Source: Tachypleus tridentatus (lineage: Eukaryota; Arthropoda; Merostomata; Xiphosura; Limulidae). Taken from it: 64,000 bases of DNA. Position numbers and translations under genes: made by a program. Below are positions 1 to 64,000 of this stretch, in pieces. The DNA lies in assembly GCF_004210375.1 (NCBI RefSeq), contig NC_134837.1, positions 167,627,310-167,691,309 on the forward strand. The letters run 5' to 3'. The notes under the pieces are model-generated. The model was given only the letters and a program-made list of their open reading frames with translations. It was not told the DNA's origin and searched no databases. Position 1 is the stretch's first letter, and every line of letters begins with the position of its first letter.

Positions 1-2192
1 ATCTTTCAGCACAACAGGATGTGGATGGAACAGTGGTGAATATCTGCGCTAACTGAGAGTAAGTTAGGAGGAGTTGAGAGATGCTATTCTCATAAATCCA
101 TTTGACAAATTATATCCCGAAGACAAATGGGGATTTTGTTTCTCTTGATCAAGAAAACCAATCACAACCTTTCTTTCTGAAGATAACTGATTATCATTCA
201 GTCCATAAACGTCACAAAGTAATGATACATCATCTGTAGCATTTTCTTTTTCTGGTTGCATTATGGCAGAAGATAGACCACAAATAATATTTTGATCATT
301 TTCATTGAAACGAGATTGAACTTGCTCTTCAAAGGCTTGAACAGTAGAAAAGAAGATGGCGACTCTTGCATGAGAATTTCAACTATTAAAATTTGCAGTA
401 GCAGATGCAAATCCAATTTCTAAGATACGCTCTGTAGGTATTTGGCAGCGAGGAATGGTCAGTAGTTTGAAACTTATATCTTGTTCTTTCTTAAATTATT
501 ACACTTATGTCTTCCATCAAATTTGTGGTTTAGTCCCATAGCTTCGAAAAATCTTCGTTCTTCTCTAGTGAGTTAAGGTTGTTGATTGTTGTATCGCCAA
601 AAAACATCCTTTTTTCTGATTGAAGGTAAGTTGACAAAGATGAAGTTTCACTTAAAGTTTATTCCAAGACAAGGAGAGTGAAGATGAATTTTAAGTTACA
701 GATTGAAACTAAAAGACCTTTACCCGTGGCCAAAGTGCTGGGATCATTTGAAACAATTTTAAAAAAGGCGAGAATTGTAACTTCAATACGTTTCTTCCAG
801 GTCGCCTTTGTGGCATGTCTCGGGGCCCAGTGAGTCTCACTTTGAGACTGAAGTAGAATGATTTTCTCTCCTGGACTTTTTTATTTTCATGAAAAATTTG
901 GTGACGTTCGAAACATCCCTCGACAAAAAGACTAAATTGTTTGTATTGTTCTTAGTGATTCTCAGTGATTGAGTTTTTTTCAGGGCTTTTTGAACAGCAA
1001 GATTAAGCAAGTGACCAAAACAGTGGACATAAATTGATTTTGGAGCCACAGTTTTGATAAGACTTTGAAGCCCATCATGTTTACCTTTCATGTTACTGGT
1101 GCCGTCGTATCCTTGGCTAACTATCAAAGAAAGATCGAGACCCTGTTGCACTAAAGTTGCTGTAATCAATTAAAAAGGCCTGAGCTTTCGTTGATTTCGC
1201 CAAGAAGAAGCCTAAAAACTTTCCTTTAATGACACCTTTTGAAACGTAGCGAAGGCAAAGAGAAAGTTGCACGTCGCGACTGACATCCATGATTTCAGCT
1301 GTGATGGTGGAATAAAAACCACTGGATTTTATTTCATCAGTTATTATTTTCTTACGTTCATTGCAACCAGAATAAAAATTTCATTTTGAATATCTCAACT
1401 CAACCATTGTTTATGACGGCCAGCAAACTCTGTAAACTTTTCCTTAAACTATGGAAGAATCTTACTCTGCAGATGCAAAAGTTCAAGAAAATTTCCTCGA
1501 TTTATATCAGAAGAATCACATACATTAATACGATCTTCATGGTCACCATTAATGGCAATGTTTTTTTGGCAAAAAAAATAAGTGCTTGTATCACTTTTGA
1601 AAGATAAAGTCTGTTCAGTTGTACTTATTTTACCTTTGTTTTTGGCTTGAACTGGTACAGAGCTCTCATGAATTTTTGTTGCTTTTGAACGGATCCATGC
1701 TATCACTGAATTTTGATGGCTTACAGTTGTAGCGTGCTTTTGCGACCTTTTTGGTTTTCACCATTTAACAAATGTGAATGTCTTACGAGATTTTGGAGCA
1801 AACTTCTCACAAGGGTAACAAGTTGCAGAATGAGAATCTTGATGATAAGATACTAAAGGGAATTCTTTATTCCACTCAGCTTGAAATGATCGGTTTGGCG
1901 AATCCCGTAAATAATCCAAGATGGGAATTCAGAAAGTTGTGGACCAGTAAGTTCAAAAGCACTAACTTTTTCAGCCGACTGCTCTTTCCGAATAGTTTTA
2001 TTTTGATCATTTTCTGAATCGTCATGGAAAAATCAGGATTTATGATGAGAGGTTCCACCTTTTCCAAAAAAGTTTCTTCCTAAAAATCTTGTGCCTCTTT
2101 CGAAAGTGCTTTCGGCTTTTGTCAAAACTGGTCTGAGAGTTTGAATCAGTCTCTGCTTCTACTGACTGTTCATTAGTTTTGATTTCCACCAT
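1..2192 (-). pseudogene. hAT-family transposase remnant, N-terminal and middle part, left copy
   Basis: Broken - strand reading frames together resemble hAT transposases of the TTF-type zinc finger / DUF4371 class. Reading from high to low coordinates, there is a possible start at 2192, then a TTF-finger-like block near 1800-1700 with SATCYPCEKF followed by W, then an NRGNFLELL block near 1480. An open 110-codon stretch at 837-1169 contains SQGYDGTSNMKG and HCFGHLLNLA, typical of the catalytic region. Frameshifts and stops separate the blocks, so no functional protein is expected. The C-terminal part lies left of the window. Confidence 0.75.
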
Positions 2193-2215
2193 GAGTAATG
2201 AGGAAGATTAAGCGG

Positions 2216-2256
2216 AACAACAACAACAACAACAAAAAAAAACCCAACAAAAACAA
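2216..2256. repeat. CAA/A-rich microsatellite
   Basis: A short CAA repeat runs into a poly-A and AAC-rich stretch. The equivalent in the right-hand block, near 13062-13105, has a different repeat number. It is one of the few visible differences between the two 5.77-kb copies. Confidence 0.85.
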
Positions 2257-2899
2257 CTTTGACATCTTTTTTAGCCCCTCTAATACGATTTCAGAGAACT
2301 TTGGACTTCTATCGGCCTTCAACATATCACTGTGACAGCTTTGAATATGGATACCTATTTCTATAGTCATTGTTTATGACTTTTTCTCATTTTAAACATT
2401 TGACTTTGTGACGACCACCTTTACCCAGCATCTTTGTACTTATTATGAAAAAGACTAAAAGAGAAAAAGGTAAAACTTATTAGTACAAAATGGAAAAAAA
2501 TCAATGAAATGAAAATGACTAGAGTAATCTTAAGACAAAGAAAAAAATGATACCGAATTACATTGGTCATTGCATAATCTCGCTTCATCCACTGTTCAAC
2601 TGTTTACTGACATGCATGCGCTCGCGCTCCGACAGTAAGAAAATGAGTGAAGAAAAAACAAAAGCCAATTCTTAATCTTGATATTCTTACGGTGATTTCT
2701 TTGTCTCTTTATCCGATCCATAATTAATTTCTTTTATTTTTTCTCCAAGCTCCACGGAGAGAGTATGTTTCTCTCCAAAATGCTTTAACCCCCATACTTT
2801 ACGGGCATGATAACTGATAACTTTGAAATTATAAAAGATAAACTATTTTGTGAAATATTTAAAAATGAATAATAAAAAAAGAGACAAGATATGATAAGT

Positions 2900-3012
2900 T
2901 GTTTCGAATGAAGCGCAAAGTTACACAATGGGCTATCTGTGCTCTGCCTACCACATGTATCGAAACCAGGATTTTAGCGTTGTAAGCCCGCATACATACC
3001 GCTGAGCCTAAT
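2900..3012 (-). mobile_element. Short tRNA-derived SINE, left copy
   Basis: Read on the - strand, the head has an A-box-like GGCTCAGCGGTA and a B-box-like GGTTTCGATAC, as in tRNA-derived SINEs. It is followed by a tail containing CAGATAGCCCATTG and CTTTGCGC. The tail resembles the 3' end of the larger SINE and of the RNase H LINE in this window. Confidence 0.65.
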
Positions 3013-3290
3013 AAGCAAAATATTCTAACATCTATCGAAAACAATATTGATTAATATATTTAGAAATTTAATTATATTACACGTTATCCCCAAAGATGAT
3101 TTTTAATGGAAGTGTTATGGATTTAATATATAAAATTTATATTACCCCGCATAAAATTGAGGAAATACCCTATAGATAAAAAATAAGAACTACAAGCAAA
3201 ATGTTATAATTCCCACTGACGAAGCTAACTATAATTTTGATTTCATTTCGTGATGACGAGAAAACCCATTTGTAGAGAAAGTTATGTGTT

Positions 3291-3492
3291 TTAAAACTGT
3301 TGGTATGAGTAGAGAAGGCACTAATAGAGAAGCGAACAACGATTCGACCTTCTTGGGTTATTGTCAGATTCACAAAGAAATATGTGGTCAGTAACCCTTT
3401 ATTTATTTGTAAACCTGACGATGACCGAAGAAGGTCGAAACTTTGTTCGCTCCTCTATTAGTGCCTCTCTACCCATACCAACCGTTTTAAAT
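3291..3492. repeat. Fold-back repeat with about 80-bp arms, left copy
   Basis: The arm at 3291-3371 is an imperfect reverse complement of 3411-3492, separated by about 40 bp. Both arms carry TTCGCTC-like, TATTAGTGCC and CCATACCAAC-like segments. The right arm contains CTGACGA, a GACC/GGTC hairpin and GAAAC in order (3415-3441), which resembles a hammerhead ribozyme core with one extra base. The structure looks like a small non-autonomous element or a pair of inverted retroelement ends. Confidence 0.7.
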
Positions 3493-3895
3493 ATATAATT
3501 TGATTTTATTTGTAAAAAGAGTTTATACATTAATTATGACAAAGAAATCAATCGTATACATTTATAAATTTAACTAATCTACAAATAATCCATATTTCCA
3601 AAGCATTATTTGATGCCTACTTGAAAACATTAACAACTTGAGTTGGATAATTCTTTATTAAAACTCCACACTGTCATGGCGAGTAAATTGGCTGTCAAAC
3701 TGAAACTAGCTATTGGCGTTTCTATGTGGACATTTCAAAAGTTTCAGAGAACTAGCTAGCGTTCAGAAAAAATGTAAGGATAGTATTAAATACACACAGC
3801 TCACAGTAATACAACAATGCAGAAATCGGGAATAGAACATATAAAATAAAATTAGCTTTATTATATTTCCAGTTTTTCAGAACTTTTAACAGCCT

Positions 3896-4194
3896 TCATC
3901 AGGTCTGAAAAATCATGTAAACAGAATATATTTTCTTGGCAATACAACAATTCCATCCTTCCTTGTTTTGATTAGGTTATCGTTACATAGAAGCCATAAG
4001 TGTCCATGCCAGTAAGTGGATGGTGTAGTTGTAACTCGCTCAAGGATACGTGACATGGTGATCTGTCGAACTAATACTGAATGGAAAATGAAATTCGTTT
4101 CACTAATGCCAGTAAATGAAACCATATGGATGGAAAATGAAATTCGTTTCACTAATGCCAGTAAATGAAACCATAAGTGAATCAAATTAAACAT
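3896..4194 (-). other. Unassigned repeat with a tandem 48-bp duplication
   Basis: The - strand has a CTGATGA motif (3896-3902) followed downstream by GAAAAAC, then an open 93-codon frame upstream at 3913-4194 with no recognised domain. Within it, a 48-bp unit starting GGAAAATGAAATTCG is present twice in tandem (about 4081-4174). The multiple of three keeps the frame open. The same structure recurs at 14772-15053. It could be a degenerate retroelement end. I do not assign a function. Confidence 0.35.
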
Positions 4195-4407
4195 ACTTTT
4201 CAGACGTAAGGAAAGAGGTCCTCTTTATTTGTTGGTTTACTAACTTTGAGCAAAACGTCAAAACTTGTGATCAGAAATAATGCCTACCTTTAGAAAACTA
4301 ATAGGTAACCTGTTTAAGTGTCATTGCACATAAAGTGGTTAATATTAAGTTGGTTTCACTTGTAGAGGAAGTTTATAAAGTATTTTCAGTTCAGTATGTT
4401 CTTTAGC

Positions 4408-4425
4408 TTTTTTTTTTTTTTTTTT
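4408..4425. repeat. Poly-T tract
   Basis: A T homopolymer of about 18 bases. It recurs near 15267-15285 in the second block with a slightly different length, as expected for a replication-slippage or sequencing-error site. Confidence 0.85.
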
Positions 4426-4857
4426 CCCAAATAAAGAGGGCAGTTTATCTCAATTTCAGGTTTTTGTTTTCGTGTTTTGGTAGCAGAATTAGAGACAAGA
4501 TGTTACAAGGACTGATCAAAGTTATAATTTTGGTTCTCGTTAGGTAGCATCAGTAGTTGAATTAAAAAGGGCCACGATAAAGTAATTGCAACAGGAATCA
4601 ATATAATGAATGGATATATATGAAAGTTATGGAAAGTGAATTTTCAAAATCAACCAGTAAAAACTAAATCGGCTAATCAGAGATGTTATAGAATGTAAAT
4701 ATATGCACGTTGTTTGTTTTTTATCATTTCAATCACAATTCCATCGAATTATGGTTCGGCCGATATTCATTGAATGACGAGCAATTTACACCAGGATGGC
4801 CTAGCACGCACAGCAACTACAGAGGGCACGCATGTTTTGTTTCGGGGATTCGAATTT

Positions 4858-5124
4858 TATTTTTGAAATTCGCGCAAAGCTGCTCGAGGGCTATCTGCGC
4901 TAGCTGTCCCTAGTTTAGTAGTGTGAGACAAGAGGGAAGGCAGCTAGTCATCACCACCCACTGCCATTTTTGAGCTATTCTTTTACCAAAGAATAGTGGG
5001 CTTGACCTTTACATTAAATGCCTCTACGGATGAAAGGGCAAGCATGTTTGGCGTTACAGGGATTCAAACCCGTGACCTTCGGATCATGAGTCGAGTGTTT
5101 TAACCACCTGGCCATGCCAGGCGT
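4858..5124 (-). mobile_element. tRNA-derived SINE, left-block copy
   Basis: On the - strand the head at about 5120 reads GGCATGGCCAGGTGG (A-box-like) and then GGGTTTGAATCCC (B-box-like). The body contains CACTATTCTTTGG and GATGACTAGCTGCC, and the tail has GCGCAGATAGCCCTCGAGC and TTTGCGCG. A second fragment resembling a SINE head (CATGTTTTGTTTCGGGGATT) lies directly to the left at about 4830-4850, suggesting nested or tandem insertions. The same family recurs at 9655-9995. My recollection that it is abundant in horseshoe crabs is unverified. Confidence 0.85.
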
Positions 5125-5781
5125 GTTGCGTAGCCAAAAAAGTACAACCTAATAATGTTGCTAGTCTATGTACTGAAAGTATAAAATGAAATGTATAGAC
5201 AACAAAATTAAAAAGAATAATAATAGAAAATGTTCATTTCTTTATTTAAAACCTTCACTGATCAAAGAAGTTTGTTTTTTTATTAAAAACTTTGCTGATG
5301 TAACAGAAAACAGCTTAATTCAAGAATGATGCAAGTTAACTGAATTGATATTTTTGCTTTCATGATAAATTTGACACACTTGGCTCTAGGCTAAGTGATT
5401 CCACACTATGTCTCTACTGTAGGTTTATTATACCAACACTCACTACACTTATAAGGTTTCATAGTACATCCTCTTGCACTCCCATCACTAAAATCATAAT
5501 GGGCAGACAGTGATCAAATTATTCCACCTGGATAACTTAGCTTTTGTGATTACTTTTATTTTTTAAGAAACCAAGCATAAAGTGACACAAAGTGGTTTTT
5601 ATATAGGCAAGATTATCTTATACAGTTAACAAATGTATATATGCTAGAAACTAAGAGATACATGTGTTTAACAGTTGTCACCAGTGGATATTTGGTTTAT
5701 TAATTGAACTGATGGTATTTACAGATTCTTAAATAACACTTATTTACAAATTAGCATTACATTACTAATGTAATTGCACAG

Positions 5782-7641
5782 GTCTGGATGACTTGACCAA
5801 ACGATGCCAAGAGTACAAAGAACAAGGATGTTTATTTGCTAAGTGGAGGTGTGTTTTAAAGATCAGAGAACACAACCCCTCTCCTCTATCTATCTTGGAG
5901 AATGCCAATGTTCTGGCTCGTTATGCAACATGTTGCCAACAAGTGAGTTATCTGGTTTCTTTCTATTAATAAAGGTAACTCAATTATGGGGGGGGGGGGT
6001 TCTTTTGGATGGTCAGTGGGAAAGAGTGCAATATTTATTTATTGCTTAATTGAAGGATCTTACGGTATTCATGATCTCAAAAAAGGTTTGAACATTTTTG
6101 TTTTCATAAATTCACTTTATTAGGCCTACTTTAAGCAAAGTCTTTGGGAAACATTAGTCAGGTTATCCTAATTAAAATTTATATCATAGTGTTTTAACAA
6201 GTCTGCCCCTCCAAATGCACAGTTCAGTTGGCTAAATATAAAAAGTGCAATTAATTAAACATTTTTCGTTTTTCACAAAGTTTAATTACAAATACATTTG
6301 GAAATATAATTTCTTTATGTAAAAAAGAAGAAACACAAAAAAGAAAGTTTCTAACATGTTTGAGATATATCTACCAAAGCAACACATTTTATGTTAAAAG
6401 TCCCTTTATTACCTAACCAATAATAATGTGTTTATTTCTTCAACTTACATAATGTTATCATTTTCACAGGCTGGCATTGTACCTATTGTTGAACCTGAAG
6501 TGTTACCTGATGGAACCCATGATCTAGAGAGAGCCCAAAAGGTCACAGAGAAAGTCCTTGCTGCAGTGTACAAAGCTTTAAGTGACCACCATGTTTACTT
6601 GGAAGGTACACTTCTGAAACCCAACATGGTAACTGCTGGTCAAAGTTGTCCTATAAAGTACACACCTCAAGATGTTGCCAAAGCAACTGTGACTGCTTTA
6701 CAGAGAACTGTTCCAGCTGCTGTTCCTGGTTAGTCTACCATGGTATTTTACTTTTATTTGTTTTATTTCAGTCACATAACAAAATTGTGTTTAGTTTTGT
6801 AGTAACTAAACTTCAGTTTTTATTAGGCATTACTTTTCTGTCTGGCGGTCAGTCTGAGGAAGAAGCTTCTGTGAATCTTGATGCTATCAACAAGTATCCA
6901 GGAAAGAAACCTTGGGCTTTAACATTTAGTTATGGACGTGCTCTCCAGGCAAGTGCTTTGAAAGCCTGGAGTGGAAAAACAGAAAGTGTGAAGGCTGGAC
7001 AAGAAGAGTTCCTGAAGAGAGCAAAAGTATATATGTTTTTTATGTTCATAATTCAAAGTGATTAAATATCTGTGTGTGTAGTAATTTATAAAATATTTTG
7101 TGATTCAGTTGATGGTAATATTATTCAAGTTCTGGTTATTGTAATACTTTTAATGAAGTAGTAAGCAATGCATCACTTGTCTCTCATTTAATTAGTATGT
7201 ATTGCTTCCAGTAAATAATTTTACATATGGGCAGTCTTATTTTAATTATTACAAGTTCTGCTTGCATGAGCCCTCATTTCTGATTAAAGTAAAATGCAGT
7301 TTCTTATATCAAAGGAAGAATAAAAAATTACAAACAGTAACTGATCTATATAAAAAATAGGATCAAATTTCAATTTATAGATACATATGTTATGAAACAT
7401 TGCCAGCTGGTAGGAAGTTTTTATTTCTATAATTTTATACAGACATTTACTCATTTCCTAGCTGGATTTAAAATTTTAGTTTTATATTATGGGAAAGTTG
7501 CTTTCATTATGCATAAGTTTAAATAATTTTTTTTCTTCTTTGTTAAAGGCCAATAGTGAAGCAGCTCTTGGAAAGTATACAGGTGGAGTTACTGGTGCTG
7601 CAGCAGAAGAGATCCTCTTCATTAAAAACCATGAATACTAA
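5782..7641 (+). CDS. Fructose-bisphosphate aldolase, class I (last four coding exons; 5' part outside window)
   Basis: This glycolytic and gluconeogenic enzyme cleaves fructose 1,6-bisphosphate into two triose phosphates in the cytosol. The coding exons are 5782-5942, 6470-6728, 6827-7026 and 7549-7641, with GT-AG introns and phases that join without error. They give about 236 residues, the C-terminal two thirds of a roughly 363-residue protein. Exon 1 here has KWRCVLKI with the catalytic Lys. Exon 2 has IVEPEV with the catalytic Glu and TLLKPNMV with the Schiff-base Lys. Exon 3 has the [12 protein letters not shown] phosphate-binding segment. The last exon ends in NHEY, keeping the C-terminal Tyr. 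No N-terminal exon (for example the ADESTGT region) is seen in 1-5781, so that intron is at least 5.8 kb. No disabling change is visible. Confidence 0.97.
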
Positions 7642-9650
7642 ACAAAAAACTACCTTTCTTGGTGAATTTCAAATTCCATTATATGAGGTTTATTTCTATG
7701 GTATCAGCATGAATGTTTCAGAAATTTAAAGAAATTTTCTTCATTATGACTATATTTGTCTAGGTCCAAATTTTTCTCTCTTCACTTTATGATTGGTTTT
7801 TAAATTCTATCAGATTGTATCTAAAAATAGTAACCAATAAAATATGTAGAAACTGAGATCTCTGTTATCTTCAAAAAACTATAGTTGTATAACAGTGTAG
7901 TTAAAGTAGAACTCTATACTCCCCAGTGTACAGTGTTTGTTGGTTGGTGTACCTTAGATTATTAAATTACAAGTTGTAATAAAGTGCATTATAAATTCAT
8001 TAGTTGAATAGCTTGTAAAGAAAAGAAATGCTTGACCTGTTCCATTCTAGTTTAAACGTGTAATATGTGATATTCAATAATTCTAATTACTAGTAGTGCT
8101 TAAAATTGGACATCATTCTCTTCTTTTGTAGTGGTGTATACCTTGTATATTCATTGCTGTGGAATAAAGTTTGAAAAGTGTTTTCAGTCTCTTGATAACT
8201 ATATATAAAACACATAACAATATAATTAAAATTAACTGATTATTCAACTATCAGTTGATGCTTTTTAACTTCATTATGAATATAGAATTTCACAAGTGTT
8301 TGTCAATAATCAATACAGCTCCAAACCTATTATCACATTACTTACGTTAATGTTTATAGGCAATTAAACTAGGCACTATAAAACACTAATGAACTTAATT
8401 TAAGTCTTACAATTATTTTGTCAAGTCCATTGTTATTTCCCGTTAAATCAATTCAACCTGTAGTTTTAAATATATTACACCTACAGGAACTCTTATTTTT
8501 TAACTACATAAAATTAATAGAAGAATTTAATTAAATATAAGTTGATAAATTGCCTTGTAATTGTAACAATAGTGAATTCAAGTTTGTTATCAAAGTGTAA
8601 CAAACTCTCCAATATTCATTCATGTATCTCACTCACACACACTTTTTCTTGTTCCTGGGCAGAAAGTGTTATTTCCCAATTGCTTGTGCCTAAAGTAAAT
8701 TCAAAAGACCTATTTTTCTCTTCAAACTTTACTCTTGAGACCTGGGAGCGTATAACGAAAACATTATGAGAAGTTTATATTGGGGGGCTGATACGTGAAA
8801 GTGATTTATATTACAGTCGTAAATCTCGAAAAACTCGCTTCTAAATGTTTTTTGTATAAATATATGTAAATCTTGATTCATATGTTGTTTTATTCAGACC
8901 TTATGCAAATAGAAATATGCAAATTTGCCCGTTTTTACATAGAAAATATGTTAATTTCTAAATGTCATTATCTAGGTCACAAAAACAAAGGTTGAAGGGA
9001 ATAATGGTCATTTTTTGTACTTTTACAACTTGAGCAATTAAAAAATAGCACATGCTATCCGGGAACAAAATTTGTGTTACAGAGTGTTATTTATACTTAC
9101 TACTTAAGTGTATTTTATTGAAATTGCAGGATACGTTGAAATATGCTGTTCATATTTATGTTTCCCTCAGAAATGGAGCAACAAAATACAGTTTATTAAT
9201 ATTCATCAATAAGGATCTTTCTAAAGTTTAAAGTTTATTTCCAATGACCCATTACAGAGAATGAGAGTACATTACTATTTCATTCTGTATTTTTGTAATT
9301 GAACATATCACATTTTTCTTTTCGACACTGATGCCTTTGAAAATACTGCCATAAAAACAATGATGTGTTACATACTGATCTTGATTTCAAGTGGATTTGT
9401 AATATATTATGTACAGCGTAACCTCGATTTAAAGGAACTGCGCCAACAAGGGCAGCCTTTTTAAGTTTTTTTTTCTACCATTTGTAACCAAAATAAATCT
9501 TTCAACGACAGGTACTTCGCTATTCTTGAATAAGGACAGCGTCTTTAGTTTCTTTATCTACACTGGCACTCAATAAATTGTGCTGTTATCTTTCTATGCC
9601 TCTGAAATATACTACTAAATTCAAAACACACCACGAGAAGGATGACAAAT
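7642..9650 (+). other. Aldolase 3' UTR and AT-rich flank
   Basis: After the stop codon at 7641 there are AATAAA-type signals near 7837, 7979 and 8163. The last lies before a T-rich stretch and could end the transcript near 8180-8200, but the site in use cannot be chosen from sequence alone. From about 8200 to 9650 the DNA is AT-rich with no supported gene or structured repeat. GTAACCTCGATTTAAAGG near 9418 resembles a pogo/Tigger-type terminus, but no partner end was found. Confidence 0.5.
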
Positions 9651-9654
9651 TGGT

Positions 9655-9721
9655 TTGTTTTGAACTTCGCGCAAAGCTATACGAGGGCTGTCTGCGCTAG
9701 CCGTCCCTATCTTAGCAGTGT
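9655..9721 (-). mobile_element. 5'-truncated SINE fragment
   Basis: This is the 3' portion only of the same tRNA-derived SINE family (GCGCAAAGCTATACGAGGG, ...GCGCTAGCCGTCCCTA on the + strand). It stops at GCAGTGTAG, where a nearly complete SINE begins, giving a head-to-tail pair in the same orientation. Confidence 0.8.
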
Positions 9722-9995
9722 AGTTGTTTGTTTGTTGTTTTTTGAATTTCGCGCAAAGCTACACGAGGGCTATCTGCGCTAGCCGTCCCTAATTTTGCAG
9801 TGTAAGACTAGGGGAAAGGCAGCTAGTCATCACCGCCAACTCGTGGACTACTCTTTTACCAACGAATAGTGGGATTGACGTCACACTATAACGCCCCCAA
9901 GGCTGAAAGGGTGAGCATGTTTGGTGCGACGAAGATTCGTACACGCGACCCTCAGATTACGAGTCGAACGCCTTAACACGCTTGGCCATGCATGG
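9722..9995 (-). mobile_element. tRNA-derived SINE, nearly full length
   Basis: On the - strand the head at about 9990 carries an A-box-like TGGCCAAGCGTG and a decayed B box (GTACGAATC). Next comes a body with GGGGGCGTTATAGTG and CCCACTATTCG, then the tail CAGATAGCCCTCGTG and TTTGCGCGAAATTC ending in an AAAC-type simple repeat. No clear target-site duplication is seen. It adjoins the truncated SINE at 9655-9721. Confidence 0.85.
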
Positions 9996-10009
9996 TCATT
10001 ATTTTGTCA

Positions 10010-10450
10010 AAAGATTTATCAACTTAATCTTTCTAAAATAAGAACATTAATTAATGTAATAAAACATTTTGTTTTTCGAAACGATCAAGTAAAGCACTTA
10101 CTTGTAGATGTTATAAAATATTGATTAAAAGTTAATAATTTATCAAACTTTGAAAAAGAGAAACTGGTAATTAAACCTTCATATTTATGGTAATTAAATA
10201 TAAAGTATTCAATGACTAGCAAATTTCTAAAATTATTCACCAATCCATTAAAAAATAATAATTTTCCTTGTATAAACGTAAAGTCTGTCGTTAGTTACAA
10301 AGACAAAGTCCCAACTGGTCCACTATCATATAGTTATGAAAGTTTTTTAATTGCTTTAAATGTAGATGAAGTTAATAATTTATCTTGTGAGTGTGAAATT
10401 AGTTTATTTACGGATACTTTTCATAAACATATTACTGGCAGGCTCGCAGG
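10010..10450 (+). pseudogene. Unassigned coding remnant, possibly from a retroelement
   Basis: Broken + strand frames include an open 102-codon stretch at 10212-10520 with PTGPLSYSYESF and a CxC block followed by FTDTFHKHITG. I associate this CxC...H...TG pattern with proteins encoded beside reverse transcriptases in animal mobile elements, but I cannot name the family. The open frame runs on into the neighbouring tandem repeat at 10472, so its end is not natural. It is probably a dead fragment. Confidence 0.3.
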
Positions 10451-10471
10451 ACAGAATTCCCAACTGAGGCG

Positions 10472-10612
10472 TCAGTACCCTTACCCCTTCAAGAAAGTAA
10501 CATCATATCTTTGTTATTAAGAATCAAAAAGCGTAAACATAAATTTTCAGTACCCTAATTCCCCTCATAAAGTAACAATATATATGCTTTTTACGAATAA
10601 AAAACCGTAAAC
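10472..10612. repeat. Two tandem units of about 70 bp
   Basis: Each unit begins CAGTACCCT and ends GTAAACATAAATTTT, and both contain CATAAAGTAAC or CAAGAAAGTAAC in the middle. They abut the C-terminal end of the right-hand hAT copy, so they may be subterminal repeats of that element. The corresponding region for the left copy lies outside the window. Confidence 0.75.
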
Positions 10613-10679
10613 ATAAATTTTTTTATTGTAGCTAGTATTTTTACTTTTCTAACGCATATAACATAAGACCAAATAAAAT

Positions 10680-13041
10680 TCAAATAAGCAATAAGTTTTT
10701 ACGATTCTTCTGATGAGCAAAATCATTGATCATTTTCTTCTCCATTACAAAATTTGTTACTTCTCTTTCAATATTCGAAATAGCGACATGAGACAGTCTT
10801 TCTTTCCAATGGTAGAATGTAAGTTTGATTCGACGTAAAGTAGAGAATGATCTTTCAGCACAACAGGATGTGGATGGAACAGTGGTGAATATCTGCGCTA
10901 ACTGAGAGTAAGTTAGGAGGAGTTGAGAGATGCTATTCTCATAAATCCATTTGACAAATTATATCCCGAAGACAAATGGGGATTTTGTTTCTCTTGATCA
11001 AGAAAACCAATCACAACCTTTCTTTCTGAAGATAACTGATTATCATTCAGTCCATAAACGTCACAAAGTAATGATACATCATCTGTAGCATTTTCTTTTT
11101 TCTGGTTGCATTATGGCAGAAGATAGACCACAAATAATATTTTGATCATTTTCATTGAAACGAGATTGAACTTGCTCTTCAAAGGCTTGAACAGTAGAAA
11201 AGAAGATGGCGACTCTTGCATGAGAATTTCAACTATTAAAATTTGCAGTAGCAGATGCAAATCAATTTCTAAGATACGCTCTGTAGGTATTTGGCAGCGA
11301 GGAATGGTCAGTAGTTTGAAACTTATATCTTGTTCTTTCTTAAATTATTACACTTATGTCTTCCATCAAATTTGTGGTTTAGTCCCATAGCTTCGAAAAA
11401 TCTTCGTTCTTCTCTAGTGAGTTAAGGTTGTTGATTGTTGTATCGCCAAAAAACATCCTTTTTTCTGATTGAAGGTAAGTTGACAAAGATGAAGTTTCAC
11501 TTAAAGTTTATTCCAAGACAAGGAGAGTGAAGATGAATTTTAAGTTACAGATTGAAACTAAAAGACCTTTACCCGTGGCCAAAGTGCTGGGATCATTTGA
11601 AACAATTTTAAAAAGGCGAGAATTGTAACTTCAATACGTTTCTTCCAGGTCGCCTTTGTGGCATGTCTCGGGGCCCAGTGAGTCTCACTTTGAGACTGAA
11701 GTAGAATGATTTTCTCTCCTGGACTTTTTTATTTTCATGAAAAATTTGGTGACGTTCGAAACATCCCTCGACAAAAAGACTAAATTGTTTGTATTGTTCT
11801 TAGTGATTCTCAGTGATTGAGTTTTTTTCAGGGCTTTTTGAACAGCAAGATTAAGCAAGTGACCAAAACAGTGGACATAAATTGATTTTGGAGCCACAGT
11901 TTTGATAAGACTTTGAAGCCCATCATGTTTACCTTTCATGTTACTGGTGCCGTCGTATCCTTGGCTAACTATCAAAGAAAGATCGAGACCCTGTTGCACT
12001 AAAGTTGCTGTAATCAATTAAAAAAGGCCTGAGCTTTCGTTGATTTCGCCAAGAAGAAGCCTAAAAACTTTCCTTTAATGACACCTTTTGAAACGTAGCG
12101 AAGGCAAAGAGAAAGTTGCACGTCGCGACTGACATCCATGATTTCAGCTGTGATGGTGGAATAAAAACCACTGGATTTTATTTCATCAGTTATTATTTTC
12201 TTACGTTCATTGCAACCAGAATAAAAAATTTCATTTTGAATATCTCAACTCAACCATTGTTTATGACGGCCAGCAAACTCTGTAAACTTTTCCTTAAACT
12301 ATGGAAGAATCTTACTCTGCAGATGCAAAAGTTCAAGAAAATTTCCTCGATTTATATCAGAAGAATCACATACATTAATACGATCTTCATGGTCACCATT
12401 AATGGCAATGTTTTTTTGGCAAAAAAATAAGTGCTTGTATCACTTTTGAAAGATAAAGTCTGTTCAGTTGTACTTATTTTACCTTTGTTTTTGGCTTGAA
12501 CTGGTACAGAGCTCTCATGAATTTTTGTTGCTTTTGAACGGATCCATGCTATCACTGAATTTTGATGGCTTACAGTTGTAGCGTGCTTTTGCGACCTTTT
12601 TGGTTTTCACCATTTAACAAATGTGAATGTCTTACGAGATTTTGGAGCAAACTTCTCACAAGGGTAACAAGTTGCAGAATGAGAATCTTGATGATAAGAT
12701 ACTAAAGGGAATTCTTTATTCCACTCAGCTTGAAATGATCGGTTTGGCGAATCCCGTAAATAATCCAAGATGGGAATTCAGAAAGTTGTGGACCAGTAAG
12801 TTCAAAAGCACTAACTTTTTCAGCCGACTGCTCTTTCCGAATAGTTTTATTTTGATCATTTTCTGAATCGTCATGGAAAAATCAGGATTTATGATGAGAG
12901 GTTCCACCTTTTCCAAAAAAGTTTCTTCCTAAAAATCTTGTGCCTCTTTCGAAAGTGCTTTCGGCTTTTGTCAAAACTGGTCTGAGAGTTTGAATCAGTC
13001 TCTGCTTCTACTGACTGTTCATTAGTTTTGATTTCCACCAT
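10680..13041 (-). pseudogene. hAT-family transposase remnant, right copy including the C-terminus
   Basis: It repeats the blocks of the left copy: TTF-like finger near 12600, NRGNFLELL near 12330, and the GYDGTSNMKG / HCFGHLLNLA region at 11685-12017. It also shows the end of the protein. Near 10850-10740 the - strand encodes RSFSTLRRIK and ERLSHVAISNIERE, the usual hAT dimerisation-domain pattern, followed by a stop at 10680. Several frameshifts and stops are shared with the left copy, so the element was already dead before the block was duplicated. I could not find terminal inverted repeats. Confidence 0.75.
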
Positions 13042-13756
13042 GAGTAATGAGGAAGATTAAGCGGAACAACAACAACAACAACAACAAAAAAAAAAACCCA
13101 ACAAAAACAACTTTGACATCTTTTTTAGCCCCTCTAATACGATTTCAGAGAACTTTGGACTTCTATCGGCCTTCAACATATCACTGTGACAGCTTTGAAT
13201 ATGGATACCTATTTCTATAGTCATTGTTTATGACTTTTTCTCATTTTAAACATTTGACTTTGTGACGACCACCTTTACCCAGCATCTTTGTACTTATTAT
13301 GAAAAAGACTAAAAAGAGAAAAAGGTAAAAACTTATTAGTACAAAAATGGAAAAAAAATCAATGAAATGAAAATGACTAGAGTAATCTTAAGACAAAGAA
13401 AAAAAAATGATACCGAATTACATTGGTCATTGCATAATCTCGCTTCATCCACTGTTCAACTGTTTACTGACATGCATGCGCTCGCGCTCCGACAGTAAGA
13501 AAATGAGTGAAGAAAAAACAAAAGCCAATTCTTAATCTTGATATTCTTACGGTGATTTCTTTGTCTCTTTATCCGATCCATAATTAATTTCTTTTATTTT
13601 TTCTCCAAGCTCCACGGAGAGAGTATGTTTCTCTCCAAAATGCTTTAACCCCCATACTTTACGGGCATGATAACTGATAACTTTGAAATTATAAAAGATA
13701 AACTATTTTGTGAAATATTTAAAAATGAATAATAAAAAAAAGAGACAAGATATGAT

Positions 13757-13873
13757 AAGTTGTTTCGAATGAAGCGCAAAGTTACACAATGGGCTATCTG
13801 TGCTCTGCCTACCACATGTATCGAAACCAGGATTTTAGCGTTGTAAGCCCGCATACATACCGCTGAGCCTAAT
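13757..13873 (-). mobile_element. Short tRNA-derived SINE, right copy
   Basis: This is the duplicate of the SINE at 2900-3012 within the second 5.77-kb block, with the same A-box and B-box-like head and the same tail. It is not an independent insertion. Confidence 0.65.
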
Positions 13874-14150
13874 AAGCAAAATATTCTAACATCTATCGAA
13901 AACAATATTGATTAATATATTTAGAAATTTAATTATATTACACGTTATCCCCAAAGATGATTTTTAATGGAAGTGTTATGGATTTAATATATAAAATTTA
14001 TATTACCCGCATAAAATTGAGGAAATACCCTATAGATAAAAAATAAGAACTACAAGCAAAATGTTATAATTCCCACTGACGAAGCTAACTATAATTTTGA
14101 TTTCATTTCGTGATGACGAGAAAACCCATTTGTAGAGAAAGTTATGTGTT

Positions 14151-14350
14151 TTAAAACTGTTGGTATGAGAGAAGGCACTAATAGAGAAGCGAACAACGAT
14201 TCGACCTTCTTGGGTTATTGTCAGATTCACAAAGAAATATGTGGTCAGTAACCCTTTATTTATTTGTAAACCTGACGATGACCGAAGAAGGTCGAAACTT
14301 TGTTCGCTCCTCTATTAGTGCCTTCTCTACCCATACCAACCGTTTTTAAA
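14151..14350. repeat. Fold-back repeat, right copy
   Basis: This is the duplicate of 3291-3492. The left arm has lost four bases relative to the first copy (GTATGAGAGAAGG against GTATGAGTAGAGAAGG). The hammerhead-like right arm is retained near 14268-14350. Confidence 0.7.
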
Positions 14351-15716
14351 TATATAATTTGATTTTATTTGTAAAAAGAGTTTATACATTAATTATGACA
14401 AAGAAATCAATCGTATACATTTATAAATTTAACTAATCTACAAATAATCCATATTTCCAAAGCATTATTTGATGCCTACTTGAAAACATTAACAACTTGA
14501 GTTGGATAATTCTTTATTAAAACTCCACACTGTCATGGCGAGTAAATTGGCTGTCAAACTGAAACTAGCTATTGGCGTTTCTATGTGGACATTTCAAAAG
14601 TTTCAGAGAACTAGCTAGCGTTCAGAAAAAATGTAAGGATAGTATTAAATACACACAGCTCACAGTAATACAACAATGCAGAAATCGGGAATAGAACATA
14701 TAAAATAAAATTAGCTTTATTATATTTCCAGTTTTTCAGAACTTTTAACAGCCTTCATCAGGTCTGAAAAATCATGTAAACAGAATATATTTTCTTGGCA
14801 ATACAACAATTCCATCCTTCCTTGTTTTGATTAGGTTATCGTTACATAGAAGCCATAAGTGTCCATGCCAGTAAGTGGATGGTGTAGTTGTAACTCGCTC
14901 AAGGATACGTGACATGGTGATCTGTCGAACTAATACTGAATGGAAAATGAAATTCGTTTCACTAATGCCAGTAAATGAAACCATATGGATGGAAAATGAA
15001 ATTCGTTTCACTAATGCCAGTAAATGAAACCATAAGTGAATCAAATTAAACATACTTTTCAGACGTAAGGAAAGAGGTCCTCTTTATTTGTTGGTTTACT
15101 AACTTTGAGCAAAACGTCAAAACTTGTGATCAGAAATAATGCCTACCTTTAGAAAACTAATAGGTAACCTGTTTAAGTGTCATTGCACATAAAGTGGTTA
15201 ATATCAAGTTGGTTTCACTTGTAGAGGAAGTTTATAAAGTATTTTCAGTTCAGTATGTTCTTTAGCTTTTTTTTTTTTTTTTTTTCCCAAATAAAGAGGG
15301 CAGTTTATCTCAATTTCAGGTTTTTGTTTTCGTGTTTTGGTAGCAGAATTAGAGACAAGATGTTACAAGGACTGATCAAAGTTATAATTTTGGTTCTCGT
15401 TAGGTAGCATCAGTAGTTGAATTAAAAAGGGCCACGATAAAGTAATTGCAACAGGAATCAATATAATGAATGGATATATATGAAAGTTATGGAAAGTGAA
15501 TTTTCAAAATCAACCAGTAAAAACTAAATCGGCTAATCAGAGATGTTATAGAATGTAAATATATGCACGTTGTTTGTTTTTATCATTTCAATCACAATTC
15601 CATCGAATTATGGTTCGGCCGATATTCATTGAATGACGAGCAATTTACACCAGGATGGCCTAGCACGCACAGCAACTACAGAGGGCACGCATGTTTTGTT
15701 TCAGGGATTCGAATTT

Positions 15717-15983
15717 TATTTTTGAAATTCGCGCAAAGCTGCTCGAGGGCTATCTGCGCTAGCTGTCCCTAGTTTAGTAGTGTGAGACAAGAGGGAAGGC
15801 AGCTAGTCATCACCACCCACTGCCATTTTTGAGCTATTCTTTTACCAAAGAATAGTGGGCTTGACCTTTACATTAAATGCCTCTACGGATGAAAGGGCAA
15901 GCATGTTTGGCGTTACAGGGATTCAAACCCGTGACCTTCGGATCATGAGTCGAGTGTTTTAACCACCTGGCCATGCCAGGCGT
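15717..15983 (-). mobile_element. tRNA-derived SINE, right-block copy
   Basis: This is the duplicate of the SINE at 4858-5124 carried by the second 5.77-kb block, with identical head, body and tail apart from rare changes. Confidence 0.85.
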
Positions 15984-16623
15984 GTTGCGTAGCCAAAAAG
16001 TACAACCTAATAATGTTGCTAGTCTATGTACTGAAAGTATAAAATGAAATGTATAGACAACAAAATTAAAAAGAATAATAATAGAAAATGTTCATTTCTT
16101 TATTTAAAACCTTCACTGATCAAAGAAGTTTGTTTTTTATTAAAAACTTTGCTGATGTAACAGAAAACAGCTTAATTCAAGAATGATGCAAGTTAACTGA
16201 ATTGATATTTTTGCTTTCATGATAAATTTGACACACTTGGCTCTAGGCTAAGTGATTCCACACTATGTCTCTACTGTAGGTTTATTATACCAACACTCAC
16301 TACACTTATAAGGTTTCATAGTACATCCTCTTGCACTCCCATCACTAAAATCATAATGGGCAGACAGTGATCAAATTATTCCACCTGGATAACTTAGCTT
16401 TTGTGATTACTTTTATTTTTTAAGAAACCAAGCATAAAGTGACACAAAGTGGTTTTATATAGGCAAGATTATCTTATACAGTTAACAAATGTATATATGC
16501 TAGAAACTAAGAGATACATGTGTTTAACAGTTGTCACCAGTGGATATTTGGTTTATTAATTGAACTGATGGTATTTACAGATTCTTAAATAACACTTATT
16601 TACAAATTAGCATTACATTACTA

Positions 16624-19002
16624 TGTGAGTGATTTTTAATTGACAAATTATGGAAATGTCTTGTGCAATTTGACCCAGAACTGAATTTTATTGGTCATAA
16701 TAAACCAGATTATCATTAGAAGAAAGCCACTTAAGAATCCACTCACCTTTTATCTCCAAACCATGAAAATAAATAGCCAGAGATTTAAGTATATAACTGT
16801 TGCAGTACTGCTCTCATACACCAGATTATTCCTAGAGCTGAAAGAATCATATCCTATGTAGTTACAAGAATCAATGTAACATATTTTATGGACTTTTCAA
16901 AAATGGTTTACTGTTTTGCACTCTCGGTTTCACTCCATCAAAGCTCTGAGCGACTTGTACCACCCACCATGAAAAGTAATTGGTGATAATTCCAGTCATG
17001 CTAAAAGTTATTCAGTAATAACATATGGTACATCCACATTTTTATCCTTTAAGTTTCTTCACATTTCAAAATATGAACAATAATGTGATTACTTTCAAAT
17101 AATTTAGTATAGAACATCCTGCTTGTGAAATAAAATTTGGTATTAACATTACTCATGCCCATTCCATCACTATTTGAAAAGTGAATCTTGAGCTTTGCCT
17201 GCAGTTGCAGCTTTGGAAACAGGAGACAGACGAACACTAGAACAGTCATCATGGTTTATGGTATACATAAGACTTAATTTTGAATACACAAAATATTATT
17301 TTTAAAAATATTTATTCTGAAAATTCACTTGGATGAAATAAAAATCATAATAAATTGTCAATTCTTAACCATAAAAAATAAATTATAAATGGCTTTGGCA
17401 CAGCCAAAACTAATTTATTTTTAACAGTTAAGAGATTAGTTTTAGTCCTGCTACTGTTATGAAGCACCTCCAAACAGATCTTTTTATTTTTTTGACTACT
17501 TGACAATAATTAAAAATGAAGAAACTGACTACAAACACATCAATTGGCATGATAAAACAACACATTTTTGGATGATACTCATGGCCAAAATATAATGGCG
17601 CAGCATCTTGTGGGCTATGCATGTGATATTTTGTAGTCTCTAGTGCTGGACATACATATATTAAGAATATCTTTATGTATTATGTCTTAATGATTTGAAA
17701 ATACTGTAATTACTGAACTGATTTTAAAATATACACATTCATCATCTGAGCCTTATTTTATGTCCATATTTACATACTAAACACCTCTTACCTATTGGGC
17801 TTTATAACTTCACATTCAATAAACTATATTCCTACCACTTGTGCATTTGGCCAGTCAGTATCAGTAATATTTGAACATGCTTATATTAAAACTTAGTGTG
17901 AAAAGATGTAATTTACTGCCATAAATAGCAGAAAAATAGAACTTTAGAAAAAATATGGTATGATATCAAAGTTACCAATTTCTAACAAAAAATAACCTAT
18001 TTTATTTATTCTAAATCAAACACTTGCAATTAAGAGTAGAGCTGATAAAAATACTCCTTCCTGACTGTTATAACACCATACAGGTGGCATTTTGACCTTT
18101 ACAAGTTGTACAAAGGAAATTCTGCTCTAGCACAAACCCAAAAACTGACTAAAACATATTAACTTTTTTCTTTAGATGTAGCATACAAACTACATCTTAT
18201 TTAATGACTTCATGAATTTCAAAATGTTTATTTTTTTAGGCTTAACAAACTCGAGATAAACACTACACATTAATAATGAAGGGACTGCTTTCTTTGCAGT
18301 TTAACTAGTACTAAGAAAAGGTTTTTTTTAAATTCAGTTGATATATTTCAAGGCATCCTAACATATGAAGTAAAGGTTGTAAAACTTGTTCTGAAACAGA
18401 ATTATGAAGAACATGTCAAAGTTTTTACAGACATTAACATTAGGGTTGTGTCAACATTGTCTACAAACTTGTGAGGACTAAAATTTAAATTAATTTTATT
18501 CAGAAATGTTTTTAATTATAGTCAACAGTCAAGACATATATGTAAAAAATAATTTACAGAGAAAAAGTTTAAGAATTTCTGAAACAGAGTTTGGTGAAAT
18601 TTCTTTGTAGTTGCTTATTGAAAATATAATTAATTAAATTTTTAATTTTATATCAACTAAGAAACAGTGAGAAATAATCACTGTATGAAATCAGTATTTT
18701 GTCTTAAAAACTTTCTAAATATAATTTAACATGAAGTTGATATTATATTGGTTATCAAAAATTACATTTTAAGGTTAATTACTTGACCTATACTACACAA
18801 ACTTTATATCTTGTAATAACAATTTTATATACAACTTTCACAAATGTTTAAATACTTATCATTTGAAAAAACCTGTACAGTAATTAAACTGAGCTCACGC
18901 CTTTACAATTCTAGATAACTTGCAGAACTTAAGTATTTGAATAAGGACACTCACAAAAGAATATTTATTAAATCTTCTTAATGTAAACAATATAAGAGCT
19001 CT
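16624..19002. other. AT-rich intergenic DNA and probable RNFT 3' UTR
   Basis: No supported gene. The right part should hold the RNFT 3' untranslated region, read leftward. An AATAAA signal on the - strand lies only about 35 bases past the stop (18964-18969), and several others follow at 17.4-18.5 kb. Short open frames here have no recognisable domains. Confidence 0.45.
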
Positions 19003-19134
19003 TTAAAACAGCTGAATAAGAAAGGTTGTAGAACCATCCCGCCATGTAGGGTCGTCTGCAATTTGAGCTCGGCACATTGGACAGGTCCTTTCTCGATCAA
19101 ACCACAGCGAGACACACTCTTCACAAAATATATG
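19003..19134 (-). CDS. RNFT-like exon 8 (second half of RING finger, stop)
   Basis: It encodes [18 protein letters not shown] then [18 protein letters not shown] and ends TFLIQLF-stop. It gives His415, Cys418, Cys421, Cys432 and Cys435, completing a C3HC4 RING with the Trp and basic positions used for E2 binding. The C-terminal WRDGST motif matches the WKDGAT motif of RNFT1/2. Confidence 0.95.
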
Positions 19135-22100
19135 CTATAAAAATAATTCATAACTCTGAGCAACAAAATAACTTTGATGCTTAAATGGTTTGAACAGTAA
19201 CAACATATTTACAAGAAACAAAAAACAATGGTACACCAATTTTAGAAGAGTTTAAGCCTAATGAGAACAGTCTGAAAGCAAATGACAAATGTAAAGCACG
19301 AAAAATCTTTTGAATATTCTAACAGTTAGTAATTTTAGATACTATAGAAAGTGTGCTTTGTATGAAATAAACCATAGTTGGTGAAAAGTCAATTTACATA
19401 TTACCGATATAAAGAACATATTTTAGCTACTTGTATCATCTGAAACTGTATACCAAATTTTCTATTAGATTTATTAAATCTAACACCCCACATTGTCCTG
19501 AACTTCTTGAGGAGAATCATACAGGCATGTATTGTTGTACAAGAGTATGCATGTTACAGTTCATAAGACGGAGGAGCTTTATTGGAAAAAATGCTGCTAT
19601 GCAGAGGGAACTCTTTGGGAACATCGTAATTTTCTAAATATAGTATGCACTTTTCACTAAAATTGTATTGATAATTTAAGGCACGTTTTATATATAGTAA
19701 TAATTCTGAACTTTTTTTTTCAGCCAGTTATTGTTATTCTTTGTTTTAAAGCAAAGCCACATTACGCAATGTCCACCAAACTTACTTCTGACTTATTGGG
19801 GAACTTTTACAGCCATTCCAGACCATCTTTTCCAAGACACACTGAATTATGATGTACACTTATGACACATATGGTGCTTTGATGGTATGTCATATTAATT
19901 CTCTCTGTTTATAATGCATAAGTGAGAATTGCCTCTTATTTTCATTCATCTTCAATATCTTTACACATGACTATTAAAATAAAATTATAAAAGCAGCTAA
20001 ATCTTTGATTTTTAAGACTTACTTACATGTACCCTTACAAATTTTTGGAAATACAAAACTGCTTATCACTACATTACATATGCTATTCAAAACTAGAAAA
20101 TCATTTTCAGTAAGACCTACACATTCTGAATCTGAATCACTGTCTTTGGTAAGTTAGAGAAACTTTACTACCATTTTATTGTTACTGTAAATGCATTACT
20201 ACAAACACTGTCTACCACAGCATTGTCATCAGACAAGTGGATGTCACCTTCTCAATTATCTATACTGTTTATCAGTCATTACTTTTTAAAGCCATGCTGA
20301 ATAAGTGTTGCAAAAATCTAATTGTGTATTATACTTAGGAAATGATGGTACCATATGTTGTGAAAGATATGCACATACTTTAACATAACCGTGCAGAAAT
20401 TTAAGAACACTAGTGAATAAATTCTGTTTGGAAGACCAACTACCCAAGAAAAAATTCCCCACACAATAATAGAGGATGTGAAGTATCCAAGATGTAGAGG
20501 CTGCATGCATACTAAATAAAATTAAGCTGGCAAAAGTAATGCCTACAGTTGTATATACCCATTTACTGAACATTTAACATGAAGCACATGCAAATTATGT
20601 AAAGATCACAAGATCTAGTAAGTACGACAACTGATTTTCTACATTACTCATTACATTTGTTCTATAACATCACCCTATCCTTTTAGTTTGGGCAATACAG
20701 TATTGTGAAAGATATTTACTTTGTAATAGCCTTATACATTAGACAGTCATATAAGTAAACAAAAACAATGTGGGTGTGCTGAGATTCAATAGTGAACTGC
20801 AATTTATAAAATTTGGAGGTGTAGTGATACATCATATATGTACATATTTTTACACAGGTAGTTAAAATTCTCACAAAATAAACTTCTTTAGAAATCATAA
20901 GCATTACAGTAATTGTGATATGTACCTTGCACTCTAACATTGTGGGTGTCTTGTAGTCATCTTGACATATTGCACATGACTCTCCTGCACATTTCATCTG
21001 GTCTGAAGAAGGTGTTATGCCATAACACTGAAAGATAGTTAAATGTTTTAACTACATGTAAGCAATTTTGTAGCAGTTTATACCTATAAATAACAATAAT
21101 AGTAACAGAAAAAGAAAAAAATTGTGTTAATATCACATGGTAAAGTTATGTAAAATATGTATGTACTTTTAGCAAGAAACTGAATAATATGTTGAATGTA
21201 AATTGAATGTTTTAAACTGTACAAAAGACTAAAATTCTAAACATAAATAAACAGTGTTTAAAAACTGAAATCATTCAGAAATATGTACAGTATACAATAC
21301 AATTGATTTATATATGTAAAATATAATATTGTCTAGCTAACTGTATAGGATTATAACAAAAACAACAATCGCTAATGTTACTAATATATCCATAAAATAT
21401 ATACTTTATTAACTATCACTAGTGCCTCTAAGTATTTCACAGTTACTATATGCCAAATAACAATCAGTGATAAAAAAAAAGTAAACAGTTTACAACAAAA
21501 AGCTAAGCAAAAAAAGAAAAATTCAATAGTTACCTTCACTGTCACATTATTACTATTCACATATTTTCATTGAAGAGCTTTGACATGAAACAATATTGCT
21601 ACATGGTACCTTTGCAAATTTTATTAATAAATCAATTGATGTGCTACTAAAGTGAAGATAAAAAGACACCCACCACCTTCTGAAGAAGCTGCACTACTGC
21701 TTTCTTCCACGCTTTCACTTTGCTCAAAATGTCCTTGCACTAAAACCATCAAAAACAGATACTTAACCTTATAACAATATCAAAAATATCTCACTCAATT
21801 ATTGTTCAAAAATCTTGTCTTAAAGAACTTACAGAATGATTTTTATATTATATTAAATGAAAAATGTTGAGTGTTATAAACACATGTACATCTTTTGTAC
21901 ATTCATAATAAAACTATACATGATCTGATAACAATCTACCATGAATGTTAGAACTTCACTCCTGAAATATGAAATATACGATTTTGTCAAGTTAAAAAGT
22001 TAATACAAATGGGTCAAACATATTTTAAAAAAATGTATAATAATGTGTGTTGTAAAGTCAAAATAAAACATGCAATTGTTCAGTATTTTTATAGTATTTG

Positions 22101-25100
22101 TCAAGCTGTAGCACAAACTTATTCACAATATAACTAAATTAGTTATTTTAAAATATTCCAGTAAATGGAATTCTTACATCACATTGGATATTTAATATAT
22201 ATATTTCTTTCATTAAGTTTAACACTGTACTTTTTGTTTTTTTAACCTTGTACAGTAAGCTATAAGCACTATTTTTTGTAATCTCTACAAAATTGTTTTC
22301 ACTAAAATATTCATTCTATTAAATTTTACCTAGAGTGAACTCACTACCACACTGTTTTTTTTTAAACATTATTTAAAATCTGCCTAATTTGTTATAAAGG
22401 CTTCTGGAACAAACATTATTCACTTATAATCAAATTATATAAATTCAAAGTTTAAAGGAGTACATATCTGTGTAAAACAATGGTATAACAAATTATTCCA
22501 TGGGCAATATTTTAATCAGTTTTTCATAACCAGTTAGTATTGTTTATGTTTGTTGTTCTTTTGTAGCATCAATATTGGCCAGCAACCACTCTCTCATATG
22601 GTTTTGTAATTCTGTGATATGTACAAATTAATTTAAAAACTCACCTTGGATACAAGATATGCAGCTGATAATATCACACCAAATATTTTACTGGATCCAT
22701 GATACGATTCAGAGAAGTAAAACAGCCAGTGTTGCATGGGAGCTAAGCTACGATATAGCTGAGATGATGTTTCCAGAAACAGGTAATATTTTCCCTAAAT
22801 AAACACAATTTAATTATTTATTTGAAGCAGCTGAAAGAACACTAAACAAACAAGTAATCCCATGTTACGTGACTAAATGTTACTAACGTTACTTTTTTGA
22901 TAATATTTAACATTTACCATTCACACTTCATAAACAATAAGTTATATAACTGCTAATTCAGAAATTTATATTTGTATTCTAATTTTTAAAAATTTACCCT
23001 TTCATAACTATATGTGTATTTATAAACAGTAGTGTGCAAACCTGTTAGAACACCTCAACACTTGTTATTTTATAAGTTTTAAATACAAATTAGTCATTTA
23101 CCTATTACATAAGTTAACTTCTAATATCACAACTTAATTTCACAGGAAACCATAACAAAAGTAATGCATGTATCTACATTTTTTTAATGTTATTTAGTGT
23201 TATTACTTTAGCATCAATTATAACAGTATATTTGTGACATTGCACATTTTCTTAAACTTTTTAGTGTGACTTGATTTCATTTTTCTTGAAACTATACTTA
23301 GATGCTTTCTTTAACCAATTTGCTACTTTTGTCAAGCATGGAGTACAGCCAATTCTTGACAACTTCTATGGATTTAAAGTCTGGAATTTGTGGTGGCGAC
23401 TTTACATCTTCAGAAAGATTATGACCATCCCTCCAAAGATGTAAAATTCTGTTTTCCAGAAGGTAAGGTATGAATGACCAATAAATTGTGGTATTTTTGT
23501 TGATACATAATTCCATTAATTTAATGAAGATGGCTAACAACCATTCTCACATATTGTGTTCCAAACCATCCCAGAATTGCCTGCATGCTTGACTGTTCAC
23601 ATAAGGTGCTTCCTCTACGATTTCTCACAGATATTTCCACAAACATATACATGCTAGCAGAAACCAGAGAGTCAAAATTAAGACTTTTTGTTCATTGTTG
23701 CAATATCAGGATACATTTCCTTCTACAAAATCTAGTCTCTTTCTATAGTAAGCACTTTATCACTGTTATATTTGTTTCTCTACTTAGTATCTGGGAATTT
23801 TCTATGGTTATGTTGTGTTCATTTAATTTGCAGTGTTCAAAAACATGTGAATGTGTTTTTTCTGTTCTTTGTGTCTGGTTTCCATTTTTCTACTCATTTT
23901 CTAATATAGAATTCACAGCAGTTGTTGCACTGTATTTATAAATAATGTTTATCACTGTTACTTTTCCCACAGCATTTTTGAAATTGTACTTCTTCAAACT
24001 TTTATCTATACGTGACTTTGCCACGTCTTCATCAGTTTTTAATTCAGCATTTTGTTCTTGGTTTTTTGCAGGGAGTTAACTTTTAGATCACTAGTTCCCT
24101 CTTCAATGAACTGTTTTCTCTATTCCTTGTCATATACAATGTTAAAGGACTATGCCTTCTTGCATATCTGTCTAATGTAAACTTTAAAGTACTTGTTAAA
24201 TATGTGAGGTATTTTGTAAGTATCATGGAAAGATCTGGCTCTCTCAATGATGACTAATAAAAAAAGTAAAGGTAATTTCATTACAGTTGTGGTATATTTT
24301 TGTCTAAATAATTTTTTGTTCATTCAATGGGACAGGTCCATTGAATAACATGACATTCAATGGGATACCTATTACAGACTAGTTCTAAATTTCTCTGAAT
24401 AACCAAGTTTGTGAGAAATAAAGAGACTCCTTGTGAAATACAAATGAACAATATGATAACAAAAACAAGTGCTTGGTTGACAAAGGATGGTCATTATCAC
24501 TGGATCACCTACCTAACACTTTTCCTAAAGATCACTTACCAGCATGTTTAACACTCATTACTTAATAAGTAATGTTGAATTTACTCAGAACAATAAATGA
24601 TACCCATGTGATTGATCATTCTCATTTAAATACAACAGAAATTACAACTTTGAAACATCACATGAACTACCATTGGAGAAGGCTGCTGTCTATATTCTTG
24701 CACAATGTACAGCTTACAGCCATACCACCAAAGGCAAACCAAATGTTACCTAAATAAAAGAACAGCTGGAATGAAATCAACTTAATGACTTTTATGGACA
24801 TACATGACAAGCTGAGGTACCCATCCTTTGTCCAGGTTACGAACTGAAAAATGTGTGGTAATGGATGTTATAACAAATAATACAAAAGTCCTAACATTCA
24901 CAAAATTTAAAACATATTACAGTATTCATTATTTCCTCATAAAAAGTTTAAGAAATCATTATGTATATATATTTATAACGTGGTATACACTGTGTGATGG
25001 TAAGAGTGATTTGGTGCGACCAAAGTAATAGTGGTAGAGGTGCTTTCTGTTACCTGCTTTTAACATCCAGCTCTTAATGTCTGTTCATACCATTGCACAT

Positions 25101-28100
25101 AATTGATGAAATTTTGCCACAGAAATGTCTTATGGGATAAGGTTGTACGGTCACAGCTCAAAGTGGCAAAAGTATATAGCTAAAATAAAATGGCTTTTCA
25201 TACTATGGCTGTTGTAATACAAACTACATCTGATTTTCATGTATTATTATAATAATGGCAACCTTTTTTTTCATTGCATTCCTTCACAAGAGTTCTAACA
25301 CACACTGAGATGTATGTATAAGATGTTTGTGTTCCCTCTTCTCACACTGTTTATACTGTTTTGTAAAAAAAAATTTTGTTTTTGTTTTTTGTGTGAAGAC
25401 ATGGTGTAGTCTATGAATACAGTTAATACTAATATATATCAAAGATATTAATAAATGCTCAATAACAGTAATAATGAGGGGTAAAGAGAATTGTGAACCT
25501 TCAAATTTGGTTTTGGCTCAGCAACCTAGCAGTACTTAGATAAGGCACAGACATACAAAAACATGTATATACATATACAGGCTGAGAAATGCTCTTAATA
25601 CCTAGTTACAACATATCTTAAAATAAATAGAAAAAAAATAGTATTTTTATGTACCACATAATCATCATTAATTTGCATTCAGTACAAGGTATGTACTTAG
25701 AGCGAAGCTGAAAATGAACCTGGTATTAATATAGCTAATCACATTTACCTTTCTTACTTACTTATGAATTAGACACATTATACATGTTGCACTGAATTTT
25801 TATTTAGATTAGACATCATGATAAACTTTTATATAATCACTTAGTCATTTGTGGATTTATATTGTTTTTCTACTTAAAAAATGATTAAATGTGTAGTACA
25901 TCAAAGAAATGGATAAAGTGAGAAAATGACTAATGTGCCTACATGTTGATGCTTTTTCAAACACTTCAAACTATAGACAGTATATGATATTGCACACAAA
26001 AAAAAACTACAGAAGTAATGGGGTGTTCTTAGACATTTGAATGCTACTACAATGTCAACTTCTTAGAGTTGAAGGTGAAGTAAATATTTTCACATTTATA
26101 CCTTGAGAAACTGTTGATTTAAATGAATCAATATCATTCTGTTTAATATTACACCATACTTTGAAATAAAATAACATGGTAAAAAATGTTTTGAAAAATA
26201 TCTCAATGGAAATTGACCAATATAAAACTTCAGCTTGAAGACAGAATTTGTATTTTACAAAATCAGAAGTATTTACTGCACAAATTACATACACACCACA
26301 CATTACAGTAGAAAGGTTTATAAATATATAAAAAACTATAATGTGCAAGTTAAAATAAAGAATCTAATGAATATTAGTTTCCAAAACATTTGATAAATGG
26401 TATGGTACAAATAACCAAAGGAAGCAATATATTGGTCAGTTCGTAGAAATTTAAATTAGTTACATAATTATTATAAAAAAATCTTCCTTGCATACCAAAC
26501 CCAATGTGAATACTGTAGAAAACTACTAGCCTTTCTTTGGTAAGCCAACAGTTTAGCAGGAAGTGCAAGAACTAGAGTTTTACACAAAATATTGGCTAAC
26601 TTCAAAACAAAATCTGTAACTGTGACCAACCACAGCACTTCCCAGACAGTGACGGGTCTGCTATATGGTGGAACAAACACTAACCTGTAAAATGGTAAAA
26701 AATACACATTGCAATCTGGTATCAAATGTTATTATTTAATTCTACTAATTTGTTTTTACAATTTTTTTCTCACATGACAATATCACTTAGGAAATTGATG
26801 AAATATATATCAATATTAACCTACAAATCTTTACCCATCATGACAATCTTGTTCAGATATAAACATGTTGAAATTTCCATTATTATATGGTTATTTTCTA
26901 TCTGCATATTTTTACCTTCAATGATATTTGTGTGCTCAGGCCATCTTCGATTTACATACTGGTGGGGAACTCTACACCTGCATGTGTATCTTGTTGAAGG
27001 TCACACCTAGATCATATCATAATCTCTCCTTACTTAAGAGAAACATCCAGTAGTGTGTTGAACAAGTGAGAAATCTTGTTTTATTTACTCTTATACAATT
27101 CATTATCTGCGAAGTTACCCATTTATGTGTTTACTCAAAATAGCTTTTGATAATATCTATTGATTAGCAAGTATTTAACCTCTAACTTCCATACCAAAAG
27201 TTTTAATGGTATGTTCTCAACTAAACTGTTCACTGTTTTCCCCAACAGGTGGCATGAAGCACAATTACAAAAAAAATTACAATAAAATATTATAATTTTA
27301 TTTTCACATTACAGTCTTTGGCTATCTAACACCTAATAACAAATTATAAATTATAGTATTGACTAAATTTCTTTTATTTTTATCCACTAAGCATTGCAGT
27401 GTCAAACTTGAACATTTTCTTCTGCAATACAGTGTTAAAGTCTATACTACAATGGAGAGGTTCATTGATCGGTTATTCTCCATCTTGCATATAGTACTAG
27501 CTTAATACCATATGATTTCTATCATTTTGATCTTTTTAGGGAAAATGCAACACTTACAGGCACTTATCTCAAAGCAGAAGCACATAATAGAATCTGTAAC
27601 ATTATGCCTGCAGGTAATTGTAAGTAATACATTGTATTTAATAGGAAGTAGGTTGAGAAGTGATGACTGGTTGCCCATATTCTCAACACAACTAGTATAC
27701 ATTTATTAGTTGTAACTTGATGTACCTAACACACAAAGAAAACAAAATCATTTTGAAAAACAATTTGCATAATAACAGACTTAAATAAAAAAGCAATACT
27801 TACGCAAATGCCAGATGACTGTCATCAAACACCAAATAGACAAATGCTGTACATGTTACTATGTTGATGACAACAATCAAGAGATTAAACAACTGCCGTT
27901 TATTCTGAAAAAAACAAAAATCAAAACTTTAAAATAACTGATATATTGCTTCTTTTCTCAACACTAGCTACTTGTTGTTCACATATACTGAGGTTGGCCA
28001 AAAATCTCATTAAATCTGTACTTCATGTATAAAATATAGACATTTATAAGTGTTTAAAATGAATTATCTCTTAGTACCTAGTTACAACATACTGGCTACT

Positions 28101-31100
28101 TTATATCTGGAATAAATATAATGAAATTCATCAAGAGATAACAAAGTAGCAGCTCTATGATTTCATTCATAGGGGACATGATGGTACTGGTCAGTAAATG
28201 CCTATTACTTTATAGTCTTTGAATAATTAACTCTTCCTTTTATTTCAAAAGAGACTAGGTTCCTCGATTTTCTCTACAATCTAACTGTATAAAATATGAA
28301 TTAAGAGAATTATATCAAATTATCACATAACCCCAAAAAAACACATTTAAATTTTATGAACATTTTTATTTCAGTACTTTTCAAATTGTGTTATAAATAA
28401 ATATTGTACCAATGCATATTCGTGTATTGTACAATCTTGTTAATAAAAGACACCTTTAACCACGCTTTCAGTTGGGAAACAAAGATAGTGTGTTTGTACA
28501 AGTACACAAATGCTAGTGATGATTTAGACTGTATTAATGTAATAACAGTTTCTTACTTCAGAATTATCACTTTGCTAATTTTTAACATCACAAATGCAGC
28601 TAAAACAGGAGTGAATAAGAGCTCATGGTTTCTATTGCTGATTAATGAACTTCACGTTATTTTGTGTTTGATTATATTTGAAGTAGATTCCTAAAGCTCA
28701 GATATGACTGATATATATAAATAAAATAAACTGATTTACAAAAGTAAATGAGTAAAAAGGCAAACCATACAAATTTGTCAAATGTGGCATAATAATGACA
28801 TGCCAATTCATATCAAAATTTTGTGATGTAGTGATTGATTGATTGATTTAGTGTTTTATGGCACAACGCACTAGGCTATTTGCACCAAATGTCCAGTGAA
28901 AAGGTAAAAATAAATTAAATGTAGTAAAATACATAGAAGGGAATGAAGGTAAAACAAAACATCATTGAAAAACAGAAAAAGTATAAAATCAATGTTGACA
29001 TGTAGTCTACAATGTTAAGAAAGAAAGCAGAGTAAGAGAAGTTGTAAAGGACTTTCTCTAGCAAAATGGTAATGATCATAACCCGCCAGGAAGACTAACA
29101 GGTAAGTTCAAGAACCCCCGTCAGTCACCTGAAGTTGGCCTTTCTAGTCCTGGTTCCAGTTTATGTGTCATTATGGCCAGTACCAAAAGGTAAAGTAATA
29201 AAAGTGTTAAAAGACATGCAGCAAAATTGTAATAACAACTCGCCAGGACGACTAATGGGTAGTTCAAATGAATAGTTCAAACAGCAGCGTTAGTCACCTG
29301 AAGTTGGCCTTTCCAGTCCTGGTGTCAAGTTATTTAATGTTCTGGCCATTTACCAATTTCAAATTGAACTAGAAAGATTGACACTCTGAAAAGGGAACCA
29401 CAATTAAAAAGGTGTAATGAATAAATATCCAACACTTAAATGAGATCTAAAAGATTAATGGCCATTAAAAAACTAAAACTTTATCAAGGTGGACAGTGTC
29501 ACCATCACCAACAACACTGTCCAATGTTACAGACAAACCCTGGGACAGAACATGTTTAATATAGTGCTGTCGTTGAGAGTCATAACAATGGCAAGAAAGT
29601 AAAATGTGACTTACAGTGATTTGAGTGTTACACAAACTACACATTGGTGCATCAGTTCCAGATAAAAGAAAATGATGAGTTAAAAAACTGTGACCAATGT
29701 CTAGTTAGAACAACTTCCTCCTTCCAAACTTTACGGAAGCTAGATGGCCAAAGTCCAATTTTGGGTTTGATTTGAAAAAGCTTGTTGTTGCATTGCTCAC
29801 TCCAAGTGGACTTCCAGCTGGTATGGAGCCGATCCTTGAATACAGAACCATAGTCCATGAACGGAATAGGCACAGTGGTGATAGTGCCAGAGCAGATAGA
29901 TTCAGCTGCCGTGTCTACAAGCTCATTCCTGCAAATACCAATGTGGCCTGGTATCCAGAAAAACTGGATAGAAGTAGATGTTTATGAGAAATGGGCCAGT
30001 CGGTTTTGAATATCAGCGAGAACAGGGTGTGAGCCAACGTGAAGTGATTCCAAGGCCAGTAGAGAACTAAGCGAGTCAGTATAAATAGTGCAGTCACAGT
30101 ACTGCTCAGCTTCAATATGATCCAGGGCAAGAGATATGGCATACAGTTCAGCAGTGAACACAGAAGCTGTAGAAGGGATTCTACGCGCAATCACCAAACT
30201 TCAATAAACCATGGCAGAGCCCACAGAATTACCTGATTTGGAACCATCCATATAAATTGGAATGAAATGATTGTTTGAAAAATGTTCAGTAAATAAAAGA
30301 CGGTACTTCTAATCGAGAGTATCTGCCTTTTTCAGATGACTTAAAGAAAGGTCACATTTGGGGGCTGTAATTAGCCCTGGATTCTGCAATGTTATCCAAG
30401 GACAGACCCAATTTATCCAATTGCGCCTACATGCGAAGGCCAAAAGGAGCAATAGCAGATCGTCTGTTCTGAAAAAGTAAGACCCACTGAGGAAGGAAAA
30501 CACATCCCCAGGTGGGATGCTTTGGTAAGGAATGAAGTTTTGAAGAATATAGTAAAGACAGTTGCAAACGGTGAAGGTGCAGAGAAGATTCATGAGATTC
30601 TACGTATAAGCTTTGAACTGGGGAGGTGCAGAAAGCCCCAGTACAGAGTCAAAGTCCTTGGTGATGAATGGGGTCCAGCATCTTTAAGGCTGAGGGTCTG
30701 GCAGAGCCATAGACCACTGATCCATAGTCCAGTTTTGATCGAATAAGAGCAAGATATATCTTTAACATAAAACATCAATCTGCTCCCCAACTGGAGGTAG
30801 AGAGGACACGGAGGATGTTCAGTGCTCTTGTACATTTCACCCGTAGCTGCTTTAAGTGTGGTATAAAGGTCAGTTTATGGTCAAAGATAAGCCCCAAGAA
30901 CTTGGTCTCAGGGACCACTGGCAGCGAAATTTCACCGATACGAAGTTCAGGATCAAAGTGAATACCCTGTTGGTGGCAAAAATGCATGCAAATGGTTTTA
31001 GAGAGAGAAAAATTAAAGCCACTCACCATAGTCCACTTCAGTACATGATTGAGGGCAGTTTGTAGTTGCTGCTCAATATACCTTATTTTTGACTACTGAC

Positions 31101-34100
31101 ATGAGATGTGAAAGTCGTCGACATAGAGCCTGTTTGCAACAGTGAGAGAGAGTTGTTCAGTGATGGCATTTATCTTTTCACTTAAAAGTGTGACATTCAA
31201 AACACAGCCCTGAGCGACCCCAAGTTCCTGTACAAAAGAACAGGAAAGTGTCGAACCCACACGAACTTGGAATCTCCTGTCCATTAACAATTTTTTAATA
31301 AACATGGCTAAATGTCCACGTAACCCATATATATGGAGGTCTTGCAAAATGCCATACCTCCATGTTGTGTCATAAGCCTTCTCTATGTCAAAGAATATTG
31401 ATACAAGATGTTGGCATTTGAGAAAGGCTTCTCTGAAAGATGTTTCAAGATGAATTAGGTGGTCTGTGGTGGAGTGCTGTCGACGGAACCCACATTGGGT
31501 GAGCGAGAGAAGTTTGTTTGATTCGAGGAACCAAACAAGACAAGCATTAACCATCCTCTCTAAGGTCTTACAGAGACAGCTCGTCAAAGCAATTGGAAGG
31601 TAGTTTGAAGGAATATTGGGATCTTTCCCAGGTTTAGAGAAAGGTAAGATAATAGCCTCGTGCCAGGCATCAGGAAAAACATTCTCCTGCCAGATCCGGT
31701 TAAAAATAATTAGAAAAATATCAAGAGAAGCAGGAGAGAGATAGCACAGCATGTCATAGTATATATCAAGTCCAACAGATGTACTGGCAGACCGATGAAG
31801 GGCCATTTTCAGTTCCACCAGTGTAAATGGACAATATTAGTCAAAGAGACAGTCAGTTTGAAAGAAAAAGGTGAATGCTCTGCCCGAGTCTTGATGGCCA
31901 AGAAGGTGGAGGAACAAGCAGAAGTGTTAGATACCTGGCAAAAGCTTTCACCTAGAGTATCGGCGATGCTCCAGACACCAGCTACCTCTTGGCCATCAGA
32001 GAGTAAGAATCGAGAGGGGGACAAAAGTGTAGTGACCACTGACCTTTCGAATTCTGTCCCATATGACCTTGGAACTGGTGGTAGAAGATATGCTAGTTGT
32101 GAACTTAATCCAAGGTTCCATCTGGTTTTGACGTCTTACCCACCTAGCATGTGCACGGGCCCAGTGGAAAGCGATGTGGTTCGAAAGTGTGGGATATCTA
32201 TGGAAAGTATTCCAGGCCAATTTTTGAGCCTTCCATGCCAAGTGGCAAGCAGGATTCCACCACAAACAAGGATATCGTGGAAAACAAGTCGAGGTTTTAG
32301 GAATACACTGAGCAGCTGCTTGTATAATACAATTACCACTGCCATACAGTCATCTATTGATGGTTGATTCAAGATGGCAGGATCATGTTCTGCAAGAGCA
32401 GTGAAAGTACACCAGTCTGCCTGATCCAGCTTCCACTGGGGCACGCCGGTAGGGTGGCATTGACCACGGCCAGTCTCTCTCAAAAGTATAGGAAAATGAT
32501 CACTGCCTGGTGGATTATTGTCAACCCTCCATGAAAAATGGGAAAATAATGAAGCGGAGCAAACTGAGAGATCAATAGTGGTAAAGGACTGACTAGGTGT
32601 GTGAAAATAAGTGGAAGAACCAGTATTGAAAAGAGAAAGATTGTGATCAGAGAGCATATGCTCTACAGAGCGACCCCTCCTGTCAATAACAGCACTTTCC
32701 TAGAGGGGATGATGTCCATTAAAGTCCCCCAGGATTAGAAATGGAGATGGCAACCGTTCAACGAGAGCATCAAGATCTGATTGATTATATGTCTCTCCAG
32801 GGGACAGGTAGAGAGAACAAACAGTGATGGTATGACCCAAGGAAGCACAGATGGCTATGGCCTCTAAGGGTGTGTTGAGTGACAAAGACAGGGTGAGTAC
32901 ATGCTGATCAACCAATAGTGCCATCCCTCCATGTACTCATCCATCACACAGCCTGTCATTTCTGTACAGAGAAAACTGCTGAATGGTGACTGTACCAACA
33001 GGTTTTAGAAATGTTTCTTGTAAGGAAAAACATACAGGATGGTGGGAAGCAATCAGTGTTTTGATATCATCCAGATTAGAATGTAAACCTCGACAGTTCC
33101 ATTGTATCAAAGTGTCCATTTTTAATGACGAGTAGGCAAAGTGGCTGGAGAACCCTTCTGTTTATGACCGCGTCTTTTTTCCTTGCTGTCCTTATTCGGA
33201 GGAGGTCTATCAACCTCCATGGATCCTGCCCTGGGTCGATTGGGCAGGTCTTTGTTGTTGGAAGGGGATTCCAGTGACTGAGGATGCGAACAAATGATTG
33301 TTTTGCATCGTGGGCTGGGAGAAAAAGATGTATCAGAAAAAATGCCTGTATTTGAAACTGAAGGATGTAGATCTTGAGGTTTGTTGGAATGTATGGGAGG
33401 AACAGAGATGGGTGTAGAAGTCGATTAATCAACCTTTTTAACCATGGAGGTCAAAAGGCTTTTCATTTGTTTTGATAACGATTCTCTTGGAGGCACAGAG
33501 GGATCTATCTGTCTGCACTCCCACTGTAGTTGTGGAATGAAGTGCAGCAGCATATGTCCGAGATGGAGTGGCGGACAGCAATTTCCGAGCCTCAGGATAA
33601 CTATTGTTACGAGTCATTTTTAAATGCTGCACCTCTTTTTCCTCCAACCATTTTGGGCAAGAACGAAAGTAGGAAGGTTGGGAACCATTGCAGTTGACAC
33701 AATATGGGTCCATGTCACATCATAGGCATCGTGGTCCTTGCCACCACAATGAGCACATGTCAGGGAACTACAACATGACGTCTTTGAGTGGCTGAACCTC
33801 TGACATTGGAAACATCGGAGAGGGTTTGGAATGTACGGTTGTACCCTGCAAATCAGATAACATGCCTTGATGGTGGCAGGTGCTCGTGGTGATGTAAATG
33901 TCAAAACAAGGATATTTGTTGGCAGTGTAACTCCATCTTTGTGAGTGGAGATGCTCCTCACTGCAGAAACTACTTGAGTGGAGAGACCAGCGAGAATCTC
34001 TGACTCGGGAACATTCTTCAAATCCCTTTCAACAATAACTCCTCGTGAAGAATTCAAGGTAGCATGAGGGGTAACCTCAATAGGTACATCCCCAATTGCC

Positions 34101-37100
34101 TTTGAATTCAAGAGGAGTTCACTGTGTTGGAATGTGGATGTTTCAACCAATATGTCTCGAGATCAAAGCTTCTTTACTGACTTTGAAGAGCCAGCTAGTC
34201 CCTTCTGAATGAAAAGGGAGACATTTGCCTTAAAGGTTTTCTGAAAGAGAATGTAATATAAGAAAATGAGGTACAGGTGTTACAGATGTTGAAGATTGCT
34301 GCTCAGAATCTTCAAGATGTGTTCGTTTACCTATTGAGTGTTTTTTCACTATTTTATTTAAATTTTTTGTTAGAGGATCCATAGGAAAAAAGGAAAATTT
34401 CGGTACCCACTGACACTACCCACCATGGAGCCCTACGAGGGGATGCACTAAAATGTTATGCAAGGACATTGCAGCAACGCCAGAGTTTCATGAGCACTAT
34501 ACTCAAACATCAGCATCAGACACAATGTCCACAACACCCGTTGAAAATTTCCAACACTAATACTTGGTTGACTCTAACCCAAGTGGACCAGCCAATTGAC
34601 CTAAGGGGGGCCACCCATAGGCCGCCCATCTACAGGAATTCAAGGCCAAAGTGGTGTGTTAGGGTTGGACCCCTCAACCACCAGGATCCTCTCCACCCCT
34701 TCACGGGTTGCCATGCACAGCAAACACGTGGGTGGATGTTTAGATCCTAGAGGAGTTAAACTGAAAGAACAGAACCTTCCCTGGGAGGTCCCCTCAACAC
34801 ATACAGGAATCCACACCGAGGGGTTTGTGATGTAAGAAAGTTAGTTTAAATGATAAAATCATAATTAAATGCACTACTAAATTAAAACCAATGCAATGTT
34901 AAGATTTATGAAATTCACTTATCTATTTATAAAGAGAAACTTCTTGCACAACAAAACAAACATGACACAACATGCTATTATATATAAAACCGAGCCATGT
35001 ACACTGGAGCCACATGGGCTACTCACATCATTCATGTACATTCAACGAAATTGGTTGTTTATCATAATTACTTCTACTGTTTAAAGATGCTTATTTTTTA
35101 ACTAGTTTTCTTTTCAAAAATTATCATCACTACAGTTACACATTAAACTTACTGGAAAGACGTACACTAAACAAATTAAGTACAGATGACTTGCCTGTTT
35201 TCCAACTTCTCTTTTGACTACAGCATTAGCATAGCAGAATGTAACAAACAGCCCAATAACCACCAAGATACCTAAATTTACATACAACAAAGGTAAGAAA
35301 ACAGATGTACATCTTTAAATTCACCATCAAAAAAAAATTATTGCATAATTTTACCACAGTTTATGCTATTTAAAAATCATCTGAGTTGAGGTTGTGGAAT
35401 ACTACATACTGATCTGTATTACAGCATGATAAGTGTTAATTATCAAAATACACAATAAACAATGAAAAATACCATTACTTGAAGTTTTTCATAAATCTTT
35501 ATACCACAGATTAATCTCACAAATGCACTAACACTGCAATACTAACTTTTTAGGTTCATTTATTTGAGTATTTATGTAGTTGGAACAAATACACAAAATT
35601 AAAAGCACATACTGAGCTATAAATTGTAACACGTATGAGGAGAAATCATGAGGTGTAGAGAGTCTAGGGTATATTGCACTGTGCTCGGAAAGTCAACTAC
35701 ATCCCAAACCTCCTCTATGGAATACCAACATCCTCGTGAAGGTAGGATGAGAATCATACCATTTTTACTCAAACCCAAAATTTTGGAATTGAGATCCACA
35801 CCAATTCTTGGGTACTACACAAGGATCATCCCTTTACATCAATCCCAGACTAGCCATTTGGTAATGAGAAGATGGATTAAAATTTTGAGAGAACATATTG
35901 ATTGGTTCACCTGATTTCAGCATTTCAATATTTGGAGCTAACATCCACCTGAAAGTAATGTGAGGGCTCCAATCAAAAGGGAAAAACTGCATGTGCAAGA
36001 GATCAACTCCAGGTGGTATGGAATGTGTAACAGGAAACCATGTCAATGTTAAGGTGAACCAACTTAACTATATGTGTAAATGAATAGTGAAAGGCTGTGA
36101 CAACCACCAGGTAGTGTACATAATATAAGAGGGGTGTATCAGCTCGTATCAACTCAAGTAATTGTGAATTATGTGAATAGTATAAGGAGGCAACGTCATC
36201 CAGGAAGATGACAGACCAACTTCTGTGATAGCATAAATAGTACCAGAGGGCCTTGTACACTGGCAACACCACCAATCAACTTCTGTGAAGGCCACATAAT
36301 ACCTACACTAGCAGACTGTCATCACCTTACTCTTTACTGAATGGTTATAGTAAACTTTTTTAAGGTAGAATCCATTTACGAGGATCTCTCCATGGTATAC
36401 CACCCCAGCAGCTTGAAAATGGAAAGAGAGAAGAATTCTCATGTTCCATTCAAAGGTGATGAAAATGCATTGAAGAGTCCAGATGACTGTCATCATTGGA
36501 GGTAGTGCAATGACACCCCATTTTAAAAAGCAGACCATACCAAGTTATTCACAGGACAGACAGTTATCCTCTTCTGCTTTATCCATGCAGTTTGTTAGAG
36601 GTATGGTCCAGAACAGACATATTTATGAAGCAACTATAACAAGTTAGATAACCTTCTAGCAATCTAGAGGAATGCTCCATTCCTATGGTGACTGTACAGA
36701 GCCAATGCTGACAGCACTTAAATTAACATGGAATGCACCGTGGATTTTAGTGTTAATGAATGCTCAGTCAAGCGGCACTCACCACCAAGCAGGATCCATA
36801 TCATAAAAGGGAAGAAAGACCCTTGAAAAATAACAAAATGAATATAATTTACCATAGATGGAAGATAAGAACTTGATGCAGAAAAAGCTCAAGGTGATGA
36901 AGATAGTAAAAGATAAACATACTGGGCATAGTCCCCAGAGGAGCATGAAGAATTTCCTCCAATGAATGATGAGGACGAGAAATGAGGGAAAATGTGAGAA
37001 TATTGATTGGACAGGAGAAAATATGAAATAAGGTGGACCATATCTGTAAGGGAGAATGGGAAAGAGCACAAAGGAATGATGATTGTGAGGGAATAAAATG

Positions 37101-40100
37101 ATGGTCTTGAGTACACTGGAGGGTTAGCTGTACATGCAAGTGAACTTTATGGCTGAGATTGGACACAGCAGTCTAATGTTGTTTGGATGAGGGTAAAGAT
37201 GAGAGACAGAAAGTAAGAACAACCCTCCTGAGCTGCTGAAATACTGGGTAAAAAGGAGAAGATAGGTAGAATGATAAAAAGTGAAACATCAATGGCAAAT
37301 AAACCAGATTGGTGACATCTGTAGGCCAAATGGAGAAGGAAATAGGTGTTAAAGAACAAATGAAACAATGACCACAAAGAGAGTGGTTCACACAAAAAGA
37401 GAGTCAGGACACAGAGGACTAGATTTAAAACCAATCCTGAACCCAAAACAAATGTAGAAGCATAGCAAGGACAAGGGAAGTAAAAACCCTATGGTAGGTA
37501 GGGAAATGGGTAAGTAAAGTATCGGATAGGTCCATCTGAAAACTAGAAGATAAAGAGATTGAACACCCATGATCAAAGAGACAAGAGAAAACTTCCACCA
37601 CTCTAGCCACAGAAGGTTAGGCAGCAGAAAGTCCCCTGTTAGCTGACATGTTAGCTCTACATGTGAAGCCAGATCTGCTTGCAAAAACTGGACAAAAACC
37701 AGGTGTAAAAATGTAGGACATGGAGGTTGGAATGCAGAGTGGAGGACTGAGGTTGAAGCAGAAGGAATGGAAGCAAAGAAAGAGAGATAAATGGTAAGAG
37801 TAGTATACAGTGGATCTTTGAAAATGTGGCAAATGGAGTGAGTGTACCAGAGAAATCACCTGATGAAGGCAACTGGATGATAGAATACACATAAAAGTAT
37901 GTTCAAGAATATTTCTAGCTGAAGGTATCAAGAGCCAGAGCCTATGAATGAGGTACAAGTAACCAAAATAGTGGCAACTTTGTATTGAGACCCATGACAA
38001 ATGCATCCATTTGAGTAGGTGCCCTCATAAGCAAACATCCCTGAAAACAAGTGGATCGAATTACCATTCATTCTATGGGAGAAATGCAACTCAGGCATGA
38101 AAGACTATCTACAACTGAATTGAAATCAGCCAGCACAACATGCAGTAAGACAAATGTGATGTGCATGAACACAGTAAAGAAGATCTAAAATCCAAAAATA
38201 GACATCTGGGCCATGTGCATCTTCATGGCTGATACCAGCCACCACTATAGACCTGTCTGAAAGAACCACCATCAAACAGCAAAAGGCAAGAGAAAGAAAG
38301 TATTGTAATGCGTCATGAACCAGGAGCAGTTTGAGAAAATCAATAAGCAATGCAGTCTCATATCTAACCAATGGCCTGAGGTTTTGTGGTGATTGATCTG
38401 AGAAAGTGTCCATAGTGTAAGAAGTCTAGCTACCACTGCAGATCATCTTTCAATAAAGGTGGAATGTAAATGGTAGTCAAAGAAGAAACTGTGCAAGATA
38501 CCATTGTGAGCAATAAATGACCAAGTTTAACTTAAGGAACTTAAAGGTCCATAAAACATAGATAAATAAGAAGGCAGAGTGCAACTAATGCTGGTGTCAA
38601 AGAGGACTTCAAAATGCAAAGATTGAGTGAATCAAGATAAGGACTTCTCTAATGTACACAACCAACTCCTAGAATTGTTACAGAAAGGAGGTAGTGAGTG
38701 TGAGTGGTCGATTTCTGCATGGAATGAGCTAAAAGGAACCATATATCCATGTAATAATGGAATGCCAACTCACAGCTGGAAAATGATGAGCAAAAGCTTG
38801 TGCAATGTGACAATATCCAGGGAGTTGAGGCATGTCCAGAAAGAATGCCTGAGGCTAAGTAAACCATTCCAAAATGGATAAACCAAAGAGAAGGTCTAAA
38901 CTAAACTACTAATAAGATATGCAGGTAGACAGTGAAAACATATTACCTGCATCTACCACTGAAGGAAAATGCCCATGTTGGATTGAGAAAAGACTCCATG
39001 GCAAAATTGGGGAGTGCAGTGAAGTGGCTGAGGTGAGAAATCAATGATCAGTCATCAATTACCCTGTTTTTGTTGGGAAAACAAAATGGGAAGAAGAATG
39101 AAAAAACATGTAATGAGAGATGGGATGGGAAAAGAAACTGGATAATGAAACTTTCTGAAAGAATGCTTAGCACCTACTGATATTTGGTGAAGGGAAGCCA
39201 ACAAGACAGAAACAGCAATAATTGAATCTCCCCAGAATTTGAACCTTCATGGTAGTCGCTAGTGGTGTCATGCTACTCCATCAAGGAAGTTAACAAAAAA
39301 AAGAACTCAAATGAAAAAAAGAAGGGTTGGGTTGGTTGGTTGATTTAGTGTTTTATGGCACAAAGCAGCTAGGCTATCTGCACAAAACATCCAGTAAAAA
39401 GTTAAAATTAAATTTAGTAAAATTCATAAAGGGAAATTAAGGAAAAACAAAACAAAGTTTAAAAAACATAACATAAAACCAATGTTTACATCTAAGTCTA
39501 CAATGTCAAGAAAAAAATACAGTAATTCAACTTATAAAGGACTTTCTGTAGAATAACTGTAATAATCATAACTCACCAGGAAGACTAACAGGTAAGTACA
39601 AAAACCACTGCCAGTTACCTGAAGTTGGCCTTTCCAGTCCTGGTTCAGAGTTATTTGATGTTATGACCATTTTCAAAAAGGAAATAAAAAGGTTTTAAAA
39701 GACGTGTAGCAAAATTATAATAATAACTCACCAGGATGACTAACGGTAGTTCAAATGGCATCGTCAGTCACCTGAAGTTGGCCTTTCCAGTCCTGGTTTG
39801 AAGTTATTTAATGTTATGGCCAGTTTCTAATTTCAAATCGAACTAGATGAACTATGATTTTTAAAAGAGAGCCACATTAAAAAGGTGTAATGTATAAATT
39901 AAAAAACTTAAATGGCATAAAAAATTAAGGGCCTTTACTTTAAAAAACTAAAAGCATTACCAAGATGGACAGTGTCACCATCACCAATAACACTGTCCAA
40001 TGTTATGGACAAACTTTGGGACAGAACTTGCTTTAAATAGTGCCATCTTTGAAAGTCAATTATGACAAGAAAGTTAAATGTGGCTTATTGTAATCTGAGT

Positions 40101-43100
40101 GTTACACAAACTACACATTGGTGCATCAGTTCCAGATAAAAGAAAACGATGAGTTAAAAAACTGTGACCAATGCGTAGTCTAGTTAGAACAACTTCCTCC
40201 TTCCGAACTTTACGGAAGCTAGACAGCAAAAGCCCAATATAGGGTTTTATTTGAAAAAGCTTGTTTTCACATTGCTCACTCCAAGTCGACTGCCAGCTGG
40301 CACGGAGCCGAACCTTGAATACAGGACCACAGTCCATGTATGGGACAGGCACAGCAGATTTAGTTGCAGTGTCAGTGAGCTCGTTCCCACGAATACCAAT
40401 ATGGCCTGGTATCCAGAAAACTGGATAGAAGTTAAAGAGAAATAGTTCAGTCAGTTTTGAATATTGGCAAGTACAGGGTGTGAACTGATGTGAAGCGATT
40501 CCAGGGTCAGTGGAGAACAAAGCAAGTGAGTATAAATAGTGCAGTTTGAATATTGCTTAGCTTCTGTGCGATCCAGGGCAAGAGAAATGGCATACAGTTT
40601 AGAAGTGAACACAAGTTGCAGAGGGGATTCTGCATGCAACCACAGAACCACAACAAACCATGGCAGAGGCCACACAGTCACCTGATTTCAAACCATCTGT
40701 ATAAATAAAAATAGAAAGATGGTTCAAAAGATGTTCAGCAAATAACAGACAGTATTTCCAATCAGAAGTGTCTACTTTTCTTAGATGACTTAAAGATAGG
40801 TCACATTTGGGGACAGTAAGAAGCCATGGTTGGATGGGCTGACCAGTGGATACAGCAATGTTATCCAAGAACAGACCCAATTCATCCAACTCTGCCTAGA
40901 TATGAAGGCCAAAAGGAGCAATGGCAGACCAAAGAAGGTTCATGAGACTCTATGTATAAGCTCTGAACTGGGGAAGTGTGGAAAGCTCCAGTGCAGAACC
41001 GAAGTCCTCGATGATGAATAGGTTCTAGCATCATTAAGACTGATGGTCTGGCAGAGCCATAAACCAGTGATCCACAGTCGAGTTTTGATCAAATAATAGC
41101 ATGATATATCTTTAACATAGAACATCGATCAGCTCCCCAAATGGTGGAAAAGAGAACACGGGGGATGTTCAGTGCTCTTGTACATTTCACCCGTGGCTGC
41201 TTGATGTGTGGTATAAAGGTCAGCTTATAGAAAGCAATGGGGTTTGAGAGTATGGGACATCTTCAAAAAGTATCCTAGGCTCGTTTTTGAGCCTTCCATG
41301 CCATCTGGCAGGCAGGATTCCACCATGGATGAGGATATAGTGGAAAACGTGTTGAGGTTTTAGGAATACATTGAGCTGCTGCTTGTATAATACTGTCAGT
41401 TACTACTGCCACACAGTCATCTTTGATTGCTTACAGACGATGGCAGGATCAAGGTCTGTAAGAGCAGTGAAAGAGGGCCAGTTTGCCTGATCCAGCTTCC
41501 ACTGGGGCATGCAGGTTGGGTGGCATCAACCATGGCCAGTCTCTCTCAAGATTATAGGAAAATGATCACTACCTCGTGAATAATCGTCAACTCTCCATGA
41601 AAAATGGAAAAATAATGAAGGGAAGCAAATTGAGAGACTGACTAGTTGCATGGAAATAAGTAAAAGAACCAGTATTGAAAAGAGATAGGTTGTGATTAGA
41701 GAGCATACGCTCTACAGAGCAACCTCTCCTATCAATATCAGCACTTTCCAAGAGGGAATGATGTCCATTAAAGTCCCCAAGGATTAAAAAGGGAGATGGC
41801 AACTGTCAAATGAGAGCATCAAGGTCTGATTAATCATATGTTTCTTCAGGTGACAGGTAGAAACAGTGATGGTATGACCCAAGGAAACACAGATGGCTAT
41901 GGCCTCCAAGGGTGTGTCAAGTGGCAAAGACAGGGTGGGCACATGCTGATCAACCAACAGTGCCACCCCTCCATGCACTCATCCATTACACAGCCTGTCA
42001 TTTCTGTATAAAAAAAACTGCCGAAAAGCAACTGTATCGGAAGGTTTCAGAAATGTTTCCTGTAAGGAAAGACAAACAGGATGGTAGAAAGCAATCAGTG
42101 TTTTGATGTAATCCAGATTAGAACGTATATCTCAACAGTTCCATTGTATCAGGGTGGCCATTTTTATTTACGTGTAGATGAATTGGGTGGAGAACCCTTC
42201 TGTTTACGACCACGTCTTTTTTCCTTACTGTCCTTATTCGAGGGAGGTTTATTGACCTCCATGGATCCTGCCCTGGGTCAATTAGGCAGTTCTTTTCTGT
42301 TGGAAGTGAGGATGTGAATGAATGATTGTTTTGCATCTTGGGGTGGGAGAAGATTATCTTAGGAAATGCCTGTACCTGGAACCAAAGGATGTGGATCTTG
42401 GGGTTTGGTGGAATGTATATAAGGGACAGAGATAAGTGTTGAAGATGATTCATCAACTTTAATGATGGAGGACAAAAAACTTTTCATTTGTTTGGAGAAT
42501 GATTCTTTTGGAGGCACAGAGAGATCTGTCTACACTCCCACTGTAGTTGTGGAACAAAGTGCAGCAGCATACGTCCGAGATGAGGTGGTGGACAGCAATG
42601 TTAGAGCCTCAAGATAAGTAATGTTATGAATTGTTTTCAAATGCTGCACCTCTTTTTCTTCCAACCATTTATGGCAAGAACAAAAGTAGAATGGGTGAGA
42701 GCCATTGCAATTGATGCAATGAGGGTCCATTTAACACTCATAGGCATCATGGTCCTTGCCACTGCAACAAGCACAGTTTTGAGTAACCAAACCGTTGACA
42801 CTGGAAACATAGCAGAGGGTTTGGAATATATGGCCGTACCCTGCAATTAAGATAACCTGCCTTAATGGTGGCAGGCAGATGTGGTAACGTAAATGTGAGA
42901 ATGAGGACATTGGTCGGCATCATAATTCCATCTTTGCGAGTGGATATACTCCTCACTGCAAAAACTCCTTGGGTGGAGAAACCAGTGAGAATCTCCGACT
43001 GTGGGATGTTCTTCAAATCCCTCTCAACAATAACTCCTCGTCATGAATTCAAAGTAGCATGAAGTGTAACCTCAATAGGTATATCCCCAATTGCCTCTGA

Positions 43101-46100
43101 ATGCAATAGGAGTTCACTGTGTTGATATGTGGATGTTTCCACTAATATGTCACCAGATAGAATCTTCTTTACTGAATTTGCAGAGCCAGCAAGTCCCTCT
43201 GGTCCCTTCTCAATGAAAAAGGGAGACATTTGCCCTAAAGGTTTGTCTGAAAGAGAATGTAGGATAAGAAAATGAGGTACAACAGATGTTACAGATGTTG
43301 AAGATTGCTGCTCAGAATCTTCAAGATGTGGTCATTTAGCTATAGACTGGTTTTTCACTATTTTATTATGATTTTTAATTGGAGCATCTACAATAAAGAG
43401 AGGGAAATTTTGGTGCCCACTGACTCCACCCACCATGGAGCCCTATGAGGGAATGCACTACAATGTCAAACAAGAACACTGCAGCAATGCCAGGGTTTTG
43501 TGTGCATTATACCCAAACACCAGCATCAGATATAATGTCCACAAGACCTGTTGAGAACATCCAACATTGATACTTGGTTGAACCTCACCCAAGTGGACCA
43601 GCTGACTGACCCAAGGGGGCCACCCCAAGGCTGCTTGTCTACCGGCATTCAAGTCCAAAGTTGTGTGTTAGGGACCACCAGGATCTTCTCCTCCCCTTCA
43701 TGGATTGCCATGCATGGCAAACATGTGGGTTGATGTTTAGATTCCAGAGGAGGTAAACTGAAGGAACAGAGCCTTCCCTTGGAGGTCCCCTCATGATGTA
43801 CAGGAATCCACACTGAGGGTGGAAGGGTTGGGAGAAAACAGTAGTATGTAAGGCTCCAACAGAGAAAAATGGGCTATAAAAATGTAGACAGCCATTTGAT
43901 TAACATCACACATGGTTTGATATTGTAAGAGACAGCAGCAAATACATGAAACCTCACAAAAGGAGAAAAACATAAAACTGTGATATAGAAGATAATAAAT
44001 AATCTTAGTAAAAACAGTCCTTAACTAGGAAATCCAAATAACAAAGGAACCACATGGTGTAAAACCAGAGTTGAGGAGTAACTATGGGCTAAAGAGGAGA
44101 AAAGAATGCAAAGGGTATAAGCAAAAATCCCTCACGATATCTCTGGAGATCCTCTGAGAGACAATGTAAGGTAAAAAAGGTACCAAAAAAGCCTATGCAT
44201 AAGATTAATAGTAAATTTGGTAACTGTCCTCCAAAGTGGTAAAAAATAACAAACAATTACTTTTCAAAGAATGTATAGTTTACCTGATGGTAAGAAATGG
44301 CAATAACTGATCAGTACTTAAAAGGTGCAACAAATTAGTCTCCCTGCAGAAATGCAAGGTTAACAAAACAGCAACAACATGAATCTCAGGGGAGGAAGGA
44401 AAACCACAAGTGGTAAAAATATACAACTTAAAATGGAGAAGGAAATAGATGGCAGAAATAAAACACAAATGTGAAACAGAAATTCCAATAATGAATTAAG
44501 CATGGGAGAATCCCCAGGTTGGAAATGGTAATGAACAACAAATTCTAGATACAGAAAAAGGTTAACAAAGTCCTCATCCATCAGTAAAGGCTCTGCAATT
44601 TCAATAGGAATCATGGCAAAATCCAGGGAAAAGATGGACCTGTAACATTCGACCTCACAAGAGAGGAAAGCAGATAAATCCATTAAACAATCTGAAGCCC
44701 ACGAAATATGTTAGTCACTGTTCTAACCACTGATATGGAGAGGTGAACTTCAAGATGCATTGCAGAAATAAAGTAGCATGAATTAAATAAGAAAAATGAA
44801 AAAATTTAGTTGAACAAATCAAAATATATTTAAATGAACCATTTTGGGAGGAAAACAGTCATACACACAGGAATAAACATGAGCATGTTATACTACTATT
44901 GGTTGATGAATGATGCACGATGATTTGCATGTAAAATATACTAATTCCAACGAGTGTTTGAGCACAAAGCTTGTGGCATGCATAAAGAAAAAGTTCTCGT
45001 ATATAGGACAGCACTGAATGTGAATAACTACTCTTGTGGGGGTGAGGTAAGTACTATGTCAATACTATAATACTTTACAATGAATTATATTGTAGCTTTT
45101 GTTATATTTGTAACATTTATAACATTAAGAATAAAAAAAAGAATTAAACAGATCATAATTTGTAGGTTAATCACCATGTTTCTGCCACAATATCCCAACA
45201 AGGCCAACTGTGACACTAAGAACTGTGAAGAATAGAGAAAATTGAAAACTGTCTATAGCAATGTTTGGGACCTGTAAGAAGGTATCTTTGTACCAACTCA
45301 CATGTAAGTTGGGTGATACACACAAAGAGTTTACAAAAACTCCAAATTGTGATTTCTCATTGTAAAATTGAACATTAAAAAATTGTACTAAATCTCAAAC
45401 AAACTGGACAAAATAAGGTGGAGTAATTGTCAAAAACCCTAAAATCATGTTCTTTAGATCATCTTAGCTCTCCCATAATGTCTAAAAATGGCAAGTATAC
45501 CATTGGTGTCTGTCAATGGGTGGGCTACAGAGAAAAGTATTTCTGTATCAAATGTCATGCAAACTGGTCAAATCCCAAACATTATGCTTTTTGTGAGTTC
45601 TGATTTATCTAATGAAAAAAAGACCAAAAATGAGCAAAAACAATTGTTTCTAAGTCAGATGCATAAAAATGTATATTTGTGCCAATTCTGATTGTTGTAA
45701 ATATGACTACATTGGAGACCAAACTAAACATTTAAGGGTAGACATTTGACCCCATAAAATCTTTTCAAAGGCCTAAATAAAAAAGTAAAGAACCAGGCCA
45801 CTGGAACAATGTAAAACCCTATAAAATTTTAAGTCAATCTGCCCAAAAATGAAAGAATGGTTGTTTGTTGAAAAGTGTTTGGAAGATAATAAAAGAAGAA
45901 ACATTAGAAAACAGTATGTTCAGTAGAATCTAAACATAAATGACATCCTTCTGAATGTGTCCAAATACCCTCTATACAAAGGTGCCCTTAATGTCCAGAA
46001 TGAGCCACACAAAACTTGGTTTCATATTGACTATGCTAAATTTCTGAATTTTAAGGCCCCACTTGGGTGTACAAATTTAAAGCCATTTTTTTACATGTAT

Positions 46101-47043
46101 GTAGGCAGTGTTTTTGTGTATACTGTAAAAAACGTTAAATAAATGGAACAAAGAAGTATGTGTTTTTCAATTTTTTTCCATTCCACATGTATGAAAATCA
46201 CATACATGTAAAAAGTTGGCATGCAAAATGGTTCATTGCTCATATAAGGAACAAGACTAAACACAATGGCCTTAATCTAGAAGAACAAGGTGCCCACTAT
46301 TTTGGTTGCAAACAGTAGAAAAAAAAAGGATGAAAAGTCCCACCCTTCATGATGTGATGACTCTTAATAGATGTTCTACTGTCTTTCTGCAGAAACAATA
46401 TAAATCTCATTACTTACACAAGATAAAAATAAGAAAACTCACCAATTCTATGATCAAAAATCACCTTCATCAGAAGAATAAACAGAAATGGAACATATTT
46501 TTCAGCAAGAGACAGCAATGCTCGAACTTCTGGATTATTACGAAGTAGCTCAGAAGCATCCTCTACTGGTCTGCCAACAGAAGGTCCTCTATTTCCAGAG
46601 TTGTTTCTGCTTTCATCTGAAGCAGAAGCCATCTGAATACCAACTCCACCACCAGCAGGGATATTTCTTGCATGTGGTTCTCGTTGTCTGTTACCCATGC
46701 CACTCATATCTATCACAAAGTCTCTTGCAACTTCTGAATTAGAAGCAACACCAGTTGTTGACGTAGATACCGGACTTGGTTCTGTTATGGTACCTTGTAG
46801 CCAGGATGACATGCTTGGTCCACTATCTCTTTCAGAAGAAGCTGGTTCTTCTGCTAATGGATTTATACCTCGAATGACATGGCGTATATCTTCACTGATG
46901 CTCCAAGAGCTAGAATTGGTTATGTTACGTAGTTGGGATGATCCAAGGGACCAGTGGAAATGAAAAGATGGCCGACCTCTGCCAAATGGAAAAAGACGAT
47001 GACTTGGACCATCATGACTTCGACTTTCTTCACGCTCAGCCAT
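19003..47043 (-). CDS. RING-finger transmembrane E3 ubiquitin ligase, RNFT1/RNFT2-like (gene span)
   Basis: Eight coding exons on the - strand: 47043-46443, 35271-35195, 27904-27804, 26684-26531, 22794-22645, 21733-21677, 21027-20926 and 19134-19003. They total 1374 nt, join in frame throughout and give 457 residues, close to human RNFT1/RNFT2 (about 440). The layout is a Ser/Gly/Arg-rich cytosolic N-terminus (1-170), about five hydrophobic segments (170-360) and a C-terminal C3HC4 RING (398-435), then a short tail. The family acts as ER-membrane ubiquitin ligases; human RNFT1 is linked to ER-associated degradation. An acceptor (TTTTACAG) 16 bases before the ATG implies an untranslated 5' exon further right, not located. 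The large introns host the LINE insertions. Confidence 0.93.
20926..21027 (-). CDS. RNFT-like exon 7 (first half of RING finger)
   Basis: 34 codons, with [16 protein letters not shown] then [18 protein letters not shown]. It supplies the first three zinc ligands, Cys398, Cys401 and Cys413. Acceptor CTTTCAG, donor AAG|GTACAT. Confidence 0.95.
21677..21733 (-). CDS. RNFT-like exon 6
   Basis: A small 19-codon exon, [19 protein letters not shown], linking the last membrane segment to the RING. Acceptor GTGCAAG, donor AAG|GTGGTG. It is phase 0 on both sides and of a length compatible with the family's linker. Confidence 0.82.
22645..22794 (-). CDS. RNFT-like exon 5 (conserved region with membrane segment)
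   Basis: 150 bases, 50 codons: [50 protein letters not shown]. This block is strongly conserved in RNFT proteins (the G-K-[FY]-Y-L...E..SQL[YF]R pattern). Acceptor ATTTAG, donor AAG|GTGAGT. Confidence 0.92.
23285..23660 (-). pseudogene. Tc1-like transposase remnant
   Basis: Broken - strand frames resemble the middle and C-terminal part of a Tc1/mariner transposase: an [11 protein letters not shown] block near 23500 and [16 protein letters not shown] at 23380-23330, the degenerate form of the PPQSPDLNPIE...W motif. The catalytic Glu is retained, but frames shift and stops occur. No terminal repeats were found. It lies in RNFT intron 4. Confidence 0.6.
23665..24060 (-). pseudogene. Penelope-like element fragment with GIY-YIG endonuclease remnant
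   Basis: Read on the - strand, combined frames give [14 protein letters not shown] and then KEHRKS-like [20 protein letters not shown] with SQILSRETN. These match the order C..C..YIG...R..EH...H...LSRE in the GIY-YIG endonuclease of Penelope-like retroelements. Stops and frameshifts make it non-functional. Upstream of it (24035-24010) the - strand carries CTGATGA and a GACGTG/CACGT hairpin, a hammerhead-like half motif without the GAAA. Confidence 0.5.
26531..26684 (-). CDS. RNFT-like exon 4 (conserved core; possible GC donor)
   Basis: It encodes [40 protein letters not shown] and [10 protein letters not shown]. The acceptor is TTTTACAG|G. The reading frame into exon 5, which starts in phase 0 at GKYYLFLE, fits only if the exon ends at AAG before GCTAGT. 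The nearest GT would break the frame, so this appears to be a second GC donor. Confidence 0.88.
27804..27904 (-). CDS. RNFT-like exon 3 (membrane segment)
   Basis: 101 bases encoding [33 protein letters not shown] (residues 227-259 plus two bases). The acceptor is TTTTTTTTCAG and the donor is GC|GTAAGT. The hydrophobic stretch matches the third membrane segment of the family. Confidence 0.88.
29065..29345 (-). repeat. Tandem repeat in LINE 3' UTR
   Basis: Two imperfect units at about 165-bp spacing, each containing CGCCAGGA(A/C)GACTAA and GTCACCTGAAGTTGGCC, CCAGTCCTGG on the + strand. The same pair is present in copy 2 at about 39570-39800, so it belongs to the family rather than to this insertion. 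Confidence 0.85.
29465..33119 (-). pseudogene. LINE copy 1 ORF2 (endonuclease, reverse transcriptase, RNase H)
   Basis: Start at [15 protein letters not shown] (33119). Endonuclease motifs: [23 protein letters not shown]. An open 241-codon stretch (31818-31093) holds the reverse transcriptase: [51 protein letters not shown] and the LYVDDF active site. RNase H near 30240-29900 has [28 protein letters not shown] and a trailing NEL...A block. The ORF ends HLDKVLVF-stop at 29465. Interrupting stops include a TGA after [10 protein letters not shown] (shared with copy 2) and a TAG after GHHPL. Confidence 0.9.
33430..34224 (-). pseudogene. LINE copy 1 ORF1 (gag-like, zinc knuckles)
   Basis: A decayed gag-like protein. 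[24 protein letters not shown] and [15 protein letters not shown] form three CCHC-type zinc knuckles, the usual nucleic-acid-binding part of I/Jockey-type ORF1. A frameshift lies near 33715 between the second and third knuckles. Another lies near the start at about 34200, where copy 2 is still open ([15 protein letters not shown]). Confidence 0.8.
35195..35271 (-). CDS. RNFT-like exon 2 (membrane segment; GC donor)
   Basis: The 77 bases encode [18 protein letters not shown] and KREVGKQ (residues 201-226), which aligns with the second hydrophobic segment of RNFT proteins. The acceptor is TTTAG|G. The donor reads AACAG|GCAAGT, a GC donor with an otherwise ideal consensus, and no in-frame GT alternative fits the next exon. 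Confidence 0.88.
35920..39320. other. Strand-asymmetric purine-rich intron block, left part
   Basis: From about 36.4 to 39.3 kb the + strand is markedly rich in A and G (runs such as GGAATGGAAGCAAAGAAAGA). The complementary strand therefore shows long overlapping open frames of Phe, Ser, Leu and His that I regard as composition artefacts. No conserved protein or repeat family was recognised. LINE copy 2 is inserted at its right edge, and similar sequence continues beyond it. Confidence 0.5.
39332..43821 (-). mobile_element. Non-LTR retrotransposon copy 2, internally deleted
   Basis: The same family as 28831-34823, on the - strand in RNFT intron 1. An exact 11-bp target-site duplication, GAAGGGTTGGG, lies at 39321-39331 and 43822-43832. 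The 5' end (CACCCTCAGTGTGG) and 3' end (AACC-type simple repeat) are present. At about 41229 the sequence jumps between points matching 30881 and 32165 of copy 1, so about 1.29 kb covering the reverse-transcriptase core is missing. ORF1 zinc knuckles (43016-42530), endonuclease remnants (42106-41590) and RNase H with [14 protein letters not shown] (40460-40400) survive with stops. Confidence 0.93.
43833..46442. other. RNFT intron 1, right part
   Basis: The first kilobase or so continues the purine-rich composition seen left of LINE copy 2, as expected if LINE inserted into one older block. From about 45.2 kb the sequence is ordinary AT-rich intron with no supported gene or recognised repeat. 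Confidence 0.45.
46443..47043 (-). CDS. RNFT-like exon 1 (start codon, N-terminal domain, first membrane segment)
   Basis: The chosen ATG at 47043-47041 ([12 protein letters not shown]) follows an acceptor at 47060 and is the first Met in frame. It encodes residues 1-200 plus one base. The region is rich in Ser, Gly, Arg and Asn and of low complexity, as in vertebrate RNFTs. It ends in the conserved [17 protein letters not shown] and [18 protein letters not shown], the first hydrophobic helix. The donor is G|GTGAGT at 46442. Confidence 0.93.
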
Positions 47044-47059
47044 GATATTCACTGTTTCA

Positions 47060-49214
47060 CTGTAAAATATAATAAGAAAATAAATAACATAAGTATCTTT
47101 TCTTTCTCATTTTTATTATATTAATTTGACAAATTTATTTTTTATTAGTTTCAATTCTATTTTTGAGTTCTTGATAAGCCTCTTTTACAATTTACATACA
47201 TCTTCTATCAAAACTCAACTCCATAATAATAAGGAGAAATTCTTTCAAACCACTATATGTGTATCAGTTGTTTTAGCCATGACCTTTCAACATAAACTGT
47301 TTTCAATTTTTTGATGAGGCTTAAGGACTTGTACAGAGTATAATCGGTAATGATCTTTACTGTTACTGATCAACCAGATTAAGTGTATCCTCAATTGCTT
47401 CCACTCTGCTCTAAATGAACTGAACAGCCTAGTTTAATCCTAATAACTGAAGATCTCATATGTCATGAAAGAGACTGGACAAATTCCACATTTGAAAAAA
47501 GCATGTCATCCTGTCATTCAAAATGGACAACCAAGGTTGACTGAGAAAAGTCTCCCAAAGTGAGAGTTACAAAAGCATTCACCAAAGGGTTTCTGAAATG
47601 GGAATAAGTCCAATGCAAGACTGAAGGACCACTCCATGGGATGGATCAAAACAAGAAGAAAGTGACAATCTATCATTAGATACAAATGTTAAAATGCATG
47701 ACCAGACACGAGATGAATGATGACAACTGCAAACTCAAGAAAGGAAATACATAGCCACAAAATACAGATTCTGAGAGCATATGCCTCCCTTATGGTTGAC
47801 TGAAGTGATAAACAGATTCACAACAACCAGTTAATTGCAACCAAAGAGGAGAACAAGCCCAAAAGAGCTACAGTATCACCAAAAAATGTGTGTATGTATA
47901 TACACATACACACAATGCTCCCTTAGAGACTAAGCCACCAATATAGTGGTCATATTAAAAACTGCACCAAAAAGAAAGAGGTATATCAGTGGAAAGATGC
48001 AAGTCAGGCCAAAGAGGAGTAGTAGTATATTCCAGAATGTGTTGGAAATTATTGAAGAGAGGAACACAGAGAAAAAGTCAGGCACACACCAAAGAGAATG
48101 CAGGACATGTTGCAACGATTCCTCTAAACACAATGTATACTTGCAAGACTAAAAAAACATCTATGCTCCTACAGAAAATTGTCAGAAAAAATAGACCCAT
48201 ACTGTAAGATAATTAATTTTTTTGTAAAATAACTATAACGGTCATCCATGAAAAGTATACATCGAATGTCAAAAAATATTCCTATTGTGGTAACAGGACT
48301 GTTTCCCTATAAAAAAGTTGATGAGTTGGTTAAAGTGGTGTGGAGATTAGGCATAAAGAATCCACAAACCATAACAATACTGATTCCCCAACATGATTAA
48401 CTCAGAGGAAAGAATGTGTGAAGACATTATGGGATTTAGAATAAATAGGAAAAAAAGAAGTTATCCACATACCTTAACTTTTGTTTCATCCAAATTGGAG
48501 AAGCGTAAAAGTGATGGAAGAAAAAAGAATGCTGCATACCAATATTTCTTAAGTTGGACACCTCTGAAGAGCAAAGTCCTGTTGGAAAGTTGCATGTGAA
48601 CACAGTCCAATGGGAAGACTTTGTGAAATGTAACTGTTATACTCTAAACAAAAAGGATATCTTTATGGTAGGTGTGAATAATATAAGACTATTAATAAGA
48701 AATTCCAAGGATTGTAACCCCATAGAATCACCTTAAGTGTACCTTGAAATGTGTTGTTTAAACCCTCTATGTATAATATAGTGTGTTAGTACTAAAATGA
48801 GAACTGGAGATATAATTTTCCCAAAGGATATGGTCTTCTGAGTTCATGTAAAAGACTGAAAATACAAAATGTTATAATATGTCAATCATTCGTAGTAAAG
48901 TAAAACATCTATGTTGAGTCAATGGAGAAGACTAGCACAAAATGAATTATTCTACGATAAATAAATGAAACCAAGAGGAAGGACAGTAAACTGATAACTA
49001 CAACCCCCAATAACAAAAATGAGATATCTTCAGGAAGAGTTAAGTCAGGTCTATTAAAGGCCTCCAATACCTTGACACCTGCAAAATCACAGAGTTGGGA
49101 GTACAAACATGGATAATTATAATGAACTATTTCAACTCTGCAGGAAATTTGAGACTTCTTAACCCAGAATTTAAAACTGAGTGGAATGAAAGGAAAAAGT
49201 ATTAAGATTCAAAT
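47060..49214. other. DNA upstream of RNFT exon 1, unassigned
   Basis: This region probably contains part of a 5' intron of RNFT, since an acceptor precedes the ATG. No 5' UTR exon or promoter could be picked out. A short near-palindrome of TGTGTATG/CATACACA type lies near 47888-47912. No coding frame with a recognised domain was found. Confidence 0.4.
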
Positions 49215-51960
49215 AAAGGATCCAATCTATCTCAGCTGCAGTCATCCCTTGTTGAATGTAGCTTTCCATCAGTCCAGTATTTCCTATTTTTAGCATACTG
49301 TTTCAATCTGATTTCTGCTTCTGCTACTGTCATACCTTCATCTTTTCTTTTGTCTTCCCTTAGATCTTTTCCCTAACCTACATTATTTGTTCATAATGTA
49401 CACACATTATCAGTATACTTTGCTTTATGCACAGCCCATTTCTATTGAGTTCTTAGAATGAATCTTACTGCATCGTTTATATTTACTGGTTTTCTTATTG
49501 TCATTTCTTCACTTGTTTTGGAGTGTTACATGAAGTTTTTTCCTCCATAGCTCTTTGTGTGGTTTCTGTCTTTTTTCTCATCTTTTCTGTTTGGTTGCCA
49601 TACGTTAAGATTGGTAGTACACACTGATACATTATCTTTTTCTTTAAAAAAAAATGGGGATATCTTGATCCTGTAGAATTTCTATACATATTTCAAAACA
49701 TCACCATGTTGCATGTATTCTTACCATAATTTCTTCCCTGTTATGTTTTTCATGTTAAGGATTTGTCCTAAATATTTGTACTCTGACACTTTATTTCATT
49801 CTCAAATTTGATGGTATCTGTGTCATTATTGTTGGTTATATATCTGTTTTTTTCCTTTATATATTTTTAATCTCACTTTTTTACTACTGGCATTCAGACT
49901 GTTTAATAGAGCTTCTATCATTTATGTTGAATTTGTAAAAAGAGCTACATGAGCAAACCTTAGATATGTTAATGTCTCACCATTTATTTTTATACTTCCA
50001 TTCTCTAACTCAGTTTGTCTGAATACTTCTTACATAGTTAATGTAAACAATTTTGGAGATATTGTATCACACCTCTATTTTATCACTGATATTACTTCTT
50101 TACCAAAATATATTTTTACTGTTGCATCTATATACATGTAAAAATTTCAAAGTACATTAAACTGATTCCTATTGTAGCTAAAGCATTTAATATTGCAGTG
50201 TGTTCTACAGAGTCAAATGTTTTTTCATAATCTATAAATCTCACACACAAAGGTAAGTTGTATTCATTTGATTAGTTTCATGAAAATGATCTGTTGTTGA
50301 GAAATTCTTTTTAAAGCTTGCTTGTTCTCTCTTGGTTGGTGTTTGTCCAAACTTTTTTCCTATCCTTTTTGTAGTACTCTTGTGAATAGTTTATACAATT
50401 GAAATAATAGGCTCTAGGCTCACGTAGCAGTAATTCTTTATATCTTGCTTGTCTCCCTTCTTATATAAAATAACTATCTTGGCATCTTTCCATTTCCTTA
50501 GTACCTTTCTTTATTCCAATATTTTGTTAAACAATTTAGTTCCATATGCTTCTAAACTATCACTGGTGATAACATCATTTCGACCTTTCCTACTCAGTTA
50601 ATACATTGTCCACTTCTGACACTAAACTTTTAGGTACTTCTGTTATCAATATTCATTTCTATTCCTATTTCATATTTAATAGTTAATGTATACAAATCTC
50701 TGTAAAAATCTGCACATATCTCAACTATCATTTGAGGTGATTCTTTGTTTTTTTATTCAGTATATTTTCTTGTTTATAACTCCTTTATTGATACTCTCAA
50801 GTCTTCTACCAGTTTTTAACATTTTAATTTTCTTTTTTTTTCTTACTATCTTTGTTAACTCAGTATATTCAACTTTCTCTTGTATGGCATTTCTTGCTGT
50901 TTATCTTAATTCCTTTTTTCTGACATTCATTTTCTTTATACGTTTATACCCCTCATCTTTAATTTGAAAACCAGTTGAATTTTTCTATTTCTTTGATTAA
51001 AATCTGATTTAGTTGTTACAAAAGTTACTCAGGTCTTGGCCTTCCTTCAACACTCTAAATCTGTTTTTTATATGTAATTCAAAATCTCTTTTACTGTCAT
51101 TTAGACCATTAATAATTATCATGAAAACTTTCTTCTACTCTAAAATCTTGCCAATCTTTTACTTATGTTAATTCTTGTTCTCACCATACTGTGATAACTT
51201 CCAACATCTGCCTTGGTCATTACTTCACAACTTTCCATGATTTTGTGTTTTTTCAGTAGTATGAAGTCCATTTTTATATTTGTGTTTCCATCTAGGCTTT
51301 GCAATGTCCAGTATATATTTTTTCTTAAAGTATTTCCTATTACTAACTGCTCCTTCTTTGCAAAATCACTAAGTCTTTTCTCCACTACTGTTTCTTTGGC
51401 CTATGCCATATTTTCCCACACTTTAAAATGGTTTGCTGTCTTATTTAATTTCTAGTTTTGTACTAAAATCACCATTTATTAATTTTATTTCTCTTAATAC
51501 CTTTTTAACATCATCACAGTCATACATTGGAGCATAATCTTGGATTAATGTCATTGCTTCCTTTCCATTAGAATCTACTTTATATCTAGGAATATCACAT
51601 TTTTCAACTGTGTATGAAAGTTTCTCTTAGTCTTTCATTTTTGGATGGATAACAAAGGTTACACCTTTCACTTGTGAATCTTCTGTCTTCCCAGCCTCAA
51701 ATGTCCATACTCCTTTCATTTAAACAAGGCCTACTCCAATTCTTTTAGTTTCACTTAGACCCAAGATACTCCATTTAATTTCTTTAATCTATTCCAATAA
51801 TCTTTCAAGGTCCTCATCATATTTTAAAGTTCTTACACTGTAAGCACAAATATGAAAGGTAGACTTGCAAGTTCTTTTACTGGTTTGTGATCATCCTGTT
51901 GGATTTAAACCAAAGTAGAACCTTTTTTCTATTTGAAAAATGTTCAACTTGGTCTTGCTT
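49215..51960 (-). mobile_element. Degenerate RTE-type non-LTR retrotransposon
   Basis: A heavily decayed - strand element. In order from the right there is an endonuclease part near 51900-51150 (SVRTLKYDEDLERLLE, ILGLSETKRIGVG, then LVIGNTL and DGNTN..MDFIL with DVGSYHSMV). The reverse-transcriptase part runs near 50330-49900 (FIDYEKTFDSVEHTAILNAL, DTISPKLFT, LTYLRFAH, where the FADD active site is lost). A C-terminal part lies near 49680 (QCVLPILTYGNQT, TQRAMEE). This order and these motifs match the RTE-like endonuclease-reverse transcriptases common in arthropods. Many stops make it inactive. Confidence 0.8.
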
Positions 51961-52300
51961 ACTTCTACTTTTAGCTATTGTGTAGGATAGAAAAAGAATG
52001 AGTAAAAATAGCTGACACAGACTAGAAAGTAGATAACAGATTAATAGAATCTAATAATCTCAAAGATGAATCACTGATCCAAAATGATTGCTAACAATCC
52101 ATATGGGACATTAGTTTGAAACAGACCAGATTCATTGAGTGGGTCAAGAAGACACACTTTGCTTAATGTTACTTTTGGCCATATAACTTCAAAAGAAATT
52201 AGCAGAAGTAACTGATATCAATATAAATCAGATGATGGAGGGAAGAAAGATGAAGATTAAGTTTTTAGTTATCTCGAAAGGAGTAATTATCAAAAGTAGT

Positions 52301-53985
52301 AGTTGTTGTTTGGCATTTTATAGCACAAAAGCAACTAGACTATTTGAACCAAACAACTGGTAAAAAAACAAAACAGTGAAAGTATTATAAATTTTAATGG
52401 GAAATTATATTAAAACAAAAACAGTGGTAAAATGTCAGATAAAAACTTGAATAGAATTAAAAAGGCCAACTGTTCTTAAAAAATTAAAAACATTTGTAAG
52501 GTAAACAGTGTCACCATAGCCAATAACACTGTCCAATGTTAGGGGTAAATTGCTGGTAAAAACATGTCTAAAATGGTGCCATTGTTCATGGTCGTAATGA
52601 TGGTACAATAGTAAGATGTGGGCTATTGTGACTTGAGTATTACACAGACCACACTTGGTGCATCAGTTCCAGACAGAAGAAAACAATGAGTTAAAAACTG
52701 TGACCAATGTGTAGCTTAGTTTTTATCACTTACTCCTACTGATCCTTACAGAAACAAAATGGCCAAAGTTCAATAGAAGATTTTATTTGGAAAAGCTTAT
52801 TGTTGACTGGCAACTGGCGCAGAGCCGAGCCTTTAATACAGGGCAGTAGTCTTATCACAGCAGTGATAGAACCAAAGCAGGCAGACTTAGATGTGGTTTC
52901 AGCAAGCTCATTCCTGTGAATTCCAGAGTGATCCAGTATCAAGAAAAACTGGATAGAAGTAGATGATAAAAAGCAATTTGCCAGTCAGATTTGAGTATTA
53001 ATGAGAGTTGGATGAGAACTAATGTGAAGCAATTCCAGGGGCAGGATAGAGCTAAGTGAGTTGATGTAAATAGTACAATTCATGAACTGCAGAGCTTCTA
53101 CATGATCCAGAACAAAAAAATGGCATTAAATTCAGCATTGAACACAGAAACCACAGATGGGATCCTGTGTGCAACCATCAAATAAAACAACCATGGAAAA
53201 GCCCACAGAGCCACCTGATTTAGGAGTATCCACTTTCTTCAGATGACTCAAAGAAAAGTCAAACAAGTATGGTAATAAACCATGTTGGAATGGGCTAACC
53301 TGTGGAGACAGCAATGTCATCCAAGGACAGACTCAATTCAGCCAACCGTATCAGGATATGAAGACCAAAAGAAACAATGGAAGACCATCTCTTCTGAAAA
53401 AGCATGGCTCACTGAGGAAGGAACACAACCCAAGTAAGGTGATGTGGTAAGGATCAAAGTTTTGAGGCATGCAGTAAAGACAGTTGCAAGTGGCAGATGT
53501 GCAGAAGAGGTTCATGAGATTGTGTAAAAACTCTAGAATGGAGAAGTGCAGAAACCTCCCATATAGAGCCAAATCCCTAAACGGTCAACAGAGTCCAGCA
53601 TCTTCAAGACTGACGTTCTGATAGAGCCATAGACCAGAGACCCATAGTCCAGCTGTTTTCAAATGAAGGCACAATAAATCTTGAACACATAGCATTGATT
53701 CACTCCCAAAGAGGTAGAAAAAAGGGCACAAAGGATGTTCAGTGCCCTTGTACACTTGATGTATAGCTACTTGATGTTTAGAAATAAAATCAGGTTACAG
53801 TTAAATATAAGTTCCAAGAACTTTGCCTCGGGAACCACATGAAGAACAACTTCATTGACATGGAGCTCAGGATCGGGGTGAATACTCCACTGGTGGTTTA
53901 TCAGAAGTAAACCAAAGTGCTGAAATATCAACCAACCCACATTAGCATTCTTCTTCCAAATGGAAGACCATTGCAAGCGAGATCC
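52301..53985 (-). mobile_element. Non-LTR retrotransposon copy 3, 5'-truncated
   Basis: A more diverged copy of the same family. It begins at the 3' tail (GGCATTTTATAGCACAAAAG at about 52313), includes the CACTGTCCAATG 3' region, an RNase H remnant (GIHRNELAETTSKSA near 52930-52880), and stops in sequence equivalent to the end of the reverse transcriptase (HPDPELHVNEV near 53880). Everything further 5' is absent, as in incomplete reverse transcription. No target-site duplication was identified. Confidence 0.8.
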
Positions 53986-55099
53986 TACAAAGATAAATAA
54001 TGCAAATAAGAGGCTCTTTCAAGTTCAGCTGAACAGCTAAGGATGGGGAAGCAAGTACTCAGTTAGCAAAGGATAAAAGAGAAATGTTTCAATTTAACAT
54101 AAGAGCCATATTGTAAAATAAACTATGTCTGTAGAAGACACAGTTATAAAAAAAAATTGATACTCACTAGAAATTGGGAGAAAAGAATATCAGATAGTTC
54201 AAAATTACTGTGAAAATGAGACAAAACACAGTATGACTGAAAGCTGACAATATGTCAACACAGAAGATATGAGGGTTGAGAACTCAAGAAGTGTGACAAG
54301 CAGAAAATATATCCCTCCCCTATAAAAACAACAACAATTAGCTGATATGTAAAATAAGCAGCAATGACTGAAACACTAGGATGAGGAAAATATAAATATT
54401 CACAAACTGAATCTTCCACATTGCATTAGCACCTTCAGGGTTAACAGAAATTAGAGACTTAAAATAAAATATAACTGAAAAAACAAAATCTGACTAGTAA
54501 AAATGTAGAATACTGAAAACTTTGGAATTTTTTTATTCATTTTAGAAGTTTAAAGAAATAGGGATCATAACTGGATGTATTTATCAAATAAAAATGTTTA
54601 AATATTTCAGACAATAAAGGGGGCACATTCCCAACAACTGTAATTGTCATTTTTATTAGGTTTGTTTGATATATTTTAAATTTGCATTCTTGATTTTTGT
54701 AAATATTTCTTTAGGTTAAGTGTATGCAAAATACTAGTATGGTATCAATACATTTTAGTGACAATAATGGAAAGCTAATTTCTGATTATTAGGAGGTGGC
54801 TGGGTTATTAAATTTATTTTTTTTATAATTTTCACTAATAAAATTTGAAGAATATTCCTCATCTCAAACAGTTACTTAACAGAACAAGAATGTGATGACA
54901 TGAAACCCACTTGAAGTAAAAATGTATTTCAGGATAGCTGGTATGGATATTAACACTTTCACCAAAATAAAGCAGAGAACATTTCAACCTTCTTGGGTCA
55001 TCTTTAGGTTAAGAAAAAAAAGAAAATAGTTGGATAAGATTGTTACATTAATTATGGACTTTCAAAAGCTTCATTTGAAACACTGCACTGCACTCAATA
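53986..55099. other. AT-rich DNA with one decayed fold-back arm
   Basis: Mostly unremarkable AT-rich sequence. At about 54945-55020 the - strand resembles one arm of the fold-back at 3291-3492 (GATGACCCAAGAAGG, then GAAATGTTCTCT and CCATACCAGC). It is an older single copy of that family without a visible partner. Confidence 0.5.
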
Positions 55100-55440
55100 T
55101 TGAGCTCCTTATTTTAAGAATGACACTGAACTGTTGGAGAAAGTTCAAAGGAGAGATACTAGAATGATGAGCGAGATGGAAAGATGGTCATACAAGCACA
55201 GGTCTCCAAAACTGTTTTCTCTTGAAAAAAAAAAAAAAAAAAAGATAAAAAGAGGACCTGATTGAGATATTTAAGACTGTTAATAGAACTGGTAGTAGCA
55301 ATGCATCACCTTTTTGTATATACGGTAGTGAAAATGGTAGAACATGAGAATAAAAATAGTTTTGCAGGATAAGAGTGATCTTCACCCAAGAAAGTTTTAC
55401 AGGGTGGTTGACCTTTAAATTAGGTTGCCTTCAAATATGG
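55100..55440 (+). pseudogene. CR1-like LINE C-terminal remnant
   Basis: Joined + strand frames give ELLEKVQRRDTRMM-like residues (LLEKVQRRDTRMMSEMERW), SYKHR, LFSLEK after a frame change, then RGDLIEIFKTVNRTGSSN. This is the conserved C-terminal tail of CR1/L2-type reverse transcriptases (VQRRATK...SYEERL...LFSLEKRR.RGD.IE.FK). A poly-A run of about 19 bases interrupts it near 55226. Only the tail is present. Confidence 0.65.
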
Positions 55441-56939
55441 TGGTTAAAGTAAATTTAAATGAGCTTCATTTGCATTTCTGGATTTTGTACAGTAAAGTTT
55501 ATTCAACTATTTTAAGGGTGAACAAAATATTAAGATAGGAGCAGTACTTTTATGTGATTATAAAAGTTTAGTTTAGTTGATGGAAGAGCCTCAAGTACCT
55601 TCATTGTCCGTATGTGTTATATGGGGTTCAAATATTTATGTTACAATTTTTAAGAGGTTCTGCCATAGTTTAACGAGATGTTTACTTTTATTAATTATAA
55701 ATGGGGTAACTCGTGTAATATATTTCATAGGAATTTTTCCAGAGTTTATGTATTGGGGATACTGCATGTATGTTAATAAAAGAAATTGTTATTGACTTTT
55801 TGAGAAAAATTGTATGATTCTAAATTAGTTTGGAATTTATTTTTTATTGTATTTTTTCATAACTTAGAAAATTAAATCGTAAAGATCTTTTTCATTTGCC
55901 ACTTTTTATGTGCATTGGTCCATATGATATGTTTCTTTGCATTTTTTAGTACTTCTACATTTAAAGGAATTGTCTTCTACACATATCCTTAGAGTTTATA
56001 TTTTCATTTTCATAACTTAATTTCCAAATATTCATTTATTTACAAAGTTGCCCTGTCAAACATAATATTCATTGTACTCATGTTTTCCTTGCTACGTTTA
56101 ACTGAACACCATTATTTGTCACTATAATAGATGACATTATTTTAGTTGTATTATTGATCAATAAAATAAAATAAAAACATCATGACTTGTCAACTTCTAC
56201 ACAGATATATATATATATATATATATATAGAGGAAAGACATCTCTAGGCAGTTCACTTTTTGCTAGATACTTGGTCTAATGTGGTTTTTAATAAGCAAAT
56301 GTTTTATTTCAATAGATTACATATTATCAAAGTGCAATTAAAAAATATATATATATTTCCTACTTCACTTATATTTGAAGTTACCTTGCACCTTCATTTA
56401 AAAGCTGGAGGTTTGAAAAAAGAATTATTTTAGTTGAGATATTTTAGTGTGGCTTTATTTTACTTTTATTTTTGACATTAAAAGAACTTTTATGGTAGCT
56501 ACCTTCCCACAATTGGCTGCAGACAGTGAATGATAGTAGTTGAGAGGTTTTGGGCACAAGTACTGAATTCCAAACCCTTAACTGAGTTTCCACATTTGCT
56601 AGTTAGTTTTCATCAGTGTTTGGATTTTCTTTGATAGATGGGATACCCCCAAAATTTTGGGTGCTATCACTAGGGATAAATTCCATTATTGCTCTAAGGT
56701 TATGATTGGATATTACAATAGACATTATAAAATATTTTTAAGACTTGTATTAAATGCATTCTTGTCTCCTAGTGTGATTTTTATCACCTATTAACAATTA
56801 ATGTAATCAATGTTATGATAATTTTGAAGCTATTTCTTTCATTATTTGGTGAAAAATGATGTTAAAATGTTGATTTATTGTCCACACTCCTTTCTTTCAC
56901 ATTATCAAATTTTCATTTTGTGAATTTTCTATTATTCTG

Positions 56940-56981
<42 letters not shown>

Positions 56982-57825
56982 CAGTTATTCAAATATGCTA
57001 CTGAAATTCATAAAAATATGTGAAAAAATCTAAATGTTTAACATACCTGGCAGCAATGGATTTTCAACATGTACTGCAATATAAATTACTACATAAAATG
57101 GACAATGTAACTATTTATTAACCTGTTTGCAATGGGTTCAAATATAATATACACAATTTGACACATTAAGTATGTGCACTATAACTTTTGATACAGCATC
57201 TGTATTTTCATAAAATATTGTAAACTTCTTGAAGAGATCACAAGTATATTGCATACAAAAAATCTTATTTTCAATGAAATATTTTTACCAAAGATTTTTT
57301 TGTGAAAATAGCTTTTCATTACTAATCTGAGAGCAAAGTGATTTCATATTATGACTAAAAACTATTCTTCCCAAAAAATATCTACTATCTGTATATTCTC
57401 TTACATTCTCCTAAACACATTTCTAACATTAGTTTTCAGTAAGACTTTATATTTTGTATTTTATATACTCTCACTATGTGGGGTGTCACTTGACCAACCT
57501 TGTAACCATGATAAAAAAAAAAAAAAGTTATGCCTTTTTTGTGCAAGAATGATTCCATATGATAACAAAAATACAAATGTTTAGTCTTAGTAGCTTGAGT
57601 CTCATAAAGTTATATATTTACACATATTTACTACTTTTTTATTATATTGACCTTCCAGTTATGCCTAACCAATATTACATAACTTGTATTGATGTGATGC
57701 ATATGCACTCATGTATGTATTCAGAAATATAAAACTGACCTTTTAGTCTTCCCTGTCTTGGCTGTGTTCCAATGGACTAGTATTTTGTAATATCGTCACA
57801 TTTCAATTACCATACACTATATATA
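55441..57825. other. AT-rich DNA with two AT microsatellites and a dispersed repeat
   Basis: No supported gene. AT dinucleotide repeats lie at about 56205-56229 and 56940-56977. A segment at about 56510-56670 resembles 63840-64000 at the window end, including TTTGGATTTT and AGATGGGATA, so it belongs to an unnamed dispersed family. Confidence 0.6.
56510..56670 (+). repeat. Unnamed dispersed repeat, copy A
   Basis: Shares an ordered series of short blocks with 63840-64000: TTGAG, CCCTTAA, AGTTTTCATC/AGTTTTTCATC, GTTTGGATTTT/ATTTGGATTTT, TAGATGGGATA. I estimate moderate identity with small indels. It is too short and diverged to classify. Confidence 0.6.
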
Positions 57826-58913
57826 CACTGCTGGCCAAGATCTTAAGGGCAATGAACATAAAGGAAAAATATGCATTTTGCTTTGTTAGGCTCAACCACT
57901 TATTTGAGTAGAGCTTCAAAAGATGAAAATAAGAAAAGGGAAAAAAAAAATAAACGTTTTTAGCATTTAATAGGAAAAACGTGAACACTATGAAATTAGC
58001 CTAAATACTAGTTGGTAAAAAGTTTAAGACCATACCAAAAAGAAGTCCTAAACAGGATTAAAATTCCCAACAAGAGATCTCAGTTGCATGGCCATCATTG
58101 AGAATAACTTCTAACATTTGCTTTCTCATGGTCGATATAAGCGTTTGCAGAAGGCTGGCTGGAATTTTATTCCAAGTGGTGAAGATCGCTTCACAAAGAT
58201 CATGCACTGTTTGGAATTGGCATCTATTTCTATAGACTTCCCTTGCTACCCACCCCCAAACATTTTCAATGGGGTTCAGTTCGGGCAAACACACTGGATG
58301 GTCCAAAAGAATCACGTTATTCACCATGAAAAAGTCCTTTGTCCTACAGGCATTGTAGATTGCAGCATTGTCCTGCTGAAAGATCCAGTCATTTCCACAC
58401 AAGCGAGGGCCTTCAGTCAATAAGGATGCTCTCTCGAACATGCCAATGTAGCCAGCTGCTGGTTGATAACCAAGATATATGCAAAAGCGGTTTTAATACG
58501 CTGAATCTAACAAGTGATAGCATGATGAGAGAGACCTCGCTTTGGCAGCTCGACAATTCTGCCACGTTCAAACTCTGCCAACTTTTAAGCCTTTGGCATG
58601 TTTTTACCCAACACAGATGTCAGTGAGAGATGTTGACAACGCTAATGCTTGAACACCAACGACTAAATTTCATGACGTGTTTACCAATTAATGCTTCGTT
58701 TCAGTATGATCTTAAACTTTTGACCAGCTATTATTTAGGCTAATTTCATAGTGTTCACATTTTTCCCATTAAATGGTAAAAAAGTTTATTTTTATTTTCT
58801 CTTTTCTTATTTTCATCTTTTGAAGCTCTATTCAAATAAGTGATTGGGTCTAACAAAGCAAAATGCATATGTTTTCTTTATGTTCATTGGCTTTAAGATT
58901 TTGGCCAGCAATG
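57826..58913 (-). mobile_element. Internally deleted Tc1-like element with about 210-bp inverted repeats
   Basis: Terminal inverted repeats at 57826-58035 and 58704-58913 begin CACTGCTGGCCAAGATCTTA and CATTGCTGGCCAAAATCTTA, and each is flanked by TA, the expected target duplication. The interior carries a - strand transposase in pieces. N-terminal KLAEFERGRIVELPKRGLSH lies near 58600-58540, then a jump, then an open C-terminal part (58441-58058) with WIFQQDNAAIYNA and PELNPIENVWGW, the second and third acids of a DD34E triad. About 150 residues with the first catalytic Asp appear deleted. It is non-autonomous. Confidence 0.92.
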
Positions 58914-58930
58914 TATATATATATATATAC
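58914..58930. repeat. TA microsatellite at Tc1-like element border
   Basis: A TA run directly follows the right inverted repeat, and a shorter TATATA precedes the left one at 57819-57825. TA-rich targets are preferred by Tc1 elements, so the exact duplicated TA cannot be distinguished within the run. Confidence 0.7.
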
Positions 58931-59453
58931 AGATTATTGCTATTCAAAAATAATTTGGATATAGGTTGCTAAGCCTTTAAAAATTTTACACACGTAGGAA
59001 ATAATGTTTTTTTAGTTTTTATGTATAAATACACAGTTGAATAACTAAAAAATCATAAATAACTACACAGATACATTAAAATTCCACTATAATTTATTAA
59101 GCTTAGTAACTAAGATGTACTTAGGTTTCAAAAAATATGAAACCCCAATCAGACAAAAGATGCAACCTACCTCATTGAAATCTTGGGTTGAAAGAATGTG
59201 GTCCCCTTTTCACAAATTAAAATGACTGATAAAACCACTCTGTGAAAATTCTAAGCTGTTGATTGGTTATTCACATGTCAAAAATTGAAGTGTATACAAG
59301 GGACTATTTCCAAAAATGAAAAGAGGTGAATGGTGTCGCTGTGATTCAGTATGTAAGCCACATCAACAAAACTAAAAGTGTATGAGATTCTTGTATATAT
59401 TCTAACTTGATAATATAAGTAATTTGAGTTTCATTTTGTGCAAAACTACAGAA

Positions 59454-60165
59454 GGGTCATTCCATGTCAAATCATCCAGGGGGCTGCAGGTGATCCCATC
59501 AGAATGCCTTGAAAAAATTCACATGTGCTCATCTACCCCTATAATGAAAATTTTCCAAAGATTAGATCAATCTCTAATAGTTTATGATTTACAGCCCTGT
59601 AAAATTTAATTACTTTTTTGTTATATTTGGCAAATTAATTTCTGGGCAACTTTGGCTGCTTTAAGCTGCAAGAGTAATGGTGGTAGAAGGCTGAAATTTG
59701 GTACACTGACTGAATTAATCTCACAGACTTCAAAAATGGTCTCAAACCAAGTTTATCTCTCTTAGGATTTGCATAGTGAGGCTGTAAAATCACCTGAAGA
59801 CCCAAGATCATAAAAAAACATTGGTTTATTTAATAAGCCATAGCTCTAAGACTTAATATGATACAAAGCTGAATGTTATTTTCAAATTTCCTATAACATA
59901 CCAGTTGATATGTCAGCAATTGCTGTAATTAAAAGTCTATTAGATGTCCTGTAAAAAAATTTAGTTGCTTGCAACTTTTTATAATTTAGCTAAAAATAGC
60001 CCAACTTCAGACCACAGTTTGACCATGTCACCAGTTATTCAGCCTTTTCAGAAGTTTACCATATATTCTTACATCTCTGAATATGATCTACAAAAAAAAA
60101 TCAAGATGGTGTCCAACCTACTTTTTGAGTTATAATCTTTTTAAAGTATCCTCTGACCATACGTT
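59454..60165 (+). repeat. Left terminal inverted repeat (about 712 bp)
   Basis: An imperfect inverted copy of 61671-62388, with matching landmarks such as TTTATGATTTACAGCCCTGT, CATAGCTCTAAGAC and ATCAAGATGGTGT. Small indels and substitutions between arms show it is not a recent perfect palindrome. Confidence 0.92.
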
Positions 60166-60633
60166 TTTTATTTTAAAAAAATTCAGTTCAAGTGTGTCAC
60201 TGTGTGCAAATATATCCATACAATTTTGAAAAATACCTGTCAGAATGTTATGAATCCCACTGGAATATTCTAACCTGCCTTTCACAATGTTAAATAATGA
60301 AGTTATAAGAAACAAGAAAGTATTAATTCATTTCTGAACAAGTTTATTGGCATATCTAGTTAGATCACATGGCAATGCAAATATATTGTGTATGCATTAC
60401 AGTTATGCAGATATGGCTGAGTTTAAGATTCATAATATAATAAATACAAAGGTAAATCAGACACAAAAAGCACAGTGCTACAACAGGGGGTAACTGAGAA
60501 AGATTATAGTCACACCAAACTGAAATAATCGTGATAATGCAGTGTTTCAAAAACTGCTTTGACTACAAATTAGCCTTAACAACATCAAATAAACATTGCT
60601 TTATTCAGACAGCTTGAATAAATTTCTGAATAT

Positions 60634-61500
60634 TTAGTTTATGTTGAGATCACCTTCACTTAGAACATAGTGGCGAGAACTACTGCCTTGCACGGTAGGT
60701 GCACTTATCAGACAAAAAGTATGTTTGAAAGGAATCCAGCTTTCATCTTTACGTGACCTTGCAGACCATGAGATCAGTTCGTTTCTTGATTTCTTCATAA
60801 ATGACATCAACACATCGGAATGTTCATCTGATCTATCTTTTATGTTTCCCACATACCATTCATAATCGTATACACATGCCACATATTTCCCTGGCTGATA
60901 ATTGTCATTGCTATCACTAGACCCTATTTGAGCTGCTGTAGCATCACTTTCACTGCTACTACCAACAGTTACAACTGTGTACACATCATCATCTGATAGC
61001 CTTCTCATATACATTTTGTTGGTAGAGTGGGGAATAAAACTATGATGTGACCTAATACCTGCCACAGTTTTGCATTTTTTAAAGTATTCAAGTAGACCAA
61101 ACTTTACACAATTCTGCAGGACTGATTCCTGATTGACAAGAAAGAACTGAATGCCCTGAATGTGGTCCTTTGACCAATGGTACATGTCAGAGATACTTAA
61201 AAGTTGATCATTTACAGGCAGTTGAAGGCTTGCATGAGCCACCAGCCTCTTCACCACACCCCCAACTCCATCACATGAACATTTCCCATGACTGGTGGCA
61301 AAAACATGCCATTTAGTGGGCAACTGATGATCTTCAAAATGGTAGCAAGAATTTGAAAGATTTTTAAAATTCTTGAATTACAAAGCTGCACCATCGCTGA
61401 AATAAATGATCCTTTCAGTGTTTGGATATTTCTGTTTAACATGGCTTGGTACTGTGGTAATGAAAACATGAACAGCTACTGTGTCGTGTTTCAGACAATC
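60634..61500 (-). pseudogene. Transposase-like protein, C-terminal part (DDE-like, SH3/Tudor-like tail)
   Basis: An open 229-codon stretch (61323-60634) begins in KWHVFATSHGKCSCDGVGG and ends in a small beta-rich tail (GKYVACVYDYEWYVGNI, then ESWIPFKH, FCLISAP). Upstream in the same frame lie LSDCLKHDT and ERIIYFSDGAAL, giving two acidic candidates (SDC and FSDG), followed by one in-frame TAA at about 61380 where a Gln codon is expected. The N-terminal half is missing. I recall this ATSHGK...DG.GG...KR signature from uncharacterised proteins in many invertebrates. It is almost certainly inactive. Confidence 0.7.
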
Positions 61501-61670
61501 TGACAGAACACACATGATAACATGGATATCTTGAGATCATGATCAGAGATGTAAGAATATATGGTAAAGGCTGATTAGAATATTTCAATTGGATTCATAA
61601 AGTTTTTCAAAAGTGTATGGCTATATTTCCAGACAGTACACACCTGAAGTGTTTTTTTTTCAAGTAAAAA

Positions 61671-62388
61671 ACATATGGTCAGAGGATACTTTTAAAAAAT
61701 TATAACTCAAAAAGTAGGTTGAACACCATCTTGATTTTTTTTGTAGATCATATTCAGAGATGTAAAAATATATGGTAAAAATCTGAAAAAGCTGAATAAC
61801 TGGTGACATGGTCAAACTGTGGTCTGAAGTTGGGCTATTTTTAGCTGAATTATAAAAAGTTGCATCAACTAAATTTTTTTACAGGAGATCTAATAGACTT
61901 TTAATTACAACAATTGCTGATTTATCTACTGATATGTTACAGGAAGTTTGAAAAAAACATTCAGCTCTGTATCATATTATGTCTTAGAGCTATGGCTTAT
62001 TAAATAAACCAATGTTTTTTACAAGTTTGGGTTTTCATGTGATTTTACAGCCCCACTATGAAAATCTTAAGAAAGATAAACTTGGTTTGAGACCATTTTT
62101 GAAGTCTGTGAGATTAATTCAGTCAGTGTAGCAAATTTCAGCCTTCTACCACCATTACTCTTGCAGCTTTAAGCAGCCAAAGTTGCCCAGAAATGAATTT
62201 GCCAAATATAACAAAAAGTAATTAAATTTCACAGGGCTGTAAATCATAAACTATTACAGATATTGATCTAATCTTTGGCAATTTTTCATTATATGGGTAG
62301 ATGAGCACATGTGAATTTTTTCAAGGCATTCTGATGGGATCACCTGGAAAATTGTCCAAAATCTGGATGATTTGACATGGAATGACCC
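61671..62388 (-). repeat. Right terminal inverted repeat (about 718 bp)
   Basis: Partner of 59454-60165. A related extra segment, ATCAGAGATGTAAGAATATA at about 61545, lies just inside the arm in the same orientation, so part of the terminal repeat is itself duplicated subterminally. Confidence 0.9.
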
Positions 62389-62392
62389 AGAA

Positions 62393-63839
62393 TTAGTATT
62401 TTGACATAAAAAAACATCTAATTTTAAAGAGTGCTGCATTCAACACACCAAGGCTCACTAAAATCTATACTTAGATGTTAACCTGAATATGTCCTAGGAA
62501 TGTTGAAACACTGTTCTGTGCTTTACTGTAATTAGTTTTAGTACCCATACCAATCTTATGAATACATATTTCGATGTTCTTTTAAAATGTACATTAAGAA
62601 GTTAGCTCATGTATAGTACAAAAGTTTGAATTATAATCTACAATTTGATTCCAAATTTACTGATATAAATTCACAAAATAGTAGTCCAATAAAATTTTGA
62701 ATGTAAGTCAGCAAATGAGATAACATGGCTTCTGACCTGTAATTCACTGCAACAAGGTTAAGGGGTTGTGAGATAAATTTTGCCTCTGTACAAACATTGT
62801 GAAAGAGTTAATAATAACACAAGCACATTTAGCAAAAGCACTTTAAAAAAATATTATTATTAATATAAAGAAAGTAATAAAAAACAATTTTCATCCAGAT
62901 TATTATTCTCACTCACTACTTTTAGATGCACTTCCAAAATTACACAAACATCCTGCCAAATTCAGATTTATAATTCCTTAAATGCAGTTAATAAATCTAT
63001 CTATTGTACTTTATATTCTGGAATATCACGTTTGAAAAAAATAAAAACAGTATTTTCAAATAATCCAGATAACTGTTTCTGGATTATTAAAACATTCCAG
63101 TTTTGGAATGTTTAAATAACTTAAATATTTCAGATATAACAAGTTCCATTTTCACTTATCTTACAATATTATACACTAAGATATATCTATATCCTAATTT
63201 TATAGATGAAGAAATAAATATTTTAAAATTCAAATTTACTCATCCAATGTTAAAATATTCTTCATTTCTGTGTGTATAATGGTTAAATAAATTTTAATAA
63301 ACAGGTTTATAAATAAATAGTGGGTATTACTAAGAGAGAAAATTTCTCTTCAAATAGCCCAATCTGTATTTGCTTCTTTATGAAAACTCATTTCTGAAAC
63401 AGGTTTCAAATCCTAAGTTTTATATATAGATACTTTCTATTACAATGATGATTTAATTACCAGAATCTTATCAAACTTAAGATATGCAACAGAACTTGTA
63501 ATGGAAAAAGTAATAACAGTTATGTCCATGCCAATTATTGGATATTAATTTAGTAAATGACAAAGTACAACTGATTATTTTTAATAAAACAAAGGGCATT
63601 TAATTTTCTTAATTTCAGTCTACTGCTAAAAGACATCACAACTAAAATAATTTTTAACTATCTGTATTAATAGCAATTCTTTTTTTTTATGGATAATGTT
63701 ACACTATTCATAAATGTTATAAACATTGGCAATTGAGAAATTTTTTCACACTATTTAAAAACAAAAATTTTTGATAAGAAAAGTACCTTTCTGACACTAG
63801 ACAATTACCTTTATATAGTTAAAATGAAAATTTATTCAG
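62393..63839. other. AT-rich DNA, nothing recognised
   Basis: No coding frame, structured repeat or RNA gene could be supported. Composition is strongly AT with scattered short homopolymers. Confidence 0.5.
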
Positions 63840-64000
63840 GATTGCTGGAGCTGTGAACATTGAGGAGCAGGAGTTGAGACGTGGATATAAGCACTCAATT
63901 CTATACCCTTAATTGATGTTCCATGTCTGCTTATCAGTTTTTCATCTGTATTTGGATTTTGTTTATTAGATGGGATATCCCTAATACTTTTTGGTCCTAT
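63840..64000 (+). repeat. Unnamed dispersed repeat, copy B (cut by window end)
   Basis: Resembles 56510-56670 in the same orientation and probably continues past the window. See copy A for the shared blocks. Confidence 0.6.

What the first reader, a model, noticed from the sequence alone, without database searches (positions are those of the whole stretch)
59450..62392. Transposon with about 710-bp inverted repeats, 4-bp AGAA duplication and an uncommon transposase
The ends are exact (GGGTCATTCC on both strands) and flanked by AGAA on both sides. About half of the element's length is inverted repeat, far longer than for most cut-and-paste elements. The coding remnant carries an ATSHGK...DG signature and an SH3/Tudor-like tail, not typical of hAT, Tc1, piggyBac or MULE transposases. 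A Sola-type affiliation is plausible but unproved, so this may be a poorly described lineage or subfamily.
Basis: partly seen in the sequence, partly recalled or inferred. Interest (0 to 1): 0.75.

Follow-up and report, generated by a model that had tools for sequence, protein, structure and literature searches.

The report
Decayed Sola-like transposon with long arms
This is a broken, internally deleted cut-and-paste transposon with very long inverted ends and a 4-base target duplication; it is probably an ordinary member of the known Sola kind, although direct comparison with Sola reference proteins could not be run.

Summary
A 2,935-bp element (59454-62388) lies between exact AGAA copies. 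Its inverted arms are longer than stated: 829 and 823 bp, 755 of 812 aligned bases identical, 56% of the element. The gene (- strand) is a dead 3' part: 300 codons from 61536, one of them an in-frame TAA, then a final TAA. One relative was found, in a contig filed under a bacterial MAG (L004): an intact 705-codon frame between GGGCAATTCCAT inverted ends (window: GGGTCATTCCAT). It has the first Asp that the window lacks and gives D-79-D-40-D; D-40-D is kept in the window. DDD, a non-TTAA 4-bp duplication and arms within the 11-1124 bp printed for Sola (PMC10741241, passage) make Sola the best filing. No Sola sequence was available to compare; no Pfam transposase model matches the remnant or L004. 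A 35-bp third copy of arm sequence sits where the gene is cut off, as an interrupted gap repair could leave (inference). Verdict: a non-autonomous, decayed member of a probably known kind; low interest.

The parts
59450..59453 (.). left copy of target-site duplication AGAA
   Evidence: read directly
62389..62392 (.). right copy of target-site duplication AGAA
   Evidence: read directly
59454..62388 (.). whole element, 2,935 bp
   Evidence: inverted ends plus flanking duplication
59454..60282 (+). left inverted arm, 829 bp
   Evidence: local alignment to right arm, 755 of 812 aligned columns identical
61566..62388 (-). right inverted arm, 823 bp
   Evidence: local alignment to left arm
60634..61536 (-). 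3' part of a DDD-like transposase gene: 300 codons, one of them a premature TAA, then the final TAA at 60634-60636
   Evidence: frame read; relative L004 identical at 73 of 291 aligned positions
61378..61380 (-). premature in-frame stop TAA
61393..61395 (-). codon of the second catalytic Asp (FSDG), inferred
   Evidence: Asp conserved in L004; coordinates read
61270..61272 (-). codon of the third catalytic Asp (HGKxxxDGxGG), inferred
   Evidence: Asp conserved in L004, D-40-D spacing in both; coordinates read
60691..60921 (-). C-terminal tail, possibly SH3/Tudor/Agenet-like
   Evidence: coordinates; low-confidence model with five short strands; non-significant Foldseek matches
61534..61568 (.). 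third, 35-bp copy of an arm segment (others: 60055-60089 inverted, 61745-61779 direct) at the junction of arm and truncated gene

Best explanation
A dead, non-autonomous copy of a Sola-like cut-and-paste DNA transposon. Shown: element ends, one 4-bp duplication, long diverged arms, the 3' part of a gene with one premature stop, homology of that part to an intact protein with a DDD pattern in another element with a similar terminal motif. Inferred: the gene product was a DDD transposase that cut at the GGGTCATTCC ends and joined them to staggered 4-bp target cuts; this copy lost the 5' part of its gene (with the first Asp) by an internal deletion, probably interrupted repair after excision, with a 35-bp templated filler left at the junction; it could then move only with transposase made elsewhere, and it has since decayed in place.
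For: Ends and AGAA duplication. Relative L004: intact 705-codon frame with QVDFSENA, FSDGPSSQFK and HGKGIIDGLGG; D-79-D-40-D in L004, D-40-D in the window. The homology does not rest on the searched motif alone: the 82 residues before it score 45.1 bits against L004, best of 200 shuffles 20.0. L004 has GGGCAATTCCAT at both ends (288-299 and 3812-3823), 10 of 12 bases as in the window. tblastn of the 705-residue L004 frame against the window matches residues 422-704 (E 1e-17); its first 421 residues give only two hits elsewhere at E 3.9 and 8.7, so the 5' part is gone from the element. Third 35-bp arm copy at the break. Sola as printed: DDD transposase, 4-bp duplications, mostly 2-9 kb, inverted repeats 11-1124 bp (PMC10741241, passage seen). 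CpG observed/expected is 0.12 in the element and 0.31 in the window, in keeping with age.
Against: No Sola protein or profile could be compared. Only one relative was found, at 25% identity, and the part after the motif (204 residues) is not significant by itself (18.9 bits; 200 shuffles up to 25.4). AGAA is not of the AWWT type printed for some Sola2 elements (PMC3627910, passage seen). L004 shows no matching 4-bp duplication (AAAT and TTCT in gene orientation). The two terminal motifs differ at 2 of the first 11 bases, one more than Repbase allows for filing non-autonomous elements by ends alone (PMC4455052, passage seen). The pattern was written after seeing both ends, so its low chance value (0.07) is no independent test. 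The catalytic core model failed (mean pLDDT 32.2), so an RNase-H fold is not shown. One copy gives one duplication.
Confidence: 0.72

Rival explanations
1. A transposon of a superfamily other than Sola (for example Academ, Ginger, CMC/Chapaev or an undescribed 4-bp lineage).
For: 4-bp duplications are not unique to Sola (recalled for Chapaev, Academ, Ginger); no Sola reference could be compared; no Pfam transposase model matches.
Against: No integrase-core Pfam match in L004, against Ginger; GGG ends rather than the CAC-type ends recalled for CMC; no Glu conserved soon after the third Asp in the two-sequence alignment. Academ was not tested.
Confidence: 0.2
2. A foldback-type element whose long arms arose by inverted duplication and which captured a gene fragment, the arms being what moves.
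For: Arms make up 56% of the length; the relative L004 has only a short inverted terminus (17 nt at 88%), so long arms need not be a family trait.
Against: The gene fragment resembles the gene in L004, whose element has a similar terminal motif: gene and ends probably belong together. Long inverted repeats are within the printed Sola range.
Confidence: 0.07
3. Artefact: an inverted repeat made by misassembly.
For: The window also holds a 99.5% direct duplication of 5.8 kb, which could be an assembly matter.
Against: The arms differ at 57 of 812 aligned sites plus gaps, end abruptly at a terminal motif like that of L004, and are flanked by a 4-bp duplication.
Confidence: 0.01

Closest known systems
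Sola superfamily (Sola1, Sola2, Sola3)
   Same: 4-bp duplication, DDD-like pattern, inverted repeats and size within printed ranges
L004 element (JAAEPJ010000558.1, contig in a bacterial MAG, probably a eukaryotic contaminant: inference)
   Same: Homologous catalytic part, D-40-D spacing, ends identical at 10 of 12 bases
   Different: Intact gene, about 3.5 kb, short inverted ends, six copies of a 14-nt TGTTGGACGTA-type motif on both sides of the gene, no matching duplication visible
Foldback-type elements such as Tetris of Drosophila virilis (PMC4079207, search listing and start of abstract seen)
   Same: Long inverted arms (from the listing's matched term; not read further)
   Different: Here a transposase remnant is present and a relative with similar ends has short arms

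Membership tests
Sola | 4-bp target-site duplication | tested here: met
   AGAA on both sides; one copy only
Sola | DDD transposase | tested here: inconclusive
   D2 and D3 in window and L004 at equal spacing, D1 in L004 only; two sequences, no structure
Sola | terminal inverted repeats of 11-1124 bp, size mostly 2-9 kb (PMC10741241, passage) | tested here: met
   829/823 bp, 2,935 bp
Sola | significant similarity to Sola1, Sola2 or Sola3 transposases | not testable with these tools
   no Repbase/Dfam and no eukaryotic protein set on hand; the 2009 and 2011 source papers are not held
Sola | RNase-H fold of the catalytic core | tested here: inconclusive
   model of the L004 core unusable, mean pLDDT 32.2
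piggyBac, Kolobok (and Sola3, recalled) | TTAA duplication (piggyBac and Kolobok: PMC9587614, passage) | tested here: not met
   AGAA
hAT, Tc1/mariner, MULE | 8-bp (recalled), TA, or 7-12-bp duplication (the last two: PMC10741241), and their Pfam transposase domains | tested here: not met
   4-bp AGAA; no such Pfam match in remnant or L004
Ginger | Gypsy-type integrase core | tested here: not met
   no such Pfam match in the intact L004 protein
Academ, CMC/Chapaev | own transposase signature | not tested
   no reference sequences to hand; the terminal CAC of CMC is recalled and absent here

The most novel reading that the evidence does not exclude
The window element and L004 belong to a transposon superfamily outside Sola, marked by GGGYMATTCCAT ends, 4-bp duplications, a D-79-D-40-D transposase with FSDGxxxQFK and HGKxxxDGxGGxVKR, and a chromatin-reader-like (Agenet/Tudor) tail that could steer insertion.
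Probability: 0.08. Interest if true: 0.5.

Novelty: new member of a known kind. Interest (0 to 1): 0.2.

Why it matters
Mostly as annotation: the motif pair FSDG(x3)QFK and HGK(x3)DG(x)GG with D-40-D spacing, together with GGG..ATTCCAT ends, is a handle for finding this family; no Pfam-A model in the copy searched matched it. If the Agenet/Tudor-like tail is real it would suggest insertion guided by histone marks, which could be tested. As a locus it is an ordinary dead transposon.

Tried and rejected
Own-genome search for other copies: no genome is held. With the 247-aa remnant: Pfam gave one unrelated row at E 0.047 and the 52-aa upstream piece one at 0.03; PDB 0 matches up to E 5; NCBIfam 0 and PHROGs 0. 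PADLOC was not searched. With the L004 protein: Pfam 2 unrelated rows at E 0.042 and 0.13; PDB best E 1.1, a C/EBP-beta bZIP, not followed; NCBIfam and PHROGs were not run on it. tblastn of the remnant in plasmids and phages: 8 records at best E 3 and 1 record at E 4. Viral contigs: 7 of 8 scans used, no relative; pattern candidates (4, 2 and 202) failed the tool's tblastn check. One search gave 4 stretches, which I translated and compared: best tblastn E 0.007 over 44 residues reaching the searched motif, rejected as chance. Genome contigs motif scan: 4 stretches, 1 real (L004), 3 rejected after translation. L004's own genome: 1 match, itself. Its phylum (400 asked, 3 genomes searched): 1 of 3 matched, again itself. 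L006-L008 proved to be contigs of 538-687 bases and were not used. Models of the core (mean pLDDT 32.2) and tail (45.6) are of low confidence; the tail's Foldseek search has 142 matches at E 10 or better, 0 at 0.001 or better, top TM-scores about 0.2-0.35, so it is only a hint.

Literature: seven searches. In one search, 65 papers held one of six words; the 20 listed all matched only the DNA word, in titles unrelated to transposons; the other 45 were not seen. Passages only were read of PMC3627910, PMC10294476, PMC7998251, PMC10741241, PMC9033089, PMC3985635, PMC5199201, PMC4455052, PMC9587614, PMC11071193, PMC8230255 and PMC9783078; none of these passages prints Sola terminal or transposase sequences.

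Considered and dropped: piggyBac/Kolobok (TTAA needed), Tc1/hAT/MULE (duplication length, Pfam), Ginger (no integrase core), misassembly (arm divergence).

Full report
What is there. The element runs from 59454 to 62388 (2,935 bp) and is flanked by AGAA at 59450-59453 and 62389-62392. The outer 26 bp of the two ends are identical. The inverted arms are 829 and 823 bp; 755 of 812 aligned columns agree, with 28 gap positions and a K2P distance of 0.074. Together they are 56% of the element. BLASTN at E 1e-3 found no second copy in the window.

The gene. On the minus strand an open frame of 247 codons (60634-61377) continues in frame beyond a TAA at 61378-61380 up to 61536: 300 codons, one of them the TAA, then a final TAA. 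It carries YFSDGAAL, then the stop, then HVFATSHGKCSCDGVGGVVKR, and its final stop lies about 350 bp short of the left arm's inner edge. Upstream of about 61534 the frame runs into arm-related sequence with several stops.

The relative. The remnant alone matches nothing useful in Pfam, NCBIfam, PHROGs or the PDB, nor in plasmids, phages or viral contigs. A degenerate DNA pattern for HGKxxxD[GA]xGG found 4 stretches in the genome-contig collection; 3 of 4 are chance and 1 is a relative: L004, a 4,028-bp contig filed under a bacterial MAG. I take it to be a eukaryotic contaminant (inference, not tested; its G+C is 34.5%). It has an intact 705-codon frame between GGGCAATTCCAT inverted ends at 288-299 and 3812-3823. 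The window's ends read GGGTCATTCCAT, the same at 10 of 12 bases. The search pattern was written after seeing both ends, so its chance value (0.07) is not an independent test; and 2 differences in the first 11 bases is one more than Repbase's rule for filing non-autonomous elements by their ends (PMC4455052, passage).

Is the homology real? L004 was picked by a motif taken from the window, so I tested the rest apart. The 82 residues before the motif score 45.1 bits, against at most 20.0 in 200 shuffles; the 204 residues after it score 18.9, within the shuffle range up to 25.4. So homology of the catalytic part is well supported; the tails align at 20% identity, which is not significant by itself.

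Catalytic pattern. L004 has QVDFSENA, FSDGPSSQFK and HGKGIIDGLGG, with 79 and 40 residues between the Asps; the window keeps the second and third with the same 40. No Glu is conserved soon after the third in the two-sequence alignment. This reads as DDD; it rests on two sequences and no structure, since the model of the core failed (mean pLDDT 32.2).

What was lost and how. tblastn of the 705-residue L004 frame matches the element from its residue 422 on; its first 421 residues give only two hits elsewhere in the window at E 3.9 and 8.7. So the 5' part with the first Asp is gone. At the cut, 61534-61568 is a 35-bp third copy of an arm segment whose other copies are at 60055-60089 and 61745-61779. 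A templated filler at a deletion junction is what interrupted gap repair would leave; this step is inference from general knowledge. CpG observed/expected is 0.12 against 0.31 for the window, which fits long decay.

Filing. PMC10741241 (passage) gives Sola as DDD transposase, 4-bp duplications, mostly 2-9 kb, inverted repeats 11-1124 bp. PMC3627910 (passage) gives AT-rich 4-bp duplications for amoebozoan Sola2 elements, AWWT in one species, which AGAA is not. PMC4455052 (passage) treats Sola1-3 as groups of one superfamily. Of the five Sola features in the membership table, 2 are met, 2 inconclusive and 1 not testable. The untestable one, sequence similarity to Sola transposases, is the defining one: the source papers are not held and no eukaryotic set is on hand. 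From recall only, proteins with this motif pair are common among uncharacterised arthropod and cnidarian proteins, which makes a wholly unknown lineage less likely.

Results against. L004 shows no matching duplication (AAAT and TTCT). The tail model is low-confidence (45.6) and its top Foldseek matches, Agenet and 53BP1 Tudor domains, are at E 0.43 or worse. There is one copy, hence one duplication.

Verdict. A real, decayed, non-autonomous transposon; probably Sola; new member of a known kind. Interest 0.2.

Noticed in passing
window 1-5767 and 10850-16623: Direct duplication of 5.8 kb at 99.5% identity, carrying the same 110-codon hAT-like frame (named by eye), on either side of what looks by eye like aldolase exons (6398-7065); recent duplication or assembly artefact.
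   Followed up: partly
window 57818-58921: Another element: 228-bp inverted repeats at 89.9% around a Tc1/mariner-looking frame 58058-58492 (- strand; named by eye).
   Followed up: no
window 28835-34822, 39332-43819, 52441-53896: Diverged repeated copies, 70-86% identical, with reverse-transcriptase-like frames, probably Jockey-like non-LTR elements (by eye).
   Followed up: no
window 3279-3491 and 14139-14360: Palindromic repeat of about 200 bp, MITE-like.
   Followed up: no
window 20716-21051 and 46414-47106: Frames on the - strand that look by eye like exons of one RING-finger membrane protein gene with long introns; points to an animal host, not verified.
   Followed up: no
L004 284-299: One end of the L004 element is preceded by AGAA, the same four bases as the window's duplication; the other end is not. 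Chance or a target preference.
   Followed up: no
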